From: a sulfur-oxidizing endosymbiont of Gigantopelta aegis
Lineage (GTDB): Bacteria > Pseudomonadota > Gammaproteobacteria > GRL18
Direction of reading: 5' to 3'
DNA: 47,704 bases
NCBI RefSeq assembly: GCF_016097415.1
Contig: NZ_JAEHGE010000004.1
Span: 1-47,704, forward strand
The notes under the pieces are model-generated. The model had not been told where the DNA came from. It made no database searches and was given only the letters and a program-made list of their open reading frames with translations. Shown here piece by piece: positions 1 through 47,704 of the stretch (its first letter is position 1; the number at the start of each line of letters is the position of its first letter). A program made the position numbers and the translations under genes.

Positions 1-513
1 GTTAACAGCATCTGTTAACGTGCTATTCCATGTTTGTCTGGCATTTCTTAAATTGCTGAAGTTATAGGTTGACCAGTCGCCGCCTTGCGGGAATATGGCG
101 TTCATCTGTGATCTTATCCGGGCGGCATCATATTGAAGTGCTGCAACAGAATTCATGACATTGGTTATTTCAGCAGACTGAATCACATTGTCATTGATCA
201 AACCAACCCACTCAGAAGCGCCTAGCCGATCCAGATTCTTGACCCAATTCGCAACCATTTGTATTTGCTGTGCAGTCTGCGTCACAGATTCTATCGTCTG
301 CAAAACATTTTCAGCACTGGTAATAACTTGCTCTGCGGTTTGGGCGGCCTGTTCTGCCGAATCTGCCGTCCAGAAACCGGTTTGTATACCGATATGAGCA
401 ATATCAACAACTGGAATACCTGTTGCATTGACATGTGAAAACGGTATCAATGAGACAACAGACGTTGCAACCATGATTTTAAAGTTTCTCATGAGAACAT
501 TTTTTTTCAACAT
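1..513 (-). CDS. trbJ: TrbJ/VirB5-type conjugal transfer protein, N-terminal part (gene crosses the window ends)
   Basis: These 171 codons run off position 1 in frame; the next base, 47,704, continues the same frame to a stop at 47,384, for 277 aa in total. The N-terminus looks like a signal peptide (hydrophobic ATSVVSLIPF, then a likely cleavage after HVNA), followed by a glutamine/alanine-rich helical region typical of TrbJ, a VirB5-like minor pilus component exported to the periplasm. ATG at 513 is 5 nt after a GAGGGAG Shine-Dalgarno; ATG at 516 overlaps the stop of the preceding gene, and ATG at 492 lies inside an operator-like palindrome. The order trbE, small gene, trbJ, trbK-like, trbL fits Ti/Tn4371-type trb operons. 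Confidence 0.85.
   Translation of the reverse strand, partial: MLKKNVLMRNFKIMVATSVVSLIPFSHVNATGIPVVDIAHIGIQTGFWTADSAEQAAQTAEQVITSAENVLQTIESVTQTAQQIQMVANWVKNLDRLGASEWVGLINDNVIQSAEITNVMNSVAALQYDAARIRSQMNAIFPQGGDWSTYNFSNLRNARQTWNSTLTDAVN
485..498. promoter_or_regulatory. Palindromic O_B-type site (site 1)
   Basis: The plus strand reads TTTCTCATGAGAAC. It lies in the 5' end of trbJ and includes the in-frame ATG at 492, so a bound protein would sit on a possible alternative start codon. Confidence 0.6.
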
Positions 514-812
514 CATAACTCCCTCATATATTCAGAAACCAAATATTCACAAGAAATTGTTGTTGTTTCAGATGAAGCTGAAATCATTTTGTTAATGATA
601 GTTATTGTTTTTTCATAATCTATATTTTTATGTTCAAAGCATTCATTAATCATTTTTTTAAATAAAAATACCCCTTCGTTAGCCTTTGGATCAGTTGGAT
701 TCAGTTGAAATGATCCCGGCTTTTTAATCAAAACCTTGTCGGCTGAATATGAAACAGACAAGTGAAATAATAAAAAAAACAGAACAAAAAAATAAGAAAT
801 TAAACTTTTCAT
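513..812 (-). CDS. Small secreted protein of unknown function in the trb operon
   Basis: 99 aa with a strong N-terminal signal peptide (MKSLISYFFVLFFLLFHLS, cleavage probably after SYSA). The mature part is short, lysine-rich, and has two cysteines (one in NECFEHK, one in SCEYL) that could form a disulphide in the periplasm. It sits between trbE (17 nt upstream) and trbJ, and its stop overlaps the first possible ATG of trbJ, so translation is probably coupled. I do not recognise the family. Its position suggests an accessory periplasmic part of the mating channel or a surface/entry-exclusion function, which is inference only. Confidence 0.7.
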   Translation of the reverse strand: MKSLISYFFVLFFLLFHLSVSYSADKVLIKKPGSFQLNPTDPKANEGVFLFKKMINECFEHKNIDYEKTITIINKMISASSETTTISCEYLVSEYMREL

Positions 813-1962
813 TGCTATCCTCTAAAAATTAAGAAGCTACAGATAACGGTTCACTGACCATATCCGCTGCCCAGGTTAAATTACGTTGGCGTAATAATAA
901 TTCAGCCCATTGCTCCGATGAATGATTCTTTTCCAGATCATCCATAAAAGCTTGATCAGAAGGTGAAGAACGACCGACGAATGCCAGAGCAACATCCCCC
1001 AGTTCAAGATCAAACAGTCGTTTACCTTTGGGTGAACGGTAAAAATATTCTTTTTTCTGAACAGCTCTACTCAAATTAATAATTTCAGTTTCAGACAGTC
1101 CTAATTTGGTATAGGCTTCCGATGTTAAAGGATCGGTGGCACTGTTATCTGGCAAGAAGATTTTTGTCATACAGGCCGAAAGCAGAGTAGAACAGATTGG
1201 CGAATTAATGGCATCTTCAATTTCCTGAGTAGCAAACACCACAAAGACATTCTTTTTTCTGAGTGTTTTCAGCCATTGCCTTAACCGTGTAGCAAAAAAT
1301 GGGTGATCCATAAACAGCCAGGCTTCATCCAGAATCAACAGAGTAGGGCGCCCATCAAAACGCTGCTCAATTCGATAGAATAAATAACCCAACGCGGGAA
1401 CAATCGCGCTATTTCCCAAATCCATTAATGACCCCATTTCAATCATTGTCCAGAAGTCATCCTGCAACGTGTCGTTGTCACTATCGAATAACTGCCCATA
1501 GGTTCCCTCAAGCGTGTATTGCATCAACGCATCCCGAATATCTTGATTCTGGATTAATTGCTGTAAGCCGCCTATCGTTCGTTGTTTCCTAGGTGAAGTT
1601 GCCAACGATTGAAGCGCATTATGAATTTCTGTTTTATCCTTTGGCGTTAAGGTTAAATTCTGTAAATCCATAAGCGTTTCTATCCAACCTTCCGCCCAGT
1701 TCAAGTCCGATTTTTGATCAATATTGACTAACGGCTGAAAGGCAACGGGACGATCTTCATTGCCAGGTTCATAGATAGACCCACCGACCGCCATTGTTGC
1801 CGCTCTTGCAGTGCGATCTTTATCAAAAAAGACCACCTGTGCTTTCGGGTATCTTAGCCATTGCATAGCCAGTATGCCGAGCAATGTTGATTTACCGCTA
1901 CCGGTCGGCCCAGCAATAAAGGTATGGCCCACATCACCGACTGATAAAGATAATCTGAAAGG

Positions 1963-1973
1963 GGTATTACCGG
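1963..1973. repeat. Target site duplication, left copy
   Basis: GGTATTACCGG is directly next to the left IS end and identical to 3407-3417. It is trbE sequence. Confidence 0.95.
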
Positions 1974-3406
1974 CATAAGCGCCAACTTAAGCCCCCAACC
2001 ACTTGATTAAACACGACTTACGCCCAGCTCTCTGCATTGTCGAATCATTCCCAAAATCGGTTCAGGTAGACTCTGCAACGAACGTTTTCTCGGGCGTTCG
2101 CTAACGCTTTTCAAATAATCACGCTGAAAGCGTTCTTGCTTCGGAAAACAGGCGTTCAATCCTGATTTAATGTCCTCAGCAATCGTTTTATACAAACGCC
2201 AGGGTGTCAATGCACGCGGCCCATCCATTTTCGTCAAGGCCTTGGTAAAACACCGCTGCGCGATCTTTTCCGTAACCACCGCATACAGAAGTTTGCCCTG
2301 TAAATACAATTCGGCCAATTGACTGTCTTTACGGGCACGTAATTGATTGATCGCCAACAGGCTTTTCAGCCGTTTGATCACCAATTCCACCTGCCAGCGT
2401 ACACGATAGAGCGCGGCAGCCGTTTCGGTGCTGAGCAACTCGACCGGCACGGACGTTAAAATTAAGACCCATTCACTGAGATAGAGCGTTTTTTCCTGGG
2501 CTGTACGTCCTTTGTTCTGCGCTCTGAGTTTCGCTTTACGCCGGGCTTGCGCCGCTTTTTCGGCAGGTAACGGAACCGCATGTACCGTGCAGGCGATTCG
2601 TTTAGTATCATGGCACAAATAAACCGGAATAGCCCCCGCTTGTTTCCCGAGACGTTGTAATTTCGTTTCCCAGTCAATTTTTATCATTTTGCCGTGCTCG
2701 TCAAGCTCGTATAAATTCATGCTGTGTGCGTTATAGCGCAGCACAATATCGCCACCTCGGTCAATAAAAGGCACCAACGACTTCGGTTGATTGTAGCCAC
2801 GATCAATCAACACGACATCGCCCGATTCCAGCACATAATGGTCAAGGCTTTCGCCAATCTTGTCCGTACTGACTTCAACCTGGCGCAATGTCAGTGAAAT
2901 CAAATCTATCGCGATATGTAGCCGATACGTGGTTTCTGTCGCACCGGGTTCCTGCACGGTCGAGCCATCAATAATAACGAAGCTTAATGAACCACTGTCA
3001 ACCACCTGATGCAACCCAAATACGCCCGATAGCAAGGATTTTACCCAAGGAACGCAGGCCGCCAGTCTTTTTTACCGCCGTATCACTTAAGTGAGCCCTG
3101 TAAGTGAGCCACCTCGCCGGCGCAACTCCGCAAGGAGAAATCCAGACCACAGTAGAGCATCACCAACTGTAACAGTTGTAAGGGCGAACGGATCTTGCGC
3201 GCACGCGTGAAGGCTTTAAATTCATAGGCTTGTTGTTGATAATCTTCTGGAAGTTCTTGCACAAATTGTTCAAAACGAGTATCTATGTGAGGTGGCTGCT
3301 TTTTCATAGGGTTTTCACTTTTGTCGGCAAAAGACTCTATGTGGTGGCCACACCTTTATTTTTCAACACGTAATCAATGATTTAATGGCTTAAGTTGGCG
3401 CTTATG
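1974..3406 (-). mobile_element. IS4-family insertion sequence (1,433 bp) in trbE
   Basis: The ends are perfect 20-bp inverted repeats (1974-1993 CATAAGCGCCAACTTAAGCC and its complement at 3387-3406). An 11-bp direct duplication of trbE flanks it, within the 10-13 bp range typical of several IS4 groups. It encodes one DDE transposase with the IS4 signature Y-(2)-R-(3)-E-(6)-K, transcribed on the same strand as trbE. Identical ends and identical target copies point to a recent insertion. The transposase frame is nevertheless broken twice, so movement would have needed a functional copy elsewhere, or the lesions came later. Confidence 0.95.
2007..3307 (-). pseudogene. IS4-family transposase, broken by two frameshifts
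   Basis: The N-part (3307-3083, MKKQPPHIDTRFEQ) and C-part (up to about 3074, down to 2007) belong to one protein. The catalytic DDE residues are recognisable as VIIDGST, VLIDRGY and the YREK box YRVRWQVELVIKRLK. A 13-bp tandem duplication (3088-3100 repeated from 3101) shifts the frame by +1, and a T6 run (A6 in the gene, 3068-3073) that is one base too long shifts it again. Correcting both gives 1,287 bp, 428 aa, reading EVAHLSDTAVKRLAACVPW across the site, a normal IS4 length. The longest intact piece starts only at a TTG (3035). Confidence 0.88.
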
Positions 3407-3417
3407 GGTATTACCGG
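3407..3417. repeat. Target site duplication, right copy
   Basis: GGTATTACCGG directly follows the right IS end and repeats 1963-1973. It keeps the same trbE codon phase, which is why excision would restore the gene. Confidence 0.95.
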
Positions 3418-4733
3418 TTGTATTACAAACCAGTAAAGGGGCCGCTATCCCCGTTTCTTTCGCCAGGTGATAATCATGTCGATCACCTGACCAAATGGCA
3501 CTCAACGGGAATATATGTGCCACATTCAAGGTATTAATCAAGGGGCGGCGCACGTTGGAATATACATGACCTGGCAGCGAAGACAACCAAGCATGAAATG
3601 AATTGGTTGTTTCATGCCGCGTAGTAAAGCCCTTGCTATTAATCACCTGCATCACGGTATCTAACCGTTGATGACATATATCCAAATCTGGATGCCAGAC
3701 AGTAATTGTCGAAGTGTAATAACCATACGCCACAACATCATTACCCAGTTCCTCTAAAGCGGCTTCCGCATCAACCGCATTACTTTCAGCCTCGGTATCG
3801 ACAATACGTGACTCTGTACCTGATGCCTGTTCTTTAACCAGAGTAAATAATGACTTTCGTTTTGAAAACCAGTTCTTGCGATATTTATCAACCTCATTCT
3901 TTGCATCTTGATTGTCCAGACAGATAAACCGGCTTGACCAGCGATATTCAAGAGCCAGGTGATTGAGTCCATCCAAAATACCCGGCCATGCTTCCGATGG
4001 AAACCCGTTTATCGTAGCCGTCATGACATAGTTATTTCCCAACACAGGAATTTCACCGGGTTGATACGCCTGATCGGTCAGAATATGATCCAGATAGATT
4101 GGGGTATCAGGTGTTTTTACCGGATGTCTTCTTGATGAAACGGTGGAATGTAAATAAGTCAGCGTTTCATCATCATTCAATTCAACAACTTCTGGAAAAA
4201 CATCCCGCATGATTCCGGCAATATGTTTGACCGTTTTAATGAAATAACTCAAGTCTCGCTGGTTATCATAATCCTGGTCGTGTGCATCACGATTCGGATC
4301 ATCAATAAAAACAGCTTCCACTTTTTTAACCTTATCGGGTGGCATAACCCAGGTAAACGTTAAAAAATAATTGGATTCAAAGTGATCTCCTTCATCTTCA
4401 TAATGTCCACGCCGTTCTTCATCGACAATCCAGCTTGCAGAATTTGGCCACTGACAGGACACATATTCATTTGTCCTGAAACGCTGGGACTCAGAGAAGT
4501 ACGCCCATCCAGAACCCAGCCGTTTAAGAACATTGTTCAATCGTGCGCTACTGGATTGAAGTTCAGCCGGTGAAGAACTTCCCAAGTCAGGACCACGAAA
4601 AGCAATGGTTTTTTGCAAAACGCCATTTTTTTGCAAAATGACACCAGGGGCAACTAACATCGCCCAAGGCAAATAGTCACTTAACCACTTTGTTTTTTTC
4701 CGGTATTCGGATAAATTAAACATGCCATAACTC

Positions 4734-4985
4734 CTACGGGTCTAACCGGCGAGGGGCTTTCATTGCAAATTTGAAAACATCAAAAAAATAGGGATCTTTT
4801 TTAGTCAAAATTGCAAACCCGATATGAAAAATAAAAAAGATGGGGAGCACCCATATTTCCTGCAACCCGAAACCTACGGCGCAGGCGGTCGTCCACAAGA
4901 TAAACGCCAACGTTCTAGGCAAGCCGACAATCAATATTGGGGTAATTAATCCCCGATGAATAGGGGCTGTGTAGCCATCTTCCAT
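4734..4985 (-). CDS. trbD: TrbD/VirB3-like membrane protein
   Basis: 83 aa with a short basic cytoplasmic start (HRGLITPILIVGLPRTLAF), two closely spaced hydrophobic segments (about residues 22-40 and 45-60) and a KKDPYFFDVF tail, the hallmark arrangement of TrbD/VirB3. These proteins help place the pilus machinery in the inner membrane and interact with the VirB4/TrbE ATPase. It sits between trbC (9 nt upstream) and trbE (10 nt downstream), as in other trb operons. Confidence 0.9.
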   Translation of the reverse strand: MEDGYTAPIHRGLITPILIVGLPRTLAFILWTTACAVGFGLQEIWVLPIFFIFHIGFAILTKKDPYFFDVFKFAMKAPRRLDP

Positions 4986-4994
4986 TGTTTTCTC

Positions 4995-5315
4995 CTAAAT
5001 AAGCAATCCACCGGTAAAACCAAAGAAGGTCAAGCTCCAGGACAAGGCATTAAACGCAATAGTCAAACCTAAAACAATCCACATGGCACGGCGAATTAAA
5101 CCACCACCTTCAGAAAACGCCAGACCAAACCCAAAAACGACAATTGAAATCGCACCGATTACACGAGCCACAGGCCCAGTTAATGAATTCAATAAATTGT
5201 TAAGCGGGGTTTCCCAAGGCATACCGGTTGTTGTCGCAGCCTCCGCATTTGTTCCCATGAGAAACATTAGGGTAAAAAGACTCAAGAAGAAAATGGTATT
5301 ACGTCTATATTTCAT
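4995..5315 (-). CDS. trbC: TrbC/VirB2-like propilin
   Basis: 106 aa. A signal peptide (MKYRRNTIFFLSLFTLMFLMGTNAEA) precedes a mature region with two long hydrophobic helices (about 50-70 and 78-105) separated by a basic loop GGGLIRRA, as in VirB2/TrbC pilins. In RP4 the pilin is trimmed and cyclised by the TraF peptidase, and a TraF-like gene is present at 11,736. The start is supported by AAAAGGAACC upstream. A GTATATA-N4-TATATAC palindrome lies 22 bp before the start, suggesting that the trbC-trbI block has its own controlled promoter. Confidence 0.9.
   Translation of the reverse strand: MKYRRNTIFFLSLFTLMFLMGTNAEAATTTGMPWETPLNNLLNSLTGPVARVIGAISIVVFGFGLAFSEGGGLIRRAMWIVLGLTIAFNALSWSLTFFGFTGGLLI
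5251..5264. promoter_or_regulatory. O_B-type palindrome inside trbC (site 2)
   Basis: GTTCCCATGAGAAA on the plus strand, within the signal-peptide codons of trbC. Its intragenic position suits a ParB-like partition or silencing site better than a simple promoter operator. Confidence 0.55.
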
Positions 5316-5337
5316 AATGGTTCCTTTTAAGTTAAAT

Positions 5338-5355
5338 GTATATAGAATTATATAC
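5338..5355. promoter_or_regulatory. O_A-type 18-bp palindrome upstream of trbC
   Basis: GTATATA-GAAT-TATATAC, in the trbB-trbC gap. On the minus strand it contains TATAAT, which could be a -10. I see no good -35, so the promoter is inferred from the other O_A sites. Confidence 0.65.
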
Positions 5356-5384
5356 TATGAAGTAAAATAAATGATTTCTTTTCG

Positions 5385-6338
5385 TTAGTCAACAGGTGAA
5401 ATTAACCACTCACCATTTTTATATCCAGTCACCTCAGAGATACCCGATAGACACCGACCGGCAGGCGAGTTTTTATCACGTTTGATATGAACGCACAGGT
5501 CAATAGTCTGGGCCACAAACGCCTTTGGAGCCACCATATTATTTTCTTCAATCAATTGACACATGCGGGTTAACATTTCGCGGGTACTGTCTGCGTGAAT
5601 GGTTGCAACACCGCCAGGGTGTCCTGTATTCCACGCCTTGAGTAAATCAAGGGCAGCTTTATCTCTAACCTCCCCAATGATGATCCGGTCAGGCCGCCAC
5701 CTTAAACTGTCAAATAAAGCGCGCTGCAATGATACATTAGCATCCGTATAAAAGTGAACCTTGTTAAGTGCATTACACTGTAATTCTCGATTGTCTTCAA
5801 TAATGATGACACGATCACCGGTTACTGAGATGACATCGAGCAAAGCATTTGCCAATGTAGTCTTACCAGAACCGGTTCCACCACCTAACAAGATATTTTT
5901 TCGATCCATGACCGCGTTATGCAAAATCTGCGACTGGCTCACCGTTAGAATGCCCTTGGCGACATAATCATTCAAATTAAAAACTTTTTTGGCCGGCAGC
6001 CGGATACATAGTGCAGGACTGTCTACCATTGGCGGCATGGATGCCTGGATTCTCGCATTCCATTGGGGTAGTGTACCTGCAACACTGGGGTTATCGGTTG
6101 AAATAGTCGTTTGCATGATGGAAGCAACCAGACGGATGGCCCGTTCTATTTCTGCCGTGGTTATTTGAATATCGGTTTGTTCCGGTGGCTCGCCTATCCT
6201 TTCAACCCAGACGCGGGTATCTGGATTGATCATCACTTCAACCACATCAGCGTCATTTAAAAGATGCAGAACAGGATCAAGAGCTGTAGTTAATTGTGTT
6301 TGCTTTCGTCGAACAACTTCATCACTAATATCTTTCAT
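5385..6338 (-). CDS. trbB: TrbB/VirB11-type secretion ATPase
   Basis: 317 aa. Walker A GGGTGSGKT at about 152-160, the Asp box IIIEDNREL, the Walker B-region GEVRDKAALDLL and the His box GGVATIHADS follow each other as in VirB11/TrbB/PilT-like ATPases. These form hexamers at the inner-membrane face and switch the channel between pilus building and DNA transfer. The start overlaps the stop of the CopG-like gene by 4 nt, so it is read as part of the relaxase-traG unit, while trbC downstream may have a separate promoter. Length is typical. Confidence 0.95.
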   Translation of the reverse strand: MKDISDEVVRRKQTQLTTALDPVLHLLNDADVVEVMINPDTRVWVERIGEPPEQTDIQITTAEIERAIRLVASIMQTTISTDNPSVAGTLPQWNARIQASMPPMVDSPALCIRLPAKKVFNLNDYVAKGILTVSQSQILHNAVMDRKNILLGGGTGSGKTTLANALLDVISVTGDRVIIIEDNRELQCNALNKVHFYTDANVSLQRALFDSLRWRPDRIIIGEVRDKAALDLLKAWNTGHPGGVATIHADSTREMLTRMCQLIEENNMVAPKAFVAQTIDLCVHIKRDKNSPAGRCLSGISEVTGYKNGEWLISPVD

Positions 6339-6769
6339 GGCTTATCCTCCCTTGCAGCGTCTAATTCATCTTCTGATATGGGTGAATCCTGAACCAAATC
6401 ATCAACAAAATAATGCCCCCCTGATATTTGTGTCGCAACGTAATCACAAAACTGCTCATAGCGTTGTGCGGCATACCGCTGGGCATTTTCCTTGTCGTTG
6501 TCTGGAATACGCGGCGTATGAGCAAACCAGAGTTTGACAAACACGGATAAGGCTTCTGCCATCAATTGAATATCCCGATTGGCTTTAGCCAGAGCGCGTG
6601 TGTGCTTGTCCAATCGCCTGAACAACAATTTAGTATCAGTTGTTTCATCCAGATAAGCGCGTATCGCTGCATTGGTGACGCTGCTAATAGACTTGCCTGA
6701 TTTCGCGCAATACTGACGCAAGTTCTTATCCAATTTAGGATCAAGATAGGTCTGGAACTTTTTATTCAT
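6335..6769 (-). CDS. CopG/ribbon-helix-helix-like protein between traG and trbB
   Basis: 144 aa. The N-terminus (KFQTYLDPKLDKNLRQYC, then GKSISSVTNAAIRAYLDE) fits a ribbon-helix-helix DNA-binding fold. The rest is helical with a long central segment and an acidic tail. Genes of this kind often lie between the coupling protein and trbB in Ti/Tn4371-type systems. Four-base overlaps on both sides (ATG/stop with traG and with trbB) show tight co-translation. Likely roles are autoregulation or an auxiliary part at the relaxosome-coupling interface; neither is shown here. Confidence 0.75.
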   Translation of the reverse strand: MNKKFQTYLDPKLDKNLRQYCAKSGKSISSVTNAAIRAYLDETTDTKLLFRRLDKHTRALAKANRDIQLMAEALSVFVKLWFAHTPRIPDNDKENAQRYAAQRYEQFCDYVATQISGGHYFVDDLVQDSPISEDELDAAREDKP

Positions 6770-8868
6770 AAAGGCAAGTCTCCCCCACTTTGGTCTCTGG
6801 ATAATTCCTGTAGCCGTCCTTGTTGCCGCTGATTAATAAGGCGGCGTTGGGCTTGTTGATTATTGATATTTCGGTCTTCGTCTCTTTCATATTCCTTTTC
6901 ATCTTTTATGCGGTCATCTTCTAATGATTCCATTTGTAGTGCTAATTCGTGTTCATCGAGACCACGTTCATTTTCATTATCTATTCCTGTATTGATACCG
7001 TCCTCATGAACAGGGGATATATCAAGAGAACCATCAGGATCAATGTTCTCATGAGAAACAGACATTTCTTCCGTCTTTTCGATATAAACCCAGGGATGCG
7101 TTATAGGTTTGGGAAATTCCTTGCGCTGTTCTTCTTCAGAATTCGGCGCCGGTAAATTAGCGCGTTTCATAAAACGAGGATCGTTGTAATAGGTAACTTT
7201 ACGCCCGTAATAAGGGAACAACCCACCGATCAGAATTAAATTCGCATGAGGTGGCATATTGAGAATTTCACCAGGCGTTAATAATTGCCTGGGGGACTCC
7301 TGCTCGCTCACCATCACATGACCTAACCACGGGGCCAGACGGGAACCGGCATAGTTGGCCATTTTTCTAACCTGGGTGGATTGTCCCAGTAAATCCGATA
7401 TGCGCTTTGCCGTTTTCTCATCCAGTGCGCCATAAGTAATCCGAATATGCGAAGTATCCAGAATGGCGTTATTGGAACCGTAATGTTTTTCGATCTGATT
7501 CAGAGATTGCGCGATTAAATAGGCACGAATTCCGTAACCAGGAAAATAAGCCAAGCCTGATTCTAAAAAGTCCATCCTCCCCAGCGTTGGAAATTCGTCA
7601 ATCATCAATAACATTTTGTGCCGGTAATCCGGCTGCGAATGGTCATGACTCATGGACTCGGTAATCCGCCGCCCGATTTGATTAAGAACAAGACGAATTA
7701 ATGGCCTAGTATCTTTAACCTCACTTACAGGAATAGTAAAATACAAACTGACAGGATTTTTTGAGTTCATCAGATCTTTTATTGAAAAATCAGATTCTCG
7801 AATATTGTTAGAAATTACAGGGTCACGATAGAGCGTTAAAAATGATGTTGCGGTACTCAGAACCGCTGACAATTCATTCTCAGATTTATTCAGCACCTCA
7901 CGGGTCATACTAGCGACGATAGGATGAGGCCGATCACCTAAATGCCTATAGGTCATCATGTAAGTTAATGTCTGTGAAATATTTCTTCTTGGATCAGTCA
8001 AAAAACTGGCAACACCTGGAATACTTTTATCTTTTTCGGCATACAATACATGTAAAATAGCCGCAATTAAAAGTGCCTTACTGGTTCTTTCCCAGTGATC
8101 ATTCTTATGGTTTGGATCACCGGTATCAACAATCATTTCTGCAATACCTTGTGCATCCCTAAATTCATTATCGCCTTTTCTGATTTCATACAATGGATTA
8201 AATTTCACGGATGAAACAGATGTGGGTTCAAACCGTAAAACATGGGAGAATTTTTTTCTGAAACCGGCTGTGATTTCCCAGTTTTCCCGCTTGATGTCAT
8301 AAACAATGACGCTACCCTTCCAGGTCAATAAAGTTGGTATAACTAACCCTACACCTTTACCGCTTCTAGGCGGTGCAAATACCAGCGCATGTTCCGGCCC
8401 ATTATGTTGCAGCAACTGACCATCAACCGTTTGACCGATAACAATGCCTTCACCAGCGAACAAACCCGCCTCTTTCAGCTCTTTTTCAGTGGACCAGCGA
8501 GCCGTTCCATAGGCATCCCCCGCCTTATTTCTCCTTGCCCTCCAAACCGCAATATAAACCAGTAAAATAGCCTCTATTGCAAATGATCCATAAATGAATA
8601 AATAAGACGTTGCAAAAACACCTCTCGCATAAACTTCATAGTAATACGTCCATTCAAAAACACGCCAGGGTATATAGACGGGATAGCCAAATAAAATAAA
8701 CCAGGGATCACCCAGATTTTCTTGATACCCTAGTTCATATGCACAGTATTGCGTTGCCCCCCAAACACCCAGCGTAATTATCAAAACGCCCGATATTAAA
8801 TTAATGTAATAAATTGAGCGAGAATCCTCTTTTATAATGCCCCAAGGGGCTTGTGTATTTTCGGTCAT
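6766..8868 (-). CDS. traG: TraG/VirD4-type coupling protein
   Basis: 700 aa. Two to three N-terminal membrane segments (about 18-45, 55-72 and 85-110) are followed by Walker A APPRSGKG (about 165-172) and the Walker B region LLMIDEFPTLGRMDFLESGL with the AYLIAQSLNQIEKHYG motif of VirD4/TraG hexameric pumps. The protein links the relaxase-DNA complex to the secretion channel. The C-terminus beyond about 600 is strongly charged (Glu/Asp/Arg) and probably disordered, longer than many homologues. It overlaps the relaxase stop by 4 nt and the next gene start by 4 nt. Confidence 0.95.
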   Translation of the reverse strand: MTENTQAPWGIIKEDSRSIYYINLISGVLIITLGVWGATQYCAYELGYQENLGDPWFILFGYPVYIPWRVFEWTYYYEVYARGVFATSYLFIYGSFAIEAILLVYIAVWRARRNKAGDAYGTARWSTEKELKEAGLFAGEGIVIGQTVDGQLLQHNGPEHALVFAPPRSGKGVGLVIPTLLTWKGSVIVYDIKRENWEITAGFRKKFSHVLRFEPTSVSSVKFNPLYEIRKGDNEFRDAQGIAEMIVDTGDPNHKNDHWERTSKALLIAAILHVLYAEKDKSIPGVASFLTDPRRNISQTLTYMMTYRHLGDRPHPIVASMTREVLNKSENELSAVLSTATSFLTLYRDPVISNNIRESDFSIKDLMNSKNPVSLYFTIPVSEVKDTRPLIRLVLNQIGRRITESMSHDHSQPDYRHKMLLMIDEFPTLGRMDFLESGLAYFPGYGIRAYLIAQSLNQIEKHYGSNNAILDTSHIRITYGALDEKTAKRISDLLGQSTQVRKMANYAGSRLAPWLGHVMVSEQESPRQLLTPGEILNMPPHANLILIGGLFPYYGRKVTYYNDPRFMKRANLPAPNSEEEQRKEFPKPITHPWVYIEKTEEMSVSHENIDPDGSLDISPVHEDGINTGIDNENERGLDEHELALQMESLEDDRIKDEKEYERDEDRNINNQQAQRRLINQRQQGRLQELSRDQSGGDLPL
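7045..7058. promoter_or_regulatory. O_B-type palindrome inside traG (site 3)
   Basis: GTTCTCATGAGAAA within the acidic C-terminal coding region of traG, far from any promoter. Confidence 0.55.
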
Positions 8869-10868
8869 CGCTGTAGACCTTTTGTTAATGTTTTGACAAT
8901 AGGTATATTCTGTTTTGAAAGGCCAAATGACACTGGCTTACCCAGTGAGCGTTTCATATTATCTCGCCAGGGAACCAGAGAGAACTCTTTATCAATACCA
9001 TTGTTATGTTCAGATGTAATCAAAGCATAACCTTGGCCGCTGGGTGCAGTGATTTTTTTATGCAGCGTACCGGTAAACATTTCCTGTTTTAACGGCTTGT
9101 AACGTCTTAATGAACTGTCTGCGTAATCTTGTACTAACTTTTGTCTTTCAATGTTATCCAGCATTTTTAACAGCCCTTTTTCATTCCCCTTTAAGCCCAA
9201 TTCCTTTTGCATAAATTCTTGCCGTTTTTTGATGGCCTGATTCAATTCTGACCCAAAAGAATAAGGCGCATTGTTTTCTACATGAATGGTATCAATCCAC
9301 GCCCTGCCTTCGGCCTTTATTTGCTGCTGTAACAATCTTTCATCTATCGTACTGATACGAACCTTTCTTGGGTTTGGTGATTCCTGGTCACGCCGTGACA
9401 ATTCAGCCGTTAAGTTGTCTTCAATCTTCCACAAACCACTACCTAATTGTTGAGCCAGCCCAAACCTGGATAAGCGACTAACACGGCGGCTAATCGCATC
9501 GGTATACCCCTCTGGTGTTACACCATTAGGAAGTAATTCAGGGTGCTTTATAACTTGTTTGACATGCTCTTTCTGGTCATAAATACCTTGATTTGATCTA
9601 GCAAATGTTTCTATTACGTAATCACTTTTCTTAATCCATGAATCCTGATAGTTTTCAACACTGACAATTGACCCGCGTTTGTATTCTGTAACATCAGTTC
9701 CTTTGTCCATTACAATGTAATTAGAACTTCCATCCTGACCTTCAACAATCATATAAAAACGGTCGTTGAGTTCATCATGTAACCCACTTCTCACAAGCCG
9801 ACCTGTCACAACATTATCATGATCATCTTTATCATATATTCTGTATTTTGTTGGATCAGCCTTAATTTCTTTGTGCAGCGTTTTTATGATGTCACCACGC
9901 TCCCCCATTTCACGCAGATTAGTATCCCATCCATCTTGTAATATATATTCATGACTATTATCTTTTATCGCTAACCCGTAACCTACAAGATGATCCAGCC
10001 TAGCAATCAATTTTCCGTGTAATTTACGCGCATCTATATCATCAGGATAGACACTCATATCAACAATATTCCCATGAGAAACTTTATCAATTTTCCAGTC
10101 CAGTGATGTGAATCGTTCTTGTGTAATTTCCTTATTCAATGTTGTATCTATTTCATGTTCACTACGATGACCAAGTTCTTGTGTTGCCAGTTCTCTTGCT
10201 CGGTTCCTTATTCCATTCGATATATACTCACGATCAATCCAGACTTCTTCACCGTTTTTATCTAATCCACTAATCACTAAATGGGTGTGAGGATTGTCTG
10301 TGTTGTAATGATTTGCGGCCGTCCACACCAGATCACGGCCAAGGTCTGTTTGCACCCTTTCCATTAACTCGCGAGTGTATTCTGTAAGATTAAGTTCGTG
10401 TGCATCTTCCGGTGAAATGATAACCCTGAATTGGTGTGGCTCTCCTTCTGTATGTTCTGCCCATTCAATGTTTTTTTCTGTCCATTCTGTTAGGTCTTTA
10501 TTCGATGTTTTACTATCAAATAGTTCCGCCTCTTTTCCGTCTTTTCCGGCCCCGTCTCTTTCAATATATTTCATGTGCAAACCGGCTGATTTTTTCCCGT
10601 AGGAGTTATTCATTTTAACAACACGGGCTTTGACGACAACACGCCTTGCTGAACTGCCTACGTTATAAACGGATTCTGCCATTCTTCCTCGCCTGGGACT
10701 TCCACCTCGGCTTGCACCTTTCCTGCCGTTTTTTTTCTGTCTCAATCCGACGCGCTTTGAAACATTGTTCCTGAAGCTTTTAACCATTGGAACAGGTTCG
10801 GATTTAGCCTTGCTTGTGGATGGACTAAAGATAGGCAGATCATCTAGGGAATCGGGGTAATTGGACAT
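8865..10868 (-). CDS. VirD2-type relaxase with C-terminal DUF3363-like region
   Basis: 667 aa. A basic N-terminal stretch (residues 30-90, many Arg/Lys) precedes the relaxase core. The metal-binding histidines are seen as NHYNTDNPHTHLVISG (His187, His194, His196), with a preceding HQFRVIISPEDA strand. The large C-terminal part matches the pattern of VirD2-like proteins annotated DUF3363 in Tn4371-type elements. The protein would nick oriT, stay covalently attached to the 5' end and pilot the strand into the recipient. The nucleophilic tyrosine is not certain; Y101 in MKYIERDG is a candidate. A candidate oriT lies directly upstream. Confidence 0.9.
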   Translation of the reverse strand: MSNYPDSLDDLPIFSPSTSKAKSEPVPMVKSFRNNVSKRVGLRQKKNGRKGASRGGSPRRGRMAESVYNVGSSARRVVVKARVVKMNNSYGKKSAGLHMKYIERDGAGKDGKEAELFDSKTSNKDLTEWTEKNIEWAEHTEGEPHQFRVIISPEDAHELNLTEYTRELMERVQTDLGRDLVWTAANHYNTDNPHTHLVISGLDKNGEEVWIDREYISNGIRNRARELATQELGHRSEHEIDTTLNKEITQERFTSLDWKIDKVSHGNIVDMSVYPDDIDARKLHGKLIARLDHLVGYGLAIKDNSHEYILQDGWDTNLREMGERGDIIKTLHKEIKADPTKYRIYDKDDHDNVVTGRLVRSGLHDELNDRFYMIVEGQDGSSNYIVMDKGTDVTEYKRGSIVSVENYQDSWIKKSDYVIETFARSNQGIYDQKEHVKQVIKHPELLPNGVTPEGYTDAISRRVSRLSRFGLAQQLGSGLWKIEDNLTAELSRRDQESPNPRKVRISTIDERLLQQQIKAEGRAWIDTIHVENNAPYSFGSELNQAIKKRQEFMQKELGLKGNEKGLLKMLDNIERQKLVQDYADSSLRRYKPLKQEMFTGTLHKKITAPSGQGYALITSEHNNGIDKEFSLVPWRDNMKRSLGKPVSFGLSKQNIPIVKTLTKGLQR
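10068..10081. promoter_or_regulatory. O_B-type palindrome inside the relaxase gene (site 4)
   Basis: ATTCCCATGAGAAA, one of the weaker copies, wholly intragenic. Confidence 0.45.
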
Positions 10869-11154
10869 AAATCACCAATGTATCTATAATATTGCTAATA
10901 ATATCAATAGTATATCATATTAATAGATATATAAAAACAAAAATGGATACACACTTATATCAATGTAATCAAAAACCTGTAAGGTTTTAGATACATTGCT
11001 TTATCTTGCCCTATCTATTAAACGCCTACACATGACCACTTTTTCTTTATTGGCATAAAACCAAGTTAAAGTGTTTGCTTCGCAAACGCTAAAATTTAAT
11101 TGGGGCTTTGCCCCAAACCCCAAGGTATTTAAACAAGGATGATAGGTATTATTT
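10869..11154. other. Non-coding region with candidate oriT and hairpins
   Basis: No gene is seen. At 10,976-10,988 a small inverted repeat (AACCT-GTA-AGGTT) is followed by TATCTTGCC at 11,002-11,010, which resembles the IncP/VirD2-class nick region (YATCYTG then C); the predicted nick would fall after position 11,008. Two further hairpins lie at 11,070-11,085 (GTTTGC-TTC-GCAAAC) and 11,101-11,118 (TTGGGGC-TTT-GCCCCAA). The second belongs to a hairpin family found elsewhere on the plasmid. The location directly upstream of the relaxase gene supports an oriT role; no experiment does. Confidence 0.5.
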
Positions 11155-11748
11155 TTATTTATCATCTAACATTTCACCACGTTCTTTGTCTATGTTGAAG
11201 TCTATAAAAACACTCTCTTTACTTCTTTTACCTTTTCCTATATCAAGGTGAACCGATTGGTTTTTTATCAAAGAGTTTTCATTTTTTTGGTTACTTTTTG
11301 ACACAAATTGAATGCCTTTATGGATCACTTTATTGGTAAAAATGATTGACTTTTGACCTGTATATTTTGCATATTTTTTTATTGAACAGGTCGATATATC
11401 AATTTTACCTTCAGCTTTACAATGATCCATAAACATATCAATATTGGCTGTTCCTAACTGTATATTTAAACATTCATCAAGAAGATCATTGGCTGTATAT
11501 CCGTTATTAATAGCATCACTTAAAGGGATTCCCATTAGTCCAATATAGGATTCCTTACCTGATTTCATAATTTCATTGATAGCACTAATTGAGTCATCTT
11601 TGTTCTGATAACCAACACCAAATTTAGAACCTTCAACTCTAACGTATATTGGATTGTTAAAGCTCTCATTCATGATGATTGACTGAATCAAATTATCATC
11701 GAATTTAATTGATAATGAGCATGAAAGAATCAGACTTAAAATATCCAT
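11155..11748 (-). CDS. Possible divergent VirB1-like (lytic transglycosylase-fold) protein
   Basis: 197 aa. Residues 17-110 follow the layout of VirB1/TrbN-type proteins: a short helix with a possible catalytic Glu (IIMNESF), a variable stretch, an ESYIGLMGIPLSDAI segment where these enzymes have GLxQ, and DECLNIQLGTANIDMF resembling the conserved C-x-N-x-x-x-G region. The match is weak and there is no clear signal peptide, only a modest hydrophobic start. The C-terminus is charged. It overlaps the end of the traF-like gene by 13 nt. If correct it would open peptidoglycan for the mating channel; otherwise it is an unknown transfer-region protein. Confidence 0.45.
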   Translation of the reverse strand: MDILSLILSCSLSIKFDDNLIQSIIMNESFNNPIYVRVEGSKFGVGYQNKDDSISAINEIMKSGKESYIGLMGIPLSDAINNGYTANDLLDECLNIQLGTANIDMFMDHCKAEGKIDISTCSIKKYAKYTGQKSIIFTNKVIHKGIQFVSKSNQKNENSLIKNQSVHLDIGKGKRSKESVFIDFNIDKERGEMLDDK

Positions 11749-12284
11749 AGTGGCGTTGCCTTTGCAATTAACTCGGCAGCAGGTATAGGACCATAATATC
11801 TTGAATCGAAGCTCTTGGAATTATCTATAAAGACAAAAACTTCTCCTTTTTTTACTGTTCCACAATATTTGAACCAGGGCATTTCTCTACCGTTTGAATC
11901 GTATTCTTCAATGGGACCATACGAAATATTGTTAACGATTACAGTTCTATTATTCGTACAAACAAAATCACCTGCCTTTGCACTAACAGGCTTTGTCAGT
12001 GTATCGCTTACGTTTAGCCACCTTCTATGAATGACCATTTCTTTTACCTGATCGGGAACATCAAAAACAATCAGATCACCATTTTTTACAGATTCAATAT
12101 CAATGTCATTATTCAGATAATAAAAACCTTTTGGTATGCTATCTGTATGGTTATAAACGAGATATTTTTTGCCAGAATTCATAAAAATTATGGCTATAAA
12201 TATGAATGTAGACAATACCAATAAAACAGGAATCAGATTAACTGGTTTCCTTTTCAAGGAGAGATAATAGATGTTTTTTTCCAT
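11736..12284 (-). CDS. traF: TraF-like signal peptidase (S26 family), pilin-processing
   Basis: 182 aa. One N-terminal membrane anchor (residues 16-36) is followed by TDSIPKGFYYL, holding the S26 nucleophile Ser49. KPVSAKAGD has the general-base Lys (K98) before the conserved AGD, and the C-terminus SFDSRYYGPIPAAEL is the conserved GDNS-like box. In RP4, TraF matures and cyclises TrbC pilin, and trbC is present here. It lies in an operon-like string with its neighbours (overlaps of 47 nt upstream and 13 nt downstream). Confidence 0.85.
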   Translation of the reverse strand: MEKNIYYLSLKRKPVNLIPVLLVLSTFIFIAIIFMNSGKKYLVYNHTDSIPKGFYYLNNDIDIESVKNGDLIVFDVPDQVKEMVIHRRWLNVSDTLTKPVSAKAGDFVCTNNRTVIVNNISYGPIEEYDSNGREMPWFKYCGTVKKGEVFVFIDNSKSFDSRYYGPIPAAELIAKATPLWIF

Positions 12285-12645
12285 AGCTTTTAGAATTAAT
12301 AATTGCTTGAACCCTTAACCAAAAATCATCATCAAACTGATTTGGATCATAGCCATGATCTTCTAACCATTTCAGAGTTTTTATCAATTTATTTTTTTGC
12401 ATGATATTGTTCCCATGAGAAATCAGATTGACTCCAGGACTTACAAATGGAATGGATATATCACCAACACCACGAAATAAATAAACATTTGTTTTTCTGA
12501 CAACCGTTTCATAAAGAAATAATTCATTTTCACTCACTAGAGCAATTTTACCATTATCACTATTAACTATTTTAGTTGGCCTTCCATAAAGTAATTGCGT
12601 GTAAAATTTGTCATCTTTTCTGAACAATGAAACAGCAATAGTCAT
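12238..12645 (-). CDS. Hypothetical protein between KorA-like and TraF-like genes
   Basis: 135 aa from ATG at 12,645, chosen because this ATG overlaps the TGA of a tiny upstream gene (TGATG), a typical coupling arrangement; a longer frame from 12,672 is possible. The N-terminal half is beta-rich (FYTQLLYGRPTKIVNSDNGKIALVSENELFLYETV) and the C-terminal half helical with LKWLEDHGYDPNQFDDDFW. I do not recognise the family. The 3' end overlaps traF by 47 nt. An O_B-type palindrome lies within the gene. Confidence 0.6.
   Translation of the reverse strand: MTIAVSLFRKDDKFYTQLLYGRPTKIVNSDNGKIALVSENELFLYETVVRKTNVYLFRGVGDISIPFVSPGVNLISHGNNIMQKNKLIKTLKWLEDHGYDPNQFDDDFWLRVQAIINSKSYGKKHLLSLLEKETS
12409..12422. 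promoter_or_regulatory. O_B-type palindrome (site 5), intragenic
   Basis: GTTCCCATGAGAAA, within codons for LISHGNN of the hypothetical gene upstream of traF. Confidence 0.55.
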
Positions 12646-12710
12646 CAAAAAAATATTTCTAAAAATCCCCAAACAACAATCATGAATAATAAAAATTGTA
12701 CAAATTTCAT
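12645..12710 (-). CDS. Possible 21-aa membrane peptide
   Basis: A 21-codon frame, MKFVQFLLFMIVVWGFLEIFF, is almost entirely one hydrophobic segment. It has a GAGG Shine-Dalgarno 9 nt upstream of ATG (12,710), and its TGA overlaps the ATG of the next gene (TGATG). It may be a membrane peptide or simply a coupling leader. The ribosome site and overlap are the only support. Confidence 0.4.
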   Translation of the reverse strand: MKFVQFLLFMIVVWGFLEIFF

Positions 12711-12732
12711 AATAGTGGCCTCACAAATTGAT

Positions 12733-13032
12733 TTATAAAATTGAATGCTTAATCAGCAATTGTTGTTGAATTTTTTCAAATCTTTCTTTCAACTCAGGTG
12801 GAACAATGAGTTCTATTGAAGTCCACCCTTCAGGGCAATCAATTGATTCCAGATAACTTCGCCATACACGCAAAGCAGCTTTGTGAGCTGCTTGACGTGT
12901 GACACCAAACTTACGACCGACTTCTTCAGAACTCTTTTGATTAACGAGTATTTCATAAGCCATAAGTCGTGTTCTTTCGCTTATTTTTATGTTACTTATA
13001 ACAGTATTAAACTTTTTCTTTGTTAACTTCAT
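12733..13032 (-). CDS. korA: KorA/TrfB-like transcriptional repressor
   Basis: 99 aa from ATG 13,032 (a TTG two codons earlier is less likely). The sequence MKLTKKKFNTVISNIKISERTRLMAYEILV, then SEEVGRKFGVTRQAAHKAALRVW, has the TrfB/KorA helix-turn-helix arrangement, followed by the short C-terminal PEGWTSIELIVPPEL segment seen in the family. KorA of IncP plasmids represses several backbone promoters and acts with KorB. Here the gene overlaps the 3' end of the ParB/KorB gene by 26 nt, the same partner context. It is the natural candidate to bind the GTATATA-N4-TATATAC sites, though this is inference. Confidence 0.8.
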   Translation of the reverse strand: MKLTKKKFNTVISNIKISERTRLMAYEILVNQKSSEEVGRKFGVTRQAAHKAALRVWRSYLESIDCPEGWTSIELIVPPELKERFEKIQQQLLIKHSIL

Positions 13033-14026
13033 TGACAAAATTCATCCAGTCATCGTTAGATATTTCAATATCAATTAATACGCCGTCATCAAATGTGAAA
13101 GACAGTAACTTTCTATCTTGTAATGACTCAACTTTAAATGAATCTGGTACACCACCTACATTTAATAGCTTATCCTTTTTAACCTTTTTAGGTTTATTTT
13201 GTTCTTTTTTTCCATTTTCCATAGTGCTATCAGAGCTATCATTTAATACCGTTTCTATCGTATTAATTGACTCAATAACATCATCATTAAGTTTTACAGC
13301 ATCAACATCATTTGAAGAATCAATATCAATAACATTGTTTTTCTTTGGCTTTGAAAGCCGTCTTTTTATATCTTCAACTTGCGTTCGCAATGATGTTCTT
13401 ATTGTGGGTGATAGTATCCATGAATCGACTAATATTTTGGCTTCATCATGATTTTTACTGTCAAGTAAGGCCAACTCATAGAAAGCAGCAAAGTCATTGC
13501 TATAGCCTAATTTTATAAAGTCCCATAGATAGGAATTAGCTTTATATACGCGAACTCTTTTGCTGACATACTGGCTTTTTTTGCCTAACAATTCCGCCGT
13601 TTTTTTGGTTCCATGTGCCTTTGCTATTTTGGCAACAGCTTCTATTTCATCAGCTAATGACATATTATCGCGTTGTATGTTTTCAACCGTTTGGATAGTT
13701 AAAATCATACTGGATTCAATATCTCGAACTATGCAAGGAATCGTATCAAGTCCGGCCTTTTTTGAACCATCATAACGACGTTCCCCACAAATTATCATGT
13801 GGTATCCATCGTCATTTTCAGGACGTACAATAATAGGCTGGATCACACCCTCTTCCTTGATACTATTAGCCAGTTCATTATCTGCTTCCTTATTCCTGTC
13901 CCTTCTGGGTTGATCAGGATCAGGAATGACTTTATCAAGTGAAAGCAAGGTTATTTTTTCTCCCTTTTGAGGCTGATCAAGACTCAATGCGAGATTATCT
14001 ATAGAGATAAGATTAATATTTTTCAT
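13007..14026 (-). CDS. parB: ParB/KorB-type partition and regulatory protein
   Basis: 339 aa. The N-terminal ParB domain has DPDQPRRDRNKEADNELANSIKEEGVIQPIIVRP and GERRYDGSKKAGLDTIPCIV; a GERR box marks the CTP-binding motif. The central helix-turn-helix region is KTAELLGKKSQYVSKRVRVYKA. An acidic, low-complexity linker (about 235-275) leads to a C-terminal domain that probably dimerises, as in KorB. It lies 2 nt after parA, with a GAGG ribosome site. It likely binds the fourteen GTTCYCATGAGAAC-like sites for partition and gene silencing; the pairing of protein and site is inferred. Confidence 0.88.
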   Translation of the reverse strand: MKNINLISIDNLALSLDQPQKGEKITLLSLDKVIPDPDQPRRDRNKEADNELANSIKEEGVIQPIIVRPENDDGYHMIICGERRYDGSKKAGLDTIPCIVRDIESSMILTIQTVENIQRDNMSLADEIEAVAKIAKAHGTKKTAELLGKKSQYVSKRVRVYKANSYLWDFIKLGYSNDFAAFYELALLDSKNHDEAKILVDSWILSPTIRTSLRTQVEDIKRRLSKPKKNNVIDIDSSNDVDAVKLNDDVIESINTIETVLNDSSDSTMENGKKEQNKPKKVKKDKLLNVGGVPDSFKVESLQDRKLLSFTFDDGVLIDIEISNDDWMNFVNEVNKEKV

Positions 14027-14028
14027 CG

Positions 14029-14868
14029 TTAAGCCTCGTTCATTTCCATTTTATCGAGTAAGATTTTCATCGTATTTTTTATCTCTTTAGCGGCAATTCT
14101 GGTTGAACCTGATCGAGCCTGATACCAGACAGGGCGACGTGAAAAAGCGGAATTACTGATTGCTGACCTTTCAGCAATAACCTGGGAAATAACATTATTT
14201 CCTAATTGCTCTTTCATATAATTAGCCACCTGTTTTTGCAATGGGCTATGCGTGTTCAACCTGTTTATTACTAACCCTAGAAACTCCAGTTTTTTGTTTT
14301 TTTCTTCCTTAATGGCTCTGATTTTTTCAAAAAGACTGGCAACCCCATCAGATGAAAAAGCGTCTGGATTGATTGGCGAAAAAGCATAATCAGATGCCAT
14401 CAGTGGAGCCAGCATACCAAAGCCTTTTGTTGGCGGCGTATCGCAAACAACCAAATCAAAATATTCAGACAAAGATCGTAGATTTTTAGAAAAAATTGAT
14501 GCTGACTCAATCGGCAAACGCTCAACACTGAGCAACACATCATTCGCCGGAATAACAGAGAATCTATGCTTAACTGCATTATCTAATGAATCATGTAAAA
14601 CATTATCCGGCTCTATATCGCCCTTTTTATGCGGCACAAAACAGACTGTTTTAGTTTGTAAATCCGTCATATCGAATAGATCACTGGCGGTTAAACACTC
14701 ACCAACCTGATCAAGAGCAATAAACTGTTTAGTGGCATTGCATTGGCTATCCAGGTCAACAATAGCCACACTTAAACCCTGTTTTACGGCATAACAAGCC
14801 AAAGCAACACTGAGCGTTGTTTTACCAGTTCCACCTTTATGAACGGTGCATGTAACGATTTTACCCAT
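14029..14868 (-). CDS. parA: ParA/IncC-type partition ATPase
   Basis: 279 aa from ATG 14,868, which has AAGGA 8 nt upstream; an in-frame TTG at 14,907 would fall inside the promoter. The deviant Walker A KGGTGKTT, SVAIVDLDSQCNAT (A' box) and the Walker B region LVVCDTPPTKG identify a ParA-type ATPase that positions plasmid copies on the nucleoid together with ParB. The promoter at 14,907-14,935 is overlapped by an O_A palindrome, so parA-parB-korA looks like an autoregulated operon, as incC-korB-korA in IncP. Confidence 0.93.
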   Translation of the reverse strand: MGKIVTCTVHKGGTGKTTLSVALACYAVKQGLSVAIVDLDSQCNATKQFIALDQVGECLTASDLFDMTDLQTKTVCFVPHKKGDIEPDNVLHDSLDNAVKHRFSVIPANDVLLSVERLPIESASIFSKNLRSLSEYFDLVVCDTPPTKGFGMLAPLMASDYAFSPINPDAFSSDGVASLFEKIRAIKEEKNKKLEFLGLVINRLNTHSPLQKQVANYMKEQLGNNVISQVIAERSAISNSAFSRRPVWYQARSGSTRIAAKEIKNTMKILLDKMEMNEA

Positions 14869-14906
14869 TATAAAATCCTTAAAGAAAGCGATTAAAGCCG
14901 ACACCA

Positions 14907-14935
14907 AGTATATAAATGTATATACCTAGTGTCAA
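14907..14935 (-). promoter_or_regulatory. parA promoter with O_A operator
   Basis: -35 TTGACA (14,935-14,930), 17-bp spacer, -10 TATACT (14,912-14,907). The O_A palindrome GTATATA-AATG-TATATAC at 14,908-14,925 covers the -10 and most of the spacer. Flanks extend the symmetry to GACAC/GTGTC. Confidence 0.8.
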
Positions 14936-14982
14936 CCTTTATGTAATCATGTTACTGAAAATAATCCAAGAACAAAATAATT

Positions 14983-14996
14983 GTTCTCATGAGAAT
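14983..14996. promoter_or_regulatory. O_B-type palindrome (site 6)
   Basis: GTTCTCATGAGAAT, in the gap between the parA promoter and the 3' end of ardB. Confidence 0.6.
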
Positions 14997-15416
14997 CTAA
15001 TCTATTGCTTTGGCAATAACTCCGCCTTCGGGGTGTGACCAGGAATATTCCAGAAGCCAATGATACAAATTAATAAATTGATCACCACCACCAATGGATG
15101 ACATATGGTTATAAGAAAACAGGCAAGCGACAATACCGGCAGCTTCCAGACTTAGCGATCCATCAAAGTAGTTATTAGCCCAGATCAAATTCAATGATTC
15201 AGCATCAAGACTGGGAGCCATAAAGAACCCCCCGTTCGATAATTCATAGAAATTCCAATATCCCCCCTGGTAATCAGAGCAAAGTTTTTCCATGTAATGA
15301 TAAATAAGGTTTTCACAAATAAGAAATTTACCACCGAAATATTCAGGCAGTTTATTCATACGGATAGATTCAGGAACAACAACTGAATTTACAACAATTT
15401 CAACTTCTTCACACAT
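14997..15416 (-). CDS. ardB: ArdB/KlcA-type antirestriction protein
   Basis: 139 aa. The family pattern is clear: VVPESIRMNKLPEYFG, then YHYMEKLCSDYQGGYWNFYELSNGGFFMAPS, and the C-terminal EAAGIVACLFSYNHMSS. ArdB/KlcA proteins relieve type I restriction of incoming plasmid DNA by a non-DNA-mimic mechanism. Ribosome site AGGAG 9 nt before ATG. The promoter carries an O_A operator and a leader hairpin, nearly identical to those of ardC, so both antirestriction genes are probably derepressed together, for example on entry into a new cell. Confidence 0.93.
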   Translation of the reverse strand: MCEEVEIVVNSVVVPESIRMNKLPEYFGGKFLICENLIYHYMEKLCSDYQGGYWNFYELSNGGFFMAPSLDAESLNLIWANNYFDGSLSLEAAGIVACLFSYNHMSSIGGGDQFINLYHWLLEYSWSHPEGGVIAKAID

Positions 15417-15437
15417 AATTTAATCTCCTAGTGTCTT

Positions 15438-15471
15438 AAAAAAACCGGTTGGGGCGTGGTGTCCCTCAACC
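15438..15471 (-). promoter_or_regulatory. Leader hairpin with U-tract before ardB (attenuator-like)
   Basis: On the transcript, GGTTG-A-GGG pairs with CCC-CAACC around loop ACACCACG, then GG and seven T. It resembles an intrinsic terminator in the 5' leader, just before the conserved AAGACACTAGGAG ribosome-site box. Confidence 0.5.
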
Positions 15472-15473
15472 TT

Positions 15474-15509
15474 GTATATAATTATATATACTTTTATATA
15501 CTGCGTCAA
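15474..15509 (-). promoter_or_regulatory. ardB promoter with O_A operator
   Basis: -35 TTGACG (15,509-15,504), 17-bp spacer, -10 TATAAT (15,486-15,481), the operator GTATATA-ATTA-TATATAC at 15,474-15,491 lying over the -10. Confidence 0.8.
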
Positions 15510-15530
15510 CCTGTTTGTAAACTTTTTAAC

Positions 15531-15544
15531 GTTTCACATGGAAC
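15531..15544. promoter_or_regulatory. parS-like imperfect palindrome
   Basis: GTTTCACATGGAAC differs at two positions from the core of the bacterial chromosomal parS site (GTTTCACGTGAAAC). A second copy lies at 21,483-21,496. It is related to but distinct from the O_B family. Confidence 0.4.
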
Positions 15545-15867
15545 AATATATTAATAAATACAATAACATAGGATTGACAAACCACCCTAGAAGTGATGCT
15601 CTTGGTGAGCTGCCGTGGAGAGCTACGAGAACCAAGGCGGTTCTCGTTTTAAATCAGCACGGCTGCGCCGTTCCTCATTTGTCTTCGCTTTTCACACCTG
15701 GGCTTTATTGGTGTTGCCCCCGTTTCGCCGCGTGATTCAATGAGACCGGGCAATTCCATTCTGCCAGGAGAAAAGCGAAGCGTACCTTGCAGAATGGAAT
15801 TGATTGGTCTTGAATTCATGTTAACAGGAGAACGGGTTAACATTAAGAGCGACCAGGTTAACTAATT

Positions 15868-16058
15868 GCGTAACCCCGCGATAGGGATTGCAGAGGAAAT
15901 GAAAGGAAGAAGCTGAGTTAGAGACGCTTCGGAAAAGAAAGTGGAGGGACGGAACTTGCTTGTCCGTTAGCTGAACTTACTCAGCCGTTTATTTCATTTC
16001 ATTGGAACGGAAAGCCCGGTCCGTAGGGATCGCCCAAAATGTTCCCATGAGAAACTTT
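15868..16058. repeat. ~185-bp structured element, copy A
   Basis: One of three similar copies (others 19,882-20,062 and 22,041-22,220). It starts with CGCGATAGGGATTGCAG and ends with CGTAGGGATCGCCC plus an O_B site. Short complementary segments (GCGAT/ATCGC, AAATGAAA/TTTCATT, GCTGA/TCAGC, ACGG/CCGT) suggest a folded RNA or cruciform. This copy has extra bases in its second half (TTTCATTTCATTGG). Confidence 0.75.
16041..16054. promoter_or_regulatory. O_B-type palindrome (site 7)
   Basis: GTTCCCATGAGAAA at the end of element copy A, 11 bp beyond the kfrA stop. Confidence 0.6.
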
Positions 16059-16064
16059 TTAACA

Positions 16065-17009
16065 CTAATTTTTGCTTTTTCCCTGATTAGATTTAGCCAA
16101 ATTCACCAGCTCATTTTGCAGAGATTCATTCTTTTTGTTCAATGATTCGATTGACTGGTTCAGGTTATCGCATCGTTCGTTAAGCCTGGCATTTTCTAAC
16201 TTTAATTCGGCGTTTTCATGTTCCGTATCGGTGAATTTCTGGAACTGTTTTTTGTATTCTTCCTTTGTTTTTTCTGCCTGACGAGTTAATGAATCGATTT
16301 CATCTTTAAGAGACTGGATCAGAGAATTGGATTTTTCAGCATTAATTTCATCTGTTTGAATTTGATTTTGTAACTGCTTGACAGTGGCTTCAAGCGATTC
16401 AATTTCTTTCATCTGCTGCTGATTAACGGTGCATAAATGCGCGTTGGTATCCGCCGATGATTGAAGTTCATGATTCAGTGATTTTAATGACTCCCCTCGT
16501 TCATCTGCGATAGCCTGAAACTTCGCAACATCCTGGTGTGCAATATCCAGTTTTTGTTCAAATTCTCTCACTCGTTGCTGTTGATTTTCTAGTTGACTGG
16601 TCAGGGAATCAATCTGGTTTTCCAACAGGTCTATTTGCTCGCGGTCGTCCCGTTGTTGCATCAGAAACTCGTCTTTTTTCAGCTCATACGCCTGGGTAGC
16701 GACTTCAATAGCCTTGTTGATTTCACCTTGAATGACCGGCCAGGTGGAAACCAGGGACTTCTGAATATTCTCACAAGTCGCCCCTACCATATCCTTGAAC
16801 CAGGGTGACTGAGGTTGTTCAGTAGCGGATTCATCTTCTTTAACAAAGTCATGTTTAAACTTGTCAAGAATTTCAGAACAGCGGCTATAACGGCCACCAA
16901 CGGCCTGCTGAAGTTTTGCTGGTTTAATGGCATCAATGTCTATACCCTCCGCTAAAAGCTGATGGATAGCATCAATGTATTTTTCTTCGGGTATTTCGGG
17001 TCTGGCCAT
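16065..17009 (-). CDS. kfrA: KfrA-like coiled-coil DNA-binding protein
   Basis: 314 aa. The N-terminal about 60 residues (KYIDAIHQLLAEGIDIDAIKPAKLQQAVGGRYSRCSEILDKF) match the KfrA DNA-binding domain. From about residue 100 onward the protein is almost entirely heptad-like coiled coil (many E/Q/L/N repeats). KfrA of IncP plasmids autoregulates its gene and helps plasmid segregation by forming multimeric scaffolds. ATG is preceded by AGGA. A perfect 39-bp palindrome lies 24 bp upstream, the expected kind of KfrA operator. Confidence 0.9.
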   Translation of the reverse strand: MARPEIPEEKYIDAIHQLLAEGIDIDAIKPAKLQQAVGGRYSRCSEILDKFKHDFVKEDESATEQPQSPWFKDMVGATCENIQKSLVSTWPVIQGEINKAIEVATQAYELKKDEFLMQQRDDREQIDLLENQIDSLTSQLENQQQRVREFEQKLDIAHQDVAKFQAIADERGESLKSLNHELQSSADTNAHLCTVNQQQMKEIESLEATVKQLQNQIQTDEINAEKSNSLIQSLKDEIDSLTRQAEKTKEEYKKQFQKFTDTEHENAELKLENARLNERCDNLNQSIESLNKKNESLQNELVNLAKSNQGKSKN

Positions 17010-17032
17010 GAGAAGTCCTGCGATCTTAAGAA

Positions 17033-17071
17033 TTAGTTAATTAGTTTGTTACTAACAAACTAATTAACTAA
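17033..17071. promoter_or_regulatory. Perfect 39-bp palindrome, probable KfrA operator
   Basis: Two 19-bp arms (TTAGTTAATTAGTTTGTTA at 17,033-17,051 and its exact complement at 17,053-17,071) around one central C. It lies in the kfrA promoter region. KfrA of RK2 is known to bind a palindrome of about this length. Confidence 0.85.
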
Positions 17072-17495
17072 CATATTAACAAATAACGAACAAATGTCAA
17101 TAAAAAGGGTAACGTGGTCAGCTCACCTGGTTATCATAGACGTTACTCCTTGTTCGCTGCTGGTTAGCTCCGGCTCCCCTGCCCCATCACTCTTGGTTTA
17201 AGTACCTTGGGTGAAGCCGAAGGCTGAGGGCAAAGCCCTTATTAAAATGAAGTTATCCTGTAAGGATTCCTTATAGTTGGTGCTTGGAAAGTTATTTAAA
17301 GGTGTTTGTGTCGAAAAAGAAAAAAGGGTTAGTTTTTAAGTCATCTCTTTCTTTGATAGGGTTTATTGTTGCTTATAGAGCGAATAAGGCAAGTGAGATG
17401 GGACAGTAGGGGTGAAGCCGGAGGCTGAGGGGCTTAAGCCCCTTATAAAAGAAGTTGTCCTTTATGGACTCCTTTTAATTTTTTGCCTAATGAAG
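17072..17495. other. Gene-free region with inverted dispersed repeats
   Basis: No gene is seen. 17,108-17,241 is an inverted copy of 41,545-41,676 and holds a long hairpin (GGTAACGT paired with ACGTTAC) and GAGGGC-AAA-GCCCTT. A related hairpin block recurs at 17,412-17,485 with compensated stems (GGGGC-TTAA-GCCCC; GTCC/GGAC in place of ATCCT/AGGAT). These may be terminators or folding elements next to the origin. Confidence 0.6.
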
Positions 17496-17926
17496 TTATC
17501 AACAAATTGAAAGGACGAATAAATAAAGATTAAATATAAGAATAAAAGAAGAAAAGAATAAGGATTTAGATAGTCATAATAAAATCAAAAAAAACAATAC
17601 CTTAAATAAATAAAATTTTTTAAAATCGCGGTTATAACTACCACTTTCTTTTAACTCGCGGTTATAACTACCACTTCAGGGGCGAACTCGCGGTTATAAC
17701 TACCACTTCTCGCGGTTATAACTACCACTTCAGGGGCGAACTCGCGGTTATAACTACCACCTTTTGAAAAAAAATAGGCTTTCTTGTGGCTAAAAATTGA
17801 CCAATAATTGTACCTCGCGGTTATAACTACCACTTACACGCGGTTATAACTACCACTTCTCGCGGTTATAACTACCACCTACACGCGGTTATAACTACCA
17901 CTTCCTTGAAGTTATCCACAGAATTA
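17496..17926. other. Replication origin (oriV) with DnaA boxes, A+T-rich stretch and iterons
   Basis: Downstream of rep. It contains TTATCAACA (17,496-17,504, one mismatch to the DnaA box), an A+T-rich stretch of about 110 bp (17,510-17,626), nine 20-bp iterons (17,627-17,903) and a perfect DnaA box TTATCCACA (17,912-17,920) just before the rep stop. This set is typical of an iteron-controlled theta origin. Confidence 0.88.
17627..17903. repeat. Nine 20-bp iterons
   Basis: Unit CGCGGTTATAACTACCACTT, starting at 17627, 17657, 17689, 17711, 17743, 17816, 17839, 17861 and 17884. Two units end CCT instead of CTT. Spacings are 30, 32, 22, 32, 73, 23, 22 and 23 bp, giving a five-copy and a four-copy cluster. 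These are the likely Rep-binding sites for initiation and copy control. Confidence 0.93.
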
Positions 17927-17927
17927 G

Positions 17928-18974
17928 CTATCTATCTATTTGTATTCCAACAGACAAAGCTTTTGTTTTTCCGTCTTTACAGCGTTTGTTAGCGGCTTTT
18001 TGCTCAGAGACAAAGTTTGTTGTTGGTGAAACTGTGTATTTAACATCAACAATTTTCCGGCCTTCTTTTCGGATGTCTTCAGTGAAATTGGCAATGACCC
18101 CGCGATCTATAAGCTCTGTGAGTGATGATCTGACTTTCTGCCTATTTTTGTCTTCTGTTTTTTGTTGTAACAGGCCGCTATCACGATAGACCTTGGAATA
18201 CATAAAGTGATAGGTATTCATAAGATTTGCTTGCTTGAAGCGGTTGATTAACTGTTTATATATCCATCGGGTTAGTTGTTCATTACAGCTCATTAGCCGT
18301 TCATAGTTGAATTGCCTGTATTCTAAGGTGTTCACGCTATGACTGATAAAAAGGGGCAGGCGTGCAATGTGTTGCGAGTTAGTATCAGCTAAATAGTCAT
18401 GACGATTTACACTCACCAGATCTTGTAAAATAGATCCTTTCCAAATTTCTTTCTTTTCTTTATAGAGAGTGATTACACACGAACTCATGACTTCTATGGC
18501 GTGTTTGATTTGTTTTTTATCGCGGCTGCGCCCCCTGTTTTTCAGTTCCTTTTGAATCATGCCCAGTGTAAACCGTACCCAACTTTCCGTTTTTTGGGGA
18601 TTATGAATTCCGAATTGCTGATCTGTAAAAATCTTTTTTAATGCTTCTTCAACTAATTCTTCGGTAACACTGGGAAAAAAGGCTTTGTATTTTCCGTTTT
18701 CCTGCTCAATTAAAGCAGGTTGTATTTTTACCGTACAGGGAGAATCATTGTATGAAAAATTCCACTTATAAGGCTCTGCAAGCCCCCCTTCTGTTCTTAA
18801 TTGACTAATTTGTCGAGGGGTAAAGAAATACTTGGGAATGCTTTCCCAGACCTCAACCATATTAGAGACATCGTTTTTATTATTACTTAAAAACTGGGTA
18901 AACAGGTCATATTGAACACTTTTAATTGATTCTTCGGGCGGTTCTTTCATAGGCATTTTTTTCTTATCTCGCAC
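17928..18974 (-). CDS. rep: Plasmid replication initiator (Rep)
   Basis: 348 aa. No catalytic motifs are seen. The pattern of two winged-helix-like halves, the charged KELKNRGRSRDKKQIKHAIEVMSSC stretch and the RWIYKQLINRFKQANLMNTYHFMYSKVYRDSGL segment agree with plasmid initiators that bind iterons. Nine iterons and a DnaA box lie directly downstream, the main support for the role. The promoter at 18,999-19,034 is overlapped by an O_A palindrome, so replication is probably controlled by the same repressor as partition and antirestriction. I cannot assign an incompatibility group. Confidence 0.85.
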   Translation of the reverse strand: MRDKKKMPMKEPPEESIKSVQYDLFTQFLSNNKNDVSNMVEVWESIPKYFFTPRQISQLRTEGGLAEPYKWNFSYNDSPCTVKIQPALIEQENGKYKAFFPSVTEELVEEALKKIFTDQQFGIHNPQKTESWVRFTLGMIQKELKNRGRSRDKKQIKHAIEVMSSCVITLYKEKKEIWKGSILQDLVSVNRHDYLADTNSQHIARLPLFISHSVNTLEYRQFNYERLMSCNEQLTRWIYKQLINRFKQANLMNTYHFMYSKVYRDSGLLQQKTEDKNRQKVRSSLTELIDRGVIANFTEDIRKEGRKIVDVKYTVSPTTNFVSEQKAANKRCKDGKTKALSVGIQIDR

Positions 18975-18998
18975 AATATACCCCTTATCCTGATAGGA

Positions 18999-19034
18999 GT
19001 ATATAATACTATATACTTTAGGTTATAATATCAA
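18999..19034 (-). promoter_or_regulatory. rep promoter with O_A operator
   Basis: -35 TTGATA (19,034-19,029), 17-bp spacer, -10 TAGTAT (19,011-19,006); operator GTATATA-ATAC-TATATAC at 18,999-19,016. The weaker hexamers suggest lower output than the ard promoters. Confidence 0.75.
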
Positions 19035-19075
19035 CTTCCTTCTTTCCCGAATGAAACATTAACAAATAGAAATAA

Positions 19076-19104
19076 AAAAGGGCAAACAAGAAGCTTGCCC
19101 TTTT
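19076..19104. terminator. Intrinsic terminator, possibly bidirectional
   Basis: AAAAGGGCAA (19,076-19,085) pairs with TTGCCCTTTT (19,095-19,104) around a 9-nt loop, with A and T tracts on either side. It separates the rep promoter from higBA. Confidence 0.75.
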
Positions 19105-19241
19105 GGGATACAGTTAAGTATCACCCTTGGCGGTCATCGGCTCCTCAGCCTGTACCGCGTTTTTAATATTACGCCAGTTAACACGAAAAAACAATGGATT
19201 ACAAAAAAAAGTAATAAATTTTGCACCGCAAATATTTACTA

Positions 19242-19270
19242 TTGCACAACATTAAATTAGCATGTAAAAT
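19242..19270 (+). promoter_or_regulatory. higBA promoter
   Basis: -35 TTGCAC (19,242-19,247), 17-bp spacer, -10 TAAAAT (19,265-19,270). The expected transcription start falls on or next to the higB ATG at 19,277, so the message may be leaderless. The rest of the 302-bp rep-higB gap holds no gene. Confidence 0.55.
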
Positions 19271-19276
19271 CATCTC

Positions 19277-19555
19277 ATGATAAAGAGCTTCAAACACAAG
19301 GGATTGCAAAAGTTTTTCACCTCGGGCAGCACGGCAGGGATACAAAGCAATCATGCTCCCCGCATAGAGGAACGCTTACAAGCTCTACACACTGCAAATA
19401 CAATTGAGGATATGAACCTACCAGGCTGGCGGTTACATGCCTTAAAAGGCGATAAAACCGGCCTATGGTCAATTAATGTCAGTGGTAACTGGCGGATAGT
19501 CTTTGAGTTCAAAGACGGCCACGCTTATATTGTCAACTATGAAGATTACCATTAA
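19277..19555 (+). CDS. higB: HigB-type toxin (RelE/ParE superfamily mRNA endonuclease)
   Basis: 92 aa beginning MIKSFKHKGLQKFFTSGSTAGIQ, with the conserved RLQALHTANTIEDMNLPGWRLHALKGD, SINVSGNWRIVFEF and a C-terminal NYEDYH. HigB cleaves mRNA at the ribosome when antitoxin is lost, so plasmid-free cells stop growing. The toxin gene comes first, as is usual in higBA. No Shine-Dalgarno is visible before the ATG; see the promoter. This is one of the few plus-strand genes on the backbone. Confidence 0.93.
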   Translation: MIKSFKHKGLQKFFTSGSTAGIQSNHAPRIEERLQALHTANTIEDMNLPGWRLHALKGDKTGLWSINVSGNWRIVFEFKDGHAYIVNYEDYH

Positions 19556-19560
19556 AAATT

Positions 19561-19854
19561 ATGATTGAACAACACAACCCCATGCACCCTGGGGAATTCA
19601 TCAAACGGGTGTATTTAATACCCTGTCATATCGGCTCAAATGAGCTTGCCAGAAACCTTAAAGTCAGTGATGGCTTGGTTAGCCGGTTAATCAATGGAAA
19701 AACGGACGTATCACCGGCTATGGCCCTGAAATTGTCAAAAGTGTTGGGACGCTCCCCTGAAAGCTGGCTGCAAATGCAGGACAATTTCAACCTGCATCAA
19801 GCCAAAAAAGAACTGGATTTAAGCGAGTATGAACCGCTTGAACTAGCAGGGTGA
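19561..19854 (+). CDS. higA: HigA-type antitoxin
   Basis: 97 aa, an XRE-type helix-turn-helix protein: MHPGEFIKRVYLIP, then SNELARNLKVSDGLVSRLINGKTDVSPAMALKLSKVLGRSPESWLQMQ, the characteristic HigA/VapI pattern. It neutralises HigB and represses the operon. It starts 5 bp after the higB stop. Confidence 0.93.
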   Translation: MIEQHNPMHPGEFIKRVYLIPCHIGSNELARNLKVSDGLVSRLINGKTDVSPAMALKLSKVLGRSPESWLQMQDNFNLHQAKKELDLSEYEPLELAG

Positions 19855-19881
19855 CACCGAGGACCACCAAGCGAGCTGGCC

Positions 19882-20066
19882 GCGTAACCCCGCGATAGGG
19901 ATTGCAGAGGAAATGAAAGGAAAGGATGAGTTAGGGAAGCTTCGGCCAAGAAAGTGGAGGGACGGAACTTGCTTGACCGTTAGCTGAACTTACTCAGCCG
20001 TTTGTTTCATTGGAACGAAAAGCCCGGCCCGTAGGGATCGCCCAAAATATTCCCATGAAAAACGTT
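19882..20066. repeat. ~185-bp structured element, copy B
   Basis: Same layout as copies A and C. This copy has the most divergent end (ATTCCCATGAAAAA instead of GTTCCCATGAGAAA) and lies between convergent higA and the 20,390 gene. Confidence 0.75.
20049..20062. promoter_or_regulatory. Degenerate O_B-type site (site 8)
   Basis: ATTCCCATGAAAAA, the weakest of the fourteen, at the end of element copy B. Confidence 0.35.
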
Positions 20067-20390
20067 TTAAATATTCTTTTTCTCATGCTCAAGCAACGAA
20101 TCTATTTTTGAAGCTAACGCATAAGTATTGTTGAACCCCTGAAAACCGAGTCTGGTATTCGGAAGAAGATTAAAGGCGTGGACACACGCCTTTAATATAT
20201 CTTTATATACTTTTAACTCGGAATCACGCGCGAAATGTTCAGCTCTGCCGATAAAATCAGAATCCCACGTTTGAGCCAGTAAAATCGCTTCCGCTAATGT
20301 GCAACCATTGGGGTAAGACTCCCTAAGCTTTCCTGCCAAAATAACATTAACGCCATAAAAAGCCTGTTTCCCCGCCTCTGCTTTATTCAT
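20067..20390 (-). CDS. Hypothetical protein downstream of ardC
   Basis: 107 aa, mostly helical (AGKQAFYGVNVILAGKLRESYPNGCTLAEAILLAQTWDSDF), no membrane segment, three cysteine-poor helices and a lysine-rich end. I do not recognise the family. It is separated from ardC by a terminator-like hairpin; a likely ribosome site is GAGG upstream of the ATG at 20,390. Function unknown. Confidence 0.65.
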   Translation of the reverse strand: MNKAEAGKQAFYGVNVILAGKLRESYPNGCTLAEAILLAQTWDSDFIGRAEHFARDSELKVYKDILKACVHAFNLLPNTRLGFQGFNNTYALASKIDSLLEHEKKNI

Positions 20391-20430
20391 TTGTTTATCC
20401 TCTTAAATATCATCTTGTCATGCTTACCAA

Positions 20431-20451
20431 AAAGGCGGTCTTTCGACCGCC
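20431..20451 (-). terminator. Terminator after ardC
   Basis: Perfect stem GGCGGTC/GACCGCC with a 4-nt loop; on the minus strand it is followed by TTTTTGG. It lies 15 bp past the ardC stop. Confidence 0.8.
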
Positions 20452-20465
20452 GAGCTATAGGAGGA

Positions 20466-21368
20466 TCAGGCGGCATTCTGAGACAGAAAAGACTGGGTAG
20501 CCTGCTCTATCCATTCATGCGCTTTTTGTGCTTGCGCTGCGGCCTTGAAAATGGCTTTTTTGTCTTCTCTTAACACACCCAGCCAATGATCTATATAAGA
20601 CGCATGATCTTGAACGGAACCGGATAAACCTAAACCGGCCATACAGAAATTAGCCCCAAGTTCTGCAACCAGCTCTTCAAAGGCATAAGCCCCTTTAGCC
20701 TGCTTGGAATCATAAGGAACACGATCACAACGGCTTTTATGTTTGGTTGCATGAACTAACTCATGTAAAGCCGTGGCATAATAATCATTCGCCGAAATAA
20801 AGCGGGTTCTGTCTGGCATAGTAATTTCATCGGTAGATGGCCGGTAAAACGCCCGTGTGCCGCCTTCATGAATCACCACACCTGAAGCCATCAAAACAGT
20901 TTCAGCGGCTTCTATGGAGTCAAAACCGCCCTCAAAATTGGTTTTAGGTTCGGGTAATTCAATCCCTTCTATCTGATCCAGATTAAAAACTATAAAAGAG
21001 CGCAACATCGGAATTTTTTCTATAATTCCCTCCCCATTTTCGTTGAATTCGCCGGTTTCTTTTTCCCATGTTTTATAAAAAATAACCATGGTTCCCTTTT
21101 CGCCTTTTTTAACGTGTCCGCCTTTTGCCGCTGCTTGCTTATAGGTCATCCAGCGAGACGACGAAAAACCGCGCAACTGCTGTTCCATCCACAACAGACA
21201 AACATTAATGCCACGGTAAAAATCACCGGATGAATGGTTAACCGGTAACGTCATTTCACCGGAACGATCCCAAGGGCAAACCCAAGGACTCACGCCTTGC
21301 TCTAAAGAATCAATAATTTTATCGGTAACTTCTTGGTATAAATCGCGCTTTGATTTTGAATAAGCCAT
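20466..21368 (-). CDS. ardC: ArdC-type antirestriction protein (zincin-like)
   Basis: 300 aa from ATG 21,368; an upstream in-frame start would lie inside the leader and promoter. The N-terminal single-strand-DNA-binding domain begins YQEVTDKIIDSLEQGVSPWVCPW. The C-terminal half has a zinc-protease-like motif ATALHELVHATKH followed by FEELVAELGANF. ArdC proteins bind single-stranded DNA and protect incoming plasmid DNA from restriction. The promoter and leader are duplicated from (or to) those of ardB. Confidence 0.93.
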   Translation of the reverse strand: MAYSKSKRDLYQEVTDKIIDSLEQGVSPWVCPWDRSGEMTLPVNHSSGDFYRGINVCLLWMEQQLRGFSSSRWMTYKQAAAKGGHVKKGEKGTMVIFYKTWEKETGEFNENGEGIIEKIPMLRSFIVFNLDQIEGIELPEPKTNFEGGFDSIEAAETVLMASGVVIHEGGTRAFYRPSTDEITMPDRTRFISANDYYATALHELVHATKHKSRCDRVPYDSKQAKGAYAFEELVAELGANFCMAGLGLSGSVQDHASYIDHWLGVLREDKKAIFKAAAQAQKAHEWIEQATQSFLSQNAA

Positions 21369-21389
21369 GTTATGAACTCCTAGTGTCTT

Positions 21390-21423
21390 AAAAAAACCGG
21401 TTGGGGCGTGGTGTCCCTCAACC
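21390..21423 (-). promoter_or_regulatory. Leader hairpin with U-tract before ardC
   Basis: Identical to the ardB leader hairpin: GGTTG-A-GGG/CCC-CAACC, then GG and seven T, then AAGACACTAGGAG. Confidence 0.5.
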
Positions 21424-21425
21424 TT

Positions 21426-21461
21426 GTATATAATTATATATACTTTTATATACTGCGTCAA
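21426..21461 (-). promoter_or_regulatory. ardC promoter with O_A operator
   Basis: -35 TTGACG (21,461-21,456), 17-bp spacer, -10 TATAAT (21,438-21,433); operator GTATATA-ATTA-TATATAC at 21,426-21,443. Confidence 0.8.
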
Positions 21462-21482
21462 CCTGTTTGTAAACTTTTTAAC

Positions 21483-21496
21483 GTTTCACATGGAAC
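21483..21496. promoter_or_regulatory. parS-like imperfect palindrome, second copy
   Basis: GTTTCACATGGAAC, within the duplicated region upstream of the ardC promoter. Confidence 0.4.
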
Positions 21497-21768
21497 AATA
21501 TATTAATAAATACAATAATATAGGATTGACAAACCACCCTAAAAGTGATGCTCTTGGTGAGCTGCCGTGGAGAGCTACGAGAACCAAGCCGGTTCTCGTT
21601 TTAAATCAGCACGGCTGCGCCGTTCCTCATTTGTCTTCGCTTTTCATAACAAGGGCTTTATTGGTGTTGCCCCCGTTTCGCCGCGTGATTCAATGAGACC
21701 GGGCAATTCCATTCTGCCAGGAGAAAAGCGAAGCGTACCTTGCAGAATGGAATTGATTGGTCTTGAAT

Positions 21769-22040
21769 CCACGCAATAGGCGAAACGGGGGCAACATCAT
21801 TGTTGGAAAGGTGAATACATGATTTTAAAAAGTAAACAGTTGCGGTAGCATCTGTTTGCCCATAATCTAAAAATCAGGATAGTTGCGATAGCATCTATCC
21901 CTCATCAGAATAAAGATGAATTATGAAGGGCTTTGCCCTCAGCCTTCGGCTTCACCCAAGGTATTTACAACAAAGGTGATAGGATGGGGATATGAAGAAT
22001 ACAGGGTTACGTGGCCAGCGGACCTGATGGCCCTCGATGT
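21769..22040. other. Gene-free stretch with dispersed repeats
   Basis: No gene is seen. It contains two tandem-like units (GTTGCGGTAGCATCTGT at 21,839 and GTTGCGATAGCATCTAT near 21,881) and the hairpin AGGGC-TTT-GCCCT followed by AGCCTTCGGCT and ACCCAAGGTATTTA, also found at 41,488-41,590. It ends in a GGGTTACGT...GATGTTACCCC hairpin. Confidence 0.6.
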
Positions 22041-22220
22041 TACCCCGCCGCGATAGGGATTGCAGAGGAAATGAAAGGAAAGGATGAGTTAGAGAAGCTT
22101 CGGCCAAGAAAGTGGAGGGACGGAACTTGCTTGACCGTTAGCTGAACTTACTCAGCCGTTTATTTCATTGGAACGGAAAGCCCGGCCCGTAGGGATCGCC
22201 CAAAATGTTCCCATGAGAAA
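22041..22220. repeat. ~185-bp structured element, copy C
   Basis: Third copy, closest to copy B in its body but with the full O_B site of copy A. It sits just past the 3' end of the Rmf-like gene. Confidence 0.75.
22207..22220. promoter_or_regulatory. O_B-type palindrome (site 9)
   Basis: GTTCCCATGAGAAA at the end of element copy C. Confidence 0.6.
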
Positions 22221-22233
22221 CTTTCTATCGCTG

Positions 22234-22419
22234 TCATGATTCAACGTTTAACAAACGCATAGCTGCAACCCGCCCCTGCTCCCATATATCATATTGCCAG
22301 CTAGATTTTTCGTAAGGATTTTCATTAGAACTTTTTTTAACACAACCCGCTTTATACCCTTCTGCTTCAATTTTTGTCCCTGCATTGCTTTGGTATTCAA
22401 GGTCAATAAATTCAATCAT
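22234..22419 (-). CDS. Small protein resembling ribosome modulation factor (Rmf-like)
   Basis: 61 aa. The segment AEGYKAGCVKKSSNENPYEKSSWQYDIWEQGRVAAMRLL resembles the Rmf pattern (RGYxAG, then a short spacer, NPY/CPY, then W-x-x-GW/EGR). Rmf dimerises ribosomes in stationary phase; plasmid and phage Rmf-like proteins are common but poorly studied. It overlaps the preceding gene by 8 nt. Identity rests on a short motif, so it could be another small protein. Confidence 0.5.
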   Translation of the reverse strand: MIEFIDLEYQSNAGTKIEAEGYKAGCVKKSSNENPYEKSSWQYDIWEQGRVAAMRLLNVES

Positions 22420-22630
22420 GGCTATTAGTTTGATAAAACTTTTCAGCTAATGCACGACCTTGTTTTAAGGCTATTTCCTGCTCGTTTAAAGGCGAACAAT
22501 CACTGCAATAGCCTGCGTATTTTGCATGAAGAACATCGAGGCCGTGAATGGATCGGTTCGTCGTCGTAATTTCCTTACCACAGCCGCCTTTACACGGAAG
22601 AGTAAAAAACTGAACGCTATTTTTTCTCAT
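22412..22630 (-). CDS. Small zinc-ribbon-like protein
   Basis: 72 aa from ATG 22,630. It contains CKGGCGKEI and, 31 residues on, CSDC, a plausible four-cysteine zinc site. The longer frame from 22,708 starts within the upstream gene and lacks a ribosome site. It overlaps both neighbours, which supports one polycistronic unit. Function unknown. Confidence 0.55.
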   Translation of the reverse strand: MRKNSVQFFTLPCKGGCGKEITTTNRSIHGLDVLHAKYAGYCSDCSPLNEQEIALKQGRALAEKFYQTNSHD

Positions 22631-22811
22631 AAGGGATTTCCCGTTCAAAATGTGGACCCTCTTTAGAATCCAGTTCAAAAAAAGAACATTGATCAATTTC
22701 AGCCGCAAGCAGCATCAATTGTTTCTTTTCCAAAGTCGAATAATAACGACAATGCTCAACAAAAAACCGGCCCGAATGCGGAATTGAAAATTTACACAAT
22801 TCACACTGCAT
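22617..22811 (-). CDS. Small cysteine-containing protein
   Basis: 64 aa from ATG 22,811, which has AAGG 8 nt upstream. It begins MQCELCKFSIPHSGRFFVEHC, where CxxC plus a later H/C could bind a metal, then a helical acidic tail. The ATG overlaps the end of the preceding gene by 11 nt. Function unknown. Confidence 0.55.
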   Translation of the reverse strand: MQCELCKFSIPHSGRFFVEHCRYYSTLEKKQLMLLAAEIDQCSFFELDSKEGPHFEREIPYEKK

Positions 22812-23019
22812 AATCACAACCTTTTTTCTGAAAGCCAGAAGACCTGGCAAATTCCTCAACCAGCGCATAATTAATCGACTCGCCCGATTCAATATCCCAA
22901 CTCGGCACCTGATGAGTTTCTTTTAACCAAAGCAACAAATCATTCCAAACATCAGAACGAAACAGCTCATCATCCGACATATCAAAATATTCACAAGCCT
23001 GAGACGACAAACGGAACAT
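22801..23019 (-). CDS. Small hypothetical protein
   Basis: 72 aa (MFRLSSQACEYFDMSDDELFRSDVW), with a strong Shine-Dalgarno GGGAGG 8 nt before ATG 23,019. It is an acidic protein with a WNDLLLWLKETHQVPSW helix. It starts 18 nt after the nuclease stop and appears to lead the four-gene overlapping cluster. No family recognised. Confidence 0.6.
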   Translation of the reverse strand: MFRLSSQACEYFDMSDDELFRSDVWNDLLLWLKETHQVPSWDIESGESINYALVEEFARSSGFQKKGCDYAV

Positions 23020-23037
23020 GCAGAGACCTCCCGAAAA

Positions 23038-23523
23038 TTAATGGCGAGATTGCCTGGCAAGCTTACGCCAAACCCAAGGTTCAATTCGCTGATCAGCCTG
23101 CAACCTCCAAAGACCTAAACCAGCGCGTTGCGCAGCCAACTGAAAAGCAGGTAAATCAGCATCCTGATTATATTTAGGATAAACCCAGGCATACCCTAAA
23201 GCCACCATTTCACGATTAACATTTAAACCATCATTTACAAAGACAACACCCAAAACACGTTTCCAACGATCCGGTTTAGGTTGCTCAACAACATGAACAA
23301 CCTGACCAAAAACCAAACCGGACAAAACTTGTTTAGCCTTTTTACCTAAAGGCTGTGATTTTTCAGGACTATCAATATAACTAAGACGAACCTTAACAGA
23401 AGTCTTATCATCCGTTAAAACAACAATCGTATCGCCATCGACAACTCGAACAACACGACCATCCAGACCAAAGACCAGAGAAGGAAACCACAAGCCAGCA
23501 ACTAAAAATAAAAATGTTCTCAT
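23038..23523 (-). CDS. Secreted SNase-type (thermonuclease-family) nuclease
   Basis: 161 aa. A signal peptide (MRTFLFLVAGLWFPSLVFG) precedes the staphylococcal-nuclease fold: VVDGDTIVV (Asp29/Asp31), KVRLSYIDSPE (Arg46, Asp51, Glu54) and DRWKRVLGVVF (Arg89), the catalytic set in the right order. It should degrade nucleic acids in the periplasm or outside the cell. Its start codon ATG (23,523) lies at the centre of an O_B palindrome and no Shine-Dalgarno precedes it. Together with the OmpA-like lipoprotein 17 nt upstream it may protect the cell envelope or help regulate DNA uptake; that is inference. Confidence 0.88.
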   Translation of the reverse strand: MRTFLFLVAGLWFPSLVFGLDGRVVRVVDGDTIVVLTDDKTSVKVRLSYIDSPEKSQPLGKKAKQVLSGLVFGQVVHVVEQPKPDRWKRVLGVVFVNDGLNVNREMVALGYAWVYPKYNQDADLPAFQLAAQRAGLGLWRLQADQRIEPWVWRKLARQSRH

Positions 23524-23529
23524 GAGAAA
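23516..23529. promoter_or_regulatory. O_B-type palindrome over the nuclease start codon (site 10)
   Basis: GTTCTCATGAGAAA. The central CATGAG contains the ATG start (minus strand 23,523-23,521). Confidence 0.65.
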
Positions 23530-23540
23530 CTTTTAAAAAA

Positions 23541-24233
23541 TTATATATTCACCGGCTCGATACTCAACTCAACCCGCCGATTCAAAGCACGACCATCACG
23601 GGTACTATTGGAAGCAATAGGAAACCGCTCGCTCATCCCCTGTACATAAAGCCTGGAAGGATTCACCCCTTGATGAATCAGATAAGAGGAAACAGACCGC
23701 GCTCTATCCTCACTCAATAACTGATTATGTTCAAAGCTGCCTTGAGAATCCGTAAATCCAAAAACTTTCAAGCGGGTATTGCCGAACTCATTCAAAACTA
23801 AAGCAACCGAATTGAGCGTTTCATAGAAATGCTGATTAATAGTTGAAGAATTCACTTCAAACGTAACATTAGCAGGCATAATCAGTTTAATATCCTGCCC
23901 TTGCCGAACAACGCGAACCCCTGTTTTTTCCAGTTTTTCACGTAGAATCTTTTCCTGGCTGTCCATATAGTAACCCGAACCGCCACCAATAAGAGCACCA
24001 GCTCCCGCACCGATACCCGCACCTAAAGCGGCGCCCTTACCGCCGCCGGCAATCGCACCGATAATAGCACCCAGCGCGGCTCCACCCGCTACCCCATAAC
24101 CAACCCCTTTAGTCGTATTATTCACCTTTTTTTCACCGGTAACGGGATCAGTGCTATGGGTGGCATTGTTGAGCGTAGCACAACCACTCAGAAGAAAAAC
24201 ATTAAGAAGAAATACAACAAAAATCTTTTTCAT
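23541..24233 (-). CDS. OmpA-family lipoprotein with glycine-zipper segment
   Basis: 230 aa. The lipoprotein signal ends in LLSGC (lipobox). Residues 40-90 are a glycine/alanine-rich zipper (VGYGVAGGAALGAIIGAIAGGGKG), a likely membrane-inserting region. The C-terminal OmpA domain (from about 115) has VFGFTDSQGSFEHNQLLSEDRARSV and ends with NRRVELSIEP, so it should bind peptidoglycan. The architecture resembles YiaD. On a plasmid such proteins may anchor a surface structure or modulate mating; the role is unknown. Confidence 0.88.
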   Translation of the reverse strand: MKKIFVVFLLNVFLLSGCATLNNATHSTDPVTGEKKVNNTTKGVGYGVAGGAALGAIIGAIAGGGKGAALGAGIGAGAGALIGGGSGYYMDSQEKILREKLEKTGVRVVRQGQDIKLIMPANVTFEVNSSTINQHFYETLNSVALVLNEFGNTRLKVFGFTDSQGSFEHNQLLSEDRARSVSSYLIHQGVNPSRLYVQGMSERFPIASNSTRDGRALNRRVELSIEPVNI

Positions 24234-24260
24234 AAATAATCCTAATCTAAATCAAAAAAC

Positions 24261-24734
24261 TTAAGAATCCGTATTACCGGTGACCTGGTTAATATCACAA
24301 CGCAATTGATTAAGCATTGCAGACAACTGAAGATGGCATTGATCGTAAAGCTCATGAAGCAAACGAATCTGTCTTCTTACGGTTTCTCGTTCTTCATAAC
24401 GGGAAACCTTAGCGATGGCCTGTTGCTGTTTGTCAGAATCCACCCCGACATGGATATATTTACGCTTTCCTGCTTCATCGGTCGGCAAGAGCATATACAT
24501 AATATTGGGTCTGTCAGTTTTATAGTGGATACGTGCTAACAAGCAACCTTGATCCGTTAAAGATTTATCCTTTTTCCTCAGCTTAACAATAATCTCATTA
24601 AGCTTTACCAGCTCCTTGTCTATAGTGCAGCCATGCGACATAATAGAGGCGGGATCATCTTCTGCTAGTGTCTTAGATGATTCTACAAGCGGTGAACGTG
24701 GTGGTTCACCGCTTACTTTATTTTCATTCGACAT
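24261..24734 (-). CDS. Hypothetical protein, first gene of the envelope block
   Basis: 157 aa, no signal peptide, with a polar N-terminus, a region IVKLRKKDKSLTDQGCLLARIHYKTDRPNIMYMLLP, and a C-terminal helix that may be coiled coil (YEERETVRRQIRLLHELYDQCHLQLSAML). I do not recognise it. It has its own O_A-controlled promoter and leader hairpin, and an O_B site 18 bp before the ATG. It is followed at short distances by the OmpA-like and nuclease genes, so these are probably one regulated unit. Confidence 0.65.
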   Translation of the reverse strand: MSNENKVSGEPPRSPLVESSKTLAEDDPASIMSHGCTIDKELVKLNEIIVKLRKKDKSLTDQGCLLARIHYKTDRPNIMYMLLPTDEAGKRKYIHVGVDSDKQQQAIAKVSRYEERETVRRQIRLLHELYDQCHLQLSAMLNQLRCDINQVTGNTDS

Positions 24735-24751
24735 AAAGAAAATCCTTAAAT

Positions 24752-24765
24752 GTTCTCATGAGAAC
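24752..24765. promoter_or_regulatory. Perfect O_B palindrome (site 11)
   Basis: GTTCTCATGAGAAC, flanked symmetrically by AAAT and ATTT, 18 bp before the 24,734 ATG. Confidence 0.7.
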
Positions 24766-24817
24766 ATTTGTCAAATTAATGAACATTAACATCAGAGTTA
24801 ATTCCTAGTGTCTTAGC

Positions 24818-24843
24818 AAAAGGCTGAAAGTGGTGTTTCAACC
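24818..24843 (-). promoter_or_regulatory. Leader hairpin of the 24,734 gene
   Basis: GGTTGAAA pairs with TTTCAGCC around loop CACCAC, then TTTT. The stem differs from the ard leaders but the loop and the following TAAGACACTAGGA box are kept, a covariation-like pattern. Confidence 0.5.
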
Positions 24844-24845
24844 AT

Positions 24846-24881
24846 GTATATAATTTTATATACTCTTGTTTTGGATGTCAA
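24846..24881 (-). promoter_or_regulatory. Promoter of the 24,734 gene with O_A operator
   Basis: -35 TTGACA (24,881-24,876), 17-bp spacer, -10 TAAAAT (24,858-24,853); operator GTATATA-ATTT-TATATAC at 24,846-24,863. Confidence 0.8.
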
Positions 24882-24917
24882 CATACCCGCGAAGACAATC
24901 CTTATAAGTGGGAAAAG

Positions 24918-24931
24918 TTTCTCATGGGAAC
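24918..24931. promoter_or_regulatory. O_B-type palindrome (site 12)
   Basis: TTTCTCATGGGAAC, the last backbone operator before the cargo region. Confidence 0.55.
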
Positions 24932-25180
24932 ATTGAAGGCTTGATAGCCGTATTTAGTATTTTTAAGTCTTACAGACTGGTCTGATTAATACCAGGCGGG
25001 GACTGTTTGTTTTGTAAAACCCTTCTAATTTTTCATTTTATTTTATAATCATTACTTTATGCAGTTTTTTAATGATGAGTAAGACAGTAAATTAATGAAA
25101 CCAGTGGATAAAATCACTTCTTGTGGACAGGCTTACATTTAAGCATGAGAATTGAAATTTATAAATACAAACCGTTACAC

Positions 25181-26155
25181 CTAGTACTGCCTTTTTACTG
25201 GTTCAAAAAACATAGTCCAATAATATTCTGCTGCTCCTTCATTGGTAAGAATTTTTTCTGTTCGATGCAAATGTGACATTCCCATTGACTCCAAGCCTAA
25301 AATGTTACCATTGTCTTTGATACTCATACTTTCATTGAAGCTATTCCCTTGACCAAGCCCAGAGCTACTATACATTATCGATGATGAACCTTTTGAGCCA
25401 AGAAAATCGCCGAGCCAAATACCGCATTTAGAAGCTTGTTTCCCATTGATGTATATTATGGATTCAAATGAACGAGAATCAACCTTTTGAAAATTGGTAT
25501 TTGTCCCAGGGTTTCGGATTTTAAGTTCTTGTAGTGATCCTTCAAAAAAACGTGCCATATAATCGAAAGCCTTAGTAATAAAAGTGTCTTTGTCGTGATC
25601 TGAAAAAGCCTTTGGTATGGCTAGATTACTTGAACGTGGCAATTCTGGTTTACTGGGTACTGAAGTTGGAATGCTTATACTTTTAAATGAACTGGTTGCC
25701 GTGGAAGGTATTTTCGCAGTCAAGTGTTTGGCTACTGTTTCAATGTTTTGGATAATTTCAAGGAATGCATCATCTAAACTGAGATATTTTTCAACTGGTT
25801 TACCATCTTTTGTCGCTGCTTGAAGCTGTCCAAAAGGTAGTCCAGTCCAATGACATGGACGCAGGATAATAGGAACAACAACTGCTTCCTTACGATTGTG
25901 GCGTGCAAGTGCTTCTGTCATTTCTAGTTCATAGCAATAACGAGAGGAAATGAAATCAGAGCTTATTAACAAGAGTATGATATCAGCTTGGCGTAACTCA
26001 TCATCAATCCGGTCTGCCCATTTTTCACCTGAGATAATTCGCCGATCATGCCAGGTTTCTACAATGCCCTGATGTTGTAAGCATGTTAGATGTTTTTGGA
26101 GTTCGTTACGATAATTGTCATCAACATGAGAGTAAGATATAAAAATCTTTATCAT
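25181..26155 (-). CDS. TIR-domain protein, probable effector of a four-gene operon
   Basis: 324 aa from ATG 26,155 (an in-frame TTG at 26,167 overlaps the upstream stop). Residues 1-140 are a bacterial TIR domain: KIFISYSHVDD, ETWHDRRIISGEKWADRID, ADIILLLISSDFISSRYCYELEM (the Glu in this motif, near residue 78, is the likely NAD-cleaving residue) and IILRPCHWTGLPFGQLQA. After a serine/proline-rich linker the C-terminal domain (about 185-324) is unknown, rich in Gly/Ser and beta-like. TIR enzymes often kill the cell by depleting NAD on phage infection. It is translationally coupled to the ImmA/IrrE gene. Confidence 0.85.
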   Translation of the reverse strand: MIKIFISYSHVDDNYRNELQKHLTCLQHQGIVETWHDRRIISGEKWADRIDDELRQADIILLLISSDFISSRYCYELEMTEALARHNRKEAVVVPIILRPCHWTGLPFGQLQAATKDGKPVEKYLSLDDAFLEIIQNIETVAKHLTAKIPSTATSSFKSISIPTSVPSKPELPRSSNLAIPKAFSDHDKDTFITKAFDYMARFFEGSLQELKIRNPGTNTNFQKVDSRSFESIIYINGKQASKCGIWLGDFLGSKGSSSIMYSSSGLGQGNSFNESMSIKDNGNILGLESMGMSHLHRTEKILTNEGAAEYYWTMFFEPVKRQY

Positions 26156-26163
26156 ATATTTCT

Positions 26164-26913
26164 TCAATTGAAAGTTAGTAAAGACAAAACATCACCTTCT
26201 ATTGTTTGTATGCTTTGTTCGTAAATATTTTGATTATAGGCTTCTCTGCAATTGAACCATTTATCTGCGCCTATTTTTCTAGGTGATGTTTGATCATGTT
26301 CTCTGCCATATAGAATATCCATTGCGCTACTTTCATAATGCAATTCATTTTTTGGAAAAAAATGAATTGGTATCTTTGTGTTGCGTGTAAACCATTTTCG
26401 ACCTAATTGCCCATTACATACAAGTACAGAAGGCCAAGAACCACGTTCAACCAAACTTATTGCTGTCGCAGGTATACTTGTTCCAAAAGATTTGGCAGTT
26501 TTTCTTATGGTGTCAAAATTTAGCTTTTTAAACTTATTCAAATATGGGCGTACAATATAGTTTGGCAATAATAAATTAGAAGCAAATTTATCAGCCTGTC
26601 TTTCTAATATTGCCACATCCGAATGATGACCTCCGATATCATCGGCCCTACAAACTAGGGTTCTACCTCTGTGATAATACCAGTGTCCAATTTCATGCCC
26701 TATAGAAAATTGTTGCCTCACTTTTGGGCTGCTAGAGTTAACTGTAATAATGGCTTTATTATCAGAACCAACAATACGTGCTTCACATCCATCTAGCGGT
26801 CTTCTTTTTATTGTTGCACCAACATGATATGCGATAGCTTCAAGGTCTATTTCTTCTGGTTCAGTAATTCCTAGTTCTTGAAGCAGTTGCTCTGCTTCAG
26901 TAAGTCCATTCAT
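26164..26913 (-). CDS. ImmA/IrrE-type zinc metallopeptidase
   Basis: 249 aa. HEIGH (about 73-77) with a downstream ERQADKFASNLLLP Glu (about 104) forms the zinc-peptidase signature of the ImmA/IrrE family, which often cleaves a repressor or antitoxin-like partner. Here a natural target is the sigma-like protein or the unknown protein of the same operon. The C-terminal about 100 residues have no known match. It overlaps its neighbours by 4 nt on each side, allowing for the TTG start of the TIR gene. Confidence 0.9.
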   Translation of the reverse strand: MNGLTEAEQLLQELGITEPEEIDLEAIAYHVGATIKRRPLDGCEARIVGSDNKAIITVNSSSPKVRQQFSIGHEIGHWYYHRGRTLVCRADDIGGHHSDVAILERQADKFASNLLLPNYIVRPYLNKFKKLNFDTIRKTAKSFGTSIPATAISLVERGSWPSVLVCNGQLGRKWFTRNTKIPIHFFPKNELHYESSAMDILYGREHDQTSPRKIGADKWFNCREAYNQNIYEQSIQTIEGDVLSLLTFN

Positions 26914-27359
26914 TTTTTATTGCCTTCTTCGTCTATTAGACCAAGTTCCAGCATATCTTCAAACATTCCCTCAATATCATTTTCTGTTTGTATACCTTCA
27001 CCTTTACGGGCTGCAAGTGTCAATTTTTGGTTAAGTTCCGGATCTTTTGTCGTAAAGTTTTCTATTACAGATTTTTTTTGAGCATTAGAAAGGGATATGA
27101 CATTACTTTTTGTGGTCATTTTTTTATATTCATTAACTTGTTTTTTAGCTTCAGTTAATTTGATTTTTGATGCACGTAAAACTGCACTATTTATAACGTC
27201 ACGTATATGATTGTTTTCTTCTGATAGATCATTAAACTGTTCTCCTGCCTCTAATAATATTTCTTTATCACTGAGTTCAATAATATCTTCTACTAATGCA
27301 TCAGTCAGTTTTTCAAGTTGCTCTATGCTGGTGATTTTTTTAGTCATTTTCTCTACCAT
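26910..27359 (-). CDS. Unknown charged helical protein in the TIR operon
   Basis: 149 aa, nearly all helix with high Glu/Lys content (TDALVEDIIELSDKEILLEAGEQFNDLSEENNHIRDVIN). No cysteines and no membrane segment; not recognised. It overlaps the sigma-like gene by 20 nt and the ImmA/IrrE gene by 4 nt. It could be an inhibitor or adaptor cleaved by the protease (inference from position). Confidence 0.7.
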   Translation of the reverse strand: MVEKMTKKITSIEQLEKLTDALVEDIIELSDKEILLEAGEQFNDLSEENNHIRDVINSAVLRASKIKLTEAKKQVNEYKKMTTKSNVISLSNAQKKSVIENFTTKDPELNQKLTLAARKGEGIQTENDIEGMFEDMLELGLIDEEGNKK

Positions 27360-27891
27360 TTGGATAATGTTTATTTAAACTTCTCCTTAGCCTTTTTTGT
27401 ACACTACCGTATTTTGTTCTATCCCATCCCCAAAATTCACATATTTCATTGGGTGTGAATCCATCATAAAGTCCCATTAAATAAGAAGTTATATCTTCAT
27501 CATCTTTGAACAATTCTAAAATCGAGTTCAATTCTTGATAAGCAGTGGCCTTTTCTTCTGGTGAAACAGATTTATCCTGTAATGATGAAGTTGAATCATC
27601 AATAGATTCATGCTTTTCGTTTTTCCTCCTTTCGTTGAAAGCAATACTCCGCATGGTTTGAGATATAAATGCTATTAAAGAGACATTAATAGGATATTTT
27701 CTTTTTCCTGAAAGGGCTCTAAAAATGGCTTCATTTAGTATTTCATCAACATCCATTGAACAATGATAAGAGTATTGTTTTGCAATACTATGTAATCTAC
27801 AAATATCGACCTCTGATAAATTCTTAATTGCATTGTTAATATCTAATGGCGACCAAAATTCATCTGCTTCTTCGACAAATTCTACATGCAT
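27340..27891 (-). CDS. Sigma-70-like (ECF-type) regulator
   Basis: 183 aa. A region-2-like segment (CRLHSIAKQYSYHCSMDVDEILNEAIFRALSGKR, then LIAFISQTMRSIAFNERRK) is followed by a linker and a region-4-like helix-turn-helix (LMGLYDGFTPNEICEFWGWDRTKYGSVQKRLRRSLNK), the usual ECF sigma layout. It is the first gene of the four-gene operon and could turn on the operon itself or act as the DNA-binding switch controlled by the protease. No anti-sigma factor is evident unless the next gene serves that role. Confidence 0.65.
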   Translation of the reverse strand: MHVEFVEEADEFWSPLDINNAIKNLSEVDICRLHSIAKQYSYHCSMDVDEILNEAIFRALSGKRKYPINVSLIAFISQTMRSIAFNERRKNEKHESIDDSTSSLQDKSVSPEEKATAYQELNSILELFKDDEDITSYLMGLYDGFTPNEICEFWGWDRTKYGSVQKRLRRSLNKHYPNGREND

Positions 27892-28041
27892 GTTTTTTCC
27901 TATAGTACGTACATATATGAATGCTCATAGCAATATAAAATGCGGACAAAAATAATTTTCAGTTTAATGTCCTGGATTAATAACCTGGTGAGCATTAAGT
28001 AATAATGGGGCTTCCCAGACAGAAACGAAAGAGGCTTAAAA

Positions 28042-28266
28042 ATGAGTAAGAAAAATCAACATGTTGTTCCACACGGTGATGACTGGGCTGTAAAAGGCGC
28101 AGGTAATAGCAAAGCCACATCAGTGCATTCGACTCAAGGGGAGGCAATTGAACGTGCTCGTGAAATTGCACAGAACCAGCAGTCAGAGCTTTTGATTCAT
28201 GGTGAAAATGGCCGTATTAGAGAGAAAAACTCTTACGGAAATGACCCTTATCCACCAAAAGGGTAA
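28042..28266 (+). CDS. DUF2188-type small protein
   Basis: 74 aa (QHVVPHGDDWAVKGAGNSKATSVHSTQGEAIERAREIAQNQQSELLIHGENGRIREKNSYGNDPYPPKG), matching the DUF2188 pattern of a short beta/alpha domain with HxxxGxWAVK and a GRIRExxSYGxDPxPP end. Function unknown; such genes often lie near mobile or defence genes. ATG 28,042 has AAAGAGG upstream. It is divergent from the sigma/TIR operon and followed by a terminator. Confidence 0.88.
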   Translation: MSKKNQHVVPHGDDWAVKGAGNSKATSVHSTQGEAIERAREIAQNQQSELLIHGENGRIREKNSYGNDPYPPKG

Positions 28267-28272
28267 TTAACC

Positions 28273-28305
28273 TGGCTTCGGGTACTTATATCCGAAGCCA
28301 ACCTG
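28273..28305 (+). terminator. Terminator after the DUF2188 gene
   Basis: TGGCTTCGG (28,273-28,281) pairs with CCGAAGCCA (28,292-28,300), 10-nt loop, then ACCTGATTTTT. Confidence 0.75.
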
Positions 28306-28323
28306 ATTTTTAATTAAAGGAAC

Positions 28324-28470
28324 ATAATAAAAATACAAGGCGCAGTTATAAAAGATCAAGGTGTATCATTTGCAATTGTTATCGTGAAACAATTTGTAAT
28401 CCAGTCACAAATAGAGTTTCAGAAATCGGTAAGGTCTTTTTCAAGTTGCTTTCCGGTTTTATCTTTATAA
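28324..28470 (+). pseudogene. Short remnant of a small gene
   Basis: A plus-strand frame reads KIQGAVIKDQGVSFAIVIVK and on to TAA at 28,470 (about 47 codons). A ribosome site AAAGGA is present, but the start position holds ATA instead of ATG and the 3' part seems cut off. It looks like the 5' piece of a small hypothetical gene abutting the type I operon. Confidence 0.35.
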
Positions 28471-28487
28471 AAACGCTAGGGCTAAAA

Positions 28488-31400
28488 TTATGTTGTCGTT
28501 AATTCAGTAGCGATCATTTCAGCTTGTTTAAGGACGGTTTCAGTAGCAAGTAATTGCATATCTGGCGGATAGCCAAATTGTCGTAAGGTTCTTTTTACAA
28601 TCACTTTTAATTTGGCTCTTACACTTTCTTTTATCGTCCAGTCAATTGAAGCATTTTCCCGTACTCTTTTCGTCAATATAACCGCTAATTCGCGTAATTG
28701 ATCGTGCTGCATGAGTTCTTTTGCACTTTCATTATTGGCAACTGCCGTATAAAACGCATATTCAAAATCAGTAAGCCCAAGTGTTTTCGCTTCATTATCT
28801 GAGGCGACAATTTCCTTACTGATTTTAATCAGCTCATCCATGACCTCAGCGGCAGTCAGGATTTTGTTCTGATATTTTTTAATCGCTATTTCGAGCATTT
28901 CCATTAAGGATTTGCTTTGTACTAGGTTCTTTTTAGCCCGAGCTTTCAGCTCGTCATTAAGCAGTTTTTTAAGCACTTCCAAAGCTACGTTTTTATGCTC
29001 CATGCCTTTAAGTTCGAGTAAAAAATCTTCGGAAAGAATGGAAATATCCGGCTTTTTGATTCCGGCAGCATCGAATACGTCAATGACCTGTTCAGATACC
29101 AGGGCTTTGTCGATTACTTGGCGAATGGTGGTTTCAATTTCTTCATTGGTCTTGCCGGAGCCCGTGCCATCAAATTTAGCTAGCCGTGCTTTGACCGCTT
29201 GAAAAAATGCCACTTCATCTTTGGCTGCCATGGCTTGTTCATGAGGAATAGCAATGGCGAAGGCTTGGGATAATGCGGTAACTTCGTTGATATAGCGTTT
29301 TTTGCCGTCTTTCAGACCCAAAATATGTTCTTCGGCGGCCAGGATAAGGGAAAGTTTTTCGGAAGTATCCGCTTCAAAATAATCTTCATAAGCAAACCCG
29401 TGATACATTGCAGAAATCACTTCGAGTTTTTCCAGCATCACCTCAACTGCTTGTTCTTGCACTAAAGTCGGATCACCTTTACCGCCCGCATCAGAATAAA
29501 AGGATAAGGCTTCTTTTAAATCGGAGGCAATGCCTAAGTAATCCACCACCAGGCCGCCCGGCTTATCCAGATAAACCCGGTTTACCCGTGCAATGGCTTG
29601 CATCAAATTATGGCCTTTCATTGGTTTGTCGATATATAGCGTATGCATACTTGGCGCATCAAAGCCAGTGAGCCACATATCGCGGACAATAACGAGCTTT
29701 AATTCATCGTCATTGTCTTTCATACGTTCAGCTAGGGCTTTACGTTGCTTTTTAGTGGTGTGATGTTGAGCCATTTTGGGCCCATCTGACGATGAGGCCG
29801 TCATGATGACTTTAATAGCGCCTTTATTTAGATCATCAGAATGCCATTCCGGTTTGAGTTTGATGATTTCATCATATAAATCCACGGCAATGCGACGAGA
29901 CATGCTCACGATCATGCCTTTACCGGCAAACACTTCCTGCCGTGCTTCAAAATGACTGACAATATCTTTAGCAATATTTTGAATTCGCTGATGACTACCA
30001 ATTAACGCTTCAATTTGCGTCCATTTGGCTTTAGCTTTTTGCGTATCAGTCAGATCTTCTTGGTCTAGCTCCTTGTCTAGCTCGGCAATTAGTTTTTTTC
30101 CTTCATCGCTCAAACTCACCTTCGCCAGGCGGCTTTCATAATAGATGCGAACCGTAGCGCCATCTTCGACCGCTTGGGCAATATCGTAAATATCAACATA
30201 ATCCCCAAATACTGCCGGTGTGTTGACATCGGTTTTTTCAATCGGTGTGCCGGTAAAGCCTAAATAAGTGGCATTGGGCAAAGCATCACGCAGATATTTA
30301 GCAAAGCCGTAAACGACTTTTTTACCGATGACTTCCCCGTGTTCGTTTTTTTCATCCGCAGTTTTGGCTTTAAAGCCATATTGGGTGCGGTGCGCTTCAT
30401 CGGCAATAACGATGATATTACGCCGGTCGGATAATTCATCATAGACATTACCTTCTTCCGGCTGGAATTTTTGGATCGTGGAAAAAATTACGCCGCCTGA
30501 GGCCACTTTTAACAGTTCTTTGAGTTGTTGTCTATCTTCGACCTGCTTAGGTTCTTGCCGTAATAACTGAGCTGAGGCGGCAAAGGTATCAAACAATTGA
30601 TCGTCAAGATCGTTACGGTCGGTAATCACCAACACGGTTGGATTATCCAAAGCCAACACGATTTTGCCGGTATAAAATACCATGGAAAGTGATTTGCCAG
30701 AACCTTGCGTATGCCAAACTACACCGGCTTTTTGGTCTCCACCAATGCTTACAGCGGTCAAGGTTTTATTAATCGCTTTATTCACAGCATAGTATTGATG
30801 ATAAGCCGCGATTTTTTTAACCGTGTTAATGCTAATTACACCGGTTTTTAAGTCTTCTTTTTTGGATTTTTCAAACACCACAAAATACCGGATCAAATCC
30901 AGCAAGGTGGTTTTGTTCAGCATCCCGTTGATTAGGGTTTCAAGCTGGCTGACCAGGTGTGAAGCTTCCGCTTTGCCATCTTCGCTTTTCCAGGCCATAA
31001 ACCGGCTTAATCCTGCCGATAAAGAGCCTGCTTTGGCTTCCAAGCCATCAGAGATCACCAATAAAGCGTTATAGGTAAACAGGCTTGGGATTGTCTGTTT
31101 GTAGGTTTCTAACTGTTTATAAGCGGATTTAATCGTGGCGTTTTCATCGGTTGCATTTTTAAGTTCAATGACGACTAGCGGTAAGCCATTGACGAAAAGG
31201 ACAAGATCAGGGCGTTTATTTTGGTTATTTTCAATAACCGTGAATTGATTAGCGACCACAAATTCATTGTTTTCTGGGTGTTCAAAATCAATCAGCCAAA
31301 CCAGATCACCGCGATCCTGTCCATCTTTCTGAAAGCTAACATTGATCCCTTCAGTCATCATCCGGTGGAAAGTTTCGTTATTCGTCAGTAATTCCGGTGA

Positions 31401-31634
31401 ATGGATGCGTTCTACCTCTTTTTGCGCTTCTTGTAATGAAGAGAGTGGAACGGATGGGTTGATGCGCTGAAAGGCTGAAAACAGCCGGTCTTTTAAAATC
31501 ATCTCATCATAATGGCTACGCTCTGGCCTTTCGCCATCAGGGGCAATATCCGGTGCATGGATGTATTGATAGCCTTGTTTTTCAAACAGCTTGATAGCAA
31601 AGTCTTCAATGGCGTTTTCGGTGAGATTGGTCAT
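28488..31634 (-). CDS. hsdR: Type I restriction enzyme R subunit
   Basis: 1048 aa, normal for HsdR. The N-terminal nuclease has PDLVLFVNGLPLVVIELKN (Asp143, Glu157-x-Lys159, the PD-ExK type). The motor has Walker A TQGSGKS (about 309-315), ADEAHRTQYG (DEAH about 412-415) and GFTGTP, followed by helicase motifs including GFDAPSMHTLYIDK and QAIARVNR. It cuts unmethylated DNA after translocation in an HsdR2M2S1 complex. It is the last gene of the hsdM-hsdS-AAA-S8-hsdR unit, 7 nt after the protease gene. Confidence 0.97.
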   Translation of the reverse strand: MTNLTENAIEDFAIKLFEKQGYQYIHAPDIAPDGERPERSHYDEMILKDRLFSAFQRINPSVPLSSLQEAQKEVERIHSPELLTNNETFHRMMTEGINVSFQKDGQDRGDLVWLIDFEHPENNEFVVANQFTVIENNQNKRPDLVLFVNGLPLVVIELKNATDENATIKSAYKQLETYKQTIPSLFTYNALLVISDGLEAKAGSLSAGLSRFMAWKSEDGKAEASHLVSQLETLINGMLNKTTLLDLIRYFVVFEKSKKEDLKTGVISINTVKKIAAYHQYYAVNKAINKTLTAVSIGGDQKAGVVWHTQGSGKSLSMVFYTGKIVLALDNPTVLVITDRNDLDDQLFDTFAASAQLLRQEPKQVEDRQQLKELLKVASGGVIFSTIQKFQPEEGNVYDELSDRRNIIVIADEAHRTQYGFKAKTADEKNEHGEVIGKKVVYGFAKYLRDALPNATYLGFTGTPIEKTDVNTPAVFGDYVDIYDIAQAVEDGATVRIYYESRLAKVSLSDEGKKLIAELDKELDQEDLTDTQKAKAKWTQIEALIGSHQRIQNIAKDIVSHFEARQEVFAGKGMIVSMSRRIAVDLYDEIIKLKPEWHSDDLNKGAIKVIMTASSSDGPKMAQHHTTKKQRKALAERMKDNDDELKLVIVRDMWLTGFDAPSMHTLYIDKPMKGHNLMQAIARVNRVYLDKPGGLVVDYLGIASDLKEALSFYSDAGGKGDPTLVQEQAVEVMLEKLEVISAMYHGFAYEDYFEADTSEKLSLILAAEEHILGLKDGKKRYINEVTALSQAFAIAIPHEQAMAAKDEVAFFQAVKARLAKFDGTGSGKTNEEIETTIRQVIDKALVSEQVIDVFDAAGIKKPDISILSEDFLLELKGMEHKNVALEVLKKLLNDELKARAKKNLVQSKSLMEMLEIAIKKYQNKILTAAEVMDELIKISKEIVASDNEAKTLGLTDFEYAFYTAVANNESAKELMQHDQLRELAVILTKRVRENASIDWTIKESVRAKLKVIVKRTLRQFGYPPDMQLLATETVLKQAEMIATELTTT

Positions 31635-31641
31635 TTAATTC

Positions 31642-34065
31642 TTATCTAACCCTTGTTCTTGTCTGAATATTTGTTCTGATGGCATTATAAAGTTCTATTT
31701 CTTTTTCATGCTCAAATATCACTGAAATGCAATAATCTTGCTCTCTGTTTGCATCCGTTATCCATTTATTAAAATTCAAAAGAACCAGTGATACAGGCGA
31801 GGAAGGTCTGCTATTAGGTTCTCTCTGATATAATTTCCATGCCTTTTGGTGACAACCTGCTTTTCTGATGTTTGCGCCTGGAAAAAAATCGATCTCGTAT
31901 TTTTTCAAATCATTAGGTACTCCGATCTGTTCAGAATTTTCTGAAATTACACCATATTTTTCTATTAAGATCTGGGGATTCACTGAATGAAATAGGTGAA
32001 ATTCCATGCGGTTACCTAAATAACTATCACCACGTGTTGCACGGGTTTCAGGCGTAAAAGTAAGGGTGATGCTTATTTTTTTCTTTCCGGATTCAGTAAA
32101 AAAAAGTTCTGGTAGTTGGAGTGAATAAACCTTGATTTGGTTAAGTGCGATTTTCCCTTCATCCCAAAGAACTGCTCGGTTATCGAAGGAATATAAAGAT
32201 TTATCGTAATTGCTCAATCCGTAACCACAAACAGACAAATGACATTGTTCAGCTTTTTTCTTGTTTTCAGTGCAATAAAAATCCTTATTTGGCGAGAAAG
32301 GGTAATCTGCTCCTGCCAACAACATGTTCTTAATAAAGTTGGCTGATTTATCCGGAAAATGGTTAGCTATTTTCCCAGCAAGATGAGCAACCTTTGGTGC
32401 CGAAAAGCTTGTGCCTGTATAAAATTGGATAATATTATCCATCACCCTATTATTTAAAAGAGCAAGCTTACCGCCTTTATCTTCCACAATACGTCCATAA
32501 TTGTCTGAAAGAATCAGGTTTCCCCCGTATTCAACCAACTCCGGTTTAATCATTCCATTGATTCCAAAACCAGTTCTAGTAAATGGGGAGGGTTGATTGT
32601 ATTTTGCTATTGCTGTTTTAATATCCTCCGCACCATATCGCTCATTTTCAATTCGAATTTCATCTGCAATTGAGCCAATACTCAATGCCAGAGCAGATGT
32701 TGCGGGGTTTATGATCTTAAAATCTTCATTTTCTATAAGATATCGTGGATAGTTTTCAGTAATTTCATTAATGGGTTCAAAAAAATTTAGCGGGGATTGA
32801 TTACCAGCAGATACTATGAAAACAACGTGAGGAAAAGTAAAGGCAAGTTCATCAATCAAAGCTGCCAGTGGCAATTGACGAGAATAATGCTTGTGCCATA
32901 TTTCATGGTGATTACCTAACGAAATGTTGACTACTTTGATTTGGTACTCAGAGTTGGATAAGAAGTTTTCTACAGCATCTTTAAACTGATGTTCGATTAG
33001 TTTTTCTGGATCATAAACTGCCGATACTGTCCCTGTAATACCATTTGTTTCTGCATACATCACCTTGGCAGAGAATAGCCAGTTTGAAGGGGAAAAGTTT
33101 TTGTTATTCAGGCACTCCTCAATATCACCATAAACAGCACAACCGGCCACGGCGGTTCCATGTCCAACAGTATCTTGTGTTTCTGTTTCTCCCGATTGGA
33201 AGTTTTCTTCATCGCCAACACATGTTTGCAGCATAGGATGATTAGAAACAATCCCTGAATCAATCACTAAAATTCCTGTAGCATTTTCTTCAGGTGCTTT
33301 GAATTCAATGCTTTCCACATCGGGTTGCATCATTTCAAAGGGGTTAAATTGAACCATAGAAGGCCTATCGGCACGGGCAACTTCTTTTAATTGAATGACT
33401 TCATCAAAAATAGTTTTAGTGAGTTTTACCCTGAGTAAGACAAAGGATTTTGTTATCAGAGTGTCAGAAATTCTGAATTGGGAAAAATCAGGGTAAGATT
33501 CTTTCATTTGTTGGATGAACCGTTCATTTCTCTGCTTATCATCCATTTTCCACAATTCAAGATCAATAAAATCAGCAGTATCATCCAAAGGTTGTATTTT
33601 TAGTCGTTCACCAATCTTTTCTTCCAATGGGATTTCATCAAATGACTCAATGGCATGGAAAAAATCGTAGTTTGCTCCTTCCTCTGAGCCATACGTGCTC
33701 AGTTTTTTTTTGAATCGGCTTAAGTCATCATCGTCGCTGAATACAACCCAAAAGCCCTTTCTCCCTTCTGCAACTGATAAAACATGGATACCCATAGATA
33801 CCAACGTTTTCTCAAAAGCATCAGGCGAGACGCTTTGGTTGATTTCTATTTCAAATATCAACGTGGGGTCAATTTTCCCGGAAAGCTGGTTTTTTAATGT
33901 GGAAAATTTACTGCTTAAGCTTTCGGCTTTTTGGGTTGCTTGTTGTGAAAAGTGGGCTTTGTTTCTACCTTGCGGTAATGAGAACCCACCCCCAGTATTC
34001 CTACGTTTTTGCCGTTCAATATTATCTTGAAATAAAGGGAGTTTCAGATGTTGATGTTTTTCCAT
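31642..34065 (-). CDS. Subtilisin-like (S8) serine protease within the type I operon
   Basis: 807 aa. The catalytic triad is Asp269 (LVIDSGI), His302 (VGHGTAVAG) and Ser553 (GTSFSAP), with the oxyanion Asn422 (VSAGNQ). The first about 260 residues form an N-terminal domain with no signal peptide and unknown partner. The C-terminal about 200 residues are beta-rich and not recognised. No export signal means it acts in the cytoplasm. It is coupled to the AAA ATPase (stop and start overlap) and lies between hsdS and hsdR. S8 protease plus AAA ATPase pairs occur in defence regions; here the pair may be an add-on effector. Confidence 0.93.
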   Translation of the reverse strand: MEKHQHLKLPLFQDNIERQKRRNTGGGFSLPQGRNKAHFSQQATQKAESLSSKFSTLKNQLSGKIDPTLIFEIEINQSVSPDAFEKTLVSMGIHVLSVAEGRKGFWVVFSDDDDLSRFKKKLSTYGSEEGANYDFFHAIESFDEIPLEEKIGERLKIQPLDDTADFIDLELWKMDDKQRNERFIQQMKESYPDFSQFRISDTLITKSFVLLRVKLTKTIFDEVIQLKEVARADRPSMVQFNPFEMMQPDVESIEFKAPEENATGILVIDSGIVSNHPMLQTCVGDEENFQSGETETQDTVGHGTAVAGCAVYGDIEECLNNKNFSPSNWLFSAKVMYAETNGITGTVSAVYDPEKLIEHQFKDAVENFLSNSEYQIKVVNISLGNHHEIWHKHYSRQLPLAALIDELAFTFPHVVFIVSAGNQSPLNFFEPINEITENYPRYLIENEDFKIINPATSALALSIGSIADEIRIENERYGAEDIKTAIAKYNQPSPFTRTGFGINGMIKPELVEYGGNLILSDNYGRIVEDKGGKLALLNNRVMDNIIQFYTGTSFSAPKVAHLAGKIANHFPDKSANFIKNMLLAGADYPFSPNKDFYCTENKKKAEQCHLSVCGYGLSNYDKSLYSFDNRAVLWDEGKIALNQIKVYSLQLPELFFTESGKKKISITLTFTPETRATRGDSYLGNRMEFHLFHSVNPQILIEKYGVISENSEQIGVPNDLKKYEIDFFPGANIRKAGCHQKAWKLYQREPNSRPSSPVSLVLLNFNKWITDANREQDYCISVIFEHEKEIELYNAIRTNIQTRTRVR

Positions 34066-35075
34066 TATTCATCCCTCTGTCCATTTTTTTTAATTTTTTC
34101 TCGGCGGATAAATTGTTCAATTGCTGTTTCCAAGTCCCCCATTTCCAAAATGTTTCTTGCATCAATAATGACGGACTTCATAGCCTCTTCTGTGACCATT
34201 TTTATATCCGCTGGTGATAATCCCTGACTGGTTATTGCAGCTTTTGATAGGTTAATTTTTTTATCGCGTTTGATTGGTCGTAAAAAACGCTCAAAAAGTT
34301 TTTTACGAGCTTCTTCATCAGGCAGTACATAATCAATAACTGCATCGAAGCGCCTCCAAATAGCACTGTCGAGCATATTCTGGTGATTAGTGGCAGCAAA
34401 CAAGATGCTATCGCCTTTGAAGTTATCCAGCATTTGCAAAAAGTTATTGACCACCCGTTTGATTTCGCCATGTTCATAAGCGTCATCACGGTTTTTGCCG
34501 ATAATATCAAATTCATCAAAGAGTACTATCCAAGTATCGTTTTCAATAAAATCAAAAACTTTTCGTAGATTTCCTGCTGTTTCTCCCAAATAGGATGAGA
34601 TAATTGCATCAAAACGAATATAAACTAAGGGAATATTTAGCATAGAGCTAATGATTTGTGCGGAAAATGTTTTGCCTGTTCCTGGATCCCCACAGAGCAG
34701 AATTTTCTTTTTATAGCTTAGGTTATAGGTCGCTAAAATATCTGCATCCTTAAATTCACGGACAATGCGTTCTAGCTGGTCTTTGGTGTAACTGGATAAA
34801 ATAAGGCTGTCGAAATCCTGTTCAAAATGCTGTATTTCCAACAAAGGAAAGCCTTTCTCCGTATCTCTTGGAATCGGAAGGCTTTGTTTGAAGCGTTTTG
34901 CATTGTTCGAAACGCACGCAGATTGATACAGTGCTTTTTCAAGCTCCTTGGCAACAATTGTATGTTTCTTGCGTTTTTCCCTTTCAATATATTCTCTTGC
35001 TGTCTGTATAAAGGCTTCGTTATCCTTGTTATTAAATGACAAGAAGAGTTGTTTTATTAGTTCTGAATTCGTCAT
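34065..35075 (-). CDS. AAA-family ATPase paired with the S8 protease
   Basis: 336 aa. A helical N-terminal domain (1-100), then Walker A GDPGTGKT (129-136), the pore-like region VYIRFDAIISSYLGETAGNLRKVFDF, Walker B VLFDEFD (184-190), sensor 1 ILFAATNHQN and an arginine-finger candidate WRRFDAVI: a classical AAA/FtsH-CDC48-type module. It probably remodels or delivers substrates to the S8 protease, or gates its activity. Its ATG overlaps the hsdS stop by 4 nt, tying its expression to the restriction system. Confidence 0.93.
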   Translation of the reverse strand: MTNSELIKQLFLSFNNKDNEAFIQTAREYIEREKRKKHTIVAKELEKALYQSACVSNNAKRFKQSLPIPRDTEKGFPLLEIQHFEQDFDSLILSSYTKDQLERIVREFKDADILATYNLSYKKKILLCGDPGTGKTFSAQIISSMLNIPLVYIRFDAIISSYLGETAGNLRKVFDFIENDTWIVLFDEFDIIGKNRDDAYEHGEIKRVVNNFLQMLDNFKGDSILFAATNHQNMLDSAIWRRFDAVIDYVLPDEEARKKLFERFLRPIKRDKKINLSKAAITSQGLSPADIKMVTEEAMKSVIIDARNILEMGDLETAIEQFIRREKIKKNGQRDE

Positions 35076-36259
35076 GTTTTTAACTCCTTGTCATATTGTA
35101 TCCGAACTTCACCGCTCATCAGTTTGGGTAATAGGGTATCACGGAGTTTTTCTAGTGATTTTATTTGTTTTGAATTTGCTATTTCCTTGTCGAGTATAGG
35201 ATTCATTTGTTTTGACATGGCTTCGATTTCTTCAGGAGAAGGAATCAAAACTATTGCTGTATCCAAGTCGCCGCGTTTGATATGCCCCATTGTGGTTGCA
35301 TGGCTTCTTGAAATGGATATGAATTCATCAAGGTGGTGTTTGCACCACATGAGATAAAACCACTTTGGAAAATCATCTGAGGCAACCTTAAAAAGGTGTT
35401 GATTCAACACGCACCTTTCACCATCCCAAACTTTAACCATCAATGATGCTGACCATGCAAAAATTACATCACCATTTTCTACAATATATTCAGGTTTAAC
35501 CTCGCTCGTAACCCAATCAGATGATTCTGAAATTCCATTGCTAAGTTCCTTGATTTTTAAAACTGGGAGTTTTTCTAAATCATTTTTAGGTGGAAATTTC
35601 TGACAAGCTAGACCATTCAAGAAATTAGCAACGTTGCTTAATGGCTTCTCCTCCCAATCCTCCTGTGCCTCCTCAATAAACCACTGGCGAAACAACGTTT
35701 CCGCCATCGCCTCCAGGGTTTTGTTCTGGCGGTGCAGAAGGTCGATTTTATCGTCTAGACTGGACAGGACGGAGGCTATGGCTTTTTGTTCTGGAAGGAG
35801 TGGAAGGGCTATTTCAAAGTTTTCGATCATTCCTTTTGTTAGCGCTCGTCTTGTAGCGCCTATTTCTGATTGCGATAAAAGCTCCTCTTTCATCGCTTGA
35901 AGCAAGTAAAGAATAAATAAATAATCGGCCTGTTCTGAATTCAAACGAACTATAGATACATGCTGATTAACTCTTGCGGGTAAGATCGAATTCGGTACTA
36001 AGCAGCATCGAGCCACACTATCTCCTGTTATGTTCAGTAATACATCATTTTTCTCAACAGTTACGTTTTTTAGTTCATAAGCTTGAGTTTCGTCAATGAA
36101 AGCTAAGCCATTTTTTGAAAACTGAAAGTCTAAAACATTTTGACTACGAATTAAGGATATTCCAGCTTCTTTGTAAGCATTACTCCCACCTCTTGGTGTA
36201 GCCCCACTACCAATTTTTGATGAAATTGCCCCAAGAGTAGTTTGATTCCACTCACTCAT
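35072..36259 (-). CDS. hsdS: Type I restriction-modification specificity subunit
   Basis: 395 aa with two target-recognition domains, each followed by a conserved helix (first: [45 protein letters not shown]; second: [26 protein letters not shown]), which act as a length ruler between the two half-sites. The DNA sequence recognised cannot be read from the protein. Overlaps hsdM by 4 nt. Confidence 0.95.
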
Positions 36260-37791
36260 AACCTCACCTTCGCCAGATTTTCAGCAATGGCTTTATTCAG
36301 CTCGGCTTCTTCCGCTAACTGCGCGTCAAATTCTGCTTTCAGCGCAGTAAAGCGTTCCTTGAAATCGAAATCATCTTCTTCTATTGACAAGCCAACATAG
36401 CGTCCCGGTGTTAAGACATAATCCAGTTCCTTGACTCGCTCAATTGGAGTGGATGCGCAAAATCCCTTAATGTCTTCATACTCACCTTCACCGGTTCGCC
36501 AGGCATGGTAGGTGTCGGCGATTCCCTTAATATCCTCGTACGACAGTTCACGGGTACGGCGGTTAATTAGATACCCCATATTGCGAGCATCAATGAACAG
36601 AATTTCATTTTTGCATGGATGGCCGTTGCTTCTGGAACGGTTCATAAACCACAGTGCCGCCGGAATCTGGGTATTCAAAAACAACTTGGCGGGCAGGTTT
36701 ACGATGCAATCAATTAAATTACCATCTTCGATTAAGGCTCTGCGAATGTCGCCTTCACCACTGGTTTTGCTGGTCAGTGCGCCTTTGGCTAAAACGATCC
36801 CGGCTTTGCCGGTTGGGGACAGGTGATAAATAAAATGCTGGAGCCAGGCAAAATTAGCGCTACCGGATGGTGGGGTTCCATATTGCCACCTGCCATCATT
36901 ACGCAGTAAATCACCGCTCCAGTCGCTGTCATTAAAAGGTGGATTGGCAATAATGAAATCGGCTTTTAGGTCTTTATGGGCATCATTTAAGAATGATCCT
37001 TCGTTGTTCCATTTGACTTGTGAGCTATCAATGCCACGAATGGCCAGGTTCATTTTTGCCAGCCGCCAGGTGGTCTGGTTGCTTTCCTGGCCGTAAATGG
37101 AAATATCGTTGATTTTGCCCTGATGTTCTTCGACAAATTTTTCTGATTGCACAAACATCCCGCCCGAACCACAACAGGGATCAAAGACGCGACCTTTGTA
37201 GGGTTCCAGCATAGAAACCAATAATTCTACGATACTACGAGGCGTATAGAACTGTCCGCCTTGCTTGCCTTCCGCCAAGGCAAATTCACCGAGGAAATAT
37301 TCAAACACATGCCCTAGAATATCGGCACTTCGTGATTTGGCATCACCAAGCGCTATATTGCCGACCAGATCAATTAGGCCGCCCAGATTAGTTGGATCAA
37401 GATTTTGCCGCGCATAAACTTTGGGTAATACGCCTTTGAGCGAAGAATTTTCTTTTTCAATGGCATCCATTGCGGCATCAATAAATTTGCCAATTTCAGG
37501 TTGTTTAGCTTTAGCAAGTAAAAATGACCAACGGGCTTCTGGCGGTACGAAGAAAACATTTTCCGCCTTGTATTCGTCCTTGTCTTCAGGATCGGCTCCG
37601 GCATATTCACCAACACCTGCTTGCAGTTTGGCGAAAAGTTCTTCAAATGAATCCGAAATATATTTAAGGAATATTAAGCCGAGTACCACATGCTTATATT
37701 CTGCTGCATCAATATTTTTTCGTAGTTTGTCAGCGGCTTTCCAAAGCTGTTTTTCTAACAGTTCTTCTTTGGTGTTTTTTGCCTTTGCCAT
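36256..37791 (-). CDS. hsdM: Type I restriction-modification methyltransferase subunit
   Basis: 511 aa. It has the N-terminal HsdM helical domain, the SAM-binding motif DPCCGSGG (204-211) and the catalytic motif NPPF (283-286), giving adenine-N6 methylation. With HsdS alone it makes the protective methylase, and with HsdR the restriction complex. It is the first gene of the operon, so methylation and specificity are made before the protease pair and HsdR. ATG at 37,791; the promoter is presumably in 37,792-37,868, but I see no clear consensus. Confidence 0.97.
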
Positions 37792-37868
37792 GTGATGTCC
37801 TTTTAGTATTTATATTTAAAATGTATAAGATAAAAATATACTTGTGAAGTGTAATGAATATTTCATTA

Positions 37869-38432
37869 TCAAATCCCCCCTCTACCGCCAGGTAAATGTC
37901 GGTAGAGTGTGGACGGGGCTACTTTTAACCGGGCAGCTACTTCCTCGACTGTAATATCAGGGTCGGCGAGCATGGCTTTAGCAGCCTGAATATCTTTATC
38001 CGTTAGAGCGGGTGGCCTCCCTCCTTTCTTGCCTCTGGCTCTGGCTGCATCAAGCCCAGCCTTGGTTCGTTCTTTGATAATCGATCGTTCAAATTCTGCT
38101 AATGATGCAAAAATATGGAAGATCAACTTGCCGCCTGATGTAGTGGTATCAATATTTTCAGTCAGGGATTTAAACCCTATCCCTCGATTTTCTAAATCTT
38201 CGACTGTTTCGATTAGTTGCTTAATAGAGCGAGCTAACCGGTCGAGTTTCCAGACAACAAGCGTATCCCCTTCTCTAATATATTCGAGAGCTGCTTTTAA
38301 TTCTGGTCGATCTCGTTGAGCGCCGGAAGCCTTTTCGGTGAAAACCTTTTCGCAGCCTGCTGCTTCCAGTGCGTCAGTTTGTAAATCCTGTTTTTGATCT
38401 TGTGTCGAAACGCGAGCATAACCAACCAGCAT
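37869..38432 (-). CDS. Serine recombinase (resolvase/invertase)
   Basis: 187 aa from ATG 38,432 (a longer frame starts at 38,447). The catalytic Ser is in VGYARVSTQDQ, with the conserved RDRPELKAAL, WKLDRLARSIKQLIE and LAEFERSIIKERT, then a C-terminal helix-turn-helix (ALTDKDIQAAKAMLADPDITVEEVAARLKVAPSTLYRHL). It resolves cointegrates or inverts DNA at a res-type site; large inverted repeats lie about 115 bp upstream. It may mark the edge of an acquired module carrying the type I operon. Confidence 0.93.
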   Translation of the reverse strand: MLVGYARVSTQDQKQDLQTDALEAAGCEKVFTEKASGAQRDRPELKAALEYIREGDTLVVWKLDRLARSIKQLIETVEDLENRGIGFKSLTENIDTTTSGGKLIFHIFASLAEFERSIIKERTKAGLDAARARGKKGGRPPALTDKDIQAAKAMLADPDITVEEVAARLKVAPSTLYRHLPGGRGGI

Positions 38433-38548
38433 AATAAAACCTCCCAAAACTCATATAAAGTATGGATTATTAAGAGATTAATTTCAAGAGACAGTTTTAA
38501 GATAACTTGAGCTATAAATAGGGTTGATTTGTTCACATCTTCTCAATT

Positions 38549-38613
38549 CTCTCAAAAACGAACGTTTTTGAGAGGGTTATAAACTACAAACGTCCTTTTG
38601 TAGTTTATAACCC
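38549..38613. repeat. Two adjacent perfect inverted repeats, possible recombination site
   Basis: CTCTCAAAAACG-AA-CGTTTTTGAGAG (38,549-38,574) is followed at once by 17-bp arms GGGTTATAAACTACAAA and its complement (38,574-38,590 and 38,597-38,613) around CGTCCT. It lies between two serine recombinase genes in opposite orientation; it could be a res or inversion site, or a terminator pair. Confidence 0.55.
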
Positions 38614-38639
38614 TGACCTTTTCTGTTATCTTTTTCTGC

Positions 38640-39240
38640 ATGGAAACCAAGAAATTCATAGCCTATTACCGCGTATCGACAGACAAGCAAGGCCGTGGTG
38701 ATCTGATCCAGTCTTTTACCGAAATCGAAAGCGGTAGAAAAAATAACCGACCAGAATTACTAATAGCGTTAGATGAATGCCGAAAGAATAAGGCCGCTTT
38801 AGTTATTGCTAAACTAGGTCGTCTTGCTCGCAATGTTTATTTCATCAGTGGTCTGGTCTGATGGAAAGCAGTATGGAGTTCGTGGCTGTGGATATGCCGG
38901 AAGCCAATCGGCTCACCATTCATATATTGACCGCTGTGGCCGAACATGAACGGGAGATGATAAGTCAACGTACAAAGGTGGCTCTACAGGCGGCAAAGAA
39001 CCGAGGGGTGAGGCTTGGTAGCCCTACCCCAAAAACGGGGCGGCTATCCGTTCAAAAGTGTTGCAGGAAAAGGCGGATCGTTTTGCCGAAAATGTGTTGT
39101 CCATTATCAAAGAACTACAACTCCAAGGTATTACCAGTTATAAAGCTTTAGCACGTACGTTGAATGTTTGCGGTATTCCAGCAACCAATAATTGTCAATG
39201 GTACGGTGCAACAGCGAAAAAGTACTATATAGAGCAGAAC
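38640..39240 (+). pseudogene. Broken serine recombinase
   Basis: Three frames give pieces of one protein: METKKFIAYYRVSTDKQGR (catalytic Ser region), ESGRKNNRPELLIALDECRKNKAALVIAKLGRLARNVYFISGL, then MEFVAVDMPEANRLTIHILTAVAEHEREMISQRTKVALQAAK, and a helix-turn-helix part ADRFAENVLSIIKELQLQGITSYKALARTLN. Damage seen: a likely internal deletion after KQGR, a 5-bp tandem duplication GGTCT (38,850-38,859) and a missing G near 39,037. A typical invertase is about 200 aa. Its 3' end leads directly into the next gene. Confidence 0.8.
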
Positions 39241-39265
39241 AATACGAGGCTTGAATTTACAAAAA

Positions 39266-40960
39266 ATGTCATCATATCTGGTAGGATTAAATATAAGACA
39301 GGAGCAATTCCAAATGCCAGATGGTTCATACTCTTTTTCTTATCCGGGTGTCGATAATCAGACTCAAAATATCCCATTAAATAACGGAGACATACTTTTT
39401 GTTCTTGGTGCGAATGGAACTGGAAAATCGGGGTTAATTCATAAGATTTATACTCAGAATGCAGGTAAAGCAAAGCGAATTTCTGCTCATCGTCAGACAT
39501 GGTTTAACTCAAATGCACTCGATTTTACTCCTGCAACTAGAATGCAAGCTGCACAAAATATAAATTCCAGAGATTCACAGATACAGTCCAGATGGAAAGA
39601 TGAAAATGGTGTACAAAAGTCGCAGATTGTTATTTTTGATTTAATTAATGCAGAAAACGTTCGTGCGCGTGAAATAGCTAAAGCTATAGATCAGAATAAT
39701 ACTGCTCGTGCAGAAGAATATGCTAAAGCTAATCATCCGCCAATAGAAGTACTAAATCATCTTCTTCAGCTTTCAAATTTACCAATTAAAATTTTTGTTG
39801 AAAAAAATGAAAAAGTTTTTGCCAGAAAGAACAATGGAAATCCATACAGTATTGCCGAGCTTTCTGATGGAGAGAGAAACGCAATTTTAATTGCATCTGA
39901 TGTATTAACAGCCGAAGAAAATACCTTGTTTTTAATAGATGAACCGGAGCGACATCTTCATCGTTCTATTATTTCCCCCCTTCTTTCTTCGCTTTTCCAA
40001 AAAAGGCCAGACTGTGCATTTATAATTGCGACTCATGATGTTGGTTTGCCCATGGATAACCCTGAATCTAATGTGTTAGTCGTACGTGGATGCGAGTGGA
40101 ATGGATCGCAAATTTCTGCTTGGGATGCTGATCTTATATCAGCAGATCATGACATTGATTATCATGTTAAGAAAGATATTCTTGGTTCAAGGCGCACACT
40201 GCTTTTTATAGAAGGAAATCAAAATAGCCTAGACCAGCATATTTACCAAATTTTATTTCCTGATATATCTGTTATTCCTCAAGGAAATTGTACTGCGGTT
40301 GAGCGAGTTGTTAATGGTATTACTTCCACAGAAACCCTTCATTGGGTTAAAGCTTTTGGTTTGATTGATGCAGATGATAGACAACAAGATGAATTGGATA
40401 AATTGAAAGAAAACAATATTTTTTCTTTGCCATGTTATTCAGTAGAGTCACTGTATTATGGTACAGATATGATCTATCAAATTGCTCTTAAACAAGCGTC
40501 TGTAACAGGAGAGGACGCGGGTATATTGAAAAACACAGCCTTACAAGAAGCCATGACTGCGATTGAGCCACATAAAGAACGACTATGTTCACGTCTTTGT
40601 GAACGAAAAGTAAGAACCGAAATTAAATTTCCCGATTGGGAATATATTAAAAATAGAGACGATTTTGGGTTCGATTTAGACTTGAAATCGATCAGGGAAA
40701 CGGAAATACAAAAATTCGATTCTTATATGGAAGCCCAAGATATCAATTCAATCATTGGGCGTTACCCAGTTAGAGAAACACCAATATTAAATAAAATTGC
40801 AGGAGCATTGGGTTTTCAGAATCGTGGAAAATACGAGAGTTCAGTCAGACAACTACTTATTGATAACGAAGAAGTCCGTATTAAAACACGAAATTTATTG
40901 GGTGACCTTGTAACTGTTATAAAAGGAGAACAAGAACCGACAGAAAGACTTTGCGCATAA
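39266..40960 (+). CDS. AAA/ABC-type ATPase fused to a TOPRIM-like domain (PARIS-like)
   Basis: 564 aa from ATG 39,266; ATG 39,314 has a better Shine-Dalgarno (AGGAG) but would drop 16 residues. From ATG 39,266: Walker A GANGTGKS (48-55), ABC signature LSDGERN (199-205), Walker B LFLIDEPE (221-228), H-loop THD (256-258). Then a DUF4435/TOPRIM-like half: LLFIEG (Glu316), LIDADD (Asp368, Asp370) and SVESLYY (Glu394). PARIS consists of an AriA ATPase and an AriB TOPRIM nuclease; this gene has both in one chain, as in fused PARIS or OLD-like proteins. Such systems respond to phage or plasmid anti-restriction proteins by arresting the cell. Confidence 0.82.
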   Translation: MSSYLVGLNIRQEQFQMPDGSYSFSYPGVDNQTQNIPLNNGDILFVLGANGTGKSGLIHKIYTQNAGKAKRISAHRQTWFNSNALDFTPATRMQAAQNINSRDSQIQSRWKDENGVQKSQIVIFDLINAENVRAREIAKAIDQNNTARAEEYAKANHPPIEVLNHLLQLSNLPIKIFVEKNEKVFARKNNGNPYSIAELSDGERNAILIASDVLTAEENTLFLIDEPERHLHRSIISPLLSSLFQKRPDCAFIIATHDVGLPMDNPESNVLVVRGCEWNGSQISAWDADLISADHDIDYHVKKDILGSRRTLLFIEGNQNSLDQHIYQILFPDISVIPQGNCTAVERVVNGITSTETLHWVKAFGLIDADDRQQDELDKLKENNIFSLPCYSVESLYYGTDMIYQIALKQASVTGEDAGILKNTALQEAMTAIEPHKERLCSRLCERKVRTEIKFPDWEYIKNRDDFGFDLDLKSIRETEIQKFDSYMEAQDINSIIGRYPVRETPILNKIAGALGFQNRGKYESSVRQLLIDNEEVRIKTRNLLGDLVTVIKGEQEPTERLCA

Positions 40961-41243
40961 TACTAACATGCCCTTTTGATGGATATATGATCTGCTAACA
41001 ATCCTAAGTGTTATCGTTTTGTCTAATTTTAAATGATTATCATATTCGAAATAGAAAATTTAGGAGAGTAGACTACATTTGCTTTTATCGAGGGAGCATT
41101 GGAGCGAGAAGACCGATTGTTCTATCAGCCTTGAATATAAACAGATTCATATGACTGAGAGAAACGTCCGACTGCTGGGTGGAATTCCCACTAACAACAA
41201 GAACCGCAACATACTAAAAGCAACCAAAACTAAGGAGGTGTCT

Positions 41244-41363
41244 ATGAAAAAATTGATCCTCAAAATTCGCTATACGATAAGTTTGGCTGTAGGACTGTTG
41301 GTCTTAGTTGGCGCTGGAGGGGCACAATATATTTGTGCTCGATCCAATGCTTCTTTCCTATAA
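41244..41363 (+). CDS. Possible 39-aa membrane peptide
   Basis: ATG 41,244 is 5 nt after a near-ideal AAGGAGGTG. The peptide starts MKKLILKIRYTISLAVGLLVLVGAGGAQYICARSNASFL: a basic start, one hydrophobic segment and a short polar tail. It could be a lysis or toxin-like peptide or the beginning of a lost gene. A longer frame from 41,079 has no support. Confidence 0.4.
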   Translation: MKKLILKIRYTISLAVGLLVLVGAGGAQYICARSNASFL

Positions 41364-41746
41364 ACATAAAACATTTCGATACTAATTGTCTAAAGTTAAT
41401 CGCAAATACGAACAAAAGAAAAGTTTTCTCTACCATCATTTAAATGTTCTCATGAGAACATTTAAACCTAAATTTAGTATTAGCAAAAAAGTAAACAGTT
41501 GCGATAACATCTATCACCACATCAGAGTAAAGATGAATCATGAAGGGCTTTGCCCTCAGCCTTCGGCTTCACCCAAGGTATTTAAACCAAGAGTGATGCG
41601 GTAGGGGGCCGGAGCTAACCGGCTGCGAACGAGGGGTAACGTCTATGGTAACCAGGTGAGCTGGCCACGTTACCCCTTTTGTTTATGCAATAGGCTGGTT
41701 ACAGCAGTTACTAGGCCACAAAGAGGGTAGATACCTAGTAAACATG
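41364..41746. other. Gene-free region with an O_B site and dispersed repeats
   Basis: No gene is convincing. 41,488-41,590 is close to 21,826-21,968; 41,545-41,676 is inverted at 17,108-17,241. The long hairpin GGGGTAACGT (41,633-41,642) with ACGTTACCCC (41,667-41,676) encloses CCAG-GTGAG-CTGG and is followed by TTTT, so it may terminate transcription toward trbI-side genes. Confidence 0.65.
41446..41459. promoter_or_regulatory. Perfect O_B palindrome (site 13)
   Basis: GTTCTCATGAGAAC with symmetric AAAT/ATTT flanks, the first backbone operator after the cargo. Confidence 0.7.
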
Positions 41747-42040
41747 CTATTCAGCCGTGATCTTCTTATATTCCTTATAAAGAAAGAATAGACCGCAAAT
41801 ATATACAATATTCGCGGCTATTAATTCAAGTTCCATAAAATACTGGCTAAAAACCATCCAGCCAACAAATATAATAAACAATAGCTTGAATACTAAAAGA
41901 CCAGAATACCCCCAACGATTAATAAAAACACGTATAAAAGGGTTGGACTCATGACCACCGGCTGAAACGATTTTAATCGTGAAAAACAGGTCAATAAAAT
42001 TCAGAAAAACGAAAAAAATTAAAAGGATAAAAATATTCAA
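41747..42040 (-). CDS. Small membrane protein (DUF5658-like)
   Basis: 97 aa with three hydrophobic segments (residues 1-24, 45-65, 70-92) and a conserved-looking AGGHESNPFIRVF loop, the pattern of DUF5658-type proteins. It is the last gene of the trb operon, 10 nt after the DUF2274-like gene. Function unknown. Confidence 0.65.
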   Translation of the reverse strand: MNIFILLIFFVFLNFIDLFFTIKIVSAGGHESNPFIRVFINRWGYSGLLVFKLLFIIFVGWMVFSQYFMELELIAANIVYICGLFFLYKEYKKITAE

Positions 42041-42050
42041 AAAGTTAAAC

Positions 42051-42398
42051 TTAACTTGTTTCTAACGTTGCATCCTTTATAGTCGAACTCATTCCAGATT
42101 GAAAATCAGATGATTTGGTTTTTTCTTTTTTTTCATCGCCATTAATATCAGAAGAACCACTTTTGGTCTCATCTGAATCAGCATCAGGGGAATAGTTTTT
42201 TAACCATTTCTTGAACTCTTTATCTCGCTTTAAATGATGTTCTAAAATAGCTTCAAGAACTATCGATTCATCACAACTCGGGTTAACTTCCTTCGCAGCT
42301 TTCACATAAAGATTAAAATTTTTAACCAAGTCTTCACGAAGTTTAAAATTGACACGAACAGGCTCAGAAACCTTTGGAATAGTCAGACTAATTGCCAT
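42051..42398 (-). CDS. DUF2274-like protein downstream of trbI
   Basis: 115 aa. The N-terminal about 70 residues (PVRVNFKLREDLVKNFNLYVKAAKEVNPSCDESIVLEAILEHHLKRDKEFKKWL) resemble DUF2274, a short ribbon-helix-helix-like protein often found after trbI in Tn4371-type operons. The C-terminus is acidic and disordered. It overlaps the previous gene by 11 nt. Confidence 0.6.
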   Translation of the reverse strand: MAISLTIPKVSEPVRVNFKLREDLVKNFNLYVKAAKEVNPSCDESIVLEAILEHHLKRDKEFKKWLKNYSPDADSDETKSGSSDINGDEKKEKTKSSDFQSGMSSTIKDATLETS

Positions 42399-42741
42399 GC
42401 ATTATATCCTCTTTTGAATTGATAAGTTTTTTGTTTAATGCAAATCGTAATAACGCAGTATAGTATAATCTACGTGCGCTGCTTTGCTCTTTTGTTGCTA
42501 ATTGTACGGCTTCATTTTTCAATTTTTCGGGTAATTTAAGATTAATAGTCAAGCCAGCAGACGGACTGGCATAAAAGATCGGATGATGTTCACCTGGAGC
42601 AATATTTTTGAATGAATCAATAAATTCTTTGATCGCTTTAGCATAGACTTCTTGCAATATTTCATCATGTACTTTTGTATAGTTTTTAATAGCATTCACT
42701 AGCTCAGGTTCAGCTTTAGTTTGTTGCAAAATTAGTGTCAA
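42388..42741 (-). CDS. Hypothetical protein after trbI
   Basis: 117 aa. The start overlaps the trbI stop by 26 nt. Two helical regions flank AGLTINLKLPEKLKNEAVQLATKEQSSARRLYYTALLRFALN, which could be a ribbon-helix-helix DNA-binding motif like that of its neighbour. No family named with confidence. Confidence 0.6.
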   Translation of the reverse strand: MTLILQQTKAEPELVNAIKNYTKVHDEILQEVYAKAIKEFIDSFKNIAPGEHHPIFYASPSAGLTINLKLPEKLKNEAVQLATKEQSSARRLYYTALLRFALNKKLINSKEDIMHGN

Positions 42742-44005
42742 AACGCATTCCCCTATTGGCGTTATATGGTTCCAATATCATGTCTTTGTTAACAAAAACA
42801 TTCACTGCAAATCCAGGGGCTATTGTTATTGTTGGCTGCCGATTTAACATTTTATCGACAATTTTTTGACCAGTTCTATTAATATCCTGCCCAATACTTG
42901 ATACAAAACCTTGACTCAAAGTTGGACTAAAACCTGTCTGACTACCTTGCGAAGAGGTGACGGCGGCGGACATAATACTGGACAAAATAACCCCCCCAGC
43001 TAATTGTAACCAATGGCGGTCTACCTTGTCTTTAAAACCTGCATATCCAGTCAAATCAACACCAGGCATTCCTTCCAGATTGATAGATGCACCATTTGGC
43101 ATAATTAACCGCTGCCAGACTACCAGAACACGTTCCTGACCGAAAGCAACACCAGAATCATATTGCCCAACCAAGCGCGTTCCTTGAGGAATTAATAGAT
43201 AATTACCGGTCACAGTATCAAAAACATTTTCACGAACTTGCCCGACAATTTGACCTGGCAAATCAGAATTAATACCCGTGATCAATGTCGTTGGAATGAT
43301 AGTTCCTGCTTTCACTTCATATGGTGAAACCGGATGAGTTATTGCGGCTTTTAAGTAAGCATTTGGTGAATCTTTACTGTATTTTTCAAGAAAGCTGGAT
43401 TTATCGCTTTGTTTATTCTGTGAGTCCCATTCCGTCTTCTGTTTCAGAGCCGATAAATCGGGTGAATAAGTCGGTCGATTACCACGCAATGCAGAACGTC
43501 TTTCGGCTAAATTGGAATGTAATTCAGCTTGATTTTTTTCTGATAAATCTTGCTCTCTTTTTTCATTAAATCCTGGAAAAAAAACATCGGCTTTCATGGC
43601 CTGTATGCGTTCGGCTATCAGGCGTTGTTCTTCAGGGGTTAATTCACGTTTGGCTGGAGCAACGGGTCGTTTAAATGTGGTTGTTTTAGCAACCACACCG
43701 ACATGCCCCATATCACCCTCAAGAGCTGGCCCCAGTTTAGGCACGGGCCTTGGAATCTCTGAATAGTTTTTAGGACCAGTTTTTACAAAGCCAGGCAGCC
43801 GATTATCATCGGCTGGAACCAGGTTATCTTCAGCAACACCTACATTATCAGGTTCACTCAGCATAGCGACAGCAAAAGCAATGATAATGATACCGATTGC
43901 AGCAAAAACAAGTGCGATAATCGGGCCTTGCTTTAACCGTCTAGGTTGAGCTGTGGACATTCTAAGTGAAGCACTATCCGGGCTAATTTTATCTGTTTCT
44001 GACAT
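42716..44005 (-). CDS. trbI: TrbI/VirB10-type core protein
   Basis: 429 aa. A cytoplasmic start, one membrane segment (about 28-50), a proline-rich periplasmic linker and the C-terminal VirB10 domain with PYEVKAGTIIPTTLITGINSDLPGQIVGQVRENVFDTVTGNYLLIPQGTRLVGQYDSG, the family hallmark. It spans the envelope and links inner and outer membrane parts of the channel. It begins 37 nt after trbG across an O_B palindrome. Confidence 0.95.
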   Translation of the reverse strand: MSETDKISPDSASLRMSTAQPRRLKQGPIIALVFAAIGIIIIAFAVAMLSEPDNVGVAEDNLVPADDNRLPGFVKTGPKNYSEIPRPVPKLGPALEGDMGHVGVVAKTTTFKRPVAPAKRELTPEEQRLIAERIQAMKADVFFPGFNEKREQDLSEKNQAELHSNLAERRSALRGNRPTYSPDLSALKQKTEWDSQNKQSDKSSFLEKYSKDSPNAYLKAAITHPVSPYEVKAGTIIPTTLITGINSDLPGQIVGQVRENVFDTVTGNYLLIPQGTRLVGQYDSGVAFGQERVLVVWQRLIMPNGASINLEGMPGVDLTGYAGFKDKVDRHWLQLAGGVILSSIMSAAVTSSQGSQTGFSPTLSQGFVSSIGQDINRTGQKIVDKMLNRQPTITIAPGFAVNVFVNKDMILEPYNANRGMRFDTNFATN

Positions 44006-44024
44006 AATTTCATCCTTTTAAAAT

Positions 44025-44038
44025 GTTCTCATGAGAAC
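44025..44038. promoter_or_regulatory. Perfect O_B palindrome in the trbG-trbI gap (site 14)
   Basis: GTTCTCATGAGAAC with symmetric AAAAT/ATTTT flanks, 19 bp before the trbI start. Confidence 0.7.
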
Positions 44039-44041
44039 ATT

Positions 44042-45016
44042 TTAAGAACCTTTGTTATCATTCATAATTAAAACAATTTCTTCGCCGCCTTCTTGGGCAA
44101 TACGTAATTCAGCTTGATTAAACAGGCGATCAACAATGTAATAGTTTTCTTTTACCCGATAGTTAACCATCTGTAAGTCACCGTGCTTCAAAACATAAAG
44201 GGCAGGGGCTTCACTAGAGGCCAGTGCATCAGGAAATTGAATATAGGTCTTTTTGCCATTATCAAATACACGTACAGGTTTCCAGACTGGCGAGCCTTCA
44301 TCGACTTCAATCGTGTAATTAAAATTAGCATGACTAATATCTACTGATGACGTTTGAATCATCTCATTTTCACGGCGTATTTCTTCTGCTTGCGCGGAAT
44401 ATAAATCCAGTTCATCTTGCGCGTAAATCCACGACACAGCCGACATATATGTTTTCTTATAAGAATGCAGCTCGATATGATACGTCCGTCTGTTGGTGGT
44501 TAATATCAGCGTAGTATTCAAGTCTGGTCGGGTTGGCTTAATGTATAGATGTTGAATCTTTTGGCCGTTTTTATAGGATGTACTGGAACCGGCTTTCCAG
44601 CGAACAGGATCACCGATACCAGGCTTGCCTAACAGCTCTTCACCTGGTTGCAATTGAATATCCGTCAGTTTAAACGGAGCACAAAAAATCTGATACAAGG
44701 CTCCTTCCGCATAATCGTATTGCATAATGGCATTGAAATAGCCGTAATGATCCGGTTTATATGTGGCCGCTGCATTAGCCGCTTCAATGATGCGATAAGG
44801 CGGCTTGTTGTTTGGCTTTTTCTTGCGATCTTCTTCGGAAAACGTTCTCAATTGATGCGCTGCTATGACCTTAGGAACGGTAACGACTTTAGGAACAGGT
44901 TCAATATATTCAGTTTTTACCGCCTTCACATAATCATCACGGCTGATGGGTTTTTGAGTAGCACAGCCATTGATAACAAAGGCAAATGAAAGAATAAATA
45001 GAGCATGTAAATACAT
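44042..45016 (-). CDS. trbG: TrbG/VirB9-type outer-membrane core lipoprotein
   Basis: 324 aa with a lipoprotein signal (FAFVINGC) and the VirB9 pattern: YAEGALYQIFCAPFKLTDIQLQPGEELLG, IKPTRPDLNTTLILTTNRRTYHIEL and a C-terminal beta domain (PVRVFDNGKKTYIQFP). It forms part of the outer core ring with VirB10/TrbI. An imperfect O_A-like site lies 16 bp upstream. Confidence 0.95.
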   Translation of the reverse strand: MYLHALFILSFAFVINGCATQKPISRDDYVKAVKTEYIEPVPKVVTVPKVIAAHQLRTFSEEDRKKKPNNKPPYRIIEAANAAATYKPDHYGYFNAIMQYDYAEGALYQIFCAPFKLTDIQLQPGEELLGKPGIGDPVRWKAGSSTSYKNGQKIQHLYIKPTRPDLNTTLILTTNRRTYHIELHSYKKTYMSAVSWIYAQDELDLYSAQAEEIRRENEMIQTSSVDISHANFNYTIEVDEGSPVWKPVRVFDNGKKTYIQFPDALASSEAPALYVLKHGDLQMVNYRVKENYYIVDRLFNQAELRIAQEGGEEIVLIMNDNKGS

Positions 45017-45031
45017 AATTAATCCTTGAAA

Positions 45032-45049
45032 GTATATAAAAATATATGC
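45032..45049. promoter_or_regulatory. Imperfect O_A-type palindrome upstream of trbG
   Basis: GTATATA-AAAA-TATATGC, with one base off at the last-but-one position. No clear promoter hexamers around it. Confidence 0.4.
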
Positions 45050-45068
45050 ACGAATATTAAAAAAAAGC

Positions 45069-45764
45069 TTACCGGAATACCTTTGACCAAGAGTAATGCG
45101 TGATGTACATTCCCAATGGATTCTTGGCTAATTTTTCTTTACTGTCGGGTATTTGCATTTCAACCTTAAAGGTTCCCCGCCAATGTTCTTTTCCCAGCAT
45201 ATCGCCTTTTTTAGACCAAATTTGTTCACTCCAATCTATTTGCCAAGTATCGGGTGAAAGTCTTAATGTATCTTCAATCGAAATACTGACCGTTTGTGTT
45301 TCCATCCGTTTGAACGGCGATAATGCCCTTGTTTCTGAATTCAGTTGATTAACCGCTTCATCGGCAATGTAGTTATAGGCATCGAGCCAGTTTTGCCGTA
45401 CCACCATCATATCTGAGGACAATGAACGGGTCATACGCAGAAAACGCCGTAAATGAAATTCAATTTGTTTTTCTGATGGTCGCCATTCCGCCATACTTTG
45501 TCCGGCACGACCTGAATACCTGGCATTACCCAGTTGGTCAACTTGAACAACCTCAACTTCCGTTTTAGGCAACTGGCCTAAGTAAATCATGCCGCCTACA
45601 CTAACTAATGAAATAAACATGCTGCCAAAGGCAGCGATCCGCCAGTTCTCAGCTTGCTTTCTTGAACTCCCTATCCGTTCATCCCAAACCTGTTCTGCTC
45701 GTTGATAGGGCGTTTCGGGTATGGGATTTTCATTTTCCCATTTTGCTGTTTTTGCTTCTTTCAC
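45069..45764 (-). CDS. trbF: TrbF/VirB8-type protein
   Basis: 231 aa: cytoplasmic start, one membrane segment (about 44-65), then the periplasmic VirB8 domain with EVEVVQVDQLGNARYSGRAGQ and WRGTFKVEMQIP. VirB8-type proteins nucleate assembly of the channel. It is followed 52 nt later by trbG and lies 21 nt after trbL. Confidence 0.95.
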   Translation of the reverse strand: MKEAKTAKWENENPIPETPYQRAEQVWDERIGSSRKQAENWRIAAFGSMFISLVSVGGMIYLGQLPKTEVEVVQVDQLGNARYSGRAGQSMAEWRPSEKQIEFHLRRFLRMTRSLSSDMMVVRQNWLDAYNYIADEAVNQLNSETRALSPFKRMETQTVSISIEDTLRLSPDTWQIDWSEQIWSKKGDMLGKEHWRGTFKVEMQIPDSKEKLAKNPLGMYITHYSWSKVFR

Positions 45765-45785
45765 ATTAAAACTCCAGAGTGAATG

Positions 45786-47042
45786 CTATAAATTAGGGTT
45801 TATATTGCCGCCTGAAGGCCGAGCTTCCTGTGGTATTGAATGGTGCATTGAAGCGGCTCGCTGCATAGTGCGTTTGGCCCATGCGGGGGCTTCAGATGAT
45901 GTACTCGCAGCCGTTGTTTTTTTATCCATTCCCATTGTCACCCTTGCGCCGTTAGTTGATGCATTAGAAAGCGTTTCTCCTGCCTTACCTGCCATATTCG
46001 AGACAGTGCTTTTCACTTGATTTCCTGCTGCTGAACCCATACCATAAAGAGAACCCAATGCAGCGGAAGCCGCCCTGTTGACTGGATTTGTTGAAGAACT
46101 GGCCGCAAGAGCCAGATTCGCACCAGTAGAAGCCGAACCATACGCTGCCGCTCCTAAACGTGCTGCACCTCCGGTCATCGAAGCAGCGGCCCTTGTTGCA
46201 TTCGCTAACCCAGCCGCCGCTCCCGCGGCCATAAAACCACCGGCCACTGTGTTTTGAACAGCAGTACCCGCAGATAGGGAAGGGGAACCTGCAATGAGTC
46301 CGGCGGCTATACCAGGGGCGTTCCAGGCAAGAAAACCAATGGCACCCACTGTTAAAATTAATGAAAAAATTTCATTAAGCGTAGCCGTAGCAGTTAAAGT
46401 AGCAGCGAGAATAACTGGGCCAGAAACACTCAAAATAAACGACAGAACCATCATCTTTATACCGGAAGCAATAACCGCACCTATCGACTTCTCAGCCAGA
46501 AATTTAGTATGTTTCATTAGCCCAAAAGGTAAAAAAATACTGACTATGGCAACAATCAAATAAAATTCAAGAACAGTAATAAAAACCTGAATAGCGATTA
46601 ACAGAAAGATGGCCATGACAATTAAATACAGAATCGAAATAATAATTTTCTGTCCTATTTGAGTCCACGGCAAAGCTTCAACCTTATCCATAATGGGCTG
46701 ACTCACATCCAGTCCTTTTCCTGCTATTGCAGACGGGTCAAGTAAATTAAAAGTCAACCCGCCAGCGGCGGTACTACCGGCCTGAATCAATGAATTCACA
46801 AATTGATTCACCAATACAGGAAATGAACTGACTATCCAGAACCAGATACCGATAAATAATATTTTTTTTATGGCATCCAGAATTTGCCCAGCACCTAACG
46901 CCCAATATAAACCAAACAAAACCACCTCTATTCCTAACAGTACTAGGAACAACCACAAGGTTGATGGATAAAGATTCCCATAACCTAATGAGAAAATACC
47001 AATAAAGTTCAATAATGTGGTAGTCAGGGTATTAAAACTCAT
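45786..47042 (-). CDS. trbL: TrbL/VirB6-type membrane protein
   Basis: 418 aa. Five to six membrane segments in the first about 260 residues (including IILFIGIWFWIVS, IVMAIFLLIAIQVFITVLEFY and VIASGIKMMVLSFILSVSGPVIL) are followed by a long alanine/glycine/serine-rich tail (about 270-390), the typical TrbL layout. It forms an inner-membrane part of the channel and contacts DNA during transfer. Confidence 0.93.
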   Translation of the reverse strand: MSFNTLTTTLLNFIGIFSLGYGNLYPSTLWLFLVLLGIEVVLFGLYWALGAGQILDAIKKILFIGIWFWIVSSFPVLVNQFVNSLIQAGSTAAGGLTFNLLDPSAIAGKGLDVSQPIMDKVEALPWTQIGQKIIISILYLIVMAIFLLIAIQVFITVLEFYLIVAIVSIFLPFGLMKHTKFLAEKSIGAVIASGIKMMVLSFILSVSGPVILAATLTATATLNEIFSLILTVGAIGFLAWNAPGIAAGLIAGSPSLSAGTAVQNTVAGGFMAAGAAAGLANATRAAASMTGGAARLGAAAYGSASTGANLALAASSSTNPVNRAASAALGSLYGMGSAAGNQVKSTVSNMAGKAGETLSNASTNGARVTMGMDKKTTAASTSSEAPAWAKRTMQRAASMHHSIPQEARPSGGNINPNL

Positions 47043-47051
47043 AGCTATACC

Positions 47052-47309
47052 TTACCAACCAAGACTATTTATTGCTCGCAAAACCGCCTGACAATCTGAA
47101 GAACTCTTAAACTCCTGCCTGGGCATTTTGTTACATTTATTCCTTTGTAATTTCAACTCATCTTGATGATTTTTAAAATATTCTGTTTTTTTATCTAGTG
47201 ATACTTCTTTAAGTGTTTTTTCCTTGACATAGTTGGCAGCATCTACTTCTTCCTGACTGCACCCATTTAAAACAGTCAAAATCAAGGGTATTAATAGTAA
47301 ATATTTCAT
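47052..47309 (-). CDS. trbK: TrbK/EexN-like lipoprotein (entry exclusion)
   Basis: 85 aa with a lipoprotein signal (LLLIPLILTVLNGC) and a small helical mature part (EEVDAANYVKEKTLKEVSLDKKTEYFKNHQDELKLQRNKCNKMP) with two further cysteines (NKC, SDC). Position between trbJ and trbL matches trbK, which encodes an entry-exclusion lipoprotein that blocks redundant mating. The sequence match itself is weak; position is the stronger evidence. Confidence 0.7.
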   Translation of the reverse strand: MKYLLLIPLILTVLNGCSQEEVDAANYVKEKTLKEVSLDKKTEYFKNHQDELKLQRNKCNKMPRQEFKSSSDCQAVLRAINSLGW

Positions 47310-47383
47310 AATAATTATTGGATTGGTTGTAATGATGGTGGAACCTTTACTTTAGGCTCACGATTAATAGTAAATATTCATAA

Positions 47384-47704
47384 TCATCTTACAGGTGGTA
47401 AAGACGATGGAACTGTGACTGCCGCCCCTCGATTGGTGTAACTAGACATGAATCGAACATATTGTTCCTGTCCGGCCTCTCTTTCAGCAATCTCCATTTG
47501 ATGTTTGATCGCAAACATCCGTTGAGTCGCAATCATGGATTGGTTCATATCATTAACGGATGCAATCAGCGCAGCATTTAATTGATTACCGACTTGAATT
47601 TGTCGAACGGTTCCATCTGCACCATTACTATCATTAAGTAATGTTTGGATACGGTTATTACGTGCCGCGATTTTGTTGATTGCTGCCTGTGCCTGCATAG
47701 CCCC
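47384..47704 (-). CDS. trbJ: TrbJ/VirB5-type protein, C-terminal part (continues at position 513-1)
   Basis: The frame enters from position 1 of the window and reads GAMQAQAAINKIAARNNRIQTLLNDS, then AAINSVNDMNQ-like helices and ends SSLPPVR. It carries the glutamine-rich helix (EREAGQEQYVRFMSSY) typical of the TrbJ C-terminus. Frame phase across the junction is exact (834 nt for the whole gene), the direct evidence for circularity. Confidence 0.88.
   Translation of the reverse strand, partial: GAMQAQAAINKIAARNNRIQTLLNDSNGADGTVRQIQVGNQLNAALIASVNDMNQSMIATQRMFAIKHQMEIAEREAGQEQYVRFMSSYTNRGAAVTVPSSLPPVR

Follow-up and report, generated by a model that had tools for sequence, protein, structure and literature searches.

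The closest described systems to the gene considered here are the PARIS systems, whose published definition takes in both two-gene and single-gene fusion forms (in passages of PMC9122126). In two-gene PARIS, six AriA subunits hold three AriB subunits, and a trigger frees AriB, which dimerises and cuts tRNA (PMC11455837); release of AriB upon trigger binding is also described in passages of PMC12409363. Single-gene fusions were reported by Rousset et al. in 2022, and one of the two published single-gene profiles was built from an AAA_21 and DUF4435 pair (passages of PMC9122126). It is stated to be unclear, in a passage of a 2023 review, whether single-gene AriAB forms a separate OLD class (PMC10568477). 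Work on the mechanism of single-gene PARIS was not found in the open-access literature searched. The interest of the fused form lies in its mode of switching, which could be like that of two-gene PARIS, i.e. effector release, or like that of OLD proteins. The single-chain form is understudied yet not rare, and the gene described here is itself ordinary for its family. To our knowledge, no member of the clade to which its product belongs has been tested.

The gene lies within 47,704 nucleotides of contig NZ_JAEHGE010000004.1 (the window) from a sulfur-oxidizing endosymbiont of Gigantopelta aegis. The open frame at 39266-40960 on the plus strand encodes 564 aa and is intact; residue numbers below refer to this frame. 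The features of the gene, with the evidence for each, are as follows.

39314..40960 (+): coding sequence of a single-chain AriAB (PARIS-type) protein of 548 aa, from its most likely start; frame, Pfam, PADLOC and start evidence
39300..39304 (+): likely ribosome-binding site AGGAG before ATG 39314; duplex -6.6
39314..40138 (+): ABC-ATPase (AriA-like) half, residues 17-291; Pfam AAA_21 and VIA match to AriA
39407..39430 (+): Walker A, G48-S55; sequence and conservation of K54
39860..39877 (+): ABC signature LSDGER, L199-R204; conservation of S200 and E203
39926..39949 (+): Walker B LFLIDEPE, residues 221-228; conservation of D225 and E226
40034..40036 (+): switch histidine H257; conserved in 74/74
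40157..40957 (+): AriB-like TOPRIM/DUF4435 half and C-terminal helical domain, residues 298-564; DUF4435, model and AriB match
40211..40213 (+): TOPRIM catalytic glutamate E316; conserved in 74/74
40367..40375 (+): TOPRIM metal-binding DxD, D368-D370; each aspartate in 74/74

Both halves are recognised by sequence profiles. In Pfam, the chain matches AAA_21 (E 2e-10) and DUF4435 (E 3e-10), each above its cut-off, and the PADLOC AriAB profile PDLC02982 matches residues 22-450 with 205.7 bits (E 3e-61). The chain thus resembles the single-gene fusions of Rousset et al. (2022) in carrying both domains and matching this profile, but it is divergent, being aligned only to profile position 467 of 570 and sharing 18-47% identity with the 73 other sequences in the family alignment. 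Separate PADLOC AriA and AriB profiles also match. The best non-PARIS PADLOC model is a PtuA with 46.2 bits; the 'ATPase-Toprim_I-B' model (32.5 bits) is among the best 25 models for the chain, and no GajA or OLD profile is among these 25. By profile, the ATPase half scores 47.9 bits for AriA versus 53.7 bits for the retron Ec83 ATPase. The 25 NCBIfam models listed all fall below their curated cut-offs, and among PHROGs the highest score (194 bits) belongs to a phage moron family annotated as 'ABC transporter'. Across the family, PDLC02982 is matched at E 1e-3 or better by all 74 members, the present chain included; the GajA profile is weakly matched by 73 of the 74 (best E 2e-11), and many members also match the profiles of PtuA, Mads and GajA, though less strongly than that of AriAB. 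When compared as profiles, the fused TOPRIM halves and eight stand-alone DUF4435-type proteins agree with a probability of 97.2% (E 3e-11), with the glutamate and the DxD aligned, whereas AriB in the PDB was found neither by the sequence profile of the fused TOPRIM half nor by a stand-alone DUF4435 protein as query.

Judged from an alignment of 74 sequences that includes the present chain, both active sites are intact and conserved. The Walker A lysine K54 occurs in all 72 members having that column, S200, E203, D225, E226, H257, E316, D368 and D370 in 74/74, and E394 in 73/74. The chain thus combines an ABC ATPase with all its motifs (AAA_15 or AAA_21 in the PARIS definition), a DUF4435/TOPRIM domain with its glutamate and DxD, and the single-chain fusion. 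Position 353, which by spacing lies near the tRNA-gripping lysines of AriB, is basic in 29 of 34 close homologs and threonine in the present chain.

The true start of the gene is probably ATG 39314 (M17) and not 39266, which would give a protein of 548 aa; the same frame is also open from TTG 39251. The start at 39314 is favoured by the start positions of homologs, the spacing of the AGGAG and the low confidence of residues 1-11 in the 564-aa model (pLDDT <50). In 32 close homologs the Walker A glycine is aligned and can serve as the reference: their longest frame starts 26-37 residues before that glycine in 23, 39-42 residues before it in three and 62-102 residues before it in six, with a median of 31 residues for all 32; the corresponding distance in the AriAB chain is 31 residues from M17 and 47 residues from M1. 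The AGGAG stands at a normal spacing before ATG 39314, and its duplex value of -6.6 can be set beside random 20-mers from the window, which reach -5.8 at 5% and -7.7 at 1%. The GAGG near ATG 39266 is too distant from that ATG, and the GAGG near TTG 39251 is too close. A scan of 38400-41500, which is a weak type of evidence, gave no sigma-70-like site upstream of the gene on its strand.

An earlier note on this DNA, made from the sequence alone, had proposed a PARIS-like ATPase and TOPRIM in one chain and had placed its 564 aa at the short end for such a fusion. The idea of a short fusion was rejected, as full-length single-chain relatives have a median of 543 aa (502-633, 89 ORFs) and the closer clade (188 bits or more) a median of 548 aa (523-609, 39 ORFs). 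These lengths were drawn from the 97 loci, own locus included, that match with at least 120 bits; both counts include the present ORF, and the ORFs run from the first start codon and are hence slightly long.

By tblastn, a match was found in 51 of 72,556 plasmid records, all with <60% identity, the best being from Acidiphilium multivorum (43.6% identity). Of 50,697 phage records, 2 matched; they belong to one Oenococcus phage and the match covers 49%. Matches at E 1e-3 or better occur in 70 of 398 sampled genomes of the phylum to which the window belongs and are strong (E below 1e-15) in only 13, which include the present genome, most of the other matches being short ABC-ATPase matches; the AriAB profile gives the identical 13 genomes above 160 bits, among 96 of the 398 at E 1e-3. 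Neither the 15 further genomes of the genus nor the 8 taken from the family's other genera, many of them drafts, had a match, which suggests that the AriAB gene arrived by transfer. Genome contigs and viral contigs were also scanned, each set yielding 80 loci in which true relatives are mixed with distant ABC ATPases. Homologs of the same two-domain length are spread over many groups, in genomes, plasmids and viral contigs alike, and the two-domain architecture is thus not due to chance. A DUF4435 search in the 398 genomes gave 18 above the cut-off: in 11 of these the domain is part of a single chain (537-575 aa), and in 7 it has its own frame (283-335 aa). In this sample single chains are thus no rarer than separate DUF4435 genes, and the single chain is a common form.

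Several relatives differ in setting or arrangement. Single-chain AriAB of the same family, 34% identical over 94%, is found on E. coli plasmids of 5.3-6.5 kb (e.g. NZ_CP041680.1), which are tiny and have few other annotated genes. This distant form is present in 19 of 5426 complete E. coli genomes, with 24 of its 26 places on plasmids; on plasmids of 5330 bp (L002) and 6431 bp (L004) it fills a quarter to a third of the sequence, with Rop present, and the 6431-bp plasmid also has a ToxN/AbiQ toxin gene. On a Paraburkholderia sabiae plasmid (L041:7345-11617), a two-gene pair of AriA and DUF4435 stands directly upstream of a single-chain AriAB, and the AriA of the pair matches the AriA in the PDB. 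On a Rothia terrae plasmid (L038:5959-7607), the AriAB homolog consists of two overlapping frames of 361 and 188 aa, which may be split naturally or by a frameshift.

The full chain was modelled with AlphaFold2 using the 74-sequence alignment (mean pLDDT 90.6, pTM 0.74), and the C-terminal 267 residues were modelled alone (pLDDT 93.3, pTM 0.86). Searched with the full model, Foldseek places Rad50, GajA, OLD (6p74), SMC and retron ATPases at the top, and neither AriA nor AriB is among the 50 matches listed. For the ATPase half, VIA re-alignment gave retron Eco7 PtuA (9vhe_C; Z 15.9, rmsd 3.7, 232 residues) and AriA (8v46_B; Z 15.3, rmsd 3.8, 240 residues), which is a tie; by model and profile alike, the half is no closer to AriA than to retron PtuA. 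For the C-terminal half, AriB 8ux9_A is the first match both in Foldseek, at E 1.1e-3 with a low TM of 0.36/0.33, and in VIA, with Z 10.3 and rmsd 6.1 over 215 residues (model 1-256 to chain 8-308). AriB 8v46_D comes second in VIA with Z 10.2, and C-terminal regions of OLD class 2 come next (6njw, Z 8.8, 168 residues). The modelled TOPRIM half is more AriB-like than OLD-like by a modest margin of 1.5 Z units. Computation thus shows one chain in which an ABC ATPase of the AriA/PtuA group is followed by a predicted AriB-like TOPRIM nuclease and a C-terminal helical domain.

The PARIS-like pairing proposed in the earlier note is supported by the AAA_21 and DUF4435 domains, the AriAB profile score, the kept catalytic residues and the AriB-like fold. 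A structure prediction with an OLD-type fold had been named as the outcome that would speak against it, and the C-terminal half came out modestly nearer to AriB than to OLD. The note had called the ATPase motifs AriA-type, and the half matches retron PtuA as well as it matches AriA. From sequence and model, the gene encodes a genuine and probably functional single-chain PARIS-type protein and is an unexceptional member of the published type.

Comparison with the individual systems brings out where the chain departs from each. Two-gene PARIS of E. coli (8ux9, 8v45-8v49) shares the ATPase fold (Z 15.3) and the TOPRIM fold (Z 10.3), whereas the present system is one chain, in which AriB release is impossible unless the chain is cut. 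The sensor half is also more compact. The distance separating the Walker A lysine from the ABC signature has a median of 148 residues (133-170) in 72 fused members and is 146 residues in the present chain, compared with about 328 in E. coli AriA, so that much of the middle insert is missing here. In seven ATPases adjoining stand-alone DUF4435-type genes, two of which are below the Pfam cut-off, the same distance is 236-359 residues. The stretch between the ATPase motifs is about 90-210 residues shorter in the fused sensor, and because of this the trigger surface may differ. OLD proteins of class 1 and 2 and GajA are likewise one chain with an ABC ATPase and then a TOPRIM, but the present TOPRIM is modestly nearer to AriB (10.3 vs 8.8) and the chain has DUF4435. 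The ATPase half is equally similar to PtuA of retrons and Septu (Z 15.9), but here a TOPRIM domain is fused on. PtuA acts together with the HNH nuclease PtuB; for such a partner, the first ORF downstream with at least 80 aa (41079-41363) was scanned and has no Pfam match.

The gene stands next to recombinase genes, which are outside the system.

37869..38447 (-): intact plasmid-type serine resolvase, neighbour; Pfam Resolvase, plasmid resolvases up to 80% identical
38643..39262 (+): broken serine recombinase, pieces in three frames; Pfam Resolvase on two pieces

Pfam finds Resolvase in the broken gene at 38643-38858 (E 7e-10) and, in a different frame, at 38861-39148 (E 2e-7); the third piece, to about 39262, has no Pfam match and was assigned by eye. 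It had been proposed that the AriAB gene reads directly on from a wrecked recombinase at a recombination hot spot. A broken serine recombinase does abut the gene, but not in frame. The hot spot is consistent with the adjoining resolvase and its flank, since the 55 bases upstream together with the first 8 coding bases show 79% conservation in plasmids of Xanthomonas citri (8 of 10 records matched), as is expected of a resolvase with its site, and the Acidiphilium relative is also 0.2 kb from a resolvase. Resolvase-like genes occur at 9 of 96 homolog loci vs 2 of 61 controls, however, and of the 150 neighbour genes of homologs scanned with Pfam only 4 have a Resolvase domain; these counts are too small for a hot spot to be claimed. 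A perfect 18-bp inverted repeat with a 6-base loop, a terminator or recombination site, lies at 38573-38614 in the gap that separates the resolvase from the broken recombinase, with a second palindrome, seen by eye, just before it.

A restriction operon lies on the other side of the resolvase.

28488..37791 (-): type I restriction-modification operon hsdM-hsdS-ietA-ietS-hsdR, neighbour; ORFs, Pfam and PADLOC

In this operon, ietA and ietS (AAA ATPase and S8 protease) are inserted between hsdS and hsdR, and all five genes overlap or nearly touch. The window also carries the ArdB and ArdC genes that the earlier note had reported, with PF03230, which we take to be ArdB/KlcA, at 14997-15416 and an ArdC N-domain at 20466-21461 (Pfam). 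That an intact ariAB is kept on the same plasmid suggests that this ArdB and ArdC would not be strong triggers of AriAB. With type I restriction, anti-restriction and an anti-anti-restriction-like gene on one plasmid, self-triggering is directly testable.

A general link to type I restriction was not apparent, as HsdR-, HsdM- and HsdS-like genes occur at 4, 4 and 2 of 96 homolog loci vs 2, 3 and 1 of 61 controls, in a BLAST comparison with the plasmid's own proteins and flanks of unequal length. Among 150 of 173 immediate neighbours at 95 loci, Pfam found HSDR_N 2, Methylase_S 2, N6_Mtase 3, Resolvase 4 and Phage_integrase 6 times; neighbours more than 3 kb away or longer than 1300 aa had been excluded before the 173, 23 more were dropped by name order, and the neighbours are computed frames, false ones included. 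None of these five families is among the 25 listed for 90 control genes, a weak comparison since single matches may be hidden. In the same 150 neighbours, each family listed by PADLOC is found in 2 members, nearly all of them type I RM models. Individual loci are closely linked: AriAB lies between hsdS, which it overlaps, and hsdR on a Peregrinibacteria contig (L065:5374-14596), directly after hsdS on an Acidobacteria contig (L062:6484-11635) and about 11 bases before hsdR on a Clostridia contig (L086:189-5038). Such hsd-embedded AriAB resembles PrrC inside ecoprrI, as described in passages of PMC12707154. Overall enrichment of hsd genes at AriAB loci over the controls is not clear, and that AriAB might guard its own neighbouring RM operon is an idea only.

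Taken as a whole, the locus is best explained by a single-chain PARIS (AriAB), an abortive-infection sensor and effector that would be switched on by rearrangement and would cut RNA with its TOPRIM domain, and we consider this probable. In the resting cell, ATP-bound ATPase heads would oligomerise and keep the TOPRIM halves separate or hidden. The trigger would be a phage protein, by analogy one that counters restriction, which would bind the ATPase half and rearrange it, whereupon two TOPRIM halves could pair and cut host RNA, by analogy tRNA, using two metal ions; translation would then stop and phage production fail. Because the halves are covalently joined, activation would be a rearrangement inside the oligomer, unless a protease cuts the linker. 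It is nearly an even question whether single-chain AriAB is in addition a separate mechanistic class between PARIS and OLD, in which the effector would never leave the chain, tethered AriB-like TOPRIM halves would pair within the oligomer, and the compact ATPase, without much of the insert of two-gene AriA, would sense other phage or plasmid proteins. Somewhat more doubtful is a variant compatible with the single-chain PARIS explanation, in which the effector is of PARIS type but would answer to a trigger other than Ocr-like anti-restriction proteins and cut another RNA substrate. The compact sensor half, the loss of the commonly basic residue at 353 and the ArdB and ArdC encoded by the plasmid itself point this way, as does the lack of response of Salmonella PARIS to Ocr or Gp5 in reported tests (passages of PMC11341690), although a compact sensor could still bind acidic DNA mimics.

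An OLD-family DNA nuclease of class 1 or Gabija-GajA-like type, which would cut or nick phage DNA and not RNA, would have the same one-chain domain order. The presence of OLD (6p74) and GajA, without AriA or AriB, among the 50 Foldseek matches listed for the full model fits this explanation, as do the second rank of OLD class 2 C-terminal regions after AriB (Z 8.8, 168 residues), the weak GajA matches of 73/74 members and the status left unclear in the passage of the 2023 review (PMC10568477). The OLD explanation is nonetheless unlikely, given that AriB is first for the TOPRIM half in both Foldseek and VIA with the longer coverage (215 residues), and that the AriAB profile scores 205.7 bits with GajA and OLD profiles not among the best 25. 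A cargo gene that is decaying or silent, left at a recombination site and without function today, could be read from the adjoining broken recombinase and from the scan of 38400-41500 with no sigma-70-like site upstream on the gene's strand. It is very improbable, as 548 codons are intact, the catalytic residues are kept and the ribosome-binding site is good, and promoter scans of this kind are weak evidence.

The contig has type IV transfer genes, and its TraG is closest to that of a Thiothrix plasmid (53% over 98%), followed by a Prosthecochloris plasmid (51%), from which, as a weak inference, an environmental host is likely. Near-identical plasmids were not found for the AriAB region, the sole match being 100 bases of hsdM. 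At 829-4723 (-), a DDE transposase (PF01609, 2007-3035) splits a VirB4/TrbE-like transfer ATPase in two, with CagE_TrbE_VirB at 3374-4723 and the TraG P-loop at 829-1932; conjugation may be broken by this separation. At 25181-26913 (-), a CapP-like peptidase (203 bits) is followed immediately by a full-length ThsB-type TIR protein (PADLOC PDLC00420, 375 bits), an unusual combination of a Thoeris-like part with a CBASS-regulator-like one.
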